From Roseimaritima multifibrata (GTDB taxonomy: Bacteria > Planctomycetota > Planctomycetia > Pirellulales > Pirellulaceae), in assembly GCF_007741495.1 (NCBI RefSeq), contig NZ_CP036262.1:4650001-4714000 (forward strand): 64,000 bases of DNA, written 5' to 3'. The notes beneath the pieces were generated by a model. It did no database searches and was not told the origin of the DNA. It worked only from the letters and a program-made list of their open reading frames with translations. Both the position numbers and the translations under genes were made by a program. Shown one piece after another: positions 1 to 64,000 of this stretch. Numbering within the stretch: the first letter of the stretch is position 1; the number at the start of each line of letters is the position of its first letter.

Positions 1-990
1 AATCCCTTTGATTCGATCATCGTTAACCAGTGCCGCGATCTTTTCAATCACTCGGTCACGAGCTTGCTGGTACGGGATTTCCGAAACCACAATGCGGAAC
101 CGGTTCCCCTTCATTTCCTCGATCTTGCAACGAGCCCGAACCTGGATCGTGCTTCGACCGGTGGTGTAGCCGCGGATGATACCGGAGCGACCACAGATGA
201 TCCCGCCGGTCGGGAAATCGGGGCCGGGCATGACGGTCATGATTTCGGCGATCGTCATGTCCGGATTGTCGATCAACCGGATCAACGCTTCGCAGACCTC
301 GCCCGGATTATGCGGCGGGATACTGGTTGCCATCCCAACGGCGATACCACCCGATCCGTTAACCAGCAGGTTCGGAAACCGACTGGGCAGCACGGTTGGT
401 TCCGTGCGAACTTCGTCGTAAGTCGGAATGTAGTCGACCGTATCGAATTTCAGGTCATCCAGCATCTGAGCGGCGACAGCGGACATCCTTGCTTCGGTAT
501 ATCGCATAGCCGCCGGAGGCAGACCGGCAATCGAACCGAAGTTCCCCTGCTTGTCGATCAGCATGCTCCGCAGGTTCCACTCCTGAGCCATCCGGACCAA
601 AGTCGGATAGATCACGCTTTCACCGTGCGGGTGATAGTTACCCGACGTATCACCAGAAATTTTGGCGCATTTAACACGCTTGGATCCGGGGCCCAGATTC
701 AAGTCATTCATGGCGACCAGGATTCGCCGCTGACTTGGCTTCAGACCGTCACGAACATCCGGCAAGGCTCGACTGACGATGACGCTCATCGCGTACGTCA
801 GGTAGCTTTCGCGAAGTTCATCTTCAATCGGCAGGTCGATCATTCGAAGCGCACCGGCTCCGCCTTGACCGCTTTCCCCAAAGCCATGTTGGAGATCTAG
901 TTTCGGGGCCATCCCCTCTTCTTCGCCGTTTCCGTTCTCGGGATCGTTGCCGTCGGTAGACAAATAACTGTCCTTATTAGTTGAAGCCAT
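1..990 (-). CDS. gyrA: DNA gyrase subunit A, N-terminal part (runs off left edge)
   Basis: Reading the minus strand from the ATG at 988-990 gives 330 codons open to base 1. The translation begins [11 protein letters not shown] and, after an acidic, low-complexity head of about 50 residues, enters the type IIA topoisomerase breakage-reunion domain: [42 protein letters not shown] and the catalytic tyrosine in AMRYTEAR. Gyrase makes and seals a double-strand break with this tyrosine while GyrB supplies ATP energy. GyrA rather than ParC is my choice from overall similarity; the C-terminal beta-pinwheel with the GyrA box lies outside the window. Compared with E. coli, the quinolone-determining stretch reads HGESVIYP where E. 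coli has HGDSAVYD. No clear Shine-Dalgarno precedes the start. Confidence 0.93.
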
Positions 991-1050
991 TCTGGCGGTC
1001 AGAGGGCGAGCATGACCCCCTTTCTCAAGCGGCTAATTCTACCGCAAAAA

Positions 1051-1078
1051 GGGCTTGTTCACAACGGCCCACAAGCCC
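1051..1078. other. hairpin in the gyrA/ppk2 divergent intergenic region
   Basis: The arms GGGCTTGT (1051-1058) and ACAAGCCC (1071-1078) are perfectly complementary with a 12-nt loop. It lies about 60 bp upstream of gyrA, so it could be in the gyrA leader or be an operator. No run of T follows on either strand, so it is not an obvious terminator. The rest of the 991-1277 gap shows nothing I can assign. Confidence 0.35.
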
Positions 1079-1277
1079 CTAAACGAATCCATAACCCCTT
1101 GACTTACAATACCTTACGACATCATTTTCAAGCGAGTCGCAGCGTGCCTTCCGCGACCGCTGCGGATTTCGCTTTTTCCGTCTTGAGGCGACTCTATAAT
1201 GCACGGCCACCGTTTCCCCCACAGCACCCGCCAAACGTCGTCTGCTTCCTTTTCCTCGTCGCCTATTGAGCTCCCGC

Positions 1278-2114
1278 ATGGATTTTGATTTCGTCAATCA
1301 GCATATTGTCTCCACCAAAAAACGCGTCCAATTGGAAGCGATCGACAGCAAGGTGATGGGCCCTTTTCGCGACAAGGAAGAGGGAACCTTATTTACCAGT
1401 CACGCCATCGAAGAGCTTCGCAATTTGCAGTACCGTCTGTTTGTCGAGGGAAAACAATCGTTATTGATCGTCTTGCAAGCTCCCGACGCGGCAGGCAAAG
1501 ACGGCCTGATCCGCAAAGTCCTGGGACAGATGAATCCGCAAGGCTGCCGCACGTATCCATTTAAAGTCCCCACCGCGATCGAACGCTCGCATGATTTTTT
1601 ATGGAGGATCCACCGGGCAACGCCCGCCACCGGAATGATCTCCATTTTTAATCGTTCGCACTATGAAGACGTCCTGGTGGTCCGCGTCGAAGATCTGGTT
1701 CCGAAAGAGCTCTGGTCCCAGCGTTACGAGATGATCAATCAATTCGAAGCGTTGCTCGCTCACCGCGGAACTCGAATCCTAAAGTTCTATTTACACATCA
1801 GCCCGGAAGAACAACTGGAACGTTTTAAAGAAAGGTTGGACCTTCCGGAAAAGCACTGGAAACTAAACCCGGGCGATTATGAAGCTCGGAAAAGATGGCC
1901 TGACTACCGCAAAGCCTACGAAGACGTTTTTGACAAATGCAATAAAAAGCATGCCCCTTGGTTCGTGATCCCATCCGATCGAAAATGGTACCGCAATGCG
2001 GCTGTGGCGGCGATCGTCCGCGATACGATGCGCGACATGGACCCCAGCATGCCACCGATCGATGTCGACCTGACGGAAATCCGTCGGCTGTACGAGCAAG
2101 CCGCTGGCGAATAA
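1278..2114 (+). CDS. ppk2: polyphosphate kinase 2 family protein
   Basis: PPK2 enzymes transfer phosphate between polyphosphate and nucleotides, usually making NDP or NTP from NMP or NDP. The 278-residue product has the fold's hallmarks: Walker A APDAAGKDG at about residues 68-76, Walker B-type FNRSHYEDV at about 124-132, and an arginine/lysine-rich lid (ERLDLPEKHWKLNP) followed by the ARKRWPDYRKAYED helix. Length matches single-domain PPK2 proteins (about 260-300). The reading frame extends four codons upstream to a TTG at 1266, but the ATG at 1278 is preferred. Nucleotide preference (AMP, ADP or GDP) cannot be read with certainty. The gene stands alone, divergent from gyrA. Confidence 0.9.
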   Translation: MDFDFVNQHIVSTKKRVQLEAIDSKVMGPFRDKEEGTLFTSHAIEELRNLQYRLFVEGKQSLLIVLQAPDAAGKDGLIRKVLGQMNPQGCRTYPFKVPTAIERSHDFLWRIHRATPATGMISIFNRSHYEDVLVVRVEDLVPKELWSQRYEMINQFEALLAHRGTRILKFYLHISPEEQLERFKERLDLPEKHWKLNPGDYEARKRWPDYRKAYEDVFDKCNKKHAPWFVIPSDRKWYRNAAVAAIVRDTMRDMDPSMPPIDVDLTEIRRLYEQAAGE

Positions 2115-2159
2115 AACGATCGGTTCCCCCCTCCCTCTCTTAATACCCAGGTTCGATGC

Positions 2160-2891
2160 GTGGCTTCCTTGCCCCCCCCTAGCGATCCTTTTCAAGAAGC
2201 CTATCAACGCGAATCCCCCGCGTATGGGCGAACTCCGTCGCCTGAATTAGCCTCTTTCCTGGAACAATGCCGCCCCCAGGGCAAAGCCATCGATCTAGGG
2301 GCCGGGGCAGGACGGGACACCCTTGAAATGGCACGATGCGGATTGCACGTGACCGCGGTCGACCGCTCGGAAACCGGGTTGCAGCGGATCGAACAGCGCG
2401 CCAAAGAAGAGCACCTTTCCAAGTGGATCGACACACTGGCGCTGGATGTTCGGGAATTGCAGTTAGCTCCGGCGACATACGGTTTTATCGCAGCCACGAC
2501 GGTTCTAGACCATATTCCCCTACAGGCTGCAAAAGAGCTTTGGGAGCATATGATTCAGTCGCTAGTGGATACGGGTGCGTTGTATGTCGAAGTCCATACG
2601 ACCGACGACCCCGGTTCCCCAACCGGACGAGGCCCACAGCGGACCGAACCGGTCAGCGAAACCGCGGTCCACGTGATCAACCATTTCGCCCCCAATCAAT
2701 TACTGCAGTGGGCCGTGGAAACCGAAGGGCTGCATGTCCTGCGATACGAAGAGCGGACCGAATGGGATTACACTCATGGGCCTGAACATCTCCACGCAAA
2801 GGCCGTCTTACTAGCAAGCCGGACGCCAGAGATCCTCAACTGGTACGGTCATCCGGCAGCCTTTCCCAAACGTACCGCTCCGCAAAATTGA
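2160..2891 (+). CDS. class I SAM-dependent methyltransferase
   Basis: A 243-residue Rossmann-fold methyltransferase. The SAM-binding motif I is AIDLGAGAGRDTLEMA (about residues 43-58), motif II HVTAVDRSE follows, and an acidic ALDVREL and ATTVLDHIP correspond to the later motifs. The arrangement resembles TehB-like methyltransferases, but the substrate cannot be deduced. The start is GTG at 2160, 45 bp after the ppk2 stop; an ATG at 2156 is out of frame. It is in the same direction as hisC 52 bp downstream, and nothing here links it to histidine synthesis. Confidence 0.82.
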   Translation: MASLPPPSDPFQEAYQRESPAYGRTPSPELASFLEQCRPQGKAIDLGAGAGRDTLEMARCGLHVTAVDRSETGLQRIEQRAKEEHLSKWIDTLALDVRELQLAPATYGFIAATTVLDHIPLQAAKELWEHMIQSLVDTGALYVEVHTTDDPGSPTGRGPQRTEPVSETAVHVINHFAPNQLLQWAVETEGLHVLRYEERTEWDYTHGPEHLHAKAVLLASRTPEILNWYGHPAAFPKRTAPQN

Positions 2892-2943
2892 CGGTTCCTC
2901 TCCCGCTTGCGATTCGCTTCATCCTGAAATAGCTGTTCTACGA

Positions 2944-4014
2944 ATGTCCGTAAAATCCAATCCATTTCGTGCTACCCTGGCCAAGATGCACCCCTATGTC
3001 CCCGGTGAACAACCGCAGGGTGGCAAGTTTATAAAATTAAACACCAACGAGAATCCGTATCCAGCGCCTCCGGCGGTCACTGCGGCAATCATTTCGGCAG
3101 CTCAGGCTGGCCTGCAACGGTACCCCGATCCCACAGCGTCCTCTTTCCGCCGGCAAGCGGCCGAAACGCTGGGGCTTCCCGGTCCCGACTGGATCCTGGC
3201 TGGAAACGGAAGCGATGAAATCTTGACGATCTTGGTCCGCGCGATGGTGGGTGAAGGCGAACGCCTCCGTCTGCCTTATCCCAGCTACATTCTGTATCGA
3301 ACTCTGGCCGATATCCAAGGCGCCGACTGGGAGCAAACCGAATTCGACAAGGACTGGAAATTGCCAGCCGCTTTTGGCGAAGCGAGCAGCGACGGAGAAC
3401 AAAAACTGCGTCTAGCTTTCCTGCCGAACCCCAACAGCCCAAGCGGTACGGTTCTGACACCAGACGAAGTTCTAGAGATTGCCGAGCGGCTTCCCTGCCC
3501 ATTGGTTGTCGACGAAGCCTACGCCGATTTTGCCGAGACCAACTGCCTTAAACTGGTCGAGCAAAACGAGAACATCTTCATCACGCGGACGCTTAGCAAA
3601 TCCTACGCGCTCGCCGGTTTGCGGTTTGGGTTTGTGATTGCCCAGCCACACCGAATTGCCGAGCTTGGCAAAATCAAGGACAGCTATAACTGCGATGCAC
3701 TCTCCATCGCAGCTGCAACGGCCGCCGTCGGCAGCAGCGAATGGCTGGCAGATAATGTGCAAAAGATCAAAGCGACCCGACGTCGCATGGAGCAAAAGCT
3801 GACTGAAATCGGGTTCAAGGTAACTCCGTCACAAGCGAACTTTGTCTGGTGTCAGCACCCGCATAAATCGCACAAAGAGATGTACGAGCAACTGAAAAAG
3901 AGTCAAATCCTCGTGCGATACATGGATTTCCCTGAGTGGGGAGATGGATTACGTATAAGTGTAGGCACCGATGATCAAGTCGATGCTTGCTTGATGCTCT
4001 TAGCACAGATGTAG
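2944..4014 (+). CDS. hisC: histidinol-phosphate aminotransferase
   Basis: PLP-dependent fold type I aminotransferase (356 residues) that converts imidazole acetol-phosphate and glutamate to L-histidinol phosphate. Seen: substrate-binding [10 protein letters not shown] (33-42), RYPDP (59-63), PNPNSPSG (161-168), DEAYADF (190-196) with the PLP-contacting Asp and Tyr, and the Schiff-base lysine K219 in [14 protein letters not shown]. HisC fits better than tyrosine or aspartate aminotransferases because hisB follows after 11 bp, implying co-transcription. Other his genes are not in the window, in line with dispersed biosynthetic genes in planctomycetes. Confidence 0.93.
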
Positions 4015-4025
4015 GCCCAATAGAA

Positions 4026-4613
4026 ATGTCTCGAAAAACGACTATCGATCGCCAGACCGGCGAAACTCAAATCCGTCTATCGATTGATCTGGACGGTTCC
4101 GGAGCAGGCGAGCGCAAAACCGGCATTGGTTTCTTGGACCACATGCTGGACCTGTTCGCCAAACATGCTTTAATCGATCTAACGGTCGAAGCCACCGGCG
4201 ACCTGCATGTCGACGATCATCACACCACCGAAGACATCGGAATCTGTTTGGGCCAGGCAATCGATCAGGCCCTCGGGGATCGAGCTGGTATCCGCCGTTA
4301 CGGACACTTTACGCTGCCAATGGACGAAGTCCTGGTGACGGCGGCTGTTGATATGGGTGGAAGGTATGCCTTCGAATACCAAGCCCCCATCTCCGCCGAT
4401 AAGATCGGAACCTTTGACACCGAACTGGTGGAACACTTCTGGCAAAGCTTTGCCGCCAACGCGAAGTGCAATCTGCATGTCTTGATGCACTACGGCCGCA
4501 ATGCCCACCACATCTCGGAAGGCATTTTTAAAGCGGTCGCCAGAGCCGTCCGAATGGCAGCCGAATCCGATCCACGCAGCGACGCGATTCCCAGCACCAA
4601 AGGGGTCCTTTAG
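4026..4613 (+). CDS. hisB: imidazoleglycerol-phosphate dehydratase
   Basis: Dehydrates imidazole glycerol phosphate to imidazole acetol-phosphate, the step before HisC. The 195-residue product has the metal-binding histidine motifs of the family: [29 protein letters not shown], and [18 protein letters not shown], with the usual FKAVARA helix near the end. It is a monofunctional IGPD with no histidinol-phosphatase domain. An upstream in-frame start at 3987 would overlap hisC; the ATG at 4026, giving MSRKTTIDR, matches the family's usual N-terminus and leaves an 11-bp gap to hisC. Confidence 0.95.
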
Positions 4614-4692
4614 GATCCCTCCAAAAGCCAGGCTGAGCAGTTAACGACAGGGCTGCCCGCCACGAAGCTGGCGAACAGCTTGGTGATTGAGT

Positions 4693-4763
4693 GATTGTCG
4701 CCTTTCGCTCCCGCGAAAGAACGCTCCCTTAAAGTTACTTTCGCGGAGCGAAAGGCGACAATC
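4693..4763. repeat. long near-perfect inverted repeat (TTTCGC-type intergenic palindrome)
   Basis: Arm 4693-4719 (27 nt) pairs with arm 4738-4763 (26 nt) across an 18-nt spacer; the only difference is one extra C in the left arm. The arms contain GATTGTCGCCTTTCGCTC and its complement. It lies in the 360-bp gap between the convergent hisB and DUF1593 genes, so it could also end transcription from both sides, though no T-run follows. The shape is that of a REP-like mobile palindrome. Confidence 0.75.
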
Positions 4764-4813
4764 ATCCTCCGCTTTCGACGAAACCAACAAGCCACTTGCG
4801 GGTGAAGGAAACT

Positions 4814-4834
4814 GCAAAATGCAAAATGCAAAAT
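4814..4834. repeat. three tandem GCAAAAT heptamers
   Basis: GCAAAAT occurs three times without interruption between hisB and the DUF1593 gene. A simple slippage repeat with no evident function. Apart from this and the neighbouring palindrome, 4614-4973 holds nothing I can assign. Confidence 0.6.
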
Positions 4835-4973
4835 GGCTGTCCCTGCTGCGGCATTTTACACTTTGCGGTCTCTCACTCGGCTTGTGGGATCTCGTGCCAG
4901 GCAACACCTTTTGCGGCAACGAATTATCAGTGCTGGGGTTAACGATCCTCTAGATACATTCACTCGCAAGCGG

Positions 4974-6008
4974 CTACTTGCTCCAGGACATTCTCAATGC
5001 AAAATCTTCTTGAAATTTCTCCCGCCAACGGCTGACCGTTTCGCGGGCCTCGCGGTAGTGAGGCCCGTCATCGCGGTACCATCCATCGCTCGCTTGATAG
5101 AATTGCCCGCCCCAGCCCGACTTGGTGGGGTCTGTGGGATCGTTCCCTCCTTTGGGCAAGAAGAAAAACCACGAAGGTGTATCCCCTTCTTTTAGGCACC
5201 CATACGGATTGGGATTCGTATGCGTTTTTAATGGGTAGCGGCTACCGAGCGGCCCCGTTCCGAGAATGTTTTCTCGAATCCATTCCTCCGAAGTTAACTG
5301 CTCGTTCCCCGTCAAATACATGCCTCGAAAGGTCGCGGTTCGCGAATCCTTTCCGGCAGGGGCCCGGCTAAGAATGTAATACAAACCGGGAAACTGTTCA
5401 TGCATCCAGTTGGCGATCCGGTCTTGATCTGCAATGTCATACACGCGAAACCGTTTAACGAACTTGGCATATTCCGCCGCACTCCGATCCGTTTGGACTC
5501 GCCATAAGGCTTGCGCCAAATCGGACTGACCGCCCCAAATTGCGATATTCAAAGGGTCTTCCGGTGAACCGGCGTCGATCCGCTCGATCAACCATGCAGA
5601 ACCTTCCGTATCATTTCCTTTACCGATGTGCTTTCTGCCACGCTGGGGACTGCCTGTCTTGATGACACCCGAAAGCTGTTCGACCGTCGGCCAGCCTTCT
5701 TCATGTTTCGCGAGATTGGGACGGACCTCCCCATAGGCTGAAACAATTTCGCGAATCAAATGAGGTTGCGTGATCTTCTCTTTCAGTTCGCCTGGAACCC
5801 CCGAAGCGGTAGCGACAAGCCCTTCGATCCGAAAGGCATTGGAATAGACCATCAACCGTATCATCGACTGGCGGTCGTCGGGGTCTCCCCCGATGTCGGT
5901 CAACACTAATAACCGAGGCCGTTCATCGGCGTTGGCTTGCGAATGCATCGCGAACAGGGTCCCCAGCACCACCCCCAACACCAATAGACGACAGCAACGA
6001 TTTAACAT
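4974..6008 (-). CDS. secreted DUF1593 (nucleoside hydrolase-like) protein
   Basis: The 344-residue protein starts with a signal peptide (MLNRCCRLLVLGVVLGTLFA, predicted cleavage near SQANA-DE). The mature part opens with RLLVLTDIGGDPDDRQSMIR, the aspartate-rich motif typical of the DUF1593/Sde182 N-terminal family, distantly related to inosine-uridine nucleoside hydrolases. Family members are common in polysaccharide-degrading bacteria and are often annotated as cellulose-binding; the substrate here is unknown. The protein covers the catalytic-like domain and lacks an obvious extra C-terminal domain. It is divergent from the S46 peptidase gene, 141 bp away. Confidence 0.8.
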   Translation of the reverse strand: MLNRCCRLLVLGVVLGTLFAMHSQANADERPRLLVLTDIGGDPDDRQSMIRLMVYSNAFRIEGLVATASGVPGELKEKITQPHLIREIVSAYGEVRPNLAKHEEGWPTVEQLSGVIKTGSPQRGRKHIGKGNDTEGSAWLIERIDAGSPEDPLNIAIWGGQSDLAQALWRVQTDRSAAEYAKFVKRFRVYDIADQDRIANWMHEQFPGLYYILSRAPAGKDSRTATFRGMYLTGNEQLTSEEWIRENILGTGPLGSRYPLKTHTNPNPYGCLKEGDTPSWFFFLPKGGNDPTDPTKSGWGGQFYQASDGWYRDDGPHYREARETVSRWREKFQEDFALRMSWSK

Positions 6009-6149
6009 GCGACCCTCGAAAAACCACTAGATTTGATCGAACAACAACGGACGAAGTGGGATACAGCCCGGCAATCCGTTATTGTAGACGGAATGCAGCG
6101 TCCCAGTGGTTTCCCAAAATTGACACCTTCACGCCCCTCATGATCTGAC

Positions 6150-8354
6150 ATGCCCTGCCAAGCTTGCCCAACATCGCCCCATGTCTTTCCCCTTTCTTGC
6201 TCGCGTCTATTCGGATTCATAACGCTGCTCTGCGGAGTCGGCTGTTCCTTAACTGCGATTGCAGAAGAGGGGATGTATCCGATGAGCGAACTGCGAAGCT
6301 TGGATCTAGCGGCGCGCGGGATTGAATTGACTGCCGACCAGATATTCAAACCGCATGCGAACAGCCTGGTCGATGGTGTTTGCAAGGTGAATGGTTGCAC
6401 GGGGTCGTTCGTGTCTCCCAAGGGGCTGATCATCACCAACCACCACTGTGCGTATGGTGCAATCCAGCAGGCAAGCCAAGGCAAGCAGGATTATTTAACC
6501 GACGGCTTCCAAGCGAATACGCAACAGGATGAAATCCCAGCGCCCGACTATGTGGTCCGGGTCACCGAAGACTACCGCGATGTTTCCCAAGAAGTTCTTT
6601 CAGCGGTGCGTCAGGATATGACCTTTTTGGAACGGACCAAAGCGATTGAAAAGAAGAGTAAGGAAATTGAATTCGCGGCCGAACAGGCAGCTCCACAGTT
6701 CCGCGCTGAAGTCGCGGAAATGTTCGCAGGAGAATCGTACGTTCTGTTTCGCTATACCTACTTAAAGGACATCCGTTTGGTCTTTGCACCTCCACAATCG
6801 GTGGGAAATTTTGGTGGTGAGATCGATAACTGGATGTGGCCACGGCACACCGGCGACTTTTCATTCATGCGAGCCTACGTCGCACCCGATGGCTCCTCCG
6901 CGACGTACCATGCCGATAACGTTCCGTACGAACCTCAACGTTTCATTCAGGTTTCTGCCGCTGGTGTCGAGGAAGAGGATGCCGTTTTTCTACTTGGCTA
7001 TCCCGGTAGAACGGCTCGCCATAAAACGTCTGCCTTTTTGCTTTACGAACAAAACCTGCGGCTGCCGACCATTATCGATCTGTACAATTCCCAGATGGCA
7101 ATCATGGAAAACGCGGGCAAGGACAACCGCGAAGTCGAAATCAAACATGCCTCACGGATGCGTTCCTTATCCAATGTTGAAAAGCGATCCCGCGGCCAGC
7201 TTCAAGGACTTGTCCGAGCCGACATTGTTAAAAATCGCCAAGACCAGGAAGCCGAACTGCAAAAGTTCATCGAATCCGAACCAGCCAACCGCGAACAATT
7301 TGGCACCCTGCAGGCGGAAATAGAAGCTGTCTACGACCAAATGACCGCAGCCGCTCCGCTAGAAATCAACCTGAACCAATTGCGGTCTGCCAGTCGCGCC
7401 GCCTCGTTTGCGTTTTTTGTGATCGATGCCGCCCACGAGCGGCAAAAACCGAACCTCGATCGCGAAACGCCCTATCTGGACAAGAACTGGGATCAATCGC
7501 TGCAAAAACTAAAAAGCTCGGTGAATGACTACCACCAAGCAACCGACCAAGCGATCCTCGCCGACATCCTGCAGCGGCTTGCCTTGGTCGATGCCGAACA
7601 AACGATTCCAGCCCTCACACCTTTGCTGGCCTCTGCGGAAGCGATCCCGACGGTCTCCGCACAACTCGTTGAACAAACAAAACTTGACGATTGGAATTTC
7701 CTCGAAGAATGCTTGGCAATGGACGTCCAGCAACTAAACGAGGTCAAAGATCCGCTGCTACAACTCATGCTGCAGCTCTACCCGACCTACCTCCAAATCC
7801 GTGAGACCCAAAAGACAAGGGAAGGGGAATTGAGTGAACTGTATGGGCGTCTGCTGCTTATCAAAAGACGTTTTATGCAAACCAATTTTGTCCCCGACGC
7901 GAACGCGACACTGCGATTTACCTGCGGCCATGTGCGACGCTACTCGCCAGAGGACGCTGTGATCAAGACTCCGTTGACGACGTTGTCGGGAGTGATTGCC
8001 AAAACGACTGGCGTCGCACCTTTTATAACTCCCGCAGAGGTGATTGCGAAACAGCAGGCGGGCGACCTAGGCCCCTTCCGCAGTCCTGAACTTGACGATG
8101 TCCCCGTCGCGATTCTGTACGATACCGATACCACCGGCGGCAATTCGGGAAGCCCGATCTTGAATGGAAGGGGAGAGTTGGTCGGGGTCAACTTCGATCG
8201 TTGTTTCGAAGCGACGATTAACGATTTTGCTTGGGACCAAAGCTACTCGCGGTCAATCGGCGTCGATATCCGCTATGTCTTATGGCTAACCGGCATCGTT
8301 TATGGAGCCGATCATCTACTGGACGAAATGGGCATTGATATGCCCGCAAACTAG
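6150..8354 (+). CDS. S46 family dipeptidyl-peptidase, DPP11-like
   Basis: Secreted serine exopeptidase of clan PA that removes dipeptides from peptide N-termini. The 734-residue length matches DPP7/DPP11. Seen: a signal peptide ending near TAIAEE (residues 35-40), the catalytic-histidine motif IITNHHCAYGAIQ (about 95-107), GGEIDNWMWPRHTGDFSF, and the nucleophile motif TTGGNSGSPI near residue 670. Eighteen residues after the nucleophile serine sits Arg in GVNFDR. In studied S46 enzymes Arg at this offset (DPP11) selects Asp/Glu at P1 and Gly (DPP7) selects hydrophobic residues, so an acidic preference is inferred. A role in scavenging peptides in the periplasm is likely. Stands alone. Confidence 0.92.
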   Translation: MPCQACPTSPHVFPLSCSRLFGFITLLCGVGCSLTAIAEEGMYPMSELRSLDLAARGIELTADQIFKPHANSLVDGVCKVNGCTGSFVSPKGLIITNHHCAYGAIQQASQGKQDYLTDGFQANTQQDEIPAPDYVVRVTEDYRDVSQEVLSAVRQDMTFLERTKAIEKKSKEIEFAAEQAAPQFRAEVAEMFAGESYVLFRYTYLKDIRLVFAPPQSVGNFGGEIDNWMWPRHTGDFSFMRAYVAPDGSSATYHADNVPYEPQRFIQVSAAGVEEEDAVFLLGYPGRTARHKTSAFLLYEQNLRLPTIIDLYNSQMAIMENAGKDNREVEIKHASRMRSLSNVEKRSRGQLQGLVRADIVKNRQDQEAELQKFIESEPANREQFGTLQAEIEAVYDQMTAAAPLEINLNQLRSASRAASFAFFVIDAAHERQKPNLDRETPYLDKNWDQSLQKLKSSVNDYHQATDQAILADILQRLALVDAEQTIPALTPLLASAEAIPTVSAQLVEQTKLDDWNFLEECLAMDVQQLNEVKDPLLQLMLQLYPTYLQIRETQKTREGELSELYGRLLLIKRRFMQTNFVPDANATLRFTCGHVRRYSPEDAVIKTPLTTLSGVIAKTTGVAPFITPAEVIAKQQAGDLGPFRSPELDDVPVAILYDTDTTGGNSGSPILNGRGELVGVNFDRCFEATINDFAWDQSYSRSIGVDIRYVLWLTGIVYGADHLLDEMGIDMPAN

Positions 8355-8671
8355 TACTGCCAAACCGCTGATCTGCGACAATCGACAACCAAACCTGATT
8401 GCTTTGATCGGGTTGGTGTTCGGTCCGAATATCGGCAGATTGGCAATGTACGAACGGCTGGAGCCAAAGCCAATATTTGACTTCCGCGGCACCAGCGAAG
8501 AGACTGTGACATGTGACCGATTGTCGGTTTTTGATTGCTACCGATGCCGCTGATCGGCGCGATTATTCGCATCTAACACCCACTGATCCATCTCAGCAGA
8601 CCGTCTGTTTGCTGACGATGCCGCAGGCTGCCCTGCACCCCCTAATCAACACCCGAGGAAGAGGATCCCTA
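8355..8671. other. intergenic region without recognised features
   Basis: 317 bp between the S46 peptidase and sulfatase genes. An open frame continues upstream of the chosen sulfatase start, but its translation has no signal peptide and no family resemblance. No hairpin with a T-run or RNA gene was seen; it probably carries the sulfatase promoter. Confidence 0.4.
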
Positions 8672-10516
8672 ATGTCCCAGTACTTTGCCAAGACTTCGTC
8701 GGCCGATCAAAAACGGGTTGGCGGCCAACCTGGGCCGGCTTCATCGACCTTGCCGCTTACCGCACTGGCGGTGCCGTTTTTGGCAGCCCTCAGTGCTCTA
8801 TTCCTCAGCCCAATCGCTCGGCAGGCGACCGCCGCCGAACGTCCCAACATCGTCATGATTCTGGCAGATGACCAAGGCTGGGGTGATTTAAGCCTTCACG
8901 GGAACACCAATCTATCGACACCCAACATCGACTCATTGGCGGCGGACGGCGTCGCATTCGAGAATTTCTATGTCAGCGCCGTCTGTGCTCCGACTCGCGC
9001 TGAAATGCTTACTGGACGGTACTTCATTCGGACCGGCGTGCGAGGAGTCACACGGGGTGACGAACGATTGAATCTAGACGAAATCACGATCGCAGATACT
9101 TTCCAGAAAGCGGGCTACCGAACGGGAGCTTTCGGGAAATGGCACAATGGGTCACAGCCTCCCTATCATCCCAACGATCGAGGCTTCGACGAGTATTACG
9201 GATTCACTTCGGGACACTGGGGGACTTATTTCGAACCACCCTTGGACCACAACAATACCGCAGTCAAAGGGAAGGGATACCTTGTCGATGACCTAACCAA
9301 CCACGCCATCGAGTTTATCGAAGAGAACAAATCCGAACCGTTCTTTTGTTATGTCCCGCTAAATACGCCTCACTCACCGATGCACATTCCCGATCGGTTC
9401 TACGAGAAATTTGATGGCGTGGACCTAAAAATGCGCAATCGCGATCCTGAAAAAGAGGACGAACTCTTCTCCCGTGCGGCGCTTGCCATGGTCGAGAACA
9501 TTGACTGGAACGTTGGACGTATTCTCCAAGTGCTAGACGAACAGAACTTAGCGGAAAATACGATCGTTATTTACTTTTCCGACAACGGTCCTAATTCCTG
9601 GCGTTGGAACGGCGACATGAAAGGGCGGAAGGGATCGATTGACGAAGGGGGCATCCGTGTTCCTTGCCTGATTCGCTGGCCTAGAAAATTAGCCGCCGGA
9701 AAAAAGATCGATCAGGTTGCCGCAGCCATCGATTTCCTTCCAACCCTAAGTGATTTGGCAAACGTCGAATTGATCAGTGAAAAACCACTCGATGGGCGCA
9801 GCCTAGAACCACTCTTGTTGGGCGACGGCAAAGACTGGCAAGACCGAGCGTTGCTCTCTTTCCGAAAAGGGGCTTCACTGCGAACGCAACGTTTTCGTAT
9901 CGATGGAGCTGGCAAACTGTTCGACATCGAAAACGATCGATCTCAGCGGCATCCTGTCAACGAAAAATTCCCAAAGGTCTCTGAGCGCATGCAGGATCTA
10001 TTGGCAAAACAAACGGCAGAGATGAAACAGATCATAGCTACCGCCCCTGCACGTCCCTTCACCGTTGGGTATGGCAAGCGAACGGTCTTGCCAGCGAGAG
10101 ACGGAGAAGCGAAAGGGGGCGTCGAACGAAGCGCTCGCGCCCCGAACAATTCGTTCTTCACCAACTGGATCGATCCTAAAGGGGCCATTGAATGGAACAT
10201 CGAAGTCGGTGAATCAGGCCCCTACCATGTTGTGGTCCACCACACCTGCCCCACAGAAAATGTTGGCACTTCGATTCGAGTTGCCATTGGGGACGCGACA
10301 GCTGTCGCCAAAGTCGACAAAGCGTTTGACCCGCCCTTGGAGGGTGCCGCTCAAGACCGCGCTTCCCGCGGAAGTGAATCCTACGTAAAAGATTTTGCGC
10401 CGCTCGATTTCGGGATGATGGACCTGGAGAAAGGAGTCCATACGCTACGGCTTTCCACCGAAGCATTAGTGGGTGGTCGCTCGATCGACGTCCATTCCGT
10501 CGAGCTCACCAAATAG
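8672..10516 (+). CDS. secreted sulfatase (arylsulfatase A family) with C-terminal beta-sandwich-like tail
   Basis: Type I sulfatase that hydrolyses sulfate esters, probably on algal polysaccharides. Seen: signal peptide with a long n-region and core LPLTALAVPFLAALSALFL, metal-binding NIVMILADDQGWGD, the formylglycine signature CAPTRAEMLTGR (Cys about residue 105, to be oxidised by a maturase not in this window), GKWHNG and the DNGPNSWRW region. After about residue 480 the sulfatase domain ends, and the last roughly 120 residues (from NSFFTNWIDPKG) look like a beta-rich carbohydrate-binding or bacterial-sulfatase accessory domain. The ATG at 8672 is preferred because GAGGAAGAGGA lies just upstream and a signal peptide follows; the open frame continues upstream to 8513. 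Confidence 0.9.
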   Translation: MSQYFAKTSSADQKRVGGQPGPASSTLPLTALAVPFLAALSALFLSPIARQATAAERPNIVMILADDQGWGDLSLHGNTNLSTPNIDSLAADGVAFENFYVSAVCAPTRAEMLTGRYFIRTGVRGVTRGDERLNLDEITIADTFQKAGYRTGAFGKWHNGSQPPYHPNDRGFDEYYGFTSGHWGTYFEPPLDHNNTAVKGKGYLVDDLTNHAIEFIEENKSEPFFCYVPLNTPHSPMHIPDRFYEKFDGVDLKMRNRDPEKEDELFSRAALAMVENIDWNVGRILQVLDEQNLAENTIVIYFSDNGPNSWRWNGDMKGRKGSIDEGGIRVPCLIRWPRKLAAGKKIDQVAAAIDFLPTLSDLANVELISEKPLDGRSLEPLLLGDGKDWQDRALLSFRKGASLRTQRFRIDGAGKLFDIENDRSQRHPVNEKFPKVSERMQDLLAKQTAEMKQIIATAPARPFTVGYGKRTVLPARDGEAKGGVERSARAPNNSFFTNWIDPKGAIEWNIEVGESGPYHVVVHHTCPTENVGTSIRVAIGDATAVAKVDKAFDPPLEGAAQDRASRGSESYVKDFAPLDFGMMDLEKGVHTLRLSTEALVGGRSIDVHSVELTK

Positions 10517-10560
10517 GTTTTAGGTTGCGTCACAGGGAAAAGCCCGGTGCCATCCAACTT

Positions 10561-10747
10561 CTTAGCGGAACGGCGCAAGCCGTCTGGAAATTTTACGGGT
10601 TTTCAAGACGATTGCCGGACGGCTCGCGCCGTTCCGCTAAGAAAAATACCCGCAGATGCCAAAGCAGATAGCATCGGTCGCAAACCGTCTGGCAGCAGCC
10701 CTGGAAACCCCGCGTACTTGCCGGTCGGCTCGCGCCGATCCGCTAAG
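10561..10747. repeat. palindromic CTTAGCGG element, one full copy plus one decayed copy
   Basis: The full copy (10561-10641) runs from CTTAGCGGAACGGCGC to GGCGCGAGCC's partner CGCGCCGTTCCGCTAAG, with arms of about 27 nt that differ at two or three positions. A degenerate copy follows (about 10670-10747) whose right half, ending CGCGCCGATCCGCTAAG, is well kept. The preceding bases GGTGCCATCCA are complementary to bases after the copies at 46.0 kb, suggesting a longer terminal inverted repeat. Lies in the 333-bp convergent gap between the sulfatase and lipoprotein genes. Confidence 0.85.
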
Positions 10748-10849
10748 AAGAACGCCCGCAAAAAGGCATTCGAAAAGCCCCTCGAGTTTGGCGACACAAA
10801 TGATATCCCACCAATTTGTGCCGCCGAAACTCGCTGCTTCCATCGGCAA

Positions 10850-11134
10850 TCATTGCCCTGGAATGCCAGGGATGTCCCGTTTCCTTTCCGGAACTACGAC
10901 TTCCCTCATAAACCGCCCCCAGGCTCGTTCGGCTTGCAGTTTTTCATCCTTGGCTCGCAGCCGTTCAAACGTGGCTTCGTCGTACTTCTCTTGAATCGGA
11001 AGCTGTTTCCATTCTTCCACCGAAAGAGGTGGTAACGGCCCTGAGGAAACAGCCGGTCCCGCGTCGCTGCCACAGCCCAGTAAAATCACAAGCAGCGTAT
11101 TGGCGATCAAGGTAAGAAACGATTTGTTTTTCAT
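10850..11134 (-). CDS. small predicted lipoprotein
   Basis: A product of about 94 residues with a lipoprotein signal peptide: a basic MKNKS start, a hydrophobic core (FLTLIANTLLVI) and the lipobox LLGC, so acylation of the cysteine is predicted. The mature part is short, charged and helical (WKQLPIQEKYDEATFERLRA) with no family I recognise. It follows the DUF1559 gene on the same strand after about 45 bp. Small lipoproteins next to DUF1559 genes are common in planctomycetes, so a role with that protein is plausible. An alternative start three codons earlier (11143) exists. Confidence 0.7.
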   Translation of the reverse strand: MKNKSFLTLIANTLLVILLGCGSDAGPAVSSGPLPPLSVEEWKQLPIQEKYDEATFERLRAKDEKLQAERAWGRFMREVVVPERKRDIPGIPGQ

Positions 11135-11178
11135 AACGATCATCCGTCAAAAGTTTCTTGGTGTGAATGGCAAGCGGA

Positions 11179-12117
11179 CTACGGCAAGGTAGCCACTTCA
11201 CCGTTCGCTCGCGTTGAAACCGCTTGATAGACAGCGTGGTCGATCGTTTCCGAAACAAACCTTACCGAACCGTCGACCAAAGAGAACTGTCCACCACTAG
11301 GGTGCTGGCTACGGAATGCTCCGTAAACCGTTGACGTGTTGTCGTGACGATTGAAGGGTACGTAAGTTGTTCCCCAAGCGTAGCCGGCATAGCCGTACGC
11401 CCAGACTCCGCCATACGAAGTCGAAGGAACTCCTTTCGGCATGAAATCGGTTTCGCCCATCAAGAATGTGTTGGACGTCCCATCAATAACATCGCGGAAT
11501 TTAGTCGGCTTGCGATGGTTCGGTCCCGCGGTCTCGCCAGAAGCGAGATAGGTTTTGACAGGGATGATCGCACCGTCGTAGGCGGGCTCAGGCAATCCGT
11601 AGTAGACCGCATAGTGCAGCATACTGGCGTCCGGGGTACCCGAGGAAAACAGGTAACTCATCGGAGCCCGTTCGCCGGTTAGCGGCCCGCTGGGAGGAAC
11701 CATTGAGGGGCATAGATAGGTGGGGATACTCTCTTTCTTAAGAGTGTCGTTGGTCCACCCATCCCCGTCGGAATCGACGGTGCTGTTGCGAGGCTCGTTG
11801 GGGTCCCAGCGACTGGCAACCGCATCCCCTTCAAGAAAAGGCAAAATCTGGATGTGTCCAGTCGCCCAAGTGCTGCCATCATCCCCTTCCAAACGATCAC
11901 GAGTCGCATAGGGGAAGGTGAGCAAAGTGTCATGAAAATTGTGCGTTGCCAAAGCGATCTGCTTCAGCTGATTGCTGCACGACATCCGACGTGCCGCTTC
12001 GCGAGCCGCCTGGACGGCCGGCAACAACAACCCCACCAACACGCCAATAATGGCGATCACAACAAGCAATTCAACCAGTGTAAAACCCGCACGAGCGCGG
12101 AAGTCCTTGTGAGACAT
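11179..12117 (-). CDS. DUF1559 pseudopilin-like protein
   Basis: The 312-residue product has a type II/IV pilin-like leader: [11 protein letters not shown] then [20 protein letters not shown], with cleavage expected after RAG and methylation of Phe. Then comes the typical DUF1559 start ([32 protein letters not shown]), and the C-terminus has the family box near [16 protein letters not shown]. This family is greatly expanded in planctomycetes (often annotated as H-X9-DG proteins); its role is thought to involve surface or secretion pseudopili and is not established. The next gene downstream is the small lipoprotein. Confidence 0.93.
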
Positions 12118-12569
12118 CTCGTTTCTCCACGTACCTAAGAATGACGGAACTCACGCCTGGAAAACGTTTTCCAAGGGAGTCGTCGAACGTGGCGGGCTGC
12201 CGAACAAAAAAGGTGGCTGGCTTCGTTGACGAATTCAGTTAACCGTGCTGTTGAAACTCAATCTCAACAGCACTTCACGCATCATGCAGGCCGGCGGAGG
12301 GGCTGTCAACCATTAAGTTAAGAAATTTCAGCCAGAGGTACGCTGACGACATCGGATCCGATAACGCTTGCGAATCGATTTAGCAAGGGAATTGCCAGGG
12401 GTGAGGCAAAGATTTTACGAGGGGGAGAAATTGGCGAGAGAATTTTTAGCGGGAGAACTTAACGTCAATAATGACGGGCGGGCAATTGGGACTGGGGGGA
12501 ATAGAAGACAACCGTCTCGAAAAATAAAAAGCAAAACAACACATCCGCATTTGGGGACGTCTGATTTAA

Positions 12570-13289
12570 AAATCTCCTATCTGCAGATGCTCGAACGGAA
12601 TCAGCCCCATGCCAGCTTGCCTGGCATGAAGCAAAGATTTGAAGTTAGATCCCATGCGATGAGTGGCTCTCGCTTCTGGTTTGGGTTGCCGCAGAGAGCG
12701 GCAACCCAAACCAGAAGAATACGCAGAGGGAGATCCCTGCTAATTTTAAATCTCTCGTTCCTGTCGGATAAACCGACGAGGGGACGCATCGAAAGTAGGC
12801 CGAATCAAAGAGCGATAGCGATGCAGCTCCGGCGGCCCCCCCTTTCAGGAACGTTCTTTCACGGGGACGTGTAATCTACAAATCTCCTATCTACAGATGC
12901 TCAAACGGAATCGGCCCCACGCCAGATTGCTTGGCATGAAGCAAAAATTTGAAGTTAGATCCCATGCGATGAGTGGCTCTCGCTTCTGGTTTGGGTTACC
13001 GCTTTCTGCGGCAACCCCATCCAGAGGAATACGCAGAGGGAGATCCCTGCTAATTTTAAATCTCTCGTTCCTGTCGGATAAACCGACGAGGGGACGCATC
13101 GAAAGTAGGCCGAATCAAAGAGCGATAGCGATGCAGCTCCGGCGGCCCCCCCCTTTCAGGAACGTTCTTTCACGGGGACGTGTAATCTACAAATCTCCTA
13201 TCTACAGATGCTCAAACGGAATCGGCCCCACGCCAGATTGCTTGGCATGAAGCAAAAATTTGAAGTTAGATCCCATGCGATGAGTGGCT
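12570..13289 (+). repeat. tandem array of 310-bp structured repeats (2.3 copies)
   Basis: Copies begin at 12570, 12880 and 13191, so the period is 310-311 bp; the third stops matching at about 13289. Copies 1 and 2 are close to identical over most of their length. Each starts AAATCTCCTATCT and carries a short hairpin (CATGCCAG/CTGGCATG at 12608-12628 in copy 1), a linker containing GATTTGAAGTTAGAT, a large hairpin, then TCTCGTTCCTGTCGG. Short open frames cross the copies on both strands but have no family resemblance and are best read as chance. The remaining flanks (12118-12569 and 13290-13753) hold no gene I can support. Confidence 0.88.
12673..12717. other. perfect 20-bp hairpin inside the first 310-bp repeat
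   Basis: CTTCTGGTTTGGGTTGCCGC (12673-12692) is followed by AGAGA and its exact reverse complement (12698-12717). In copy 2 the equivalent hairpin has decayed (several mismatches, loop TTTCT), and copy 3 breaks off just before it. Such a long perfect stem suggests either a selected RNA structure or a recently mobile palindrome. Confidence 0.8.
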
Positions 13290-13753
13290 TCCGCTGCAGC
13301 ACTGACTTATCTCGCGTCGTCATGAAATCGATCGTGCTGCTACAGCTCTGTTCAAACCAGTTTCTTGACTTTACCGATTGACAAGCCGGCCACCCATAAC
13401 AAGAATGCAAATCTAATTGAGAATGAATCTCAAATCATTTCAGCATCAGTCAGCCAGCGAACGAATAAGTAGCCAGCCACTGCGATTAGATCCTTTTGTG
13501 CGTTCCCATGGATTCGTGGAACCTGCAATGGACTCGTAGTTTGATCCTCCTCGCAAGAGTGAGGCCCCGAAACATGGGAAAAGGCATGGCTCCATCTAAT
13601 CATCAGGTTCGCCGCAGTCGCATCCAGCGACTTGCAAGATCGATAGCCTTCTTGCGACGAATGGACTGGCCGGCTTTTCTCTCAGGACCGGGCAAACTTC
13701 TTGACATACTCACCTCTACAGGCACCAAGTGCCGGCGGAAAAATCAAGTGAAA

Positions 13754-15139
13754 ATGCAGCTACAAAACTCTAGCGTTCCCATCCTCAGGCTTCGGGGAGC
13801 CATTTCGTCGCGCCAACGTCGACCAACAATACGGATCCTTGCATCGCGTCTAATGATCGCTTCCACCTGCACTTTATTGGCGGCGATATGCAGTGCTGAA
13901 AATCCTCCCTGGAGCAAATTCCAAAATGGAGGCCGTTCGACAAGCGACCTGACACTTCCTGTCGAATGGGCTCCGGACAAAAACATTGCTTGGACGGCTG
14001 ACATCGAGGGCTACGGGCAATCGACTCCGATCGTTTCCCATGACCAAATCGTGGTGACATCGACAAGCGGGGAAAACAAAGACAACTACCACGTCTCCTC
14101 TTTTTCAATCGAAGACGGGAGCAAGAACTGGCAAATCGATTTGACCAATCCTTCGCCGTTTGCCAATACCCCGATGGTCAGCCGCGCAGCGCCTTCCGCG
14201 ATCGCAACGGCAAACGGTTTCATCGCCTTCTTTGAAGGAGGTGTCCTTGCCGCGATCTCACCGGAGGGGAAGAAGCAGTGGGAAAAGAACCTGGTGGATA
14301 CCTATGGTGCAATCGAATCGCGACATGGGCTCTCCGCTTCCCTGGAACAGACAAACGACCTTGTCTTTGTATGGGTCGAACGTGGTGAAGATCCCTACAT
14401 CCTGGCTCTTGATCCAACATCCGGCGAAGAGATTTGGAAAGCAGCCGGAGTCGGAAAGACGTCCTGGGCATCCCCGCGATTGATTCCCGTCGATGGCGGC
14501 CAGCATTTGGTCTGCAGTGCCAGCGGCAAAATCATCGGACTTGATCCCTCCACAGGAAAGCGACTTTGGGAATTTGAGAACATTTCAAACAACAGCTCCT
14601 GCACGCCAACTCCAGCGGGGGAAGGGCAATTCTTAATCGGAGCCTCGGACGGACGTGGTGAATCGAGCGCCGGATCGGCCGCCGCAAGCAATGGGCTGAT
14701 CCAGATCAGCAAAAATGACGCGGGCGAGTACGAAGCGAACTTTAAATGGCACGCCAAAAAGGCGACCTCCACTTTTGGCAGTCCAGTCGTTGCAGGAACG
14801 ACCGCGGCGATTGTGAACCGAACCGGTGTGCTCTACCGCTTGGATTTAGAAACCGGTGAACAGGTTTCCGTGGAGCGCACCGACGCCGGAGGAATCTGGT
14901 CAACCCCGATCGTTGCCGGTGGAAACATCTACCTATTCGGTCACAAAGGAACTACCAGCGTTATTTCCCTTGCAGACGGCAAAGAGATTGCGAACAACCG
15001 CTGCTGGGCCGAGGCCGCTGCAGCGGACGACTCCTCTCGATCCAGGGGCGGGAACGTTTTGTACGCCGCTGCCCCCGCGGGCAACTTTCTTCTGCTCCGC
15101 CGTGGCGACAAACTTTTTGCCATCGGCAAAACGCCATAA
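13754..15139 (+). CDS. secreted PQQ-binding-like beta-propeller protein
   Basis: The mature protein is made of beta-propeller blades of the PQQ/WD-like type, with repeated signatures such as ALDPTSGEEIWKA, GLDPSTGKRLWEF and RLDLETGEQVS, and N-terminal PWSKFQNGGRSTS followed by VEWAPDKNIAWTADI, typical of planctomycete outer-membrane or periplasmic PQQ-like proteins. No catalytic dehydrogenase residues are evident, so a binding or scaffold role is more likely than an oxidoreductase. A signal peptide (LMIASTCTLLAAICSAENPP) lies about 30 residues into the chosen frame; starts at 13754 or 13853 are both possible, and the open frame extends back to 13496 without supporting features. The DUF3386 gene follows after 94 bp. 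Confidence 0.82.
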   Translation: MQLQNSSVPILRLRGAISSRQRRPTIRILASRLMIASTCTLLAAICSAENPPWSKFQNGGRSTSDLTLPVEWAPDKNIAWTADIEGYGQSTPIVSHDQIVVTSTSGENKDNYHVSSFSIEDGSKNWQIDLTNPSPFANTPMVSRAAPSAIATANGFIAFFEGGVLAAISPEGKKQWEKNLVDTYGAIESRHGLSASLEQTNDLVFVWVERGEDPYILALDPTSGEEIWKAAGVGKTSWASPRLIPVDGGQHLVCSASGKIIGLDPSTGKRLWEFENISNNSSCTPTPAGEGQFLIGASDGRGESSAGSAAASNGLIQISKNDAGEYEANFKWHAKKATSTFGSPVVAGTTAAIVNRTGVLYRLDLETGEQVSVERTDAGGIWSTPIVAGGNIYLFGHKGTTSVISLADGKEIANNRCWAEAAAADDSSRSRGGNVLYAAAPAGNFLLLRRGDKLFAIGKTP

Positions 15140-15233
15140 AACAGCTTTCGCATCCCCCCCATACTTTCGATCAAGAATCCGCTTCCTGATCGATCAGCCT
15201 GACCTCCAACGACCTAAAAACAGAGAATAAACC

Positions 15234-16013
15234 ATGAAACGCAAAGAGCTATTACGCGGTATTGCCGCAGTCCTGCTGTTACTTCCAGCGATCGGACATG
15301 CGGAAAAGCCTCTCGACGCGCCCCAGAAAAAGGGTTCCAGTGACCAACTAGCCCGCGCAGCGATGAAAGAAGCCCATGACGCTCGAGCCGTCTGGCATCA
15401 CTTCCCTGGTTTCACCGCAGAGGTGACGATCCAGACCGACGCCGAATCGCACACCGGAACCATTCTTGTTACCGACGACTTCGACTACGAACTGACGATC
15501 TCCGACGATGCCATCGAACCTTGGATTCATTCCAAACTTCGATCGGTCATCGGGCATCGTCGCCCCGGCAGCGCAGCCGTCGAAGTCCAAGTGTCCGAAC
15601 AGAAGACTTCACCAGAGTTCGGCATTTTTGTCGCCAGGAAAGATGGCAGCGGGACCTTTCGAATCGAAAACGGTTTGATTCGCGAAGTCCTACGCAAGAC
15701 CGATTCGAACTGGTTGGAAATCACCAATGTTGAAATGTTCGACGCAGGCGATGGAAAGGTTCTTCCAGAAACGTCTTCGGTTTCTTATCGCGATCTGCAA
15801 ACGGGCAACCTAACAAAAAACGTTACCAATCGCTTCACCTGGACTCGGGTCGGAGATTTCTTCCTACCCAGCGAGTGTTTCACGATTGAAACCGGAACCG
15901 AAGGTTCGCGTCAAACGCGTCAACTAACCTTTAGCAACCACAAGCTTACAGAACCGAAGAAGCCCCTCAAGGTTCTTGAATCGACTTCGAAACTCCATAA
16001 TCCACTTCCATAG
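15234..16013 (+). CDS. secreted DUF3386 family protein
   Basis: A 259-residue protein with a clear signal peptide (KELLRGIAAVLLLLPAIGHA-E). The mature N-terminus AAMKEAHDARAVWHHFPGF, followed by beta strands (FTAEVTIQTD, GTILVTDDFDYEL), matches the DUF3386 family known from cyanobacteria and planctomycetes. The function is unknown; the fold resembles lipid- or ligand-carrying barrels. It probably shares a transcript with the preceding propeller gene. Downstream, 16014-16249 contains only short direct repeats (TACGGTAGTCACG / TACGGCAGTCACG). Confidence 0.78.
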   Translation: MKRKELLRGIAAVLLLLPAIGHAEKPLDAPQKKGSSDQLARAAMKEAHDARAVWHHFPGFTAEVTIQTDAESHTGTILVTDDFDYELTISDDAIEPWIHSKLRSVIGHRRPGSAAVEVQVSEQKTSPEFGIFVARKDGSGTFRIENGLIREVLRKTDSNWLEITNVEMFDAGDGKVLPETSSVSYRDLQTGNLTKNVTNRFTWTRVGDFFLPSECFTIETGTEGSRQTRQLTFSNHKLTEPKKPLKVLESTSKLHNPLP

Positions 16014-16249
16014 TCCTTAATCAGCGTCAGAGATTCAGTCATAGGAGAAACTTCACACAGCGTCGATTGTCGAGCGCACAATCGACGCATTCGATTTGGA
16101 CACCCCAGATCCCGTTTGGGGACGGCAGCTCTGGAATTTACGTAGTACGGTAGTCACGTATTACGGCAGTCACGATCGCCAGAGCGTGGACAGACAGGCG
16201 ATTGCCAAGCCTGCCGAAAAATCAAGAACTTTTCAGCTGGCGGATTCTT

Positions 16250-18334
16250 CTACAACTTTGGGAGGAATTGAATCGCATCTAGAATTACGAATCCATCGCA
16301 ATCTTGATTGCGGATGGTTACGGTGAGCGGTTCACCTTTACGCAATTCGATTTCTCCTATCTTTCGAAATGCCTGGCCCACTGGCAGGGGCACGGTTTGA
16401 TCGACCTTGAATTCCTTGACCGTATCTCCATTGCGGACTTCGAGAGGAACCCGTGACGAGCGTGAGGAATGCGGCGAATAAGCCATGCGGATCTCGTAGT
16501 TTCCGCTTGCAGGAACCTTTCCGCTAAACGTTGCACTCAGGTCGCCTTCCCCATCCCCGCCGTCATGCAGGTACCCCGAACCGATGTGCGGGTTGAAAAG
16601 CCTGGACGTGCTCCACGCTCCCGTTATTTCCGCTGTTGCATCATCCAAAACGATTCCCTCTAGATCCGAAACCTTCAAGCCAACCGGTTGGGCAGGCGGG
16701 GGAAGGGGCGCCAATTCGGGCAATTCCAAAACTTGACCTTGAGCCAACAATTGCTTTTGCAGGGCAGGGTAGGGCAGATCCTGAACGGCAACGTTTTGCT
16801 TTGCACTTAATGCCGCAGCGATCCCGGCGCTCTGCCCAAGTATCATCCAGGTCGGTTCGACGCGAATGGATGAAAAAGCAACGTGGGTCGCGGATAGAGC
16901 AACCGGAACCAGCAGGTTTTCGCAGTCCGATTTGACCGGCAAAATCGAACGATAGGGAACGTGGTACGGATAACCATGAGGTCGTCCCGCCATCCGAACC
17001 GGAAAAATAGTCCCTTCGTTTCGGATACTCTCTGCGGTTCCGATCCGCTGGCAATCATGCGAATCGATCGGGAACGAGGAAACCGCGATCGGATCCGATT
17101 TCTCTGGATCACGCAGAACGTCGTTTTCGGTCAACACGTGCATGCCTCGCATTCGGCGTCCTTCGCGAACATACAACTGCGGCGACCAATGATCGGTTTC
17201 CGGAAATTCGTCACGGCACAGTCCGTACTCGGCCATCTGTTTGCGAAGATGCTCGGGAACCGATTCGTCGGTGGTTAGGAAATGATAAAGTTCCAAAGTG
17301 TACTGGCGATGTTTTTGCCAGAGTTCACTGCGTTCGGTGAACGGCGTTTCACACCAATCGTCGCCTCCGCCAACCAGCCCCATCGAAAACTGTTTTCCGA
17401 TCCCGTTGTTTGCATCAAATTTATCATTGGGCAGAGGATAAATATCCCACAGCAAGTGCGGCCGTTTGACTTGCAAGTAGTAACGTCGAACCGCTTCAAA
17501 ACGTTTCGGATCGTAAGTTTCGGGAGCCGGGAAATCGACCCGGTTTTCGGGATTCTTTGTTAAGCACAAACGAAAACTGTAGACCATCACGTGGCGATCA
17601 CCAGCCTCTTCGTCCCCACCTTCGGTGGCGGTCAACAAAGGAAGGAGCTGACCATTTGAATCCAGACCGGAGACGGGAATGGTTCCTTTTGTGTATTGCT
17701 TTCCAGCCAGTTTCTCCGAGTACGCTGCGCGACCTTCGCGGCCAATCGTCCACTCCACGCCCGCAGCCGCCATTAGATCCCCTTCGTAAGTCGCGTCGAC
17801 AAAAACGTCTGCGGCGAAACGTCGATCTTTGCAAAGGATTGCTTGGATCCGCCCCGCTTCTAGATCGACCGAGGTAAGGACCTGATTCGGTTGGACGTCC
17901 ACGCCAGCCTCTGCCAACATTGCCTTGGTCACACGAGCAGCGACGTGTGGTTCATAGGTCCACTTTGCATTGTTCTTTTCACTGACGTCGTAATGAAGCG
18001 GTTGGCCGCGACCGGCATAATCGGCTGCGATGCGTGTATGCCATTCATCAAACAAGCCCATCACGGTTGTCCGCACCGTTTGGTTCGAATCACTAAAACT
18101 CAGGCCGCCTGTATTCACCCCGCCGACGTGGTGGCTCGGTTCCACCAGTGTGACCGCAGCCCCTTCACGAGCCGCCGCGATCGCCGCACAAAAACCAGCC
18201 GGCGTCGCCCCATAGACCACCACGCTAGGAGCGGTTGCTTGCGATTGCGCATCAACAAATGAACTACAATAAAACGCTCCGACAAAGAGCCCCATAAATG
18301 CTATTTTGGCGAGTACCGCAGTCTTAGAGATCAT
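16250..18334 (-). CDS. secreted FAD-dependent oxidoreductase with golvesin/xanthan-lyase-type C-terminal domain
   Basis: A 694-residue protein with a signal peptide (AKIAFMGLFVGAFYCSSFVDAQ). The FAD-binding Rossmann motif is degenerate (VVVYGATPAGFCAAIAAARE) and is followed by VEPSHHVGG and GGLSFSD, as in the FAD-dependent oxidoreductases associated with polysaccharide use in planctomycetes and Bacteroidetes. VFVDATYEGDLMAAAGV and TWMILGQSAGIAAALSAKQ are further family motifs. The last 125 residues or so (ITGAWSTSRLFNPHIGSGYL onward) form a beta-sandwich like the golvesin C-terminal / xanthan-lyase FAD-linked domain, probably carbohydrate binding. Substrate unknown; oxidation of a sugar is inferred. 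Confidence 0.87.
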   Translation of the reverse strand: MISKTAVLAKIAFMGLFVGAFYCSSFVDAQSQATAPSVVVYGATPAGFCAAIAAAREGAAVTLVEPSHHVGGVNTGGLSFSDSNQTVRTTVMGLFDEWHTRIAADYAGRGQPLHYDVSEKNNAKWTYEPHVAARVTKAMLAEAGVDVQPNQVLTSVDLEAGRIQAILCKDRRFAADVFVDATYEGDLMAAAGVEWTIGREGRAAYSEKLAGKQYTKGTIPVSGLDSNGQLLPLLTATEGGDEEAGDRHVMVYSFRLCLTKNPENRVDFPAPETYDPKRFEAVRRYYLQVKRPHLLWDIYPLPNDKFDANNGIGKQFSMGLVGGGDDWCETPFTERSELWQKHRQYTLELYHFLTTDESVPEHLRKQMAEYGLCRDEFPETDHWSPQLYVREGRRMRGMHVLTENDVLRDPEKSDPIAVSSFPIDSHDCQRIGTAESIRNEGTIFPVRMAGRPHGYPYHVPYRSILPVKSDCENLLVPVALSATHVAFSSIRVEPTWMILGQSAGIAAALSAKQNVAVQDLPYPALQKQLLAQGQVLELPELAPLPPPAQPVGLKVSDLEGIVLDDATAEITGAWSTSRLFNPHIGSGYLHDGGDGEGDLSATFSGKVPASGNYEIRMAYSPHSSRSSRVPLEVRNGDTVKEFKVDQTVPLPVGQAFRKIGEIELRKGEPLTVTIRNQDCDGFVILDAIQFLPKL

Positions 18335-18470
18335 AAATATGTCGCGTCAAAGAGGGAGCCGATCTAATTCGTTCTTTCAAAAACACTAACTTAATCAATC
18401 CTTCATCCTCCCGCCTGGGCTGACAGCGAATTCTGCGTCATCTCGAATCCAACCCGGCCTTCATTCCTCA

Positions 18471-19748
18471 GTGCCTTCCATTCCGTCCCCCGCCGAAATC
18501 CGTTTTATTCCCCTTGTATTGGTGTGTGCCAATATTGTGGGCATTTTACTGGCGTACGCAGCAACCATTTTGCTGGCAAGGAATTTGGAGCCCAGCGAAT
18601 TTGAAAGCTACATCGGGGCAATTGCAACCCTGGGGCTGCTGGCCTCACTGGGCGAAGGGGGCATCGGAAAATACAGCCTAAAGATTGTGCCTCAGTATGT
18701 CTTGCAAAAAGAAGCCGGATTGCTGGGTGGTTTCCTGCGATTTGCCCTCGGTTCAGCCATCTTGCTGGGCATCCTATTGGCAGGGCTTGCCGCGATCATC
18801 GAACTTGCCGTCCAAGTCGAAGAACGAGAAAAGGTTGTCCTGGAAGCGTTGGTCTATCTGCCTGTCATGGCGGTCGTCGGAGTCGCGATCGACTTCTTAC
18901 TAGCCTTTCGCATGCCTGTGTTTGCGACCTTACTGGCACGAATCGTGATCCCGTTGACGACCTTGATCTGCATCGGGTTAACCATCCAAGCGGAGAGGTT
19001 ATCCCCTAGCACAGCGGTGTTCGCGTTTGGAGCGGGAAGCCTGATTTGCCTGCCGATCGCGATCGGTGCGAATTTCACAAAATCAGAACCATTGACGTTG
19101 GATTCCCGGCCGATCTTTCTTGCTGGCCCTTGGTTTCTGAACAGTCTCTCTTTTCTGGTTTTCAGTTTCCTTACCGCTTGGATCTTTCGAGCTCCGTTAG
19201 TGATCATGCATCACATTCCTCATTCAGGAAACGAACTCGCTTTATTGGCACCGGCGCTGGAAACGGGTTGTTTGGTTTTACTTTTGGCGAAATCGACCGA
19301 CAAATATTTTCAACCGATGATTTCCGAATACCTCACCACAAATAACTGGGCAGAAGGCCGCAAGATGCGTTGGCTGCGACTGCAGTGGATCGGTTTTGGA
19401 ATCACCGGTTTCCTGGGGCTCGTCTTCTTCTTTGGGAGAACGATCCTCGGTTGGTACGGCGACAAGTATGTGGTTGCGTACCCTTCGTTGTGCGTCATCG
19501 CGATCGGTTCCAGCATTTGGACGATCTGCTCCCTTGCCCCGACCTACCTTCAGTACACCGATGCACTAAGGCGTTTGCTAGGCTCTTTGCTCGGGCATGC
19601 CATTCTGCTGACAGTCCTTACGGTATGGCTTAACCGCATGTTTGGCACTTTCGGCGTCGCGCTCGCATACGCCGTATCCATCAGCTCACTTTCGCTATGC
19701 AACATGTGGTTGGCCAGCGGCCGACTGCGGGAAGTCCGGCAAGCGTAG
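18471..19748 (+). CDS. polysaccharide flippase (MOP superfamily) membrane protein
   Basis: A 425-residue polytopic membrane protein with about 12 hydrophobic segments; the first, PLVLVCANIVGILLAYAATI, is followed by LLARNLEPSEFESYIGAIAT, the signature of Wzx/oligosaccharide flippases of the MATE/MOP superfamily. These move lipid-linked glycans across the inner membrane. No glycosyltransferase neighbours are present, so the glycan is unknown. The start is GTG at 18471. The promoter region with the divergent FAD oxidoreductase gene is 18335-18470. Confidence 0.8.
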   Translation: MPSIPSPAEIRFIPLVLVCANIVGILLAYAATILLARNLEPSEFESYIGAIATLGLLASLGEGGIGKYSLKIVPQYVLQKEAGLLGGFLRFALGSAILLGILLAGLAAIIELAVQVEEREKVVLEALVYLPVMAVVGVAIDFLLAFRMPVFATLLARIVIPLTTLICIGLTIQAERLSPSTAVFAFGAGSLICLPIAIGANFTKSEPLTLDSRPIFLAGPWFLNSLSFLVFSFLTAWIFRAPLVIMHHIPHSGNELALLAPALETGCLVLLLAKSTDKYFQPMISEYLTTNNWAEGRKMRWLRLQWIGFGITGFLGLVFFFGRTILGWYGDKYVVAYPSLCVIAIGSSIWTICSLAPTYLQYTDALRRLLGSLLGHAILLTVLTVWLNRMFGTFGVALAYAVSISSLSLCNMWLASGRLREVRQA

Positions 19749-19787
19749 TTCCCGTCGCAAACGGTTCGGGGAAATGCCATCCATTTC

Positions 19788-20020
19788 CTTAACGGCAGGG
19801 CGCGAGTACTCCGGCCTGTCGACAACAAACGCATAAAAGAAAGGCCGGACGGCTTGCGCCGTTCCGCTAAGAAAACAGTTCCTAGCGGCAGGGCGCGAGT
19901 CCTCCGGCCCGTCGACACCAAACGCTTAAAAGGAAAAGGCCGGACGGCTTGCGCCGTTCCGCTAAGAAAACAATTCCTTAACGGCAGGGCGCAAGTCCTC
20001 CGGCCTGTCGACAACAAACG
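19788..20020. repeat. palindromic CTTAGCGG element, two copies and a left half
   Basis: Copies at 19788-19871 and 19881-19966 each run from CTTAACGGCAGGGCGCGAG or CTAGCGGCAGGGCGCGAG to GCTTGCGCCGTTCCGCTAAG. A third left half (19977-20020) stops 15 bp before the mtnA stop codon. The spacer CTGTCGACAACAAACG is shared. The element sits between the convergent flippase and mtnA genes. Confidence 0.87.
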
Positions 20021-20034
20021 TCTTCGAGTTGCCT

Positions 20035-21108
20035 TTACGACAACCCGATTGTCTTGGCGACGTTTGCGGCGTTGACTGGCTGGATGATCCCCTGGTCAGT
20101 GATGATTGCGGTGATCAATTCGGCTGGTGTCACATCGAAGGCGGGGTTGTAGATATTCGCCCCGTCGGCGGCGGTCTGCGTTCCGTATGGATGCGATACT
20201 TCGCGTGCGTCGCGTTGTTCGATTGGAATCCCCGCCCCATCGGCCAACGTTCGATCAAACGTGCTAACAGGCGCTGCAACATAAAAAGGAACGCCATGAT
20301 GCCGCGCGACAATCGCCAGCGGATAAGTCCCAATCTTGTTCGCTGCGTCTCCGTTTGCGGCAATCCGGTCCGCCCCGACGACCACGGCATCGACCTTACC
20401 GGCCTGCATTAAACTGGCCGCCATGTTGTCGCACAAAACCGTCACGTCAACGCCCGAGCGAGCCAATTCCCACGCAGTCAAACGCGCCCCCTGCAGAAGT
20501 GGGCGAGTCTCATCAGCGTAAACATGCAATTCAGGTTGCAGTTCGTGTGCAGCATAAATCACTGCCAACGCCGTCCCCTTTTCCGATGCTGCCAAGGCCC
20601 CTGCATTGCAGTGCGTCAACACATTGCGGCAACCGTTCAGCAATGGCGCACCATGCTGACCAATGGCCGCACAGGTCTGCCGATCTTGCTCATGAATCGC
20701 TTTGGCCTTCTGGAGGACGCGATCCGCTAGCTCTTGATCGGTCGCTTCATTGACGACCACTCGCATCTGATCGAGAGCCCAAAAAAGATTCACCGCGGTC
20801 GGTCGACTGGTCGCTAAATAGTCGATCGCCGCCAGAGCCGCTTTGCGTGCATCGGCCTGTTCCTTCATCGCAGTACCGATCGCGACGCTGACACCGTAGG
20901 CCGCTGCGATCCCGATTGCGGGAGCTCCACGAACCACAAGTCGATAAATGGCGTCGTGCGTTTGTTCGACACTGTTACAGTCGAAGTAGACCTCTTCGAC
21001 CGGTAGCTTCGTCTGATCTATCAAACGCAAAAAACCGTCGATGCCTCCGACCCACTGCAAGGTCGGGGGAAGCGTGGACGCCTTTGTCTTCACCAATTCA
21101 GAATTCAT
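20035..21108 (-). CDS. mtnA: S-methyl-5-thioribose-1-phosphate isomerase
   Basis: Isomerises 5-methylthioribose-1-phosphate to the ribulose form in the methionine salvage pathway. The 357-residue protein shows family motifs: VVRGAPAIGIAAAYG, LTHCNAGALA with the catalytic cysteine, VYADETRPLLQGARLTAWEL, and VVGADRIAANGDAANKIGTY with the catalytic aspartate. These separate it from eIF2B regulatory subunits. It lies 39 bp downstream of lpdA on the same strand and is probably co-transcribed with it; no other salvage genes are nearby. Confidence 0.93.
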   Translation of the reverse strand: MNSELVKTKASTLPPTLQWVGGIDGFLRLIDQTKLPVEEVYFDCNSVEQTHDAIYRLVVRGAPAIGIAAAYGVSVAIGTAMKEQADARKAALAAIDYLATSRPTAVNLFWALDQMRVVVNEATDQELADRVLQKAKAIHEQDRQTCAAIGQHGAPLLNGCRNVLTHCNAGALAASEKGTALAVIYAAHELQPELHVYADETRPLLQGARLTAWELARSGVDVTVLCDNMAASLMQAGKVDAVVVGADRIAANGDAANKIGTYPLAIVARHHGVPFYVAAPVSTFDRTLADGAGIPIEQRDAREVSHPYGTQTAADGANIYNPAFDVTPAELITAIITDQGIIQPVNAANVAKTIGLS

Positions 21109-21147
21109 CGACGACCCGTTTTAAGTTGAACAGCAAACGCCAACCGG

Positions 21148-22584
21148 CTACGACTTGGCACGCTTCGGTTTGTAAATCTCGGTGGCCGTTCCGAAGAAGA
21201 CCTCGGCGGAGTTCATCAACGTTTCGCCAAGGGTCGGATGGGCGTGCACGGTTTCGGCGATATCACCAACTTCGCAGCCCATTTCGAGTGCCAAAACAGC
21301 TTCGGCGATCAGTTCACCTGCACCTGCACCGACGATACCACAACCGATAACGCGTTTGGTATCGGGATCGACCAGCCATTTGGTCAAACCTTCGGTCCGT
21401 CCGAGTGCTTGAGCACGACCACTGGCAGCCCAAGGATAAACAGCCACCTCGTAATTGCGGCCGGCGTTTTTCGCTTCTTCTTCGGTCAATCCAGCCCAAG
21501 CGATTTCAGGATCGGTGAAGACAACCGCAGGGATCGCCGCTTTGTCGAATACCGATGGTTTGCCCGCAACAACTTCAGCGGCAACGCGCCCTTCGTGGCT
21601 GGCTTTGTGAGCCAACATTGGATCGCCAGCGACGTCACCGATTGCCAGGATGTGTGGATCTGCGGTCCGCTGCTGCGAATCGCACTCCACAAACCCGCGT
21701 TCGTTGACAACCACTTTTGTATTTTCCAGCCCTAAGCCTCTGGAGACAGGGCGGCGACCGATCGACACGAGGACTCGATCGAATCGTTCATGACCGAACT
21801 TGCCAGGGCCTTCGAACGTGACTTCGACCTTGCCATCTTCGGACTCGGCCATCGAACCGACTTTGGTGTTCAACCAAAGGCGTCCGTCAACCATTTTCTC
21901 GATCCGTTTCGCCAGCGGTTTGACCAGATCGCGGTCGGCGCCGGGCAACAAACCGTCGCTCAGTTCGACCACCGTGACTTTACTGCCAAGGCCTGCGTAA
22001 ACGCTGCCCATTTCCAGCCCGATGTAACCACCACCGACAACCAACAACGTTTCCGGGATGTCGGCCAGCGCGAGGGCTCCGGTGCTGTCCATCACCTTGT
22101 CGCTGCCAATATCGAAGGCAGGAGGCATCGCTGGCACACTTCCGGTAGCCAGAATGCAGTGATCGAAGGTCAGCTGTCCACCTTCGGGGATGGAAGGATC
22201 GTCCCCTTCCAGTTTCATTGTTTTGGAATCGATAAATGAACCACGAGCCCGGATCACGGTGACCTTGCGTCGCTTGGCCAAATTGGCCAGGCCGCCCGTT
22301 AAATTATCGATGACCTTTTCTTTTCTCGCCCGCACAGCGTCGACATCGATTTCAGGGTTCGCGTCGTAGCGGACACCCCAATCGGCACGCAGTTCATCGA
22401 CTTCACTGATGACTCGAGCGACATGAAGAAGTGCTTTGCTGGGGATACAGCCACGCAGCAAGCAAGTTCCGCCCAGGCGAGCTTCGGCTTCGACGATCGT
22501 GACGTCTAGCCCTTCGTCAGCAGCCAAGAAAGCCGCCGCGTAGCCACCAGGGCCACCTCCCAAAACAACCAGTGGAGTATGCAT
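21148..22584 (-). CDS. lpdA: dihydrolipoyl dehydrogenase (E3)
   Basis: Reoxidises dihydrolipoamide for 2-oxoacid dehydrogenase and/or glycine cleavage complexes with FAD and NAD. The 478-residue product has FAD motif [18 protein letters not shown], the redox disulfide in [16 protein letters not shown] (C41, C46), the NAD motif [19 protein letters not shown], and the C-terminal active-site histidine in [10 protein letters not shown]. No E1 or E2 genes are next to it, so it probably serves several complexes. Upstream is rpsD, separated by 124 bp that include a terminator-like hairpin. Confidence 0.94.
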
Positions 22585-22647
22585 CAGATGGAGCGTGTGT
22601 TGGAGGATCTATGCGAGAAACAAAATAAATTAAGTCCAGAAACCAAC

Positions 22648-22680
22648 CCACCCGCACCAAAAGTCATTCGGCACGGGCGG
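22648..22680 (-). terminator. terminator-like hairpin after rpsD
   Basis: In the minus-strand transcript, 22680-22670 (CCGCCCGTGCC) can pair over 11 bp with 22658-22648 (GGTGCGGGTGG), three of the pairs being G-U, with an 11-nt loop. It lies about 30 bp past the rpsD stop and is followed by a U-containing but not uniform tail (GTTGGTTTC). It may end rpsD transcripts or lower read-through into lpdA. Confidence 0.45.
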
Positions 22681-22708
22681 CGTTGTTTTCAATGTGCAGT
22701 GCACTCGA

Positions 22709-23317
22709 CTATCGCGACAAGAATTCGACGACGGCGTTTGCATCGACGGGCAAACTAATGTCGCTTGGCCCTGGCAATCCCTGGACGGTTGCTTTTAGGT
22801 TTTCGCTATCGAAAGCGACCCAATCAAGCGCGTCAGGACTGGAGTTAGCGATAACGCCACGATAAACATCTTTCAGTTTTTCGCGGTTACGTACTTCGAT
22901 GATGTCGCCTGGACGAAGCAGGTAGTTAGGCTTGGCAACCTTCGTACCGTTAACGAAGAAGTGACCGTGCACAACGCCTTGACGAGCTTGTGGGCGAGTC
23001 TTGGCAAATCCACAGCGACGGACAACGTTGTCCAAGCGGGATTCGCACATCAACAACAACAATTCACCGGTGTTGCCTGAACGACGACTAACAGCATCAA
23101 AGTAACGACGAAGCTGACGTTCCCCTAGACCGTAGTAATGCTTGATCTTCTGCTTCTCCATCAACGCGATCCCGTAGTTACTGGGACGACGTCCCCGGGT
23201 GTGCATTCCCGGAGGGGCTGGGCGGCGATCGAGGGCTTTCGATGCACCCGATGTTTCATAAATGAGCGCCCCAAGGCGACGATTGATGCGAGCTTTTGGA
23301 CCTGTGTAACGTGCCAT
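22709..23317 (-). CDS. rpsD: 30S ribosomal protein S4
   Basis: Primary 16S rRNA-binding protein that nucleates the small-subunit body. The 202 residues match S4: MARYTGPKARINRRLG, KIKHYYGLGERQLRRYF, the S4 RNA-binding domain ESRLDNVVRRCGFAKTRP and QGVVHGHFFVNGTKV, and a C-terminus ending VVEFLSR. The zinc-binding cysteine cluster of some S4 proteins is absent, so this is the zinc-free form. It is encoded alone and not in the alpha operon with rpoA. Confidence 0.97.
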   Translation of the reverse strand: MARYTGPKARINRRLGALIYETSGASKALDRRPAPPGMHTRGRRPSNYGIALMEKQKIKHYYGLGERQLRRYFDAVSRRSGNTGELLLLMCESRLDNVVRRCGFAKTRPQARQGVVHGHFFVNGTKVAKPNYLLRPGDIIEVRNREKLKDVYRGVIANSSPDALDWVAFDSENLKATVQGLPGPSDISLPVDANAVVEFLSR

Positions 23318-23409
23318 TTCGGCAATGCTCCTACGGACGATCTACGAACGATAAACGTCTAAACGTTAACGAATCAGGTAGATCTAAAAGGGTAAAGGGA
23401 ACCTCGTTT

Positions 23410-23462
23410 GGCTAATTTAGCCGTGGCTCAATCCCACGCCGACCTGCAATACGGCGGGTCGG
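23410..23462 (-). promoter_or_regulatory. cluster of hairpins upstream of rpsD, possible autoregulatory leader
   Basis: Three adjacent inverted repeats: GGCTAA/TTAGCC (23410-23422), CGTGG/CCACG (23422-23438) and CCGACCTGC/GCGGGTCGG (23439-23462, one mismatch). They lie 93-145 nt upstream of the rpsD start. S4 is known to repress its own synthesis through leader structures in other bacteria, so a leader is possible, but the transcription start is unknown and the region is shared with the divergent adhesin-like gene. Confidence 0.35.
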
Positions 23463-23726
23463 AGGGTTGGGCCTGATTTCGGTAAGTGCCGCAAAGTGTC
23501 GCCGGAAACGGCCATTCTTGCAAGTGGGTGTCCCATTGCGACAGAAGGTTCATTCAACAAAAAAACTCAGGACACTGTCCATCTCTTTCTCGCATGACAG
23601 GCAGGACGACCGCTACATCCGGACCGCTTCGGCTCCGTTGCGGTCTACCAGAAACCCCGCAGACGTCCGATTTTCTGCATTTCAGCCAATTATCCATCGT
23701 CTTTCCTGCCACTCCAACGGTCCAGC

Positions 23727-26700
23727 ATGTTTCCGAAGCGATCGGCTCCCCGCGTCCCAGCCTCCAGCCGCGGACAAACTGCGCGGCGACGTTTAGCCGC
23801 TGCACTACGCCCCCGACGCCGCCTCATTCGCATTGAACAGCTGGAAGACCGTCGCCTCCTGGCCGTCGGTACCCCCGTTCTTGGCACTAGCAATGACATT
23901 CTGTTCAGTGGGGATGCCACAAACGATTTGATGTTCTTTTCGGTCAGCGAAGCCGGTTTACTGCAGCACAATCGCGGAGGCTATTTTGGCTTTACCAGCA
24001 ATTCCGACCTCGATTCGGTAACCGCAGGGGAGCAAACGCGGCTAGTTAGCGAACTCACCAGTTTTCGCTATGAGGACGCTGGCAGCAATGACCGTCTGTT
24101 TTTTGACGGGGAGAATCCGTTTTCACTGGGCGATGCAGGAATTTACGCGTCGGCGGGTGAAATTACCGTCCGTGACGACACATCGATCGAATCGACCGGT
24201 GGAGTCATTCAGTTTGTCGCAGCTCAGAAAATCCTTCTCGATCAAAGATCAAGCCTGACGACGGTCGATGGGGGGATCCTACTATCGGGCAACCCGAATG
24301 CGGACGCCATCGGTGATTCCATCGGTTTGGAATCTGTGGGGGCGACGATTCGAACCAGCGGGTCAGGAAACATCCAGCTGGTCGGATTCGGCGGCAATGA
24401 CCCGGCAGAATATCGAAACTACGGGATTTCGCTGGAAGAGGGGACCACGATCGAATCGACCAGCGAAACGTCTTCGGCGGGAACGATTCAGATCGAAGGG
24501 ACCGGTGGAGACAGTTCCACTGCCGCGTACGGCGTCAACATCGATGGTGCCGACATCGTGGTCCGAAGTGCGTATGGAGACATCAGCATCGTGGGCGTGG
24601 GGGGGCACCGCAGCAGTGCCAGCGGCAGCAATTTCTATGGCGTGAATATCAGTGCGGCGGACGTTATTGAATCAACGGGTACCGGCCCCGATGCCGCAAC
24701 GATCACGATCGATGGGACGGGCGGGGCAGAGTCCCGAAACAACTACGGGGTTCGCTTGGCGGGTGCGACGACCGATATCCTCAGCATCGATGGCGACATT
24801 TTAATTATCGGGCAAGGGAACGGGGATGGCACCGGCGATACGAACTACGGCGTTCGCTCCGACAGTATTGGATCGATTGCATCGACGGGAACCGGCATCG
24901 ATGCCGCCTCGATCACGATCATCGGTGAGGGCGGCGATGGCACCCGCAGCGGTGTTGGCCTGTCGCTTAATGGCTCAACCACACAGCTGACCAGCGTCTA
25001 TGGCGATATTTCCATTGTCGGCCGAGGAAGCGACGGCAGCGGCTATGGCAATTCAGGTGGATCGATCGGACTTACGATCGCCTCGACCGGCCTCGGAGAG
25101 AACGCCGCGAAGATCGATATTCAAGGGACCGGAGGAATCAACACGTCCGGTAGTGGAATCACGGTTTCCGGATCAATCACGACGACCGACGGTGACGTCA
25201 CGATCACCGGCCTTGGGACAGGAGACGGAACGCGGAGTGGGGATGGCGGCGTCAACGTCACCGCATCGATCGACGCCGTTGGCGAAGCCGATATCATCAT
25301 TGACGGAACGGGCGGACAAGGAACCGGAGCCAACCATGGCGTCACAATCAGCTCCGGTGCTGCCCTGACGACCAAAGACGGCGAAATCCTGATCACCGGC
25401 CAAGGTAGCAACGGTGCCGGATCGAACAACTACGGAGTACACATTGCAAACATCGAAGGCATTGAATCGAAATGGCTTTCGGACGGCACGATTCCAAGTC
25501 CCGCCAAGATAACGATCGATGGTACAGGGGGCGACACAGGGGGAGGGAACCATGGCGTCTACTTCGACGGTGCCAGCGAAGGGATCACTAGTGTCGATGG
25601 AGCGATTCTTATCACGGGAAGAACAGGGACAGGGACAGGGCCGAGCAACGTCGGTGTCCGCATGCGCGATTTCGGAGCCATTCAATCGACCGGAACGACC
25701 GCCCACGCAGCGACGATCACGATCCACGGTGAAGGTGGATTCGGGCAATCGAATAACTACGGCGTTTTGATCGACAGCATCAATCGCAGCAGCGTCAGTA
25801 GCTTCGTTGGCGATATCTTGATCACCGGTATCGGAGGGACAGGGGATCCGGACGTTTCCCAAAGTTCCAACCGCGGACTGGTTTTAAGCAATGTTGAAAT
25901 TGCCTCGCTCGGCACCCCCGACAATGCGACGGGAACCCCGGCCACCATTACGATCAACGGAACGGGTGGCATCGCAGATCGCCAAAATTACGGAACGTAT
26001 ATCAATGCATCCGCAGTGAAAAGCGTGATCGGGAATATCGACATTCGCGGTGAAGGTGGTGGGGCAGGAACCGGGGATACCGGAGTCGTGATCAGCAGCA
26101 CTGAACTAGTCTCCTCAGGCGAAGGTGATCAAGCTGCAACGATTACTATCCACAGCGAAAGCGGTGTTTCAGGGGCAAGTCTGACGCTATCAACCATCGA
26201 TGGGGACGTGTCATTCACCGGGCTGAATGGATCGTCTGCGTATGGAACGGGAGTGCTCACTTCGACCGGGGACGGAATGATTCGCTTCGACGGTGGAACC
26301 GTCAATGCGGGCAGCATTACGAGTGAAACCAGCGACATCGTCCTTAGGGGCGGCGCGATCACGGTGGGTACCGTCGAATCGACCGGCACCGGCGAAACCG
26401 CAGCCAAGATTCTGATCGGCGACGCATCGACTCATTCCATCCAGGTCAACGGTGACCTGACCAGCGTCGATGGCGACATTCGGATCGTCAACCAAATCAC
26501 CGATCCGTCGACCGGAGTCGGTTCGATCCTGCTTCGCGGCAATATTACATCAACGGGCATCAACGCGAACCATGCCGCCTCGATAACGATCGATGGGACG
26601 GGAGCCGAAAATCAAGTGGGGGTTTGGTTTTCCGGAGCGGGCAAGTCAATCACCAGTAAAGTCGGCGACATTGAAATCACCGGACGGGGCGGAGCTTCTG

Positions 26701-29700
26701 CGACAGGTAGCTCACTGCACGGCGTCTTCCTCGATCGCGACGTGTCGATTTCCTCGACCGGGACCGACACCGACGCGGCTCAAATCGATATCCATGGGAC
26801 GGGCGGCGCCGGCGTCAACAGCAACCACGGTGTCTATTTCCGAGGCGATGAAGAAGGTTCGATCACCAGTGTCGTCGGTGCGATTTCGATTACAGGTACT
26901 GGTGGTGCAGGGACGGGAAAATCCAGTGCAGGTGTTAGCATCGAAGAAGCGTCGATCTCTTCGACCGGTATTTCCTCAGCCAGCCCGGCGATCGACGCAG
27001 CCACAATCACGATCACGGGTATCGGGGGATCAGGTACTTCGGGAAACGACGGCGTTTACGTCGGTACCGACACGGCCATCTCCAGCATCGATGGCGCCAT
27101 ATCGATTGATGGAACTGGAGGCGACGTAGGGAGCGGTGTCATTTTGCAATACCAAAGTTCACTTACATCCAGCGGAGTAGGAAGCGACGCCGCCTCAATC
27201 ACCGTCAACGGTACCGCCGGACTGGGGGCCTACGGAAGGGGTGTTTCCATGTCCCGAAATATGGTCAACAGCGTCGACGGCGATGTCACCGTCGAAGGCT
27301 ACGGAAGTGCAGGCCGGAGCCTAGGAGTGTACATCGACGGTTCCCAGGTTGCCTCGACAGGGACGGGCGTACATGCGGCAGAAATTTCGATCCTTGGGAT
27401 AGGGGGGGAGGAGGGCAGCTACGATAACTATGGCGTCACTGTCCGCAGGTCCACGACCTCTTTTACGACCATCGATGGCGACTTAACCATCTTCGGGCAA
27501 GGAGGGTCATCAGGCAGTACCATCGGGCTCCGCGTTGAAACATTCGACACGATTGCGTCCACCGGAACGGGGCCGAACGCTGCAAAGATCTCCCTCACAG
27601 GCGTCCTTCCTGATGGTACAAGCGGTACTGCCATGACCTTCGCTTACGGTGGCAGAAATCTGATCACAAGTGTGGAAGGTGACATTGCACTGACCGTCAA
27701 TGCCAATGGCTCCAACGGACTATTCGGCCCCTCTGGGTTGGTGCAGATTGAATCAACGGGCGTCGGTGCAGATGCAGCCGAAATTTCAATTGAGAGTTTG
27801 GGTGGCGAAGGTGGGTCGATCAGCCTGTCCGAAGGAAGTCGAATTGACACCGTTGACGGTAACATCGCGTTGAACAGTGCCCGAAGCATCTACGTCCATG
27901 GTTCGATTTCCTCAACAGGGACCGGAATCCATGCAGGCCAGATCCGTATCGACGACAGTCGTGCCGTGTCGGTAAGTGGGAGTATAACAAGCATCGACGG
28001 GGACATTTCGGTCTCTTCGATCAAGGGTGACGCCCCCTTATCAACTGGTTACGTCTTAATGCAAGGAAGCATCGCCTCTACTGGAGTCGGTACGTCGGCG
28101 GCGACAATCACGATTGAAGGTCAAACCAAGGCTTCGATGACGTCTGGAGTCCGCATTCACGGAGAAGTTTACTCTACCGATGGTGATATTCAGATCTTGG
28201 GAACAGGCAGTGGCCAATATCGAAGTGGAGTTGAAGTTGCCTACGGCGGATCTGTAAAATCGCTTGGAAGCGACAAAGCACATGCTGCCACAATCACCAT
28301 CGATGGCAGCAGCGGGACCGAGGGAGGCCTTGGCATTCAATTGCTGGGAGAAACCGTTGACAGTTCCATAGTGTCCACCATCGCTGGTGATATCCGTATT
28401 ATTGGCGACGGCGGAAACGGCCCCCAGCACGCGAACAGAGGCGTCTGGATTCGCAAAGGATTTGTCCAATCCACGGGTGCAGCATCTGACAACGCCGGCA
28501 ACATCACCATCGAAGGGTCCGGTGGAGATGGAGGGACCTATGATCTGGTCGGTGTGGACATATCCACCGACGCCAAAATAGTTACCGTCGCGGGTGACAT
28601 CGAAATCATCGCCGAAGCGGGCGTCGGTTCAGGCAGTAATAACGATGGGCTGAGACTTGGCGGAGTCAGCCTAATCGGAGACGCCAGTACAGCGGGCGAT
28701 ATCACCATTCAGGCCGATTCAATTGACCTTCAATCGGGAACCGTCCAGTCGACCGGCCTTCTGACCATTGCACCTGGACAGGCGGGTACACCGATTGGAA
28801 TCGGGGGCGGGGCTGGGGATCTGAATTTAAGCGATGCCGAATTAGCGCTGCTGGTTGACGGTTTTAATTCGATCACGATCGGGGATGCAACCGCCGGAAT
28901 CATCGACATTGATACCGCGACGTTCACCGACAACGTGAGCCTGATCGGATCGGCATTCCATGACCATGCGGGAACCGATATCGATATGGGAGCCAATACC
29001 CTATCGCTGATTGGAACCATCGCGCCGGGACAGTCGCCCGGCATCCTTCGCCTAGCGGGCGCTATCGAATTTGCCGATGCGACGGTGCTGGATCTGGAAA
29101 TCGATGGCCCCGACGCGGATGAAACGGCCAACGGTCACGATCAGGTCAGCGTCACTGGAACGCTGATCATCGGCGCCGGCGTGACGTTGCAAACGGCGAC
29201 CACCAACGGATTCGATCCGCTGCTCGGTCAACAACTTGTGATCGTTGAAAATGATGAGACCGATCCGATCGAAGGGGAGTTCGCTGGACTGCCCGAAGGG
29301 TCAATTCTGACCAATTTTCTGGGCGTTCCGCTGGATGCCCGCATCTCGTACCTGGGGCTAGACGGGGCGACCGGGAACGATGTCGTGCTGACGATCATTG
29401 CAGGAAATTTGGCCCCCACCGCCGACGCTGGCGGCCCCTACTTTATCGACGAGGGAGATTCGCTGACACTTGACGCCTCCCTTTCCTCGGCCCCCGACGA
29501 CGACCCTCTTGACTATACCTGGGATCTTAACGGCGACGGAGATTTCAGCGACGCTGTAGGCATGACGCCGATGATCCCCTGGTCCGAACTGGACGCTTTG
29601 GGAATCGGCAACGTCGCCCAGTTTACGGCAACGGTATCCGTCGATGATGGTCGCGCGGCGGCGGTGACCGCGACGACCACCGTCAACGTGCAGCTTAACG

Positions 29701-32700
29701 CACCGCCGATTGCCAATGCCGGTGAATCGTACGAGGTGGGCGAAGGTGGATCGATCCAACTGAACGCCAACGGTTCAACGGATGACAAAGGGATCGAAAA
29801 CCTGACGATCACCTGGGATCTGGATGGCGATGGTCTGTTCGGTGAAACCGGTATCGATGCGGAACGTGGCGATGAAACGGGGGCGCAGCCCACCTTCTCC
29901 GCGACGGATGTCGATGGAACTAAGAACGTTAGCGTAACGGTCCGCGTCGAAGATGATCGTGGCAAGGTCGATTCGGATACGACAACCGTCTCGGTTCAGA
30001 ATATCGCTCCAACGCTAATCCTTGATTCCGAGGTCACGATCGTTCGAGGCGACTCCATTACGGTGGAGGGATCGTTCGTGGACCCAGGACCGGACACCTG
30101 GACCGTGACGGTCGATTATGCCGATGGCACCGGCCAAGAAACCCTTGACCTAGATGGCAAGAAATTCGATCTGGATCATGAATACAATGTCGCCGGGACC
30201 TATCTGGTGGTGGTCACGGTGGACGATGGCGATGGAGGCGTCAGCAGCCAGAACTTAAAAGTGATTGTCAACCTACCTCCGCTGCCAGACCTGACGTTGA
30301 TCTCTTCGGACATTCGCTATTTGCCGATTAACCCAGCGGTTGGCGATCCGGTCAACTTTGTCGTTGATGTGACCAATGCCGGGTCGCTTGCCGCAACCGA
30401 CGTCCCCGTCCGGTTCATGGTGTATGACGCCGTCAGCGAATCGTTCGTTGAAATTGGTCATACAGTGATCGATTCAATCGATGCGAGTCCCGACAGCGAG
30501 GGGGAGACTTCCCAAAGCGAGGTTCTCTTTACCTGGGACGGATCCGCAGGCCAGCCGCCTCTACCTCAAGAAGACGTATTCCTGTTAGTTCGAGTGGAGG
30601 TTGACGCGGGCTCGGAAATCGAGGAATTGGATGAATCCAACAACGAGGACATTCAAATCCTGCAGGTGGGCAGCCCCGACTTCGGGACGGCCGCAATTAC
30701 CGCGAATATCTCTGACAAAACGGTCTACCGAAACGAACTTGTAGCGGTTGGTGGACAGGCATACTACGATTTCAGTACGGTTCCAGGAGACTTTGATTTT
30801 CCAATCCAAGGTGCAAGCGTGACCATGCGATTGCTTGATCCTGCGAGCGGTCTTGTGCTGGCGGCGTCCACCGTCCTAACGGCGTCCAACGGTAATTTTT
30901 TGCATACGATCCGGTCCCCTGAATTGGACGGGGATTACACCCTTCGATTCGAAGTCACCGAGGGGACGTTGAGCACTGTGTTTGAGTCCACGCTGACCGT
31001 GCTGGGCGATTCCCCTGAAGAACCGCCGTCCCCTCCGCGATCGCCACCTTCACGAGGCTACGTTTTCTTTCCGTCGATTCAGTTCACTCAATCGGTGATC
31101 CCACCGGGCAATCCACAAATCGGTGAACCGGTGACGATCGTCGGCACCTTTAACTATGAACTTGCCCAACCTCTTCTAAATGTTCCCGTGACATTTAATG
31201 ATCTGTTCCCCGTCGCGGGAGAAGTGCGCACATTCGAAATTGGCAGCGGGTTCGTCAATTTTCCCGATGGCGGATTAGAAGACCCGACGCTGCTGCCAAT
31301 GGACTGGACTCCGACGGCCGAAGGTTTCCATATCATTCAAGTCATTGCAGAGCCGGATTTCAATTTCCGGGCTCATACTCACGTGACCCAGTTACTACTG
31401 GTCGGAGACCTGGACACGTCATCGCTCACGCTTGCCTATGAATTACCGACGGTCGTGGAGCTACCACAGCTCCGCGCCGGCGCGCGCATGTTCCCAATTT
31501 TTGCGGCCGCCCAAGCTCCCCAAACCCCCAGCCCCGGCGATACGGTTACTTACACCATCCGCTACGAAAACACGGGCGATACCACCATCACCGGCGGCCA
31601 GCTGATCGATGACTTTGATGAAACGGTGGTGGGAGTTCCGACGAACATCAGTGACGGTGGCGTCGTCGATGGAAGCGTTGTCCGCTGGGAACTTGGAGAC
31701 ATCCCTGCAGGGGCTTCTGGGACGGTTTCTTACGAAGTGACCATCAATGAAGCGGCCGAACTGCCACCCGGCTCGGCATTCGTGTTTAACACCGCCGTGC
31801 TGAATACAGATCAGGCAGCCGCGGCAAGCACTTCGGAACTATTGCTTAGCAATGACTCCCCTGTGATCACCAATTTGAACATCGAACCGATGGTTGCCGA
31901 AAACGGGAACGTGACATTGGCAGGAACGTTCAGCGATGCCAGTTTGGAGGACACACACACCATCCAAATCACGTGGGGTGATGGTCAGACAGACACACTG
32001 CTGTTCACCGCCGGCGAACGTGCATTCTCGCTGCCCCACTCATACGATTTGACCGCAACGCCGTACGTCGAATCCTACGAGATAGCTGTCACCCTGACAG
32101 ATAGCAGCGGACAAAATTCCAACGGCAGTGTGACAACGCAAACACCCGTCGTTGCTCCGCCAGTGCCTGATGAACAGAGCCCCAACAGCTCGGTAGCCTC
32201 GGCGGTATGGAATACCGAGACGAACCTGTTTGACCTGTTGGTCGACTTTGCAGACCCTCCTGGGGGAGCGGATGCACCGGTTTCCGGCGTCCAGCACCTA
32301 GAGGTTTTCTATCGTGTCAATCCGCAGAATGGGAATTCGGCGGTTCAACGGTTTGGCGATATAACGTTATCGCCTGCTTCTCCGGCCGGTAGCCAATTAT
32401 TATCTAGAACGATCGATGCCCAACCGGGCGATATCATCCAGGTCTGGAGTGTCGCCACTGACGGATCAGGAAATGTCGAAAACGAAGTGACGCCGCGAAC
32501 CGACTATTCGTTTGCAGTCGCCGACACGGTCGGCCCCGACACGCAAGTCCTTTCGGCGATCTTTGACGGAAACGCGTTTATTGACCTGCATGTTTCAGGC
32601 GTCGACGTTGGTGGCGGTCACGTCGATTCGATCGACGTTTATGTGGAAACGAGAACAGGAACCGCAAGTCCCATCGTCAGCTTAATCGGCACGATTCCCG

Positions 32701-33449
32701 GCGGAGCCGCCATGGTCGACGAAACCATCAAATTTGCAGTCCCACAAGATGGCGTGATCCGGCCCTACCGCTTCTTCAGTATCGGAACGGACCACCTCGG
32801 TAATCGCGAAGGTGGCAACAGCCTGCTGGACGGGGACCCGGGACCAGAAGGGGACGTCCTGCTTTCCGATATTGTACTGGAGGAACCTTCCGCCGCCGTC
32901 GTCACTGGTTTTGATGTCAACAACGGATTGGAGAACCGCTCCTCCGTCCATTCAGCTGACATTCTTTTTAATGATGAGAACTTTATCGACCAGCTTCTAG
33001 AATCCTTGAACGATGAGGATTCAAGTAACGACCGAATTCGCATCGAGCGTCTAGACCTGAACGGAAATTCCATCGAGCCTCCAGTCTACTTACCAGTGAC
33101 AGCGGTTCAGGACGGACTGACGCTTCGCCTTCAATTCGGGGCAACTGGAATCCAAGAAAACGGCGTCTATGCCATTCGCTTGGACATGGACGATGATGCC
33201 GACAACGAATGGGACGATGAACTTCAATTCCATCGATTGAAGGGGGACATCAACGGTGACGGTGCCGTCGATACAAGCGATCTCCTAAAGGCGAGACTCG
33301 CCTATCGGAACAGCGCGTTACACGCGGATGCAGACGTTGACGGCAACGGCATGGTCGATGCATTCGACCTGCGATTTTTCTCAACCTTCCTGCGTCAACG
33401 TGACGGTGAGAAAGTTCTAGGGATGCCGAGAGAAGAGTTGGACGACTAA
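23727..33449 (+). CDS. giant secreted repeat protein (beta-solenoid, PKD, CARDB, DUF11-like, dockerin)
   Basis: A 3,240-residue protein. The N-terminus is arginine-rich and ends with the planctomycete secretion-type motif IEQLEDRRLLAVG (about residues 36-48). Residues about 100-1700 hold some 22 imperfect repeats of about 60 residues built on STGTGxDAAxITIxGTGG and DGDIxIxGxGG, likely a right-handed beta-helix. Then come PKD-like domains (from about 1890, 1990 and 2090: NLAPTADAGGPYF, IANAGESYEV, IAPTLILDSE), a CARDB-like domain (about 2186, LPDLTLISSDI ending EELDESNNED), a DUF11-like domain (about 2595, SPGDTVTYTIRYENTGDTT), a further PKD-like segment, and a C-terminal type I dockerin (GDINGDGAVDTSDLL, DVDGNGMVDAFDLRFF). 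An adhesin or matrix role is inferred. The ATG at 23727 precedes the N-terminal motif. Confidence 0.9.
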   Translation: MFPKRSAPRVPASSRGQTARRRLAAALRPRRRLIRIEQLEDRRLLAVGTPVLGTSNDILFSGDATNDLMFFSVSEAGLLQHNRGGYFGFTSNSDLDSVTAGEQTRLVSELTSFRYEDAGSNDRLFFDGENPFSLGDAGIYASAGEITVRDDTSIESTGGVIQFVAAQKILLDQRSSLTTVDGGILLSGNPNADAIGDSIGLESVGATIRTSGSGNIQLVGFGGNDPAEYRNYGISLEEGTTIESTSETSSAGTIQIEGTGGDSSTAAYGVNIDGADIVVRSAYGDISIVGVGGHRSSASGSNFYGVNISAADVIESTGTGPDAATITIDGTGGAESRNNYGVRLAGATTDILSIDGDILIIGQGNGDGTGDTNYGVRSDSIGSIASTGTGIDAASITIIGEGGDGTRSGVGLSLNGSTTQLTSVYGDISIVGRGSDGSGYGNSGGSIGLTIASTGLGENAAKIDIQGTGGINTSGSGITVSGSITTTDGDVTITGLGTGDGTRSGDGGVNVTASIDAVGEADIIIDGTGGQGTGANHGVTISSGAALTTKDGEILITGQGSNGAGSNNYGVHIANIEGIESKWLSDGTIPSPAKITIDGTGGDTGGGNHGVYFDGASEGITSVDGAILITGRTGTGTGPSNVGVRMRDFGAIQSTGTTAHAATITIHGEGGFGQSNNYGVLIDSINRSSVSSFVGDILITGIGGTGDPDVSQSSNRGLVLSNVEIASLGTPDNATGTPATITINGTGGIADRQNYGTYINASAVKSVIGNIDIRGEGGGAGTGDTGVVISSTELVSSGEGDQAATITIHSESGVSGASLTLSTIDGDVSFTGLNGSSAYGTGVLTSTGDGMIRFDGGTVNAGSITSETSDIVLRGGAITVGTVESTGTGETAAKILIGDASTHSIQVNGDLTSVDGDIRIVNQITDPSTGVGSILLRGNITSTGINANHAASITIDGTGAENQVGVWFSGAGKSITSKVGDIEITGRGGASATGSSLHGVFLDRDVSISSTGTDTDAAQIDIHGTGGAGVNSNHGVYFRGDEEGSITSVVGAISITGTGGAGTGKSSAGVSIEEASISSTGISSASPAIDAATITITGIGGSGTSGNDGVYVGTDTAISSIDGAISIDGTGGDVGSGVILQYQSSLTSSGVGSDAASITVNGTAGLGAYGRGVSMSRNMVNSVDGDVTVEGYGSAGRSLGVYIDGSQVASTGTGVHAAEISILGIGGEEGSYDNYGVTVRRSTTSFTTIDGDLTIFGQGGSSGSTIGLRVETFDTIASTGTGPNAAKISLTGVLPDGTSGTAMTFAYGGRNLITSVEGDIALTVNANGSNGLFGPSGLVQIESTGVGADAAEISIESLGGEGGSISLSEGSRIDTVDGNIALNSARSIYVHGSISSTGTGIHAGQIRIDDSRAVSVSGSITSIDGDISVSSIKGDAPLSTGYVLMQGSIASTGVGTSAATITIEGQTKASMTSGVRIHGEVYSTDGDIQILGTGSGQYRSGVEVAYGGSVKSLGSDKAHAATITIDGSSGTEGGLGIQLLGETVDSSIVSTIAGDIRIIGDGGNGPQHANRGVWIRKGFVQSTGAASDNAGNITIEGSGGDGGTYDLVGVDISTDAKIVTVAGDIEIIAEAGVGSGSNNDGLRLGGVSLIGDASTAGDITIQADSIDLQSGTVQSTGLLTIAPGQAGTPIGIGGGAGDLNLSDAELALLVDGFNSITIGDATAGIIDIDTATFTDNVSLIGSAFHDHAGTDIDMGANTLSLIGTIAPGQSPGILRLAGAIEFADATVLDLEIDGPDADETANGHDQVSVTGTLIIGAGVTLQTATTNGFDPLLGQQLVIVENDETDPIEGEFAGLPEGSILTNFLGVPLDARISYLGLDGATGNDVVLTIIAGNLAPTADAGGPYFIDEGDSLTLDASLSSAPDDDPLDYTWDLNGDGDFSDAVGMTPMIPWSELDALGIGNVAQFTATVSVDDGRAAAVTATTTVNVQLNAPPIANAGESYEVGEGGSIQLNANGSTDDKGIENLTITWDLDGDGLFGETGIDAERGDETGAQPTFSATDVDGTKNVSVTVRVEDDRGKVDSDTTTVSVQNIAPTLILDSEVTIVRGDSITVEGSFVDPGPDTWTVTVDYADGTGQETLDLDGKKFDLDHEYNVAGTYLVVVTVDDGDGGVSSQNLKVIVNLPPLPDLTLISSDIRYLPINPAVGDPVNFVVDVTNAGSLAATDVPVRFMVYDAVSESFVEIGHTVIDSIDASPDSEGETSQSEVLFTWDGSAGQPPLPQEDVFLLVRVEVDAGSEIEELDESNNEDIQILQVGSPDFGTAAITANISDKTVYRNELVAVGGQAYYDFSTVPGDFDFPIQGASVTMRLLDPASGLVLAASTVLTASNGNFLHTIRSPELDGDYTLRFEVTEGTLSTVFESTLTVLGDSPEEPPSPPRSPPSRGYVFFPSIQFTQSVIPPGNPQIGEPVTIVGTFNYELAQPLLNVPVTFNDLFPVAGEVRTFEIGSGFVNFPDGGLEDPTLLPMDWTPTAEGFHIIQVIAEPDFNFRAHTHVTQLLLVGDLDTSSLTLAYELPTVVELPQLRAGARMFPIFAAAQAPQTPSPGDTVTYTIRYENTGDTTITGGQLIDDFDETVVGVPTNISDGGVVDGSVVRWELGDIPAGASGTVSYEVTINEAAELPPGSAFVFNTAVLNTDQAAAASTSELLLSNDSPVITNLNIEPMVAENGNVTLAGTFSDASLEDTHTIQITWGDGQTDTLLFTAGERAFSLPHSYDLTATPYVESYEIAVTLTDSSGQNSNGSVTTQTPVVAPPVPDEQSPNSSVASAVWNTETNLFDLLVDFADPPGGADAPVSGVQHLEVFYRVNPQNGNSAVQRFGDITLSPASPAGSQLLSRTIDAQPGDIIQVWSVATDGSGNVENEVTPRTDYSFAVADTVGPDTQVLSAIFDGNAFIDLHVSGVDVGGGHVDSIDVYVETRTGTASPIVSLIGTIPGGAAMVDETIKFAVPQDGVIRPYRFFSIGTDHLGNREGGNSLLDGDPGPEGDVLLSDIVLEEPSAAVVTGFDVNNGLENRSSVHSADILFNDENFIDQLLESLNDEDSSNDRIRIERLDLNGNSIEPPVYLPVTAVQDGLTLRLQFGATGIQENGVYAIRLDMDDDADNEWDDELQFHRLKGDINGDGAVDTSDLLKARLAYRNSALHADADVDGNGMVDAFDLRFFSTFLRQRDGEKVLGMPREELDD

Positions 33450-33480
33450 CGCGATTTAAACAACGTGATTACTTACCTAG

Positions 33481-34191
33481 GTGAATAAATTGAAAACGAT
33501 AAAATACCTTGTCCCTGCGATCTTGATCGCAACGGCCACGCTGCTCGATACATCTGAATCTCAAGCTGGCCTGTTAATAACGATTTCCGACGCAGAGGTT
33601 GCTCCGGGGGAAAGCGGGTACGTGGACGTACTTGTATCCAGCAACGCCGATGCTCTGAACCCGGACAGTTTTGACAGCTTCCTTCTCTTTTTCAGCGTGA
33701 ATGTCGTTGATCATCCGGTAGCTCCAATAAACTTTTTAGAATCGATTGGAACGGCGCCGCAGCTTTCGGCAACATCTCCAGATTACATCTTCCTCGGACA
33801 TAGTGGGCTATTCTTTGAAACGATCTCTGATTCACCTGGTCCTCCGGTGGCCAACGATTTTATCGATGTAATTGATGCAACGGATGACTTCTCAGTCAGT
33901 TCAATTAGCAGCGGGGATAGTCCCTTTCTATTGGCTCGACTGAACTTCGTGTCAGATCCAATGGCAACGGTTGGAAATTTCTACGAAGTGTCGCTAGATG
34001 ATGCCTTCTTCGACGGAGGTAACCTACCGGATTTCGCTGTTAATAGTGATGCGAGGATCTACATGGTCGCGGCGGCGGTTCCCGAGCCCTCCAGCCTTCT
34101 CATTTTTACGATCGCTGCGTTGGCATGGACCGGACACACTCGAATGCGACGCAGTGTGAAGGACAAGCCACGATGTGTCGACAATCACTAA
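33481..34191 (+). CDS. PEP-CTERM sorting-signal protein
   Basis: A 236-residue secreted protein with a signal peptide (LVPAILIATATLLDTSESQA), a beta-rich middle part and a C-terminal PEP-CTERM signal: VPEPSSLLIFTIAALAWTG followed by the basic HTRMRRS. Such signals are processed by an exosortase, none of which is in this window. The first part (LLITISDAEVAPGESGYVDV) resembles cohesin-like or other beta-sandwich modules, which would suit the dockerin at the end of the preceding protein, only 31 bp upstream; that pairing is a guess. The start is GTG. Confidence 0.8.
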   Translation: MNKLKTIKYLVPAILIATATLLDTSESQAGLLITISDAEVAPGESGYVDVLVSSNADALNPDSFDSFLLFFSVNVVDHPVAPINFLESIGTAPQLSATSPDYIFLGHSGLFFETISDSPGPPVANDFIDVIDATDDFSVSSISSGDSPFLLARLNFVSDPMATVGNFYEVSLDDAFFDGGNLPDFAVNSDARIYMVAAAVPEPSSLLIFTIAALAWTGHTRMRRSVKDKPRCVDNH

Positions 34192-34224
34192 ATGGCCAGC
34201 CAGCTTACTGGAACGGCTAAGAGT

Positions 34225-34410
34225 TTAGTGGTGCGAAGATCTGGGTTTTGCGTTGGTGATTGATAGGATTCGAAACATCCCAATGCTCCGCAACCATGAA
34301 CCAGCTTCGCCATGATGCCAGCAGGCCAGCGACACGATTCCCGTCGCCATCACGACGGAATAGCAGGCCGGGTCAAGCGCCGCCACGATCCTGCGGTCGC
34401 TTCGCATCAT
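34225..34410 (-). pseudogene. fragment of a TehA/SLAC1-family transporter
   Basis: The translation MMRSDRRIVAALDPACYSVV continuing MATGIVSLACW and WLRSIGMFRIL matches the N-terminus and first transmembrane helix of TDT (tellurite resistance/C4-dicarboxylate, SLAC1-like) transporters, whose hallmark is VMATGIVS. After about 50 residues the similarity ends and a stop follows at 34225, whereas complete proteins have about 300-380 residues and ten helices. The frame is open upstream to 34653, but that part resembles nothing. I read it as the remnant of a deleted gene beside the NO-stress cluster. Confidence 0.65.
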
Positions 34411-34637
34411 CGTGAACCACCGGCAGTGTCCAAACGCCCGGCTATCGCGAGCGTCTGCTGACCTCGGTGCCGATAACGCCGAGGGCTCTGCCCACGACAG
34501 GTCAAGTCTTTGGCGAACCAGGGCGTTTTGCCACAGCCCGCATGGGCGGCCGAACAGGTCACTGCGTTGAACGCGTAAAGAGTGGTTTTCAAGAGCATAA
34601 GTAAGGTCGGTTAGCGAAAAAAAACGCCTCCACCGAA

Positions 34638-34657
34638 ACATACACCTTGACATGCAC
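34638..34657 (+). promoter_or_regulatory. candidate Rrf2/NsrR-type operator upstream of hmp
   Basis: ACATACACCTTGACATGCAC: two ACAT(A/G)CAC half-sites repeated with a 12-bp period. The same layout occurs upstream of the Rrf2 regulator gene (39474-39493). It overlaps a TTGACA (34647-34652) that could be a -35 hexamer, which would suit repression. It lies 99 bp before the hmp start. Confidence 0.5.
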
Positions 34658-34755
34658 TATAGAAAGTATACCTTTAGATAGAGATTTCAAAGCGACGCTA
34701 TTTACGGCGTTTGAAATTTTCCCTCCAGGCCCCCCCTCCATCGAAAGCCCCGCCC

Positions 34756-36000
34756 ATGCTTAGCGATAAAACGATCCGGATTGTCAAGGAAATCACTCCG
34801 TTGGTCGCTGCCAACGCAGAAACCATTACTCGACGGTTTTACGAGCGGATGTTCGAAGCCAATCCGGAAGTGAAGGCCTTTTTCAACCAAGCTCATCAGC
34901 ACACCGGAGGTCAACAGAAGGCACTCGCCGGTGCGATCTGTGCTTATTTCACTCATATCGACAATCCGGCTGTCTTGATGCCCGCCGTTGAAATCATCGC
35001 TCAGAAGCATGTTTCGTTGGGGATCAAAGCGGAGCACTATCCGATTGTTGGCAGCAACCTGCTGGCCGCGATTAAGGATGTGATGGGGGAGGGAGCGACG
35101 GACGAAATCATCGAAGCGGTCGGGGAAGCCTACGGGTTCTTGGCCGACATATTCATCAGCCGTGAAAACGCGATTTGCGAAGAGCAAGCGTCCGCTCCGG
35201 GCGGCTGGAACGGCACGCGAACGTTTGTCGTGAGCAAAAAAATTGCCGAAAGCGACATCGTGACTTCGTTCTACCTGAAACCCGAAGACGAAGGCCCTCT
35301 ACCGCCGTTCAAACCCGGTCAGTACATCACCGTTCACATCGACCATCCGCACACGCCGACCTCCCCACGCAACTACAGCTTGTCCGACTGTGCCAGCCAG
35401 CCGCACTACCGGATCAGTGTCAAACGTGAAGAAAGGCTTTCGGCCGACGCGCCCGACGGATTGATCTCCAATCACTTGCACGACGGTATCGAAGAGGGGC
35501 ACCGGATTGAACTTGGACCGCCCTGTGGCGAATTCACCATCGATCCGGCCACGGTTGCGAAACCGGTCGTGTTGGTTGCCGGAGGTATTGGAGTGACGCC
35601 GCTATTATCGATGGCTAAATCGATCATTCACGCAAACCCGAACGCACCTGTCTATTTCATCCAAGCAGCTCGTAACAGCAAAGTTCAAGCGTTCGCCGAT
35701 GAGCTAGCCAATCTGTCGGATGCCGGACCGAACGTGCATACCAAGGTCATCTACGATGCGCCGTTACCCGGTGACGTCGAAGCTGGTCGATGCGATGACA
35801 CCGGCTACGTCACCACCGAATTGCTTCGCGGCTGGACGCCGTTTTCCGAAGCCGAGTTTTACTTTTGCGGCCCTAAACCGTTCATGCAGAACCTCCACGC
35901 ATGCCTGCAAGAACTGGGTGTTGACGAACATCGTGTGCGTTACGAATTCTTCGGCCCCAAGGAAGAACTGCAGCCGGCACCGTCAAACGTCGCTGGGTAA
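34756..36000 (+). CDS. hmp: flavohaemoglobin (nitric oxide dioxygenase)
   Basis: Oxidises NO to nitrate with O2 and NAD(P)H. The 414-residue product has the three Hmp domains in order: globin (residues 1-140) with Tyr in RRFYERMF, Gln in [11 protein letters not shown] and proximal His in [11 protein letters not shown]; a ferredoxin-reductase FAD domain with the PRNYSLS motif; and an NAD domain with [14 protein letters not shown] and [10 protein letters not shown], ending [12 protein letters not shown]. The start ATG at 34756 gives [15 protein letters not shown], the family's usual N-terminus; the open frame extends 15 codons upstream from a TTG. Regulation by the Rrf2 protein encoded at 39.6 kb is suggested by the shared motif upstream. 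Confidence 0.95.
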
Positions 36001-36061
36001 CCTTCACAACCACAAATCGGTTGGGTGAAAGCACTACAATATTTCGTATCCAATCTCCGGT

Positions 36062-36097
36062 GAAGCCGCGTCGGAAAAATCCCCGAAAAGCGGCTTC
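36062..36097. other. hairpin between hmp and cupin gene
   Basis: GAAGCCGC (36062-36069) and GCGGCTTC (36090-36097) form an 8-bp stem with a 20-nt loop, 61 bp past the hmp stop. No clean T-run follows on the plus strand, so it may be a weak terminator or processing site that separates hmp from the cupin gene. Confidence 0.35.
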
Positions 36098-36135
36098 AAT
36101 CTGTTCCTAATCAACTGCAATTTGAGACACAAACG

Positions 36136-36471
36136 ATGGCTATCAATCACGCGAACCCTGCCGAAGTCATCCATTTGCAACCACTTGGATCCAAGATCGA
36201 CAGCACCAAAACCTACACGTTGTTCAAGACCGACGTGATGGAAGCGATTCGGCTGGTGATGCCAGCTGGAAAACAGATCCCCGAACATAAAGCTCGCGGC
36301 GAAATCACCGTTCACTGCTTAGAAGGGGCTGTTAAATTCTTTGTCGGCGAAACACCCCACGAACTGTCCGCCGGAGACATGCTTTACCTAGAAGCCGGCA
36401 AACTTCACGCGGTGGAAGCGATCGAGGATTCAACGGTGTTGGTAACCATTTTCCTAAACAAAGCGAGCTAG
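36136..36471 (+). CDS. small cupin-domain protein
   Basis: A 111-residue single-domain cupin. The barrel motifs are recognisable: GKQIPEHKARGEITVHCLEG (motif 1-like, with His and Glu ligand candidates) and GDMLYLEAGKLHAVEAIEDS (motif 2-like, with His). The lone small cupin could bind a metal or small ligand; no substrate can be named. It is placed directly before the RIC gene, and the conserved N-terminal coding sequence of RIC begins right at or inside its 3' end, so the two are likely translated from one message. The position inside an NO-stress cluster suggests it is part of the same response. Confidence 0.82.
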   Translation: MAINHANPAEVIHLQPLGSKIDSTKTYTLFKTDVMEAIRLVMPAGKQIPEHKARGEITVHCLEGAVKFFVGETPHELSAGDMLYLEAGKLHAVEAIEDSTVLVTIFLNKAS

Positions 36472-36554
36472 CCATCTCGGATCCACGTGCCGGCGCGTTA
36501 CATGCAGACTCTCCTGTCGGGCTCTGGGTCGCTAAGCACCCCGAGACCGCGGAA

Positions 36555-37205
36555 GTGTTCGACATGTTGCAAATCGACTACTGCTGTGGTGGCGACAAAC
36601 CACTTGAAAACGCTTGTTGGGAAAATGGACTAGAGGTTTTGCGAGTCCACTCCTTACTGAAGCAGACGGTAGCCGAAACGCACGACACCGAGCACCCGGA
36701 TTGGATGCATGCATCGCTGACGGAGCTTTGCGACCGTATCGAACAGAAACACCATGCCCGGCTAAAAGACTCGCTACCATTGCTGAGCCGTTTGATGGCG
36801 GAGGTCGTCGCTCTTCACGGCGAGGCTCACGAAGAATTGCGAGAGGTAGAGCAGCACTTCATGACATGGCGAGACGAAATCTTGACCGCGATGGCTGAAG
36901 AGGAGCGTTCATTGTTTCCCGCAATTCGTCAGTACGATAGCGAAGCGTTTACAGATCACAGCGAAACGCTCACGGCGCCCCTTCAAGAAATGATTTATCG
37001 GGTCCGTTTCGAGCACGCCGACATTGGCGAAGCGTTGAAAAAAACTCGAAGTGCGTCAAAGAATTTCTTAGCGCCGAAAGATGCCTGTGCAAAGTTTTCG
37101 CAGATGTACCAACTGCTACGGTGGACCGAAGCCGACGTCCGTCAGTATGTCCACAAGGAGGAATCCATACTGTTTCCCCGCGTTAAAAAAAGATTACAAG
37201 GCTGA
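36555..37205 (+). CDS. ric: RIC/YtfE/ScdA di-iron protein for Fe-S cluster repair
   Basis: Restores iron-sulfur clusters damaged by NO or oxidants. The hemerythrin-like four-helix part carries the expected His/Glu ligands: EQKHHARLKD, VALHGEAHEELREVEQHF, MAEEERSLFPAI, FEHADIGEAL and YVHKEESILFPRV. The N-terminal ScdA_N motif, FDMLQIDYCCGGDKPLENAC, has the two conserved adjacent cysteines. The GTG at 36555 is the first usual start in this frame, but similarity to the family continues upstream (VGLWVAKHPETAEV, from about 36498), where the frame is open through the cupin stop yet has no ATG, GTG or TTG. Either a rare start codon is used or the domain is shortened. Confidence 0.88.
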   Translation: MFDMLQIDYCCGGDKPLENACWENGLEVLRVHSLLKQTVAETHDTEHPDWMHASLTELCDRIEQKHHARLKDSLPLLSRLMAEVVALHGEAHEELREVEQHFMTWRDEILTAMAEEERSLFPAIRQYDSEAFTDHSETLTAPLQEMIYRVRFEHADIGEALKKTRSASKNFLAPKDACAKFSQMYQLLRWTEADVRQYVHKEESILFPRVKKRLQG

Positions 37206-37218
37206 CAAAAGTTGCCCG

Positions 37219-37527
37219 TTAGGGAACTTCTATCAACACGTCGTCCTCTTTGGTCTTGACCGCGTACGCCTGCACATCTCGCACGCCCGGTCCGCCGAGA
37301 AGTTTGCCTGTGGTGACATCGAATTCGGCACCGTGCCAAGGACATATGGCAACGCAGCCTTCGACACGGCCATCACTCAACGGCGCCCCCTGATGCGGGC
37401 AAGCATCATCGATTGCGTAGAAAACACCGTCAACATTAAACAATGCGATCAGGTAATCATCCACGATCACCAATTTGCCTGTTCCTACCGGAACATCCTG
37501 CGATTTCGCTGCTTTGATCCAAGGCAT
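37219..37527 (-). CDS. Rieske-type [2Fe-2S] ferredoxin
   Basis: A roughly 102-residue soluble Rieske protein of the NirD / dioxygenase-ferredoxin type. The cluster ligands are in CPHQGAPL and CPWHGAEFD (Cys-X-His and Cys-X2-His, 17 residues apart). It has no membrane anchor, so it is a cytoplasmic electron carrier. The ATG at 37527 has GAGG 9 bp before it; a TTG at 37536 is an alternative. It overlaps or nearly touches the 3' end of the upstream gene on the same strand (stop at 37533), so the two are translationally linked. Redox partner unknown; by position it probably serves the NO-stress response. Confidence 0.88.
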   Translation of the reverse strand: MPWIKAAKSQDVPVGTGKLVIVDDYLIALFNVDGVFYAIDDACPHQGAPLSDGRVEGCVAICPWHGAEFDVTTGKLLGGPGVRDVQAYAVKTKEDDVLIEVP

Positions 37528-37532
37528 TGCCT

Positions 37533-37985
37533 TCAATCCTCCCGGGTGAATTTGGCGATCTGCCGGCCTTTCATGTGCTCAACCTCACGCAGACGTTTCG
37601 CTAGTTCAATGACCGAGGGCGCGGCGGTGCTGTCCTCGATTCGGTCTAACAATTCGTCCAGTCGTTGATCCGATACCAATGCACAGGAAAGCGCTTCTTG
37701 AAAAGACGATTCGTCTTTGCAATTGCACTCGACGGCATGGAGCGCTTCCGAACTGAGCCTTGGACCTGAGAGCAGATAGGTCGAATGCTCCGGCGGCAAC
37801 CGCTGCATCTCGTCACGAACAACATTCATCGAATCGGTTTCCAGTTCGACTAAATGTTTTAGTAGGATATCGGCCTTCGGATCGACACTTGCTTTGCAAA
37901 GACGTTCATACCGCTCTGCTCGCTGTTGGTGATAGTCGGCTAACATCCCCAACACATCATAGATCGTGTTTGGTTGATTCATCAT
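37533..37985 (-). CDS. hypothetical helical protein, possibly ferritin-like
   Basis: A 150-residue protein predicted as four amphipathic helices (around residues 8-30, 40-65, 92-115 and 122-145). Helices carry Glu/His residues in places that could bind a di-iron centre (HQQRAERYERL, KHLVELETD, ELAKRLREVEHMKG), which recalls ferritin-like or rubrerythrin-like bundles, and a CNC pair occurs mid-protein. I do not recognise a named family. It is co-directional and overlapping with the Rieske gene, and divergent from the SdhB-like gene. An iron-binding partner of the Rieske protein is only a guess. A second ATG at 37982 is an alternative start. Confidence 0.6.
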   Translation of the reverse strand: MMNQPNTIYDVLGMLADYHQQRAERYERLCKASVDPKADILLKHLVELETDSMNVVRDEMQRLPPEHSTYLLSGPRLSSEALHAVECNCKDESSFQEALSCALVSDQRLDELLDRIEDSTAAPSVIELAKRLREVEHMKGRQIAKFTRED

Positions 37986-38038
37986 TCACCTCCCGAACGC
38001 ACGCTAGACTGGACAACTGGAAGACTCGCACGTATTGT

Positions 38039-38054
38039 ACATCGCCGGGTACAT
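38039..38054. promoter_or_regulatory. weaker ACAT-N8-ACAT site in divergent promoter
   Basis: GTACAT at 38037-38042 is repeated as GTACAT at 38049-38054, giving ACAT twice with the same 12-bp period as the sites at 34638 and 39474, though the CAC part is missing. It lies in the 102-bp region between the divergent four-helix and SdhB-like genes. Confidence 0.3.
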
Positions 38055-38087
38055 GTTTGTCAGGTCTCCATTTACCGGATGAATTTC

Positions 38088-38915
38088 ATGTCGCAAGAAC
38101 AATTCGCGGTTCGCGTCCAGCGTCAAAATGATCCGTCGCAGGCGCCTTACTGGCATACTTTCCTGTTAGATTACGAACCGGGATTAAACGTCACCAGTCT
38201 GCTGCAACGGATCGCAGCAAATCCGACCACCATCGACGGTGCCCATGTGGCTCCGGTCGCGTACGAGTCGGGGTGTTTGGAAGAGGTATGCGGTTCCTGC
38301 ACGATGCGTATTAACGGTCGTGTACGTCAGGCGTGCTCGGCGTTGGTCGATCATTTACTGAAAGAGGATCCGAGCGGGATTGAACTTCGTCCGATGAGTC
38401 AATTCCCGGTCGTGCGAGACCTGTTCGTCGATCGCTATCGGTTGTTCCGAGCCTTAGAAAAACTGCAGTGCTGGGTTCCTGTTGACAGCTATGACGACAT
38501 GGGGAGCGGACCGAAGCAGTCGGCCAAACAACAAGAACAGAACTACCCGCTAAGCCAATGCATGAGTTGCGGCTGCTGCTTGGACGCCTGTCCTCAATAT
38601 AAGGAAGTCACGATTGAGCGTCACAAAGACGAATCGGAAGAGGCATTTGAGGAACGCCGCGATGCCGAACTGGATCGCCACTTCATTGGCGCCGCGGCGA
38701 TGAGCCAAGCGGTGTTGATGAATTCAAATCCGATCGGCAAAGTGCTTGCGACCAGCCGCATCGAAGCGATGACCGCGCCGGGAGGCATCCAAAATTGCGG
38801 CAAAGCGGGGAACTGCCAAGCGGTCTGCCCCAAAGAGATTCCGCTGATGACTTCTTGGGGGCGAGCGAACCGATCCGCAACCATTCACTACGTCAAGAAG
38901 TTCTTCGATGGTTGA
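38088..38915 (+). CDS. sdhB: succinate dehydrogenase/fumarate reductase iron-sulfur subunit-like protein, orphan
   Basis: A 275-residue SdhB/FrdB homologue with all three cluster regions: [2Fe-2S] ESGCLEEVCGSCTMRINGRV with a further Cys in RQACSALV; [4Fe-4S] CMSCGCCLDACPQ; and CGKAGNCQAVCPKEIPL for the third cluster. In complex II this subunit passes electrons from the flavoprotein SdhA to quinone. No sdhA or membrane-anchor gene is next to it, so it may belong to the main complex encoded elsewhere or be a paralogue for stress use. ATGs at 38079 and 38088 are both possible; the frame is open to 37974. The next gene overlaps it by 8 bp. Confidence 0.88.
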   Translation: MSQEQFAVRVQRQNDPSQAPYWHTFLLDYEPGLNVTSLLQRIAANPTTIDGAHVAPVAYESGCLEEVCGSCTMRINGRVRQACSALVDHLLKEDPSGIELRPMSQFPVVRDLFVDRYRLFRALEKLQCWVPVDSYDDMGSGPKQSAKQQEQNYPLSQCMSCGCCLDACPQYKEVTIERHKDESEEAFEERRDAELDRHFIGAAAMSQAVLMNSNPIGKVLATSRIEAMTAPGGIQNCGKAGNCQAVCPKEIPLMTSWGRANRSATIHYVKKFFDG

Positions 38916-39345
38916 ACCTGTTCGCGGCGTCAAACGCATCCTGTACTGGATGTTAGCGTTCCTGTTTTTCGCACTGGGGATGATCGGAGTTGTTCTTCCG
39001 GGGATTCCAACCACGCCATTCCTGCTGCTGATGGGTTATTTTCTCCTGCGAGTTTCCCCATCGCTGCACGCCAAGGCGATGGCGTGGCCGGTCGTTGGCG
39101 GTCCGCTTCGCGACTGGCGAGACCAAGGGGGCGTACGACCAAACGTCAAACGCCTGGCATACACGATGGTCGCGGTTTTGGTCGGATCGACACTTGTGTT
39201 TAGCAACCTACCTCTCAGCCTTAAGGCGGTCATTTTGGGTGCCGCCCTCTTCGGCGTTTCGGTTGTCGCCCGTTTGCCTGTCGCCCGCGACGATCTGGCA
39301 AGGATTGAAACGGAACTGAAAACGGTACGGTCAACGTTCAAGTGA
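38908..39345 (+). CDS. DUF454 (YbaN-like) inner-membrane protein
   Basis: A 145-residue membrane protein with the DUF454 signature: ALGMIGVVLPGIPTTPFLLL in the first hydrophobic segment, a second hydrophobic region (TMVAVLVGSTLVFSNLPLSL) and a third (AVILGAALFGVSVV). The family is of unknown function. It overlaps the 3' end of the SdhB-like gene by 8 bp, which implies translational coupling and perhaps a membrane role for that subunit, as no SdhC is present; this is inference. Confidence 0.85.
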   Translation: MVEPVRGVKRILYWMLAFLFFALGMIGVVLPGIPTTPFLLLMGYFLLRVSPSLHAKAMAWPVVGGPLRDWRDQGGVRPNVKRLAYTMVAVLVGSTLVFSNLPLSLKAVILGAALFGVSVVARLPVARDDLARIETELKTVRSTFK

Positions 39346-39473
39346 TCCCCTCGATCCGTTCCCCTTCACCAAGTGGACCGAGCGGAACAACCCATCGACG
39401 GCAAGTTGTCGATCCGCTTGCCCCCTGGCGATCGGCTGCAATTGTTTCGACGAACCGTGCAGGGTAGACTCAT

Positions 39474-39493
39474 ATATGCACCTAGACATACAC
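39474..39493 (+). promoter_or_regulatory. candidate autoregulatory operator upstream of the Rrf2 gene
   Basis: ATATGCACCTAGACATACAC: two A(C/T)AT(A/G)CAC half-sites, 12-bp period, same 4-bp spacer pattern CT(A/T)G as the site upstream of hmp. It lies 56 bp before the regulator's start codon. Confidence 0.5.
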
Positions 39494-39549
39494 GTTAAGC
39501 CGTTACCTGCCGCCCCGAGTTCATTTCTCCATTCCCGTTGGCTGACCGA

Positions 39550-39978
39550 ATGCTCCCCAAAACCGCTGAATATGCCCTTCGCGCGGTCGCCTGCATGAGT
39601 CGCCACCCCGATCGGCCGATTTCGGCGAACCTGCTGGCCGAACAAACCAAAGTGCCACGGCGCTACTTGTCGCGTGTAATGCAAGATCTCTGCACCGCTG
39701 GAATGGTCAAGTCGCGTCCCGGTCCCGGCGGTGGGTACGAACTGACGCTCTCTCCCAGTCGAGTGACAATACTAGACGTCATCAACACCGTCGCGTCGAT
39801 CCCACGAATCGAAAAATGCCCGCTCGGCCTGAAGACTCACACCCGACTCTGTCCGCTACATGCAGTACTGGACAAAGCCTATGAGGCGACTGAAAAAGCT
39901 TTTGCCAGCGTCACGATTCAAGACCTGCTGGAATCGACCAATCCCATCGTTCCGCTTTGCGAAAGCGTTTCTCCATGA
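39550..39978 (+). CDS. Rrf2-family transcriptional regulator (NsrR-like)
   Basis: A 142-residue winged-helix regulator. The N-terminus [16 protein letters not shown] and the recognition region [19 protein letters not shown], then the wing [13 protein letters not shown], are typical of Rrf2. Fe-S-sensing members have three cysteines; here CPLG (C90) and CPLH (C101) are present and a middle third is not, as in the CPLG/CPLH Rrf2 subgroup. Neighbouring hmp and RIC genes are the classical NsrR targets, so sensing of NO is the most likely role. The ATG at 39550 is chosen over an upstream TTG at 39538. The DUF3565 start codon overlaps its stop (ATGA). Confidence 0.9.
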
Positions 39979-40235
39979 GCGACAAGACCGACGGCGACCA
40001 GCAACCGATCATCGGCTACCACCGTGACGACGAAGGTCACTGGGTCGCGCAATTAGCATGCGGACACAACCAGCATGTCCGCCATGACCCGCCATTGGTC
40101 CACCGCGAATGGGTCAGATCCCCAGCGGGTCGCGATTCAATGCTGGGCTTCGAACTCCTCTGCAGAAAATGTGTCGAGGATGCCCCAGCAGACGATCGAC
40201 CAGCATCTACGGGAAGCGAAGATCGAAACGGCTAG
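39975..40235 (+). CDS. DUF3565 family protein
   Basis: An 86-residue protein with the family pattern: [37 protein letters not shown], and [11 protein letters not shown] at the end. The conserved Cys and His residues (CGH, HVRH, CRKC) suggest a metal-binding site. Function unknown. Its ATG overlaps the stop of the Rrf2 gene, so it belongs to that transcription unit and may be part of the NO response. Confidence 0.82.
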
Positions 40236-40502
40236 CGAGCCTCCAACGAGCCTAGTCGCACTAGCTAACCGGACGAACCAAGGCAGATCGCGGGTACGCG
40301 CACGCCTAACTACTAAGACTTTACAAGTTGGGGTTGCGTCGATTGTGCTTCCGTTCGTAATGTCCCTTAAACGCAATTACTAAAACCACCGTAGAAAAAC
40401 ACATCACGTGCCTCGCAGCGTGACAGGCAGTCGGTAATTGAGGATCAAACTTCCGATCCGCCCGCGAAACCAAAACAAAAAGGCTTGCCACGAGGGCATG
40501 GC
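40236..40502. other. intergenic region without recognised features
   Basis: 267 bp between the DUF3565 gene and the LptF/G-like permease. I see no hairpin with a T-run, RNA gene or repeat. It separates the NO-stress block from the envelope operon and probably holds that operon's promoter. Confidence 0.4.
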
Positions 40503-41696
40503 ATGTTGACCACCATCCAGCGACGGATCGCTCGTGACATTATCGTCATGTTTTGCACTTCCTTGTTTGTGATCACGTTTTTGGTGATGTGCATCGGGGT
40601 TTTGGGAGAGGCGATGAATCAAGGACTGGGCTTCACCGGCCTGTTTCGATTGATTCCGTACGCGCTACCCAACGCGTTGTCTTTAGCGGTACCCGGGACC
40701 GCTTTGTTTAGTGTCTGTTGTGTCTACGGACGCATGTCGTCGGACAATGAATTTACCGCGATGCAGGCTGTCGGGATTTCGATAATGCCGGCCGTGTGGC
40801 CCGCGATCATCCTCACATCGCTGTTAAGTATCGCGACAGTGACGTTGATCAATGTCGCTTTCACTTGGGGATTCCACGGCATCCAAAAGGTCGTTTTTTC
40901 ATCGGTTGAAAACATTGCCTACGGTGTCTTACGACAAGAGCATCGCTTTCAACGGGATCAATTTTCATTGCAAGTCCTTGATGTCGACGGCAAAAATCTG
41001 ATTGAACCGTCGATCACGATTACCCGTACCGGGGCGTCACCGATCTCGATCAACGCACGCAGCGCCGTTTTGCGATACGACGATCTAACCGAGAGCATTG
41101 AATTCAGTATCACGAACGGGCGTGCGGATGTTGGTGAACAGGCTTCCTTTACTTTTCCAGATACGTTCACTCAGCGTATCCCATTGAACTCGGCGGCTGA
41201 TTACAACCTATTAACGGCGAATCCTTCTCACATGCCAATGCGAGATTTACCCAGTGCGTCCATGCAACAAAAAGACGCCATCGCCAAACTTGAACACGAA
41301 ATCGCGGTAAGCGTTGGATTTAATTTACTGGTGTCCCGTCCGGAGGAGACCTTTGGCCCCACAGCATTGGCGAGAAACAAGGCATTGAATTCGAACCGGG
41401 ATCGGCTGCATCGCCTGGGTACCGAAATGCACCGTCGCTGGGCCAGCGGATTTACCTGTCTGGCGATGTCGATGCTGGGCATCCCGCTGGCGATCCGCAT
41501 GAAGGCGTCTGATTCGATGACGACGTTTGGGGTCGTCTTCTTACCGACGATCCTCATCTACTACCCGATCTTCGCGTTGACGTTGGACTTAGCCAAAGAC
41601 GGCCACCTAGCCTCCGAAGGCGTTTGGATCGCGAATCTACTTTTCATCTCCGCAAGTATCGTGTTGATTCGGAAACTCGCTTACAAAGCTGCGTGA
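40503..41696 (+). CDS. LptF/LptG-type (YjgP/YjgQ) permease
   Basis: A 397-residue membrane protein with the LptF/G layout: three N-terminal transmembrane segments (IIVMFCTSLFVITFLVMCIG first, then LPNALSLAVPGTALFSVCCV), a large periplasmic beta-jellyroll-like part (about residues 120-290), and three C-terminal segments (FTCLAMSMLGIPLAIRMKAS, VFLPTILIYYPIFALTL). LptF and LptG extract lipopolysaccharide from the inner membrane together with the LptB ATPase. The second permease and LptB are not here. CGAGGG lies 8-9 bp before the ATG at 40503. The ArnT-like gene follows after 6 bp, which suggests lipid A or outer-membrane lipid functions. Confidence 0.85.
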   Translation: MLTTIQRRIARDIIVMFCTSLFVITFLVMCIGVLGEAMNQGLGFTGLFRLIPYALPNALSLAVPGTALFSVCCVYGRMSSDNEFTAMQAVGISIMPAVWPAIILTSLLSIATVTLINVAFTWGFHGIQKVVFSSVENIAYGVLRQEHRFQRDQFSLQVLDVDGKNLIEPSITITRTGASPISINARSAVLRYDDLTESIEFSITNGRADVGEQASFTFPDTFTQRIPLNSAADYNLLTANPSHMPMRDLPSASMQQKDAIAKLEHEIAVSVGFNLLVSRPEETFGPTALARNKALNSNRDRLHRLGTEMHRRWASGFTCLAMSMLGIPLAIRMKASDSMTTFGVVFLPTILIYYPIFALTLDLAKDGHLASEGVWIANLLFISASIVLIRKLAYKAA

Positions 41697-41702
41697 CTTT
41701 AA

Positions 41703-43448
41703 ATGATCATTCCTTACAAATCACATCTGCGACATTGGTGGCAAACGCACTTTCCTGCCGGGATTCAAGAACAGGTTTCCGTTGCGTCTGGTTGGACGCG
41801 TCCACAACTCGGATTCGCCTGGGCGACGTTGGTGATGACGGCGTTGGTCGTGCTGCTGCCAAATTTGTCATATCCGCTGATCGAACCAGACGAAACCCGA
41901 TACGCACAGATTGCGTTGGAGATGAATCAATCGCGAGATTGGATCACGCCAACGCTGGACGGCCAAGCCTATCTCGACAAGCCACCGTTGATGTACTGGT
42001 TGACGGCAATCTCGTTTCAAGTTATTGGCATTCATGAAACGGCGGCCAGAATCCCATCGATGTTGGCGGCCCTGCTGACCATCCTTTTCACCTTTGGTTT
42101 GGGAAGCCGAATCATCGGACGAAGATCGGCTTGGCTGGGAGCGATGTCGCTGGCGTTGTGCGCCGGGTTCGTTCTGGCGGGTCGATTCCTAATTCTGGAT
42201 TCGCTATTAGCGTTCTGGACGACCCTTTGCATGTTGTCCGGATACCTTGCGGTCCGCGGGCAGCGTCATCGCTGGGTGTGGTGGATGATCGCGGGCATGG
42301 CCTGTGCCTTGGGCGTGCTTACCAAAGGTCCGCTGGCACTCGTGCTATGCGCGCCGCCGCTGGTTCTCAGTGGCTGGTTACGAGCGGACCACAGCCGAGC
42401 GAGGTTTTGGCACTGGGTCGCGTTTGTCCTGCCAATGGTTGCCGTATGTGTCCCCTGGTATTTCGCGGTAGCGAAGTTCAATCCTCAATTCGTCGATTAC
42501 TTTTTCTGGGAACACAATTTCAAGCGATTCACGCAGGGCTCCAATCACGAACAACCATTTTGGTTCTACATTCCGGTCATCTTTGCCGCGATGTTTCCGG
42601 CTTCATTACTGCTGCCGTCGGTGGGAGTGTTTTTGCTAAGCCGCTCTCGGCACAATCGCTCGCTTCGCTCAAAGGATCTCGGGTTCCTAACCTGTGGAGC
42701 GGTGTGGATGCTGGTGTTCTTTTCCGCGGCCAGTTGTAAGTTACCAACCTACATCCTGCCGGCGATCCCGCTTTTGTGTTTGCTGACAGGTGCGATGTTG
42801 GACCAGACCGTGTTCCGCCGCGGGGCCTCGGACCGAATCACCGCCTACCTGCGGCCTTTCCCTCAACGAGCAAATCTGATTTTGGTTGGTTCGTGTTTGC
42901 TGCTGGTGTGTGTGGATGGATGGTTCGGCGGTGGTTTATCAGCCAGCGGCATTTTGGCACTAACCGCGTCGCTTGCCGTACTGATAGCGACCGTGAAACT
43001 TTGGAACCATGAATTGGCGTTCGGGCAGCAAGCATGGGCGGCCACAGTCGTTGTTGCCACCTGCGTCACTCTATTCGTGTCGGCGGTCGTGCTACCGACA
43101 ATTTCGACAGAGAGATCCGTTTTTGTGGAAACCCGCCGGATCGCCGATGCAGTCCCGAACGCGTGGATCGTGTTCTTGGGTGAAAAATCGCACGGTGCCC
43201 TGTTTCATTTGCCACCGCAGCGAACCACCTACTTCTCGTTTGAACTGGAAGTGGAGTTTGCCGGATTCGCCGCACAGCAAGCGGATTTTATTCTCGTGAC
43301 AGATGAACAACGAATTGAAGAGATCAAGCAAGCGCTAGCGGGGACCCACAAGTTATCAGTGTCGCCAAATCACGAACACGTCTATCGGGCGTCGCGCATC
43401 CTTGCCGCAGTCGCCAACGTCCCCGGAACCGGCGAGGTGAATCGCTAG
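41703..43448 (+). CDS. ArnT/PMT-like glycosyltransferase (GT39/GT83 type)
   Basis: A 581-residue GT-C-fold membrane glycosyltransferase. The first periplasmic loop has the catalytic acidic pair in PLIEPDETRYAQIALEM, followed by GQAYLDKPPLMYWL, the family's substrate-loop pattern, then multiple hydrophobic helices (about 10-12). ArnT members transfer a sugar from a polyprenyl phosphate to lipid A; the direct coupling to an LptF/G-like permease (6 bp upstream) supports a role in modifying an outer-membrane lipid. The next gene starts right after its stop codon. Confidence 0.85.
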   Translation: MIIPYKSHLRHWWQTHFPAGIQEQVSVASGWTRPQLGFAWATLVMTALVVLLPNLSYPLIEPDETRYAQIALEMNQSRDWITPTLDGQAYLDKPPLMYWLTAISFQVIGIHETAARIPSMLAALLTILFTFGLGSRIIGRRSAWLGAMSLALCAGFVLAGRFLILDSLLAFWTTLCMLSGYLAVRGQRHRWVWWMIAGMACALGVLTKGPLALVLCAPPLVLSGWLRADHSRARFWHWVAFVLPMVAVCVPWYFAVAKFNPQFVDYFFWEHNFKRFTQGSNHEQPFWFYIPVIFAAMFPASLLLPSVGVFLLSRSRHNRSLRSKDLGFLTCGAVWMLVFFSAASCKLPTYILPAIPLLCLLTGAMLDQTVFRRGASDRITAYLRPFPQRANLILVGSCLLLVCVDGWFGGGLSASGILALTASLAVLIATVKLWNHELAFGQQAWAATVVVATCVTLFVSAVVLPTISTERSVFVETRRIADAVPNAWIVFLGEKSHGALFHLPPQRTTYFSFELEVEFAGFAAQQADFILVTDEQRIEEIKQALAGTHKLSVSPNHEHVYRASRILAAVANVPGTGEVNR

Positions 43449-44408
43449 ATGCCAATTCGCATGATCCTACTCGGATCGATTTTCGTTCTGTCGCACCTCG
43501 ACATACCGTTACCTTCGGTTTCGGCAGGGGAGGGACTGGAGTGGGAGAACGCAGGCATGATCGAAGCATCGCATTTTCGCGAATCGGTGATGGGCGATAC
43601 GGTAACGGTCACGACCTCTGGCAGTGACCACTCTGCCGCGGCAGGGTGTCGCGAGTGGCAGTTGCTTCCCGATGGATTGCTCTGGCATTCCTACCTGGCT
43701 GCGCCGCACGAGCCTCGCATATCAACCGTGATCCTTCAAACCAATAACGAAGGAGTTTTTTGGGATGCAACGCTGGGCGGGCGGGTGGGGCTGATTCGCT
43801 ACGGGACGGCCGGCGCGGTGAATGCGAGCGGATGGCAATGGGATTTGGAAGCGGCCGCGATCACCCGTCTGGATCTACTACACGCCGAAGACGTCGAATC
43901 GATGGACTATCGATTCGGTACCGAGATCACTGCGGCCGAAGGTCCGTGGGCGATGAAATTTGGCTACTTCCATATCAGTTCACACGTCGGTGATGAATAC
44001 ATGATCCGCAACCCGACGTTTCAACGCGTCAACTATGTCACCGAATCGTGGATCATCGGTGGAAGCTATCTCCCACGCGACGACGTCCGCTTGTACGGAG
44101 AGTTCGCAAATTCATTTCGAGCGTCCGGAGGCGCAAAACGGTACCAATTTCAAACAGGAGCCGAGTACACACCGATCGCCAAAGTCGTCGCTCGCGGTGC
44201 TCCGTTTGCGGCGATCAACCTGAACTTTCGTCAAGCGGTCGGCTGGGATGTATCGACGACTGTCCAAGCAGGATGGGCCTTCCAAAGCGCGCGGTCAGGA
44301 CGCCGCGTTCGATTCGGCCTGCAGTATGGTGATGGTCCCACCAGCCAATTCTCCTTTTTCCAACGCCGCGAATCCTACCTCGGCGGAGGCGTATGGTTTG
44401 ACTACTAG
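43449..44408 (+). CDS. DUF1207 outer-membrane beta-barrel-like protein
   Basis: A 319-residue protein with a signal peptide (MILLGSIFVLSHLDIPLPSVSA). The DUF1207 opening box is present: QLLPDGLLWHSYLAAPHEPR. The rest is made of alternating-residue strands ending with an aromatic residue (GGGVWFDY), as outer-membrane barrels do. Function unknown. Its ATG follows immediately on the TAG of the glycosyltransferase gene, so these three genes form a tight envelope operon. Confidence 0.82.
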   Translation: MPIRMILLGSIFVLSHLDIPLPSVSAGEGLEWENAGMIEASHFRESVMGDTVTVTTSGSDHSAAAGCREWQLLPDGLLWHSYLAAPHEPRISTVILQTNNEGVFWDATLGGRVGLIRYGTAGAVNASGWQWDLEAAAITRLDLLHAEDVESMDYRFGTEITAAEGPWAMKFGYFHISSHVGDEYMIRNPTFQRVNYVTESWIIGGSYLPRDDVRLYGEFANSFRASGGAKRYQFQTGAEYTPIAKVVARGAPFAAINLNFRQAVGWDVSTTVQAGWAFQSARSGRRVRFGLQYGDGPTSQFSFFQRRESYLGGGVWFDY

Positions 44409-44451
44409 CGATCCAGGTGGACCTACCGATTCGCACCTTGCACGCGTTATC

Positions 44452-44484
44452 GGCCCTCGGTTTCATACGTTTGGCCCTCGGTTT
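44452..44484. repeat. short direct repeat GGCCCTCGGTTT, two copies
   Basis: The 12-mer occurs at 44452-44463 and 44473-44484 (21-bp period), in the gap after the DUF1207 gene. No function is evident. Confidence 0.4.
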
Positions 44485-44591
44485 GCTATGTACTGGCTTA
44501 AGAAACCAACGTCGCTTAGTCGTCTCCTTCAAGCGACACAATTAACTAACTCAGCCACGGTAACGACCACCGTGCCACGGACCAGACCGCC

Positions 44592-45062
44592 ATGAATCAC
44601 GAACCCGACGCCCATGTATCCGCCAAGCATTTCCGCACAGGTGTGCGATTGCTACTGGCACTTTCACTGATCGCAACTGTTGTCTGCTTATTCTTTTTTC
44701 GCGAAGCCGCTTACCTAGCAGCGATCCCCATTCCAGTTCTGTACGGGGTTTTAGCTTTTACGAATTATTTGGAGATCCGTTCGCGAGCGGATAACTTCCG
44801 GTCGACAAGCGAATCCGACGCCTCGGAAGAAGAAATCGAGATCGGTGCAGAGACCGTAGGCATTGTGACGCTACTAAAAGTTCTCGGCGTGCTGGCGGTC
44901 GCATCTTTCATTGTTGCCGCGGCCATGACCGATTGGCAAACAGCAGGCGCGGTCGCCTGTGGATTGTTCTTTCTTGCAGTGCTAATCGAACTGCCCTACC
45001 TGCCACTCTTCTTTAGCGAAACGGAACGGGAAGAGCGAGAAAAACGACAAAAACTGACCTAG
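44592..45062 (+). CDS. small integral membrane protein of unknown function
   Basis: A 156-residue protein with four hydrophobic segments (about residues 18-36, 39-56, 91-109 and 115-138) and an acidic loop between the second and third (SESDASEEEIEIG), ending in a charged tail (SETEREEREKRQK). I do not recognise a family. The start ATG at 44592 follows a long untranslated gap after the DUF1207 gene. It precedes a cytochrome gene by 179 bp with no clear link. Confidence 0.65.
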   Translation: MNHEPDAHVSAKHFRTGVRLLLALSLIATVVCLFFFREAAYLAAIPIPVLYGVLAFTNYLEIRSRADNFRSTSESDASEEEIEIGAETVGIVTLLKVLGVLAVASFIVAAAMTDWQTAGAVACGLFFLAVLIELPYLPLFFSETEREEREKRQKLT

Positions 45063-45241
45063 CTTGCTGCCTCCACCGAAAGGGTGGTCGGCGAGTCAAT
45101 CTGGACACCCGTGTGTTACATTTGCTATCGATGAGAACGCGATTTGCGGGCTTGGGCATCGGCACATGACTTGCCTCTCGCTTCAAATTTACTCGCTTCC
45201 AAATTACCGATCTTCGTTTCCCGTTCACTGATGAGTCTGTC

Positions 45242-45709
45242 ATGCGAATGTTCATTTTTGTCGCTTCCACCGTCGCGATTTCCTGGTTCATCCCCACACT
45301 GTCCGTTTCCGCACAGGAACCTGTGACACCAAGTCCCACTGAGGCGACGCCGGACGAAACGACCGAGCCAACAGAAAAGTCGATGGACTTTTGGATGCAG
45401 AAGAAACTGGATTATTCCGGCGCGATCTTGCGTGGCTTGGCACTCAACGATTTTGAGATGATTGAGACGAATGCTCGCCGCATGAGAACATTGAACAAAA
45501 TTGAGGGATTCGTGAAGAGCCGAAATCCGCAGTACCGCCAGCAGGTTCGGATATTCGATCACGTAACAAGCGATCTGATCACGCAAGCGAAAAAAGAGAA
45601 CACCGATGGAGTGACGCTTGCGTTCAATCACCTCACGGTCAGCTGCGTCCGCTGCCACGAAACGCTCCGTCACCAAAGTGACACTGAGGTTCAAGACGAG
45701 AAAGAGTGA
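45242..45709 (+). CDS. periplasmic class-II-like monohaem cytochrome c (paralogue 1)
   Basis: A 155-residue secreted protein: signal peptide (FIFVASTVAISWFIPTLSVSA), an acidic linker, a helical body (KLDYSGAILRGLALNDFEMI, RRMRTLNKIEGF) and a single haem motif CVRCH near the C-terminus. A haem motif in the last helix of a four-helix bundle is the class II (cytochrome c') plan. It is related to the protein encoded at 47162 by the pattern K-LD-S-AIL-GL-L-D. Ligand binding (NO, CO) or electron transfer is possible; neither can be decided. An ATG two codons downstream (45248) is also possible. Confidence 0.78.
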   Translation: MRMFIFVASTVAISWFIPTLSVSAQEPVTPSPTEATPDETTEPTEKSMDFWMQKKLDYSGAILRGLALNDFEMIETNARRMRTLNKIEGFVKSRNPQYRQQVRIFDHVTSDLITQAKKENTDGVTLAFNHLTVSCVRCHETLRHQSDTEVQDEKE

Positions 45710-45728
45710 ACGACGCGTCTGTAAATTT

Positions 45729-46010
45729 CTTAGCGGCAGGGCGCGAGCCCTCCGGCCAAGTCGGCTTGTTTCAGGAGCGTTTTCCGGACGGCTCGCGCCG
45801 TTCCGCTAACAAGACCGTCTGCAATTCTCTTAGCGGCAGGGCGCGAGCCCTCCGGCCAAGTCGTGGTATTTCAGGAGCGCTTGCCGGACGGCTCGCGCCG
45901 TTCCACTAACAAGACCGTGCGCAATTTTCTTAGCGGCAGGGCGCGAGCCCTCCGGCCAAGTCGGCTTGTTTCAGGAGCGTTTGCCGGACGGGTCGCGCCG
46001 TTCCGCTAAG
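45729..46010. repeat. palindromic CTTAGCGG element, three tandem copies
   Basis: Copies start at 45729, 45829 and 45929 (exact 100-bp period) and each is about 82 bp long, from CTTAGCGGCAGGGCGCGAG to GCGCCGTTCCGCTAAC or -CTAAG. Spacers read AAGTCGGCTTGTTTCAGGAG in copies 1 and 3. After the last copy comes AAAGTGGATGGCACCGGG, complementary to the bases before the copy at 10561. The region 45710-46348 has no gene; an open frame across it lacks family features until 46349. Confidence 0.88.
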
Positions 46011-46348
46011 AAAGTGGATGGCACCGGGTGTATGCCTCGCCGCGTTCTGGACGACGAGCCCGCCCCATCTGAATCGGTTCCGAATTTTCATCGATGTCCC
46101 GTAAACGCGGCTCCAGCAATTCCAATTTTCGCTGTGATAGCCGCGTCATTCGGCACAGGTCTTGCTCCTGGTTTTGTGCGGCACGGATCGCTCACTCCAC
46201 TCACTGGAATTCAAGGCGTCGACACCTGAACGGTGGACCATGCCAGTGCGTCGGTAGTGCTGAAACGGACAGACGCATGATTACTCGCGTCGGCTTGATG
46301 ATCATCCGTAAATCCAGACGCTACACCACCGTCCCAGGGCACAAAACC

Positions 46349-46882
46349 ATGACCAACCCCATCATCTACCCAAACGTTCACGGGTCCGAAGAGTTCCGCG
46401 TCCTTCTGGAAACCGATGATCCAAGTCAGAACACCAAGAAAGATAAAGCCCGTCGCAACATTCCCGTCCTCGCATCGACGGTCCAGAAATCGAAACACTG
46501 GATCCAAGAGGTCATGACCGAATTGCAGTGGGACGATGCACAGAAAACGTACCACGGCATGCGCGCTGTACTGCACGCTCTCCGTGACCGATTGACCTTA
46601 CATGAGACCGCCGACTTTGCCGCTCAATTGCCAATGTTAATCCGTGGCATGTTCTATGAAGGCTGGCAACCCGATCGCGTGCCGGTGAAAGACCGGACCA
46701 AAGAGGCGTTTCTGAGTCACATTTTCAAGGCATTTCCGGGGGACCAAAGCGTCAACCCCGAAGAACTGACGCACGCCGTCCTTCTTGTCGTCGCCCGCCA
46801 CGTCAGTGAGGGTGAAATAGAAGACATCACCGAAATTCTCCCCAAACCACTGCGGGAATTGTTTCCAGAAACATCCAAGTAA
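46349..46882 (+). CDS. DUF2267 family protein
   Basis: A 177-residue cytoplasmic protein with the DUF2267 pattern: QKSKHWIQEVMTEL, a central HGMRAVLHALRDRLTLHETA, then AAQLPMLIRGMFYEGW and a helix KEAFLSHIFKAFPG. The family is widespread, often near stress or competence genes, and its function is unknown. The ATG at 46349 (MTNPIIYPN) is chosen; the open frame reaches back to 46094 with no family resemblance. Confidence 0.83.
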   Translation: MTNPIIYPNVHGSEEFRVLLETDDPSQNTKKDKARRNIPVLASTVQKSKHWIQEVMTELQWDDAQKTYHGMRAVLHALRDRLTLHETADFAAQLPMLIRGMFYEGWQPDRVPVKDRTKEAFLSHIFKAFPGDQSVNPEELTHAVLLVVARHVSEGEIEDITEILPKPLRELFPETSK

Positions 46883-47086
46883 AACGGTGGTTCCGACCCT
46901 GAACCACTAATCCCTACGGCGAAGCAGACAGCACCTGGTTGCGATTTCCTGGAACCGGTCCATGTTCGCTAAAAAACAAACCTTGGTCATTGGCAGCCAG
47001 ACAAGCCGACGTCGAATTCGCAATTTTTTGTCAGCGTTATCGACAGCAGCCATAGCCATAGCCACTGACGTTGATAATTCACCCTT

Positions 47087-47112
47087 ACTCGGTGGTCCCC
47101 ACCGAGTTTTTT
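47087..47112 (+). terminator. Rho-independent terminator just upstream of the second cytochrome gene
   Basis: ACTCGGTGG (47087-47095), loop TCC, CCACCGAGT (47099-47107), then T's to 47112. This is a textbook terminator. It lies 204 bp past the DUF2267 stop and only 49 bp before the start of the next cytochrome gene, so it ends either the DUF2267 message, a short RNA, or the leader of the cytochrome gene (attenuator). Confidence 0.75.
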
Positions 47113-47161
47113 AAAACGCTCCGTCCCGTTGGGGACCAACGGACTACGCCAAGGAACGACC

Positions 47162-47572
47162 ATGAAACGCATCTTAGTTCTGATTCTGTGCCTTCCTATC
47201 GCCGGGATCACGATGGCGGCAGATCCGCCTGCCAACCACCTGACGCCCTTGATGCGGATGAAGCTAGACCGCTCCAAAGCAATCCTTGAGGGTTTGACCT
47301 TGGAAGACTACGACAAGATCGCAAAGAACGCCCGAGCCCTTCGCTTGCTCAGCACGGAAAGCGGCTGGAACGTTATTCAAACCAAGGAGTACGCCGCACA
47401 GAGTCGCGATTTCCAGCGAGCAACCGAATTGATCGCCAAAGCGGCTGAGGAAAAAGATATCCATCGAGCGGCTTTCGGATATGCCGCGTTAACGATGCGT
47501 TGCGTTGAGTGTCATTCGTATATGCGCAAACACCGCATCTCGCTGGCGCCTACCAAAGACCTTCAGGAGTAG
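47162..47572 (+). CDS. periplasmic class-II-like monohaem cytochrome c (paralogue 2)
   Basis: A 136-residue secreted protein: signal peptide (RILVLILCLPIAGITMAAD), a helical body (MKLDRSKAILEGLTLEDYDK, then AKNARALRLLSTES) and one haem site CVECH in the last helix. It is a shorter homologue of the 45242 product. AAGGA lies 8 bp before the ATG at 47162. A terminator stands just upstream, which makes its promoter position unclear or suggests attenuation. Confidence 0.82.
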   Translation: MKRILVLILCLPIAGITMAADPPANHLTPLMRMKLDRSKAILEGLTLEDYDKIAKNARALRLLSTESGWNVIQTKEYAAQSRDFQRATELIAKAAEEKDIHRAAFGYAALTMRCVECHSYMRKHRISLAPTKDLQE

Positions 47573-47698
47573 TGCGGGGCACAAGCGATAAATAGGTTGA
47601 CGATTTCCGCTCAGGCGGCTCTTGTTTGTTTCCGCCGGGGTCGCCCCGGTCGGTACAACAACTGGCGGCTACCTGAATGCCTCCCCCTCTTGATCCTT

Positions 47699-47742
47699 CT
47701 CCGCCAGCCCCGAATCGCCTAGGCGATTCGGGGCTGGCGGAG
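47699..47742. repeat. perfect 44-bp palindrome
   Basis: CTCCGCCAGCCCCGAATCGC followed by CT, and then its exact reverse complement, with no spacer. It lies in the 478-bp gap (47573-48050) between convergent genes. Seen on the minus strand it takes the place of the large hairpin of the 310-bp repeats at 12.6 kb (see the hairpin at 47842). Confidence 0.85.
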
Positions 47743-47841
47743 AACCGCATTTCGATCGTACAAGAGAGTAGCTGCCGGTTGTGAGTGCGCCGGGGCAAGC
47801 CCGGAAACGGAACTCTATTAATCAAATTTCAAATCTTGGCT

Positions 47842-47864
47842 TCCTGCCAGGCAAGCTGGCAGGA
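47842..47864 (-). repeat. hairpin matching the small hairpin of the 12.6-kb repeat array (opposite strand)
   Basis: TCCTGCCAG, GCAAG, CTGGCAGGA. On the minus strand its core TGCCAGCTTGCCTGGCA is identical to the core at 12610-12626. On the same strand it is followed by GGAAGCCAAGATTTGAAATT, which resembles the linker of the array (GAAGCAAAGATTTGAAGTT), and then, farther on, by the palindrome at 47742-47699 and AGAAGGATCAAGAGGGGGAG, similar to AGAAGAATACGCAGAGGGAG. I read this as a diverged, inverted member of the array family. Confidence 0.6.
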
Positions 47865-48050
47865 GGCCTTTTCTTCCTGCCACACTCGCAACTTATTTAT
47901 CGCACGTCCCGCGCATCCGCGCGATGAAACCGTTCGGGTTCGAGGTGGAGTTTTTCAGGGTCAAGTAGCTACCGTCGCCAGACAGTGGGTTTAAGCTGTC
48001 CACGCTCTGGCGAGCGTGGTTGCGGACGAATCCCGTTTTCTGGATTCGCG

Positions 48051-49226
48051 CTACGCGTTTGCTTGACGGAGATATTCGACCAAGCGGATTGCGTTCTCTA
48101 ACCTCTCGTCGCCTCTTGACGTCCTTTCTTCGCTGGCCTGGAGTCCCAGTTGCTGCAGAATGGCCTCCAAAGTCCCGGCGGGGCGAATCCCTTGCCACTG
48201 GACCGATTTCAACGTCAAACAATGCGGCACGTCCATCCCCGCCTCCGCTAATAACTGCGCCGTTCGCGAATGGTAGACGACCAACGAGTCGTCCGCACGT
48301 ATGAACTGGCTCCATGCTTTCCGGAACTCGGTGACCGACACTGCAGAAGCAAAATCGTCGGGTGTTAAGTTTAAATAGCGGTAATCGTTTTCATCGAAGT
48401 CTTCGTCATTTCGAATAACCATTCGCAGCGACTGATCCGTCCCTAATCGCTTCGCATTCCAGAAGATCGGAGGCGTCGATGCGTTTGGCGACGACGCGGT
48501 ATCCGCTAGATCCAGTGGGGCTCGTTCACCATAGGCAACCACGATCCGCTTCGTATCTCCCATCAAAACTTTTGGGACGTTCGGGTTCGGAGCTCCTCGG
48601 CGGCGCAGGTTCTTACGCCAATGCTGCTCCGGTTTGGGGATCGCTAATTGGCGATCGACCATCGTTTCAAAAGCGGCCAATAACTGCTGCAATCCGGTCG
48701 TATCGGGCTCCAGCCACTGCAGCGCCTGCACGGTTGCTTCCACCGTCGACAACGCGGTCATCGTCGGCTCGCGGCGAATCCGGTAACGGCTCGGTTCGCT
48801 GGGGTTTAACCGAAACCTTGGCAATTCCTGAAGCATGGGAATGTCACGCATCAATGTTTTGGCCTGCTGCCAGGTCCCATCAATCACAAACATCTGGTGC
48901 GGACGCTCTTCGGGCTTAAGGTCCGAGAGCAAGCGGGCATCCGGAGAAGGGTAGAGGATGCCGGAACGATTCGAGATCGGGAGCCTTCCGGCGGCCTCGG
49001 CAAGTCTTTTATTATGATCGACTAACAAAGTCGAACGGACTAGCGCCTTGTGAACAATTCGAGCCGTATTAAACGCATGAAAACGTTCGCGACGGTGTTG
49101 GAGGATCACTACGTCCGTCTGGTTTTCGACGCGGGGAATCAAATCGCAAAAACAACCGCCACGAGGTCGATAACAGGTGTAACAGCGATCACGGATCTGA
49201 TCCGGACGAGGCATCGGCGAACTCAC
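48051..49226 (-). CDS. DTW-domain tRNA-uridine aminocarboxypropyltransferase with C-terminal extension
   Basis: DTW proteins (E. coli TapT type) place the acp group of SAM on uridine in tRNA. The 391-residue protein has the N-terminal metal-binding [13 protein letters not shown], the catalytic-site motif [14 protein letters not shown], and [10 protein letters not shown] typical of the family, all within about 200 residues. The following 190 residues are extra; [20 protein letters not shown] recalls part of an RNase H-like exonuclease fold, but key acidic residues are not evident. It overlaps the dehydratase gene upstream by 4 bp. Confidence 0.87.
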
Positions 49227-51214
49227 TTGCTGCCATCCAATCCGTTGGCTTCGAGAGCTTTCCTACCCGCTTCCAGAGTCTGAATGATTTTTTCCACATC
49301 GTAGACGCAGCCGCCCCAGGTTCCGCCGCCAACCTGTTGCAAAGCCGCCCATAATCGAGTGTCATCCGGCATATCAGGATCGATTTTCAAATCGGGATGC
49401 GGTTCTCGCTCCAGCAAAATCCTCGCAGCGGATTCGGGATCAAGCGGACCGTCGCTTGTGGCCACAAGGTTTACCTTGCCGACCAAGCCGATCGTATCGA
49501 TTTCGATTTCGATCGTGTCCCCTTCTTGGACTTTTCCGAGCGGGCCCCCGGCAAGCGCTTCGGGACCAACGTGCCCGATGCAGGCACCGGTACTGACGCC
49601 CGAGAAACGAGCATCGGTCAAAAGGGCGACCTGTTTGCCATCGGTCAAGTATTTGAGTGCGGAAGTGATCTGATAGGTTTCCTCCATCCCACAGCCCAGC
49701 GGGCCACGTCCCATCAGAACCAATATGTCGCCAGGACGGACGGGCGTTTCGTGTTGCCCTTTCACCGCAGCGATCGCTTCGCGCTCGCTGGTAAAAATCC
49801 GTGCAGGTCCCCGCTTGCGGTAGACGCCATCCGCATCGACCACCGTTGGGTCGATCGAGGTCGCTTTGATAACAGCCCCTTCGGGACAAAGATTACCGGT
49901 CGGGAAGCAGACGGTACTTGTGAGTCCGCGTTGGGCTGCTTTTTCCAGCGGCATGATCACATCATCGGGATCGACGCCATCTTGATCGCGGAGGACTTGC
50001 CGGAAATGAGCCCGTCGCGGACTCCCTTCCCAGCGATCCAATATTTCATCCCAGGTCAGGCCGGTTACTGTTTTGGCTGTGGTTTTCAGCAACCCTGCGG
50101 CCCGCAGATGCCAAGCGACCTCGGGAACGCCTCCGGCCAAATACATTCGCACCGTCGGATGCCCGACCGGACCGTTGGGCAACACGTCGACAAAGCGACG
50201 AACCAGCGAATTGACCGCAGCGAAGTCACTGGCTGTCGGACGCGACAACCCGGCCGCCGCGGCGATCGCAGGGATGTGCAGCAACAGGTTGGTCGACCCG
50301 CCAACGGCTGCATGGATCAGCATCGCGTTAAACAGGGAATCGTCCGTGATGATGTCGCGCACCGCGGTCTTGGTCTTATGCAACTGTTGCAATACGCTGG
50401 CACTTTGCCTAGCAAGGTCCAACCAGACCGGCTGCCCACTGGGGGCCAAAGCGGCATGCGGAACGGTCAATCCCAACGCTTCGGCCACGACCTGAGCCGT
50501 CGCAGCGGTCCCCAAAAACTGGCATCCACCGCCCGGGGTTCCGCAGGCTCGGCAGCCCTCCAAAGCCGCTTCATCCAAAGACATTTCACCCTGGCTGTAG
50601 CGGGCACCAATCGTTTGGACTTTACCAGCGTCTTCTCCGACCGACGGCGGCAAAGTGACCCCGCCTGGCATCAGAACCGCAGGCAATTTACCGACGCCGC
50701 AGAGCGCTAGCATCATCGCTGGCAGACCTTTATCGCAGGTGGCGATTCCCAAGACCCCTTTGGCCTGAGGAAGTGACCGGATCAATCGCCGCATGACAAT
50801 CGCCGCATCGTTTCGATAGGGCAGGCTATCGAACATTCCTCGCGTCCCTTGCGTCCGACCGTCGCAAGGATCACTCACATAAGCCGCGAAGGGAACGCCG
50901 CCACGTCCACTGATCACTTCGGCGGCCGCTTGCGTCAGCAGGCCCACTTCCCAGTGCCCCGTGTGATACCCGAGAGCGATGGGAGTCCCGTCATGGTCTC
51001 TCATTCCACCCTGAGTACTGAGAATCAGGTACTGTTCACCGAGCGCCCGCCGTGGGTCCCAACCCATGCCGGCATTTTGCGTCAATCCAAACAGATCCCC
51101 GCTACTCCAGTGACGGAGCATTTGGTCGGTTAAGGGTAATTTCCCTTCGGGTCCGACGGCCCTTGTCTTCAAGGTTTTTACATCTTCGGGCGGGTCAAAA
51201 AGCGAATCAAGCAT
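49223..51214 (-). CDS. YjhG/YagF-type sugar-acid dehydratase (IlvD/Edd family)
   Basis: A 663-residue Fe-S dehydratase of the IlvD/EDD superfamily, length typical for the YjhG/YagF branch (D-xylonate dehydratase) rather than IlvD (about 560-620). Cluster cysteines are found in [25 protein letters not shown] and [17 protein letters not shown]; the C-terminal half has [20 protein letters not shown] and [20 protein letters not shown]. It probably dehydrates an aldonic acid. It overlaps the S41 peptidase gene by 8 bp and the DTW gene by 4 bp, giving an operon of three functionally dissimilar genes. Confidence 0.88.
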
Positions 51215-52709
51215 CGGGGGATTGTTCCTGCAGGTATTTCACAGCTTGCCATAGTTGCGGATCAAGACGCGGATCATCGGGCGACAAATCAGGGTCGATT
51301 TCACCGTCAGACTCGGTCTCTTCGACGATCACTTCTTCGTCCACGGGTTCTTTTTCGTCATCCGTCTGTTCGGTGTTGTCTTGAGGGTTATCGCTCGACG
51401 GTTTAGGGTCACCATCATCGGTCAGCTCGGTTGTGCCGGGAAGATCGAGCGGTGATTCCAACGGATCGATCACATCGACCATCGGATCGACATCCGCCAG
51501 CGAGGTCACTTCACGGTCTTTCCAGACGGGATAGGTCGCCCGGCGCCAACGGTTGGCGATCGCCCGTCGCTGCGGGCGTGAAAGGGGAATCACAAATCCT
51601 TCATCGGGCGTCACTCCCCAAACATCTTCAGGCGTCGCCTCGGGCCGTCGATGAATTTCGACTCCGCTGGGGCGATAGTAGCGGGCGGTCGTCAACTTAA
51701 ACGCACTTCGCCCGTATTCCATCATCATCACATTTTGAACCGTCCCTTTGCCGTAGGACCGGGTCCCGATGATTTTTGCTCGGTTGTAATCCTGGAGGCA
51801 AGCCGAAACGATTTCGCTTGCGCTTGCCGAATCCCCATCGATCAGAATCACCATCGGAATATCTGGATCAAGCAGCGTTCCGGGGGTCGCCACCGCAGAG
51901 GAAGCCTTTTGAGACCGATCGCGGCCTCGCGTCGAAACGATTTCGCCCGATTCGATAAACATGTCGCAAATATCGACGGCCGCATTCAGCAGTCCACCGG
52001 CATTCCCACGCAGATCCAGAATCAGACCATCCATGTCATTGTCGAGGTCTCGCAGAACCTGTTTCATTTCCGCAACCGTTTTCTCACCAAAACTGGTACA
52101 GCGGATCATCGCGATCCGAGGATTATCACGCATCCGATAGACCCATTGGCTGTTCTCATCGCGATAATCGCCGACGACCGAGTCCAGGGGGATTTGGGCA
52201 CGCGTAATAACAATCGTCTGAGGGGCATCGTCGCGGAGCACTTCCACCGACACCTCCGTCCCACTGGGACCACGCAGGCGTTTACTAACGTCTTCAAGAT
52301 TCATTTTGGAAACGTCGGTGCCGTCGACCTTGATGATCCGATCCCCCGGTAGAATTCCCGCTGCAAGGGCAGGGGACGCAACCAGAGGGGTGATAACCCG
52401 GATCGGTTGATTCTCTTCAGGCTGTTCGACCAGGATGCCGACACCGTAGAATTCCTGAGCCAAAAAGTCTTCAAATTGTTGAAAATGTTTTGGCGGGATG
52501 AACTGACTGTGCTCATCCAGCGTCTTGGTCAGCCCACTCATGGCGGCTTCGACGAGGTCACGTTCTTCCACAGGATCGACGTAAAAACGTTCGATCTTGT
52601 CGATTGCGTCCCCCAGAATCATTGCACTGTGCGTACGGCGAACCGCCATGTGGCACAACAAGGAAACCAGGATAACGGTCATCAGGATGTGGTAGTTTCG
52701 CAGAGGCAT
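51207..52709 (-). CDS. S41 C-terminal processing peptidase (CtpA-like)
   Basis: A 500-residue membrane-anchored periplasmic serine protease: an N-terminal hydrophobic segment ([18 protein letters not shown]), a PDZ domain ([19 protein letters not shown]), and the catalytic Ser and Lys in [14 protein letters not shown] and [11 protein letters not shown]. The last 80 residues are very acidic ([20 protein letters not shown]) and may be disordered. Such proteases trim or degrade periplasmic proteins with a recognised C-terminus. The ATG at 52709 (MPLRNYHIL) is chosen; the frame continues 100 codons upstream, running antisense to the PfpI gene, with no features. Confidence 0.9.
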
Positions 52710-52828
52710 TCGTCTATGATACCGAAAGCGGACGGAAACAATGCGGGGGTCCAACCCCTCAAAAGACCGATCGTAAGGACTTTCGCTCCCCTTGAAATCC
52801 CCACTAAGTTTGTAAGGACCGATTTTTG

Positions 52829-53416
52829 ATGACTGCAGCCCCCAAACGCGTCTTGATGATTGTTGGTGATTTTGTCGAGGACTACGAAGCCATGGTCCCT
52901 TTGCAAATCCTGCAATGTGCCGGACACCAGGTCGACACGGTCTGCCCCGGAAAAACGGCTGGTGACTATGTCGTAACGGCAATTCATGATTTTGAAGGAC
53001 ATCAGACATACAGCGAAAAACCGGGACATCGATTTGCCATTTCGGCCGATTTCGCTGGTTTAAAACCAGAAAATTACGACGCCCTAGTGCTTCCCGGTGG
53101 GCGAGCTCCGGAATACCTTAGGCTGAATGAACAGGTTTTGGCGATTGTTCGCCACTTTGACACTACCAGAAAACCGCTTGCCGCCATTTGCCACGGGCCC
53201 CAGATCCTGGTCGCTGCCGACGTCCTGAACGGAAGAGAATGCAGTAGCTATCCAGCCTGCAGCCCGGAAATTTCCAAAGCCGGAGGAACGTATGTGTCGC
53301 CAGCCGATACGATGGACTCTGCCCACGTGGACGGAAATTTAGTTACCGCCCCCGCTTGGCCGGCACATCCAGCTTGGATGCGAGCTTTTCTTCAATTGCT
53401 AGACAACCAAAACTAG
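52829..53416 (+). CDS. DJ-1/PfpI family protein
   Basis: A 195-residue DJ-1/PfpI-superfamily protein with the nucleophile cysteine in [12 protein letters not shown] and the conserved acidic residue in [24 protein letters not shown] and [12 protein letters not shown] (late) are also family motifs. Members act as glyoxalase/deglycase-like or stress proteins, or as amidases; which one cannot be chosen. AAGGA lies before the ATG. The ABC-3 permease gene starts 12 bp downstream, so they probably form one unit. Confidence 0.87.
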
Positions 53417-53428
53417 GACTCGGGACTT

Positions 53429-54445
53429 ATGTTCCAGCCAACATCGCTTTTACCAATCCTGGTTTGGACCGTCAGCGATACGTGGGTTGTGATCACAGCG
53501 GCAATCGTCGCCGCGGCATGTGCGCTGCCGGGTTGTTATCTGTTTTTGCGAAAACAGAGCATGCTGGCCGACGCATTGACCCATGCAATTCTGCCGGGCG
53601 TGATCATGGCCTTTCTGATTTCGGGCTGGTTGCAGACCGCGGGCTGGCTGGACCCGTCGTCGAACTGGGGAATCCCACAACTGCTGATGCTAACCGGAGC
53701 GATGCTCTCGGGTCTGCTGACGGCGTGGCTGGCCGAATGGATCGGAGACAGTTCTTGGGTCCGCGCCGATGCGGCCCTCGGTGCCGTCTTTACGACAATG
53801 TTCGCGGTGGGGCTGATCCTGCTAAGCCGATTCGCCAACCGCGCCGATATCGATCTGGACTGTGTGCTTTACGGCAACCTGGAAATGGTCGGGTATAGCG
53901 ATTTCATCATTCCCCGAGAAACGGTTTTCTGTGGAGTCATGCTATTGGTCAATGTGATCGCGATCACGGTGATGTTCAAAGAATTGATGATCACGACGTT
54001 TGACCCACAGCTTGCGGCCGCCCTCGGCTACCGCCCCGAAACCCTCCACTTCGCACTTTTAGCCGTCACCACGGCAACCCTGGTGACCGCGTTTGAAGTC
54101 GTCGGCAGCATCCTCGTGATCGGGATGTTAATCTTGCCCGCAGCAACGGCATTTTTCATCACACGCCGACTGGTGCCGATGTTATTGGTAGCCGTGTTCG
54201 CCGCGGTCTTGGCAGCTGTCGGAGGCTACCTGGCAGCAATCACGCTCCCTCAACCAATAACTCGAGCCTTCGGACTGCCGATTGTCGAGGACGTGAAAGC
54301 TTCCGGAATGATCATTTTGGTCGCGGCATTTGGGCTTACAATCGCTTTGCTATTCGGCCCCGAACGGGGAGTCCTAATCGATCGTCTCCGCCGGTCGAAA
54401 CGGCTGAAACAAAATCCGAGTAACGGTTCCTCTTCCCCCGCGTGA
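53429..54445 (+). CDS. ABC-3 type metal (Zn/Mn) transporter permease
   Basis: A 338-residue membrane permease of the ZnuB/MntB/TroC family with about eight to nine helices. Characteristic stretches: CYLFLRKQSMLADALTHAIL in the first part, LYGNLEMVG, and TAFEVVGSILVIGMLILPAA in the later helices. It needs an ATPase and a metal-binding protein, neither of which is next to it. It follows the PfpI gene after 12 bp and is convergent with panC. Confidence 0.88.
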   Translation: MFQPTSLLPILVWTVSDTWVVITAAIVAAACALPGCYLFLRKQSMLADALTHAILPGVIMAFLISGWLQTAGWLDPSSNWGIPQLLMLTGAMLSGLLTAWLAEWIGDSSWVRADAALGAVFTTMFAVGLILLSRFANRADIDLDCVLYGNLEMVGYSDFIIPRETVFCGVMLLVNVIAITVMFKELMITTFDPQLAAALGYRPETLHFALLAVTTATLVTAFEVVGSILVIGMLILPAATAFFITRRLVPMLLVAVFAAVLAAVGGYLAAITLPQPITRAFGLPIVEDVKASGMIILVAAFGLTIALLFGPERGVLIDRLRRSKRLKQNPSNGSSSPA

Positions 54446-54483
54446 TCCGTTCACGACGGCCGAGTCCCTGACCGCACTCCCGC

Positions 54484-55341
54484 CTACTTCACCACCAATT
54501 TCAGATTGTCGATCAACCGAGTCGTCCCCACGTGGGCAGCGATTAAAGCGATTGGTCCCTCGGACAATTCCGCCAGTCGTTTGGCCGGTTGAAGGTCATG
54601 TGAATCGACCACGATCGCATAATCGATTCGATCGATCTGATGGTTCTTCAGCACGTCACGCATCGCGGATTCAATTTCAGCGATGCGATCTTCGCCTTCA
54701 GCAACGGCAGCCTGAGCGGCCTGCAGCGCGCGGTACAAACCAAGCGATTGCTCTCGTTCTTCACTGGTTAGGTAACGGTTACGCGAACTAAGCGCCAATC
54801 CATCCGGCTCGCGGACGGTGGGACAAATCTCGATTTCGATCGCGAAATCCAACTCGGCAACCATCTGCTGGATGACTCGTGCTTGCTGATAATCCTTATG
54901 CCCAAAGAAAGCATGACTGGCAGGAAGGATATGAAACAGTTTGGCAACGATCGTGGTGACACCACGGTAATGATCGGGACGTTGTGCCCCTTCCCATGGT
55001 TCGGCGATCGCGGGCGGCAACACGTACGAGGCAAAGCCCGGCAAGTACATTTCGTCAACAGCCGGCACAAACACCGCATCGACTTCCGCCGCATTTAGCC
55101 GTTCTAAGTCTTGCTGCAACGTCCGCGGGTAACGCGCCAAATCTTCGTTGGGAGCAAACTGAGTCGGATTCACAAAGATCGTTGCAATCGTCCGATCGCA
55201 AGCAGTCACGGAACGTTCCGCCAACGCGACATGCCCGTCATGCAGTGCTCCCATCGTCGGCACCACTCCAACGGTCTGACCGGCCATCCGCTGTGCCCAC
55301 ACCCACTGGCGAGCACTCTCTTTGTCGTGAAACGTTTGCAA
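54484..55341 (-). CDS. panC: pantothenate synthetase
   Basis: Joins pantoate and beta-alanine with ATP to make pantothenate. The 285-residue product has the nucleotidyltransferase HIGH-like motif VPTMGALHDGHVAL, IFVNPTQFAPNEDL, GHKDYQQARVI, REPDGLALSSRNRYLT, all diagnostic of PanC. The length is normal. Its start is at 55341; upstream, 55342-55640, contains a palindromic element and no other gene. Confidence 0.95.
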   Translation of the reverse strand: MQTFHDKESARQWVWAQRMAGQTVGVVPTMGALHDGHVALAERSVTACDRTIATIFVNPTQFAPNEDLARYPRTLQQDLERLNAAEVDAVFVPAVDEMYLPGFASYVLPPAIAEPWEGAQRPDHYRGVTTIVAKLFHILPASHAFFGHKDYQQARVIQQMVAELDFAIEIEICPTVREPDGLALSSRNRYLTSEEREQSLGLYRALQAAQAAVAEGEDRIAEIESAMRDVLKNHQIDRIDYAIVVDSHDLQPAKRLAELSEGPIALIAAHVGTTRLIDNLKLVVK

Positions 55342-55539
55342 CCGCTTATCCTTCTGAAGAGTGCCGAAACCGCCGCATTATAGCGCCGCCCGAAGACATG
55401 AGAAGAATAGGCAAAGCATGTCTACCTGGGGCAGACCCGCAGCATGGCAAAGGGGTGCCGTTTCCAGGGCAAGCGCGACGAGTGTCGTACCGGGGATCGC
55501 GCCCAATGCCATCTACTTTGACATCTGCGAGCGAATTTC

Positions 55540-55621
55540 CTAACGGAGCGGCGCAAGCCGCTTCGGCAAATTCGTTGTGCTTTCGATACGATTGCGGGAC
55601 GGCGCGCGCCGTTCCGCTAAG
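55540..55621. repeat. palindromic CTTAGCGG element, one copy
   Basis: CTAACGGAGCGGCGCAAGCC (55540 on) pairs with GGCGCGCGCCGTTCCGCTAAG ending at 55621. After it comes AAAGTAGTCGGCACCC, like the tail of the 46.0-kb array. It sits between panC and the next minus-strand gene, so within a co-directional gap. Confidence 0.82.
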
Positions 55622-55640
55622 AAAGTAGTCGGCACCCAGG

Positions 55641-56792
55641 CTAGCGGCCCAGGGCGTCCATCGTTGCGGTGTATAGACTTCGCTTGCTCTTTTTGGGAAC
55701 GGCGATCGGTTTGGGACTGAGGTCGTATGGAATTCCATCGACGTGCTCGGCCTTCAGCCCCAATTGTCCGGTTGGGGTGCGGACGATGGTATCGCCGGCG
55801 GAATAACGCTGCATCGTGTCGAGGATGGCGGGGTCATACTGAAACCCGCCGTTGACGTTTTGAACGCCCAGGTTATCGAAGCTGCCGACGGCGACCAAAC
55901 TTCGCCGACGATCGTGGAACTCGTACGCTTCGACGCCTTGCTCACGCAGTTTTGTGACCATCTTGTTAGCTTTACGAGCGTATTCGTTTAAGCGGTCTGC
56001 ACTTGGCGTGAAGTCGCGATCATTCTTTCCATCGACCAGCGCCGACAGCCCTTCAAAAGTACAGACCACGACGGTGAATTTGCCAGGGTTATCCAACAAT
56101 GAGTATTCAACGTCTTTGTTCATCCCCATGACAAACGAGTCGACTTCGGGTTGCTGGAAGAAATCTTCAGGTAGCAAAGGGTTGCGAGTTACAAACGCGT
56201 TGGCCATCGGCCCTTTCGGCCCGTCGGATTTTTGTCCCAACAATTGGCGATGCAATTTCTTAACCGCCGACAACGGACCGTTCTCTTGGCCTTTCATGTT
56301 AAAGGCTTTGGGGGTTGCCGCTTTAATGGTGGCCAAAGTCCGCTCGATATCGGGATGGTTCACGGTATCGAATTCGCCAACCAGGACCGAGAATGACTCA
56401 TAGGCTTGCGGATTTGCATAGCGAACATTTTTTGTTCCCGTCTGCAGGTCAGCAACACGTCCCGAAAAATCGAATGTTTCGCTGTAGATAAAAGCGGCCA
56501 AATCGTAATCGCTACGAAGTTCTTGAACCAGTTTGTCCGCCTGTAATTTCCCTTCTGGACCAGCAAAGTTACCCGCCAAGATCAACCAGGGACCTTCCTC
56601 TTCGGTAAGGGTATACGTTTTACTAGGTTCCGCAGCGACCGTCTTTTTTCCAAACATGTTGAATAGACTAGGTGGATCCGCTTGCGCCCTGGCAGTTACG
56701 AAACACCCAAGAACCACCCCCCCGATCAAAAACGCGATAGATCCGCAAAATGGCGAATTCCATTTCGGACGACGAGCGGAAACGATATTCAT
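55641..56792 (-). CDS. secreted or membrane-anchored hypothetical protein
   Basis: A 383-residue protein with an N-terminal hydrophobic segment (SIAFLIGGVVLGCFVTARAQA) that could be a signal peptide. The mature part begins with LFNMFGKK and GPWLILAGNFAGPEGKLQAD, a strand-helix pattern that recalls SPOR-like or sporulation-related alpha/beta repeats; a second similar stretch is KFTVVVCTFEGLSALVDG followed by a helix, and a third is RSLVAVGSFDNLG. These three may be repeated small domains. I recognise no named family; such proteins appear to be planctomycete-specific. The gene is divergent from the YfhO-like gene. Confidence 0.7.
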   Translation of the reverse strand: MNIVSARRPKWNSPFCGSIAFLIGGVVLGCFVTARAQADPPSLFNMFGKKTVAAEPSKTYTLTEEEGPWLILAGNFAGPEGKLQADKLVQELRSDYDLAAFIYSETFDFSGRVADLQTGTKNVRYANPQAYESFSVLVGEFDTVNHPDIERTLATIKAATPKAFNMKGQENGPLSAVKKLHRQLLGQKSDGPKGPMANAFVTRNPLLPEDFFQQPEVDSFVMGMNKDVEYSLLDNPGKFTVVVCTFEGLSALVDGKNDRDFTPSADRLNEYARKANKMVTKLREQGVEAYEFHDRRRSLVAVGSFDNLGVQNVNGGFQYDPAILDTMQRYSAGDTIVRTPTGQLGLKAEHVDGIPYDLSPKPIAVPKKSKRSLYTATMDALGR

Positions 56793-56924
56793 GATTGTCC
56801 TTTGACCTTACCTTGATGGCGGATGAACACGACGCACCTCCTGCAGCGGCTGAAGGCGCATGACTTTGTCCGCAGCTTGGATAGCGGACGTTAGCAAAGG
56901 ATCTTGGTCCTGGGAAAGATCGAT

Positions 56925-59774
56925 ATGATGCAGAAAACACGAAATCTTCCCCGACCAGCGGCTTCGATGCGATCCGATTCGATTCCCCATTCCAAATTTC
57001 TACCGACGGGAGAAAGAGGAACCTGGTCAGCCTGGGGATGGCTGGCGTTGATCGGAGGCATTTGCTGGCTATTTGGGTCGGTGCTGATCGGCGAAGATCG
57101 ACTGGCATTTCGGGATGTCGGGCATTTCTATCAGCCGCTGTACGAATACCTCTCCCAGCAGGCGATCTCCAACGGCCTACCGCTCTGGAATCCCCTTGAC
57201 CATTCCGGAATCCCCGTTTTAGGGGAGACCACCACGGCGATGTTCTACCCCCTGCGTTGGCTGTTCCTCCTCCCGTGGCCGACGTCGGTCGCGATGGGCG
57301 TCTACGTTGCCTTGCATTTGGTGATCGCTGCCTACGGCACCTACTGGTCGGCAAAACGAGCCTCCTGCCATTCGGCGGCCGCCTTCTTTGCATCGATTGC
57401 GTATACATTTTCCTGTCCGATCCTCTTCCTGCACACGAACCCTCCATTTTTAGTCGGGGCCGCTTGGTTGCCTTGGATGTTGACCGCCGGAGTCGCCTTG
57501 TTGGAGCATTCTGCGACAACGCAGCGCCGTCAGCGGCTTCGCCAAACGATTTTGACCGGATACCTATTCGCGATGCCGGTTTTGGGCGGAGACCCCCAAA
57601 CGGCTGTTCATGTTGGTATCCTGCTGGGAATCATCTTTGCCGGAAAAGTCATTCGCTACGCGATCGATTCTCACCATCACCGTCAAACACTCCGCCCCCG
57701 AATCGTTCCACTTGCCCTGGCGATCCTGTTTGCGATCGGTATCGCCCTCCCTCAAATTGCCGCATCCCTTGACTGGGCAGCCCATAGTGCCAGACGTCAC
57801 GGTGACCAAATCGACATCTACGCCTACAGCGTCGCCCCCTGGCACTGGCTTGACCTTTGGGTTCCTTTTGCGAACGGCCAACTTTTCCCGCAGTATCAAC
57901 GGATCAGTCATCTGATACCGTCGGACATGCAGGTTTGGTCGATTTCCCTTTACTGCGGAATCGGCACGATTTCCCTCTGTCTGTGGCGATACCTACACCT
58001 GCTTCGAAAAACGATTTGCACCTTGTTTCGGCGGCAAACATCCCTGCAGTCATCCTTCCCAAGCACGGGGCCAACGCAAACGAATTGGAGCTGGTGGGAT
58101 CTTTTGCTTCCGGTAGGTGCCAGCATGACGGCAGGCCATTTCGGAGTCGGTTGGTGGCTTCAACAAGTCACTGAGAGTCCCTTGCCGTCCCCCGCGTACG
58201 GCCCCTACTGGATGTTGGTGGAATGGTTTCCAGGTTACGACGCCTTTCGCTATCCTGCGAAGTGGCTGCCAGTTGCGGTACTGGGTATCGCGATCACCGC
58301 AGGGCTTCGGCTGTCCGCTGTTTCACAGGCCCCGCGCCGGCGGCGAACTTGGCAATTCGGATTGATCCTGTCTTGCAGCCTGCTATTGATTGGCTGCGTC
58401 GGTCAGTTCGCAGGCTGCCAGGACTGGCTCCTAGCAAAGGTTATCTGGACTTCAAATTTCCCCGAGCATCCAAACCATGGATTGGCCGACAGCTACTGGG
58501 GACCGCTTAACCTAAAACAAAGCATCGCCAACTGGAGCTATTCGTTTCTCCATGCCGGGACGGTCCTGGGACTGGGTTCCCTGACGGCGCTTCGGTGGTT
58601 CGGATCCGGTGAAAAAAGGGGAGGGTGGGGCGCCGGAGTCGCGGCGGGCCTGCTGCTTGTTGACCTGGTGCTGATCAATTCACCATTGATCGCGGTCGTC
58701 AATCGGTCCCAGGTGGAGGCCTGGAAAGAAGCGCAAGCAGAACCTATCGCCGTGATTGAATCACCGTCAGAGAAATTTCCGGTGGCTGCCCTCCGAACCG
58801 GAGCCTTGGCGCCTACCATTTGGTCGGAAAGATCGGGCAGGGGCCGGATCGCAGAGGTTGCAGCAAGCGAGGAACTAGGACTGCAAGGACGCTGGCACCT
58901 ACCTCACGGAGTGCGAGTTTGGAATAGTGCAACGTCGATCACCCCCGACCGACATCAATCGTTCGCGATCGCCGCCCAAAACGCAGCCAACCAAGTTCCG
59001 CAAAACGATCAATCCGTCCTCTGGCATTCGCTTGCCAAGCACTGGAGTCTGACGGGTTACCTGCATACATCAGCAGACAGCTACCCAACCAAATTCCAAA
59101 GCGATGCCCAGGCACGGCTGCTGTCAACCAAATGGATTCCGATCGATTCACCGAAACCAGCGGTCTACTGGAGCACCAAATTTCAGGTCTCCGAAGTCCA
59201 AGGGAGATTGAATCACCGAAACTGGCAGCCTCTAATTGAAGCGGTATACGGCGCGACGAATCATCCCGAGTCGCCGTACCTCAGCTGGCAACCGTTCGTC
59301 GAAATCCCTGGCGGTGCGATCCCTAGCGGAATCCCAATCACGAATGCGACCGATGAAGCGACGAGAGAAAACGGCGGCCAACAAGCGAATCGTTTGGCAG
59401 CGTCCGAGCCCCACAATTCTTCAGGAACGGAACCTCTCCAGAAGATCCAGAATTTCTTGGATCCGAAACCATCCGATCGAAAGCTTGCGTTGCAGCTCAC
59501 AACGGCCGATTCGGGACTGCTGGTACGCAGCACCTTCCAAGACGGTAACTGGCAGGCGAGGTACCGCTCCCAAGACGCATCCTCACAGCCGGATGCTTGG
59601 AAAGAAGCCACAGTCTACCCGGTCGATTACCTTCACCAAGGCATCCTGCTTCCCAGTGGATCCTGGGAGGTCGAGTTCTGGTATTCGCCGTGGTGGCTAA
59701 CGCCAGCCTTGGGAATCGCAATTGTGCTTCTACTGGGAAGCGTCATTGTGTTGAGAGACCCCCAACATGGATGA
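56925..59774 (+). CDS. YfhO-like large membrane protein
   Basis: A roughly 949-residue polytopic membrane protein. The first helix (WLALIGGICWLFGSVLIG) and the loop with AFRDVGHFYQPLYEYLSQ, then GLPLWNPLDHSGIPVLGETT, are the signature of YfhO/GT-C-fold proteins, where an acidic residue in the first loop is essential. About 11-12 helices follow, then a large C-terminal extramembrane part (about residues 600-920) and a final helix (LTPALGIAIVLLLGSVIVL). Relatives are linked to sugar transfer onto surface polymers. The ATG at 56925 follows GGGAAAG; the frame reaches a TTG at 56904. The last residues stop 120 bp before the convergent giant gene. Confidence 0.78.
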   Translation: MMQKTRNLPRPAASMRSDSIPHSKFLPTGERGTWSAWGWLALIGGICWLFGSVLIGEDRLAFRDVGHFYQPLYEYLSQQAISNGLPLWNPLDHSGIPVLGETTTAMFYPLRWLFLLPWPTSVAMGVYVALHLVIAAYGTYWSAKRASCHSAAAFFASIAYTFSCPILFLHTNPPFLVGAAWLPWMLTAGVALLEHSATTQRRQRLRQTILTGYLFAMPVLGGDPQTAVHVGILLGIIFAGKVIRYAIDSHHHRQTLRPRIVPLALAILFAIGIALPQIAASLDWAAHSARRHGDQIDIYAYSVAPWHWLDLWVPFANGQLFPQYQRISHLIPSDMQVWSISLYCGIGTISLCLWRYLHLLRKTICTLFRRQTSLQSSFPSTGPTQTNWSWWDLLLPVGASMTAGHFGVGWWLQQVTESPLPSPAYGPYWMLVEWFPGYDAFRYPAKWLPVAVLGIAITAGLRLSAVSQAPRRRRTWQFGLILSCSLLLIGCVGQFAGCQDWLLAKVIWTSNFPEHPNHGLADSYWGPLNLKQSIANWSYSFLHAGTVLGLGSLTALRWFGSGEKRGGWGAGVAAGLLLVDLVLINSPLIAVVNRSQVEAWKEAQAEPIAVIESPSEKFPVAALRTGALAPTIWSERSGRGRIAEVAASEELGLQGRWHLPHGVRVWNSATSITPDRHQSFAIAAQNAANQVPQNDQSVLWHSLAKHWSLTGYLHTSADSYPTKFQSDAQARLLSTKWIPIDSPKPAVYWSTKFQVSEVQGRLNHRNWQPLIEAVYGATNHPESPYLSWQPFVEIPGGAIPSGIPITNATDEATRENGGQQANRLAASEPHNSSGTEPLQKIQNFLDPKPSDRKLALQLTTADSGLLVRSTFQDGNWQARYRSQDASSQPDAWKEATVYPVDYLHQGILLPSGSWEVEFWYSPWWLTPALGIAIVLLLGSVIVLRDPQHG

Positions 59775-59893
59775 AGCGAGGGCGACGGGTGGTGCTTTCG
59801 TGAATTCCACCGGCTCCCGCCAACGAAAACAGCACCGCGTCGCCCTCGATATCGACGTTTCTCGTCCCCCCGTCGGAGAAACGTCGTGATTCC

Positions 59894-62800
59894 TTATATG
59901 CCAAACAGGTTTGGCAACATTGCCGATGACAAGTAGCGTCGCTTGGAGGCGATCTGCTCGCCTTCTGCGAAGATAAAGTCAATCGCTTGTTCATTCGGTC
60001 CAAGACTCAACTCGAAAACATCAACTTCTGGGATCGTCCCCGTGGTATTTGAGTTGACCGTACCCAGTACCTGACCTCCATCCGTGCGGTCCGTCGGTTG
60101 GGTTTCAGTCACCTGGTAGGTTCCGGCCCGTAGGTTTTCGAACGAATATTTGCCTTGTGCATTGGTCGTGGTCACTTCCGTGACCGGGTTGCCAAGCACA
60201 TCGGTACCCGTCAGCGTGATTCGCACATTCGGGATTCCCAATTCGTCGTCATCTTGAATCTTGTCACCATCCAGGTCCTCAAAGACAGCCCCGCTGATCG
60301 AAGCTCCGAGGTTGTCGATCGTGGTGGTCGCAGTCGCCGAGTTATTGGTAGTGCTGGTTTCGGTCAGCGGCGTTTCAACGGTGACCGAGTTCGTCAAAAC
60401 TCCGGAAGCGTTCGCCGAAATCGTTCCCGTAATGGTGAAAGTCGCCGTCGCCCCCGCGGCAAGCGTGCCGATCGTCACATCGACTTCGTTACCGTTAACC
60501 GAAAGGTCGGCACCGTTGGGTCCCGTTCCACTGGTGAAGACAAAATTGCCTGGCAATGTGTCAGTCGCTTCCACTCCGGTCGCTGTCGAACCACCCAGAT
60601 TGGAAACGACGATCGTGTAGGTCAAACTGTCGCCAACTTCCGCAGTGGTATCCGACACGGTTTTGGCAACCGTCAGGTCGACATCGGGAACCAGTGTCGT
60701 CACCGCATCATCGGTATTATTATCCGCGTTGGTTTCACCGGGATCGGCCGTCGCGACAGCCGTATTGGTCAGGGTTCCCGTTGAAGCAGCATCGGTGCGG
60801 ACCGTCAACGTAGCGGTACGGGCCCCATTGGCGGCAACGGTTCCAAAATCGAATGTGATCTGATCTCCGTTGACGGTCGGAGCCACCCCATTGACCAGTC
60901 CGCTGACGAACGTGGTTCCGGCCGGCAACGTGTCAACAACAGTGACTCCCGTCGCGTCACTCGGTCCGTTCGTGTTGGAAACCACAATCGTGTAGGTCAA
61001 GTCTTGACCCGGGGTGATCGTTGCGGGGCCGGTTTTGGTCAGCAGCAAGTCAAACTCCGGAGTCAGCGGAGTCACAACCTGATCTGAATTGTCAATTGTA
61101 TCCGCGTCCGGTTCGGTGCTGTCAACCGTCACATCATTGGTTAGATCACCGGTCGCCGAATCATCGATGGTACCCGTAATGGTGACCGTTCGACTGCCGT
61201 CAACCGCTAGATCACCAATATTGAACGTGATCACGCCGTTTGCATTGACAAAGTTCGCCCCATCCGCGTCGATGGCCGTAACGGTCAATTCCGCTGGCAG
61301 AGTGTCAACGATTTGAACGCCACTTGCATCGCTAACGCCATTATTCGTTACGGTGATCGTGTACTGAATCGGTTGCCCGGGAATCCCGTTGGTAACGTTG
61401 TCGTCTTTTTCAACATGCAGATCGACCTGCCTTGTCACAACAACAGGGATGGTCGAAGTGTTATTGTCGGGATCCGTATCGGTGTCGGTGGTATCGACTA
61501 CCGCAGTATTGGAGATCGAGGCACCGCTGGTAACCGACGCGTCGATTAATACATCGATCGTGAACGTTGCCGTACCGTTGGCAGCAATCGTTCCCAAAGC
61601 AAACTCTAGATCGGGTGAACCTGCGACCGACGTGAGCGTTGCGCCGCTTGTCCCGGCGTTCAGCGAGCTGAAAGTAAACTCACTCGCCAATGTATCGGTA
61701 ACCGTGATCCCGCGAGCGTCTCCAGGGCCTTTGTTTTCGACGACAAACGTGAAGGTTGCGGTTCCACCGGCCAACGGCGAAGCACTTACCGTCTTGGTGA
61801 TTTCAACATCGACTTGGCGTTCAACAGCCACATCGACGGAATCGGTATCGTTTGCGGTGTTGTCATCGGTGTCCGGAGAATTCGTAACGGTTGCCGTGTT
61901 GGTTAACGTTGCTCCGGCGTTGCTGGCAACATCGACAACAATGGTGATGGTTTGCGAAGCACCGCTGGCAATATTACCAACCGTTGCGGTCACAACGCCG
62001 CCCGCTTCGGACACAAGTGCCGCGTTTCCGTTGACACTTCCAGCGTTAAAGGTGACGTCTCCAGGGAGCGTATCGGTGACCACAACTCCGGTCGCATCGC
62101 TGGGCCCGTCATTGGTCACAGTCAATGTGTAAGTCAACGCACCGCCACTTGCGACCGTTGCCAAACTAGCTGATTTCTCTAGTCGCAAATCGGTAACAAT
62201 CGCAATCGGGACGGTGGCCGTGTCCGAGTTATTCGACGTGTCGGATTCCAGTTCGTCCGAAGTCACGGTCGCTTCATTGATAATCGCTGTACCGGTCGTC
62301 GAAGAAGGAATATCGACAACAATGTCAAAGGTGACCTCTTCATTGATCGCCATCGATGCAACGGTTGCCGTCACCGTGGTTCCAGAAACCGAAACGTTGA
62401 CGCCTGCCGTCACATTCTCAACGCGGTTGTAGGTCAAACCGGCTGGGATGGCATCAAGGATTTCAACGTTATTAGCAACCGAGTCACCGTTATTGCGGAC
62501 CGTGATGCGGAAAACAGCTTCTTCACCGGCGGTTGGGCCTTGGGTCATAAGCTCCTTCTCGATCGCGAGGTCGGTTTCTGCAACGACTCCGAAATCAACG
62601 GTCAGGTTCGTATTCGGATCGACGTCCCCATCATCGATCGGTTCCCCAAGGGAAACCAATGTAATGGCGGAAGAGACGATCCCCAAACCGTCGACGTCCG
62701 ATCCATTGTTGTCGCTATCGACGTCGTCATCTGGATCGGGAACCGGGTTCAATCCGGTACTTGCGACGCTACCGAACAGTGGTTGTCCGGCGGTAAATTC

Positions 62801-64000
62801 GGAAGCCGGAATCTGAATCAGATATTCGCCCGGAACGAGATCCGTGAAAACATAGTTCCCACCAGCAATCGTTACGGTCGTCCCGATAAACGTATCGACG
62901 TTTGTGTCCAGGTCTCCGCTGTTGTCGGTGTCCTGATAAAGGTTGATATCGACGCCAACAATCCCAGGCTCGGATCCGCCTTTCATGCCGTCGTTATCGG
63001 TATCGCGGAAGACCGTTCCGCCGACCGATACCGGATCAAAATTAACCAGGTTCTGTTCCACTTCAACAGGCGCCAGTGATTTGATCACACTGACTCGCGA
63101 ATCCATCGAAGCGACTCCTTGGATGATCGCTTCGATAGCTCCGACATCCGAGAAATCAGCAGGTCCCGTAGCCCCACCAAGCGTGGTAAACGTGTCGAAG
63201 GGGACGAAGATTTCTTCAATTACGGCACTTACCGGAATCGAAATCGTCGCTTCCGACGCATTGTTCGCGTCGGTATAGATAACGACGTTTACTTCGCCAC
63301 CCGCCAAGTCCGCGAACGCTCCGAGAACCACTCCGGCCCCCTGTTCGGCCTGGTCAAGCGACACGCTGCCAAGCCCAGTAGCGTCCAAGTTCTCCGAGCC
63401 GTCCACGCCGTCATACTGCACGACCGCCTGGGCAACGACGCCCAGTTCGGTTGCATAATTCAACTGTGCACTAATGCTTAAGGTTGCCGAATCAGCGCCC
63501 ACCTGATTGATCAGTTTAAGATCGCGTTCCCCCCCCAAGATATTGGCACCCGAAGCTGAATCGGTGGCATCGGGATCCGCACTGCTGGCAACCGTTAAAG
63601 ATTGGGCTCCCGTAGTGAAATCATCGATCGATACCAGGGTCTGGCCATCGGCATCGACCACAACCACAGGGACGGCTGCAGCAGGAGAGATCAAGCCAGC
63701 GACAGGATCCTGATCCAGCAAGTAATCGCCAGCGGAAAGATTATCAAACCGGAAGACGCCATCGGCCCCTGTCGTGAAAGTTCCTTCCAGAGTGTCTCCG
63801 GCTCCGGTATCAAGGATCCCGTTGCCGTCGTTGTCGTTGTACAACCGCACAACAACATTATCGAGAGTAGGATCGTTGACCGTCGCTCCGCTGGTATTGA
63901 CGATCGAATCGATCGAATCATTGTTTGCCAAGTCGGTGTAGACGGTGCCTGTGATGACGCCGATGTCAGCGGCTAGCAATTCACGATTGGCCAGACGTTC
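59894..64000 (-). CDS. giant surface protein with SdrD-B-like and six DUF11 domains (runs off right edge)
   Basis: 1,368 residues are visible and the frame is open at base 64000; the first residues ERLANRELLAADIG are a planctomycete LExRxLLA-type motif, so little of the N-terminus is missing. Order: an SdrD-B-like domain (VITGTVYTDLANN), a segment with FTTGAQSLTVASSADPD and a beta sandwich, a second SdrD-B-like domain (VGGTVFRDTDNDGMKGGSEP), six DUF11 repeats opening with TDLAIEKEL, TDLRLEKSA, VDVEITKTV, VDLHVEKDD, FDLLLTKTG and VDLTVAKTV and each containing VTDTLP-like boxes, then a third SdrD-B-like domain (ISGAVFEDLDGDKIQDDDEL) and a short tail ending SSAMLPNLFGI. No LPXTG or dockerin is present. 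A structural or adhesive surface role is inferred. Confidence 0.9.
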   Translation of the reverse strand, partial: ERLANRELLAADIGVITGTVYTDLANNDSIDSIVNTSGATVNDPTLDNVVVRLYNDNDGNGILDTGAGDTLEGTFTTGADGVFRFDNLSAGDYLLDQDPVAGLISPAAAVPVVVVDADGQTLVSIDDFTTGAQSLTVASSADPDATDSASGANILGGERDLKLINQVGADSATLSISAQLNYATELGVVAQAVVQYDGVDGSENLDATGLGSVSLDQAEQGAGVVLGAFADLAGGEVNVVIYTDANNASEATISIPVSAVIEEIFVPFDTFTTLGGATGPADFSDVGAIEAIIQGVASMDSRVSVIKSLAPVEVEQNLVNFDPVSVGGTVFRDTDNDGMKGGSEPGIVGVDINLYQDTDNSGDLDTNVDTFIGTTVTIAGGNYVFTDLVPGEYLIQIPASEFTAGQPLFGSVASTGLNPVPDPDDDVDSDNNGSDVDGLGIVSSAITLVSLGEPIDDGDVDPNTNLTVDFGVVAETDLAIEKELMTQGPTAGEEAVFRITVRNNGDSVANNVEILDAIPAGLTYNRVENVTAGVNVSVSGTTVTATVASMAINEEVTFDIVVDIPSSTTGTAIINEATVTSDELESDTSNNSDTATVPIAIVTDLRLEKSASLATVASGGALTYTLTVTNDGPSDATGVVVTDTLPGDVTFNAGSVNGNAALVSEAGGVVTATVGNIASGASQTITIVVDVASNAGATLTNTATVTNSPDTDDNTANDTDSVDVAVERQVDVEITKTVSASPLAGGTATFTFVVENKGPGDARGITVTDTLASEFTFSSLNAGTSGATLTSVAGSPDLEFALGTIAANGTATFTIDVLIDASVTSGASISNTAVVDTTDTDTDPDNNTSTIPVVVTRQVDLHVEKDDNVTNGIPGQPIQYTITVTNNGVSDASGVQIVDTLPAELTVTAIDADGANFVNANGVITFNIGDLAVDGSRTVTITGTIDDSATGDLTNDVTVDSTEPDADTIDNSDQVVTPLTPEFDLLLTKTGPATITPGQDLTYTIVVSNTNGPSDATGVTVVDTLPAGTTFVSGLVNGVAPTVNGDQITFDFGTVAANGARTATLTVRTDAASTGTLTNTAVATADPGETNADNNTDDAVTTLVPDVDLTVAKTVSDTTAEVGDSLTYTIVVSNLGGSTATGVEATDTLPGNFVFTSGTGPNGADLSVNGNEVDVTIGTLAAGATATFTITGTISANASGVLTNSVTVETPLTETSTTNNSATATTTIDNLGASISGAVFEDLDGDKIQDDDELGIPNVRITLTGTDVLGNPVTEVTTTNAQGKYSFENLRAGTYQVTETQPTDRTDGGQVLGTVNSNTTGTIPEVDVFELSLGPNEQAIDFIFAEGEQIASKRRYLSSAMLPNLFGI

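Follow-up and report, generated by a model that had tools for sequence, protein, structure and literature searches.

A predicted Rrf2-controlled nitric-oxide regulon in Roseimaritima multifibrata with a possible stress-time replacement SdhB

In Roseimaritima multifibrata, the genes at positions 34756 to 40235 of a 64,000-nucleotide stretch of DNA (the window; NZ_CP036262.1, positions 4,650,001 to 4,714,000 of the forward strand) read as an Rrf2-controlled nitric-oxide (NO) regulon. There is about an even chance that this is a NO regulon under an Rrf2-family repressor in which SdhB2, a stand-alone SdhB paralogue, serves as the SdhB of stress times. In such a regulon, Hmp would remove NO, RIC would repair Fe-S clusters, and NO would damage the clusters of the housekeeping SdhB. 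De-repression of Rrf2 control would then lead to SdhB2 being made; SdhB2 would join the single existing SdhA and its presumed membrane anchor SdhC, and the SdhA-SdhB2 complex would keep succinate:quinone electron flow going. DUF454, the cupin, the Rieske protein and the four-helix protein would have accessory roles in metal or cluster maintenance or in electron supply. The docking of SdhB2 to SdhA, the subunit exchange and the accessory roles are what we infer from sequence.

The gene set proposed by the first-pass annotation (hmp, cupin, RIC, Rieske, four-helix, SdhB-like, DUF454, Rrf2 and DUF3565) was found complete and in place by family scans, the four-helix protein by structural model only. 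The genes and the operator-like sites are as follows.

34637..34660, unstranded: operator-like palindrome upstream of hmp (PWM 21.7; among 8 genome-wide pattern matches)
34663..34686, unstranded: operator-like site in tandem with the first, also before hmp (PWM 22.0; missed by the strict pattern)
34756..36000, plus strand: hmp, NO-detoxifying flavohaemoglobin (NF009805 533 bits, cut-off 432)
36136..36471, plus strand: small cupin (PF07883; recurring neighbourhoods)
36474..37205, plus strand: RIC/ScdA/YtfE-type di-iron Fe-S repair protein (ScdA_N + Hemerythrin; for the start see below)
37219..37536, minus strand: small soluble Rieske ferredoxin (PF00355 1.2e-19; start TTG 37536 or ATG 37527)
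37533..37982, minus strand: protein modelled as a four-helix bundle, putatively ferritin-like, without a family name (pLDDT 74; top VIA-align match 1vjx, Z 13.2)
38034..38057, unstranded: operator-like palindrome lying between helix-Rieske and the divergent SdhB2-DUF454 pair (pattern and PWM)
38079..38915, plus strand: SdhB2, stand-alone SdhB paralogue (NF006391/PRK08640 330.4 bits, cut-off 244; start ATG 38079 or 38088)
38908..39345, plus strand: DUF454 (YbaN-like) protein (PF04304 2.7e-23)
39473..39496, unstranded: operator-like palindrome upstream of Rrf2, putative autoregulation (pattern and PWM)
39550..39978, plus strand: regulator of the Rrf2 family, presumed to repress the block (PF02082 1.4e-28; conserved CPLG...LCPLH)
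39975..40235, plus strand: DUF3565 protein (PF12088 1.1e-29)

Family scans found globin, FAD and NAD domains in the hmp product in addition to its NF009805 score over cut-off, and both PF04405 (ScdA_N) and PF01814 (Hemerythrin) over cut-off in RIC, which scored 180.6 bits against the TIGR03652 equivalog (cut-off 204.7). The Rieske protein stayed under the cut-offs of the dioxygenase-ferredoxin equivalogs PRK09965 (90.8, cut-off 113) and HcaC (68.9, cut-off 150), and the four-helix protein had no Pfam or NCBIfam match over cut-off. Five proteins gave no match in a phage-defence library. An LptF/LptG gene lies directly after the block.

Three overlaps had been claimed as a sign of linked expression. 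Two of them stand: SdhB2 (end 38915) overlaps DUF454 (ATG 38908) by 8 nt, and Rrf2 ends and DUF3565 begins within one ATGA at 39975-39978. The third applies only if a TTG start is used: with TTG 37536 the Rieske gene shares a TTGA with the helix stop (37533-37535), and with ATG 37527 there is no overlap. Both the TTGA arrangement and the later ATG recur in a relative, G077, so the overlap requires a TTG start in both. In the RIC frame, no ATG, GTG or TTG occurs from the upstream stop (36333) until GTG 36555, yet the conserved domain starts earlier, which suggests a start near ATC 36474, the nearest candidate.

A 24-bp operator-like palindrome, AATSTACACCTNNAGGTGTASATT, lies upstream of hmp, of the divergent helix/SdhB2 pair and of Rrf2. 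A clear site was present in 17 of 20 upstream stretches searched, these 20 being drawn from 45 listed stretches and chosen after the motif was already visible by eye. The log-likelihood ratio of the palindrome was 153.8, against a maximum of 48.4 among 40 dinucleotide shuffles, and a matrix trained on eight hmp, RIC and Rrf2 promoters alone recovered 10/12 SdhB2, helix and cupin promoters. In the own genome (7.2 Mb, G000), three of eight strict matches fall in the block; among the others, one precedes another Rrf2 gene and one precedes a PQQ-propeller gene, relatives of which occur in the G108 and G083 clusters and beside SdhB2 in G038. No convincing site was seen for the SdhB2 of G052 and G097.

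Across nine genomes, 35/60 pattern matches lie at most 400 bp upstream of one of the listed regulon genes, and predicted sites precede hmp, RIC, NO reductase and Rrf2 itself. This proportion depended on score, at 25/28 for scores of 20 or more and 0/17 for scores below 17; when the 11 matches doubling as training sites are excluded, it is 24/49 overall and 15/18 at scores of 20 or more. Five of the listed gene kinds were added after the sites had been inspected, and the nine kinds fixed earlier (the window genes and qNOR) give 26/60. Many of the 60 matches are chance, since the reversed pattern gives 37 in the same nine genomes. Binding of the palindromes by the window Rrf2 protein and induction by NO are both putative.

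An accidental gathering of unrelated genes would account for the strong variation of order and content among genomes and for the LptF/LptG gene that follows the block. However, the partners recur and dispersed loci have operator-like sites in common, so this explanation is extremely unlikely: the block is more than chance because the neighbourhoods are recurrent and the operator-like site is common to them. At sequence level, both the nitrosative-stress block with its Fe-S and iron theme and the linked expression proposed by the first-pass annotation are borne out.

SdhB2 shares 62% identity with the genome's own housekeeping SdhB and falls in a clade apart from housekeeping SdhB with support 100/100 in a tree of 31 rows. 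The housekeeping set comprised the 21 best-scoring rows with loci, one being kept of three near-identical loci, and the remaining housekeeping matches lie outside the tree; the interrupted G037 C5 copy was left out of the tree, and G019, which has no first domain, out of the column counts. SdhA lies within 1.5 kb in 0/11 SdhB2 loci, compared with 21/21 housekeeping loci. Conversely, a cupin, Rieske, helix, RIC, qNOR or similar gene lies within the same distance in 10/11 SdhB2 loci and at none of the 21 housekeeping loci. When strict NO genes alone (hmp, qNOR, RIC) are counted, 5/11 SdhB2 loci have one inside 1.5 kb, a count taken against the reading of SdhB2 as a NO-time replacement. A qNOR or qNOR-like piece adjoins SdhB2 in G097 (two copies) and G019, and the SdhB2 clusters of G108 and G052 contain one as well. 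The own genome has one SdhA, the other match being 31% identical. SdhB2 is a second copy of a respiratory-chain part that NO could be expected to damage, perhaps a spare, and it sits inside an otherwise ordinary-looking NO defence block.

SdhB2 is uncommon: counting the G083 remnant, it occurs in 10 or more of 119 family genomes, and some SdhB matches lie outside the tree. Degraded forms were found with an internal deletion in G083, truncated in G019, and as a broken second copy in G037 and G077; in G052, which is 78% complete, SdhB2 was found and the housekeeping SdhB was not. At E 1e-100, the SdhB2 profile matched nine of 294 phylum genomes, of which just two, G000 and G038 from one family, exceed 500 bits, the remaining rows (340-440 bits) being at the level of housekeeping SdhB. 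Among plasmid records, the best match to SdhB2 was 43% identical.

Of the columns conserved in housekeeping SdhB, 100/122 are kept in SdhB2. Apart from Cys64, 12 cysteine columns are invariant across the 21 housekeeping rows, and all 12 persist in 9/9 SdhB2 rows; Cys64 itself, which we take not to be a cluster ligand, is present in 21/21 housekeeping rows and is Ser or Ala in 8/9 SdhB2 rows. The changes appear denser towards the C-terminus, with 9/39 conserved columns changed in residues 200-278 against 5/83 elsewhere (p 0.012, uncorrected and one of four cuts); no difference was seen by halves (p 0.27) or for residues 236-278 (p 0.15), both likewise uncorrected. In residues 1-140, presumably the part facing SdhA, 5/62 conserved columns are changed. 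I260W and W62Y, found in 9/9 SdhB2 rows, could reflect a different partner for SdhB2. It is somewhat less likely than not that some Pirellulaceae have a NO-inducible spare SdhB, made only under NO, missing the additional cysteine next to the first cluster and changed towards the C-terminal, membrane-side part, complex II thus being rebuilt rather than repaired. A non-catalytic role, in which SdhB2 would serve as Fe-S decoy, as sensor or as store of clusters, destroyed first by NO and refilled by RIC, would fit its co-occurrence with RIC and NO-removal genes; we regard this as very unlikely, the retention of so many SdhB-type conserved columns going beyond the needs of a sink.

The coupling of the SdhB-like protein to DUF454, proposed earlier, holds for the overlap in the window; across relatives, the two adjoin in just 4/12 SdhB2 loci with the G083 remnant counted, the overlap being present in the window, G077, G108 and that remnant. 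In G037, DUF454 lies beside RIC and not SdhB2. Members of the DUF454 (YbaN-like) family are presumably membrane proteins, and the single-sequence model of the window protein (mean pLDDT 62, pTM 0.35) was set aside. It is conceivable that SdhB2 joins DUF454 in a new membrane electron-transfer module without SdhA, in which the three-cluster SdhB2 docks on DUF454 instead of the usual anchor and exchanges electrons with the quinone pool, for instance to feed a quinol-dependent NO reductase. The overlap, the C-terminal bias of the SdhB2 changes with I260W, and qNOR in several SdhB2 clusters are consistent with such a module, but the limited adjacency, the G037 arrangement, the own genome without a match to the qNOR query used (a single query, from G108, without positive control), and the little-changed, presumably SdhA-facing part make it unlikely. 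The cupin is nearer than DUF454 to a constant companion of SdhB2: it lies within 1.5 kb in 6/11 loci, and it also accompanies SdhB2 in the G083 remnant and, at 1.6 kb, in the window. The cupin recurs beside SdhB2 and, in some loci, beside qNOR, hmp or RIC. It was found in 21/392 phylum genomes. Of 15 larger cupin loci, two have qNOR (one with the RIC N-domain, one with Rrf2), one has hmp and one the RIC N-domain alone; SdhB2 is in none, and 11 have no queried gene besides the cupin.

The proposal that the Rieske protein feeds electrons to a di-iron partner was not sustained. If the four-helix protein were a di-iron oxidase or reductase served by the Rieske protein, the 4-nt TTGA overlap in G000 and G077 (given TTG starts), the ferritin-like model and the operator-like site of the helix gene in G000, G083 and G088 would be explained. 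The model, built from two sequences (pLDDT 74), is a four-helix bundle that aligns with 1vjx (TM1526, a putative ferritin-like di-iron protein) at VIA-align Z 13.2 and rmsd 3.6 over 143 residues, a score of about 13 being attainable from the bundle arrangement alone. The overall four-helix fold may be in common with TM1526; identity is 13%, the Foldseek E-value is 0.067 and the ligand pattern is incomplete. Ferritin-like di-iron proteins have a paired carboxylate/ExxH ligand set on helices 1-4; in eight rows of the four-helix family, the only invariant acids and histidines are H43, D34, E48, E58, E110 and E135; helix 1 (7-31) carries no acid common to all rows, and an ExxH is missing from helix 2. 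Conservation of the neighbourhood was also looked up: among eight intact helix loci, two (both G038) end at a contig edge, and of the six assessable ones Rieske adjoins in two (G000, G077) and not in G037, G063, G083 and G088. G108 keeps Rieske with the helix gene reduced to a 25-codon remnant. Given the adjacency count, the incomplete ligands and the G108 case, electron transfer between the two proteins is decidedly unlikely. In 392 phylum genomes, the four-helix profile found, beyond two genomes with a close form, weak four-helix relatives in eight (E 2.7e-8 to 7.1e-4); these relatives name no function for the family.

If the replacement reading is true, NO damage to complex II would be met by a dedicated subunit swap besides NO removal and cluster repair, and subunit exchange under nitrosative stress would become directly testable. 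The operator outlines a putative NO regulon for Pirellulaceae and nominates the cupin, DUF454, PQQ-propeller, YwiC-like, Tll0287-like and four-helix genes and a family of ~450-490 residues as NO-response genes. A NO-linked SdhB swap was not found among the titles and abstract openings listed from open-licence PubMed Central, nor did that source yield a paper on DUF454 together with NsrR. In a Helicobacter paper with many 'sdHb' matches, sdHb is a haemoglobin and 'succinate' has 0 occurrences.

SdhB2 resembles PRK08640-type SdhB, as it keeps the conserved cluster cysteines and scores over the curated cut-off, but it differs by having no SdhA neighbour, a clade of its own and a NO-type operator-like site. 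The window regulator has an Rrf2 domain (PF02082 1.4e-28) and does not reach the NCBIfam NsrR equivalog NF008240 (41 bits, cut-off 182). NsrR has three cluster-binding cysteines, whereas the CPLG...LCPLH stretch has two, conserved in all 7/7 complete Rrf2 rows of the alignment (one further row, L059, is truncated at a locus edge, and the alignment leaves out the distant Rrf2 of L133). The main text of PMC1274295, in which 'succinate', 'cupin' and 'planctomyc' each have 0 occurrences, describes the NsrR regulon of proteobacteria and Gram-positives with palindromic sites before hmp, dnrN/ytfE (RIC) and norB. The predicted regulon is alike in its Rrf2-family regulator, in palindromes upstream of hmp, RIC and norB, and in clustering with hmp (PMC1274295). 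However, its site is TRCAY-(N6)-RTGYA, compared with the published NsrR consensus gATGyAT-(N5)-ATrCATc (PMC1274295). In Vibrio fischeri, an alternative oxidase is predicted in the NsrR regulon, likewise placing a respiratory-chain part under a NO-responsive Rrf2 regulator; there the part is a different terminal oxidase, whereas here it would be a paralogue of one complex II subunit (PMC1274295).

All nine genes of the block at window positions 34756-40235 (hmp, cupin, RIC, Rieske, a four-helix protein or "helix", an SdhB-like protein, DUF454, Rrf2 and DUF3565) lie where the first-pass annotation had placed them and their families are borne out by Pfam and NCBIfam, neither of which gave a family above the cut-off for the helical protein. 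The block is real, and its gene content points to a NO-responsive Rrf2 regulon, a kind already known; it has its own operator, a predicted 24-bp palindrome, and an unexpected member. None of the titles and abstract beginnings listed by searches of open-licence PubMed Central ties an SdhB paralogue or DUF454 to an NO regulon.

4,650,001-4,714,000 on one contig of 7,216,590 bases: the window
Window 23727-33449, directly upstream of the block: a 3240-residue protein, repeat-rich in appearance
Window 36333-36555: RIC frame, no ATG, GTG or TTG ahead of the conserved N-terminal domain
Window 36474: ATC directly past the cupin stop codon, the nearest candidate RIC start

Either RIC begins at an unusual codon or its start is damaged.

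The SdhB-like protein of the block (SdhB2) is a paralogue. The housekeeping sdhB adjoins sdhA at 1.974 Mb in the same genome and is 62% identical to the block's copy, and the genome has one SdhA, the sole further match being 31% identical. A tree was built from 31 SdhB rows of the host's family, probably the planctomycete family Pirellulaceae; in it, SdhB2 is a ten-row clade that includes the block's copy and stands apart from the 21 housekeeping rows with a support of 100/100. SdhA lies within 1.5 kb at 21/21 housekeeping loci, whereas it does so at 0/11 SdhB2 loci (two of them from G037, one of these an interrupted copy; the G019 copy lacks the first domain). Within the same distance, genes of the NO set were found at none of the 21 housekeeping loci, and at least one of cupin, Rieske, helix, DUF454, RIC, qNOR (single-chain NO reductase), PQQ-propeller or ccoN-like oxidase accompanies SdhB2 at 10 of the 11, the cupin of the eleventh (G003) being about 4.6 kb off; with hmp, qNOR or RIC alone as the criterion, the count is 5/11. 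In the relative G108, about 11 kb hold hmp, qNOR, RIC, a GYD protein, PQQ-propeller, cupin, Rieske, SdhB2, DUF454, Rrf2 and DUF3565, and this qNOR shows homology to solved single-chain-type NO reductases across nearly its full length. Smaller clusters consist of a qNOR gene end (at a contig edge), Rieske, cupin, SdhB2 and RIC in G052, of qNOR, cupin and SdhB2 in G097, and of SdhB2 with a truncated qNOR-like gene in G019. At L053 6476-10603 (G037), the genes after SdhB2 encode a distantly ccoN-like oxidase subunit (237 bits to TIGR00780 against a cut-off of 583), FixO-like proteins, cytochrome c proteins and Rieske; this ccoN-like cluster may represent a divergent NO reductase of the cbb3 lineage. 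Elsewhere in the phylum, in a different family, the cupin keeps company with Rrf2 and qNOR (G142), qNOR and a RIC N-domain (G398), hmp (G484), or a RIC N-domain (G373); SdhB2 is absent from these four loci, and the other 11 of the 15 fetched cupin loci contain no queried gene except the cupin.

Forty-five upstream stretches were listed, 20 of which entered a palindromic EM search after the motif had been seen by eye. The resulting motif, AATSTACACCTNNAGGTGTASATT, had an LLR of 153.8 (40 random starts); 40 dinucleotide shuffles, with 25 starts each, reached no more than 48.4. A clear site was present in 17/20 stretches and a weak one at the window cupin, while L059 Rrf2 and L051 SdhB2 had no site in the 180 bases supplied. 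A matrix trained on eight hmp/RIC/Rrf2 promoters only placed 10/12 SdhB2, helix and cupin promoters at a level met by at most about five positions of 64 kb, failing on the window cupin and L051. With the full matrix, the top four positions of the 64 kb are all inside the block, three of them belonging to the training set.

The genome-wide pattern test is more independent than these promoter tests. The pattern WWNNTRYAYNNNNNNRTRYANNWW occurs in 8 places in the own genome (G000) versus 5 for the backwards control, and in 52 versus 32 places in eight further genomes. Three of the eight own-genome matches are inside the block, a fourth is upstream of a second Rrf2 gene, and a fifth is upstream of a PQQ-propeller gene, relatives of which are found in the G108 and G083 clusters and adjoining SdhB2 in G038. 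Over the nine genomes, 35/60 matches have within 400 bp the start of a listed gene, the list including five kinds added after inspection (YwiC-like, Tll0287-like, a 450-490-residue family, molybdopterin oxidoreductase and multihaem cytochrome) and PQQ, which entered via neighbourhoods; when only the block's main genes and qNOR are listed, the count is 26/60. By matrix score, the full list accounts for 25/28 matches at 20 or above, 35/43 at 17 or above, and 0/17 below 17, and after subtraction of the 11 matches that double as training sites, for 24/49 overall and 15/18 at 20 or above. At SdhB2 itself, the pattern matches strictly in G000 and G108, and G077, G037 and G038 have a site at matrix level; no convincing site was found at SdhB2 of G052 and G097.

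Further candidate members were observed at the operator. A family of about 446-486 residues, with no Pfam match in the three members scanned, has the operator near its start in five places (L071, L136, L137, L139, L141), in three of which it is divergent from an Rrf2 gene. PQQ-propeller (BamB-like) proteins may belong to the regulon by operator (L072 1700-3022, L130 7888-9066) or by cluster position (L050 6926-8398). YwiC-like membrane proteins are directly under the operator at L132 3304-4095 and L140 2489-3319, and a third such protein, identified solely by eye, is encoded between RIC and qNOR, with a site upstream of it (L133 1736-2497). Since the operator is between or beside multihaem cytochrome and molybdopterin oxidoreductase genes in two genomes (L132 7364-10872; L054 13043-16664 of G083), its position suggests that nitrate or nitrite respiration genes may be in the regulon. 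Three sites scoring above 20 have no listed gene within 400 bp (L131 1665, L053 14103, L017 14562), and that of L053 is directly upstream of a type II NADH dehydrogenase-like gene, as judged by eye.

The suggestion that gene overlaps indicate linked expression gains support from apparent leader ORFs left before the second gene by in-frame internal deletions; in three cases from two relatives, the first gene of a pair still has both its ends:

L054 about 8250-8480 (G083): SdhB2 remnant of 47 codons, its end overlying the DUF454 start
L054 about 10400-10570 (G083): Rrf2 remnant of 26 codons, its end overlying the DUF3565 start
L050 about 9100-9200 (G108): helix remnant of 25 codons, ending four bases 5' of the Rieske start

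Such remnants are consistent with selection to keep the second gene of each pair translationally coupled, and assembly error in draft genomes could also produce them. A rival reading of SdhB2, less likely than the replacement subunit proposed below, is that it forms a new module with the overlapping DUF454 protein, which adjoins SdhB2 in 4/12 loci.

It had also been proposed that Rieske feeds electrons to a di-iron helix partner. In favour of the pair, the operator accompanies the helix gene in G000, G083 and G088; Rieske comes after helix in G000, and in G108 it has its site in common with SdhB2. The helix model (two sequences) is a four-helix bundle with a pLDDT of 74, the best structural neighbour of which is TM1526 (Z 13.2, Foldseek E 0.067), a Z that bundles can reach by arrangement alone. 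The acids and histidines invariant in eight homologues (D34, H43, E48, E58, E110, E135) include none on helix 1, and the two genes are adjacent in 2/6 assessable loci. Therefore, a fixed donor/acceptor pair is unsupported.

SdhB2 retains 100 of the 122 columns conserved in housekeeping SdhB, and none of its 9 rows has lost any of the twelve invariant cysteines. Cys64, two residues ahead of the first [2Fe-2S] ligand, is present in 21/21 housekeeping rows and is Ser or Ala in 8/9 SdhB2 rows, and W62Y and I260W are found in all nine. Clearly changed columns number 9/39 in residues 200-278 versus 5/83 elsewhere (p 0.012, uncorrected), the other residue cuts tried giving no significance. In complex II structures, the N-terminal domain of SdhB faces SdhA and the C-terminal part faces the membrane and quinone. 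In the simplest reading of these sequences, SdhB2 would be a replacement SdhB subunit produced under NO, since the genome has a single SdhA and none adjoins SdhB2. The logic would resemble that of Vibrio fischeri, in which an alternative oxidase is predicted to be under NsrR (PMC1274295).
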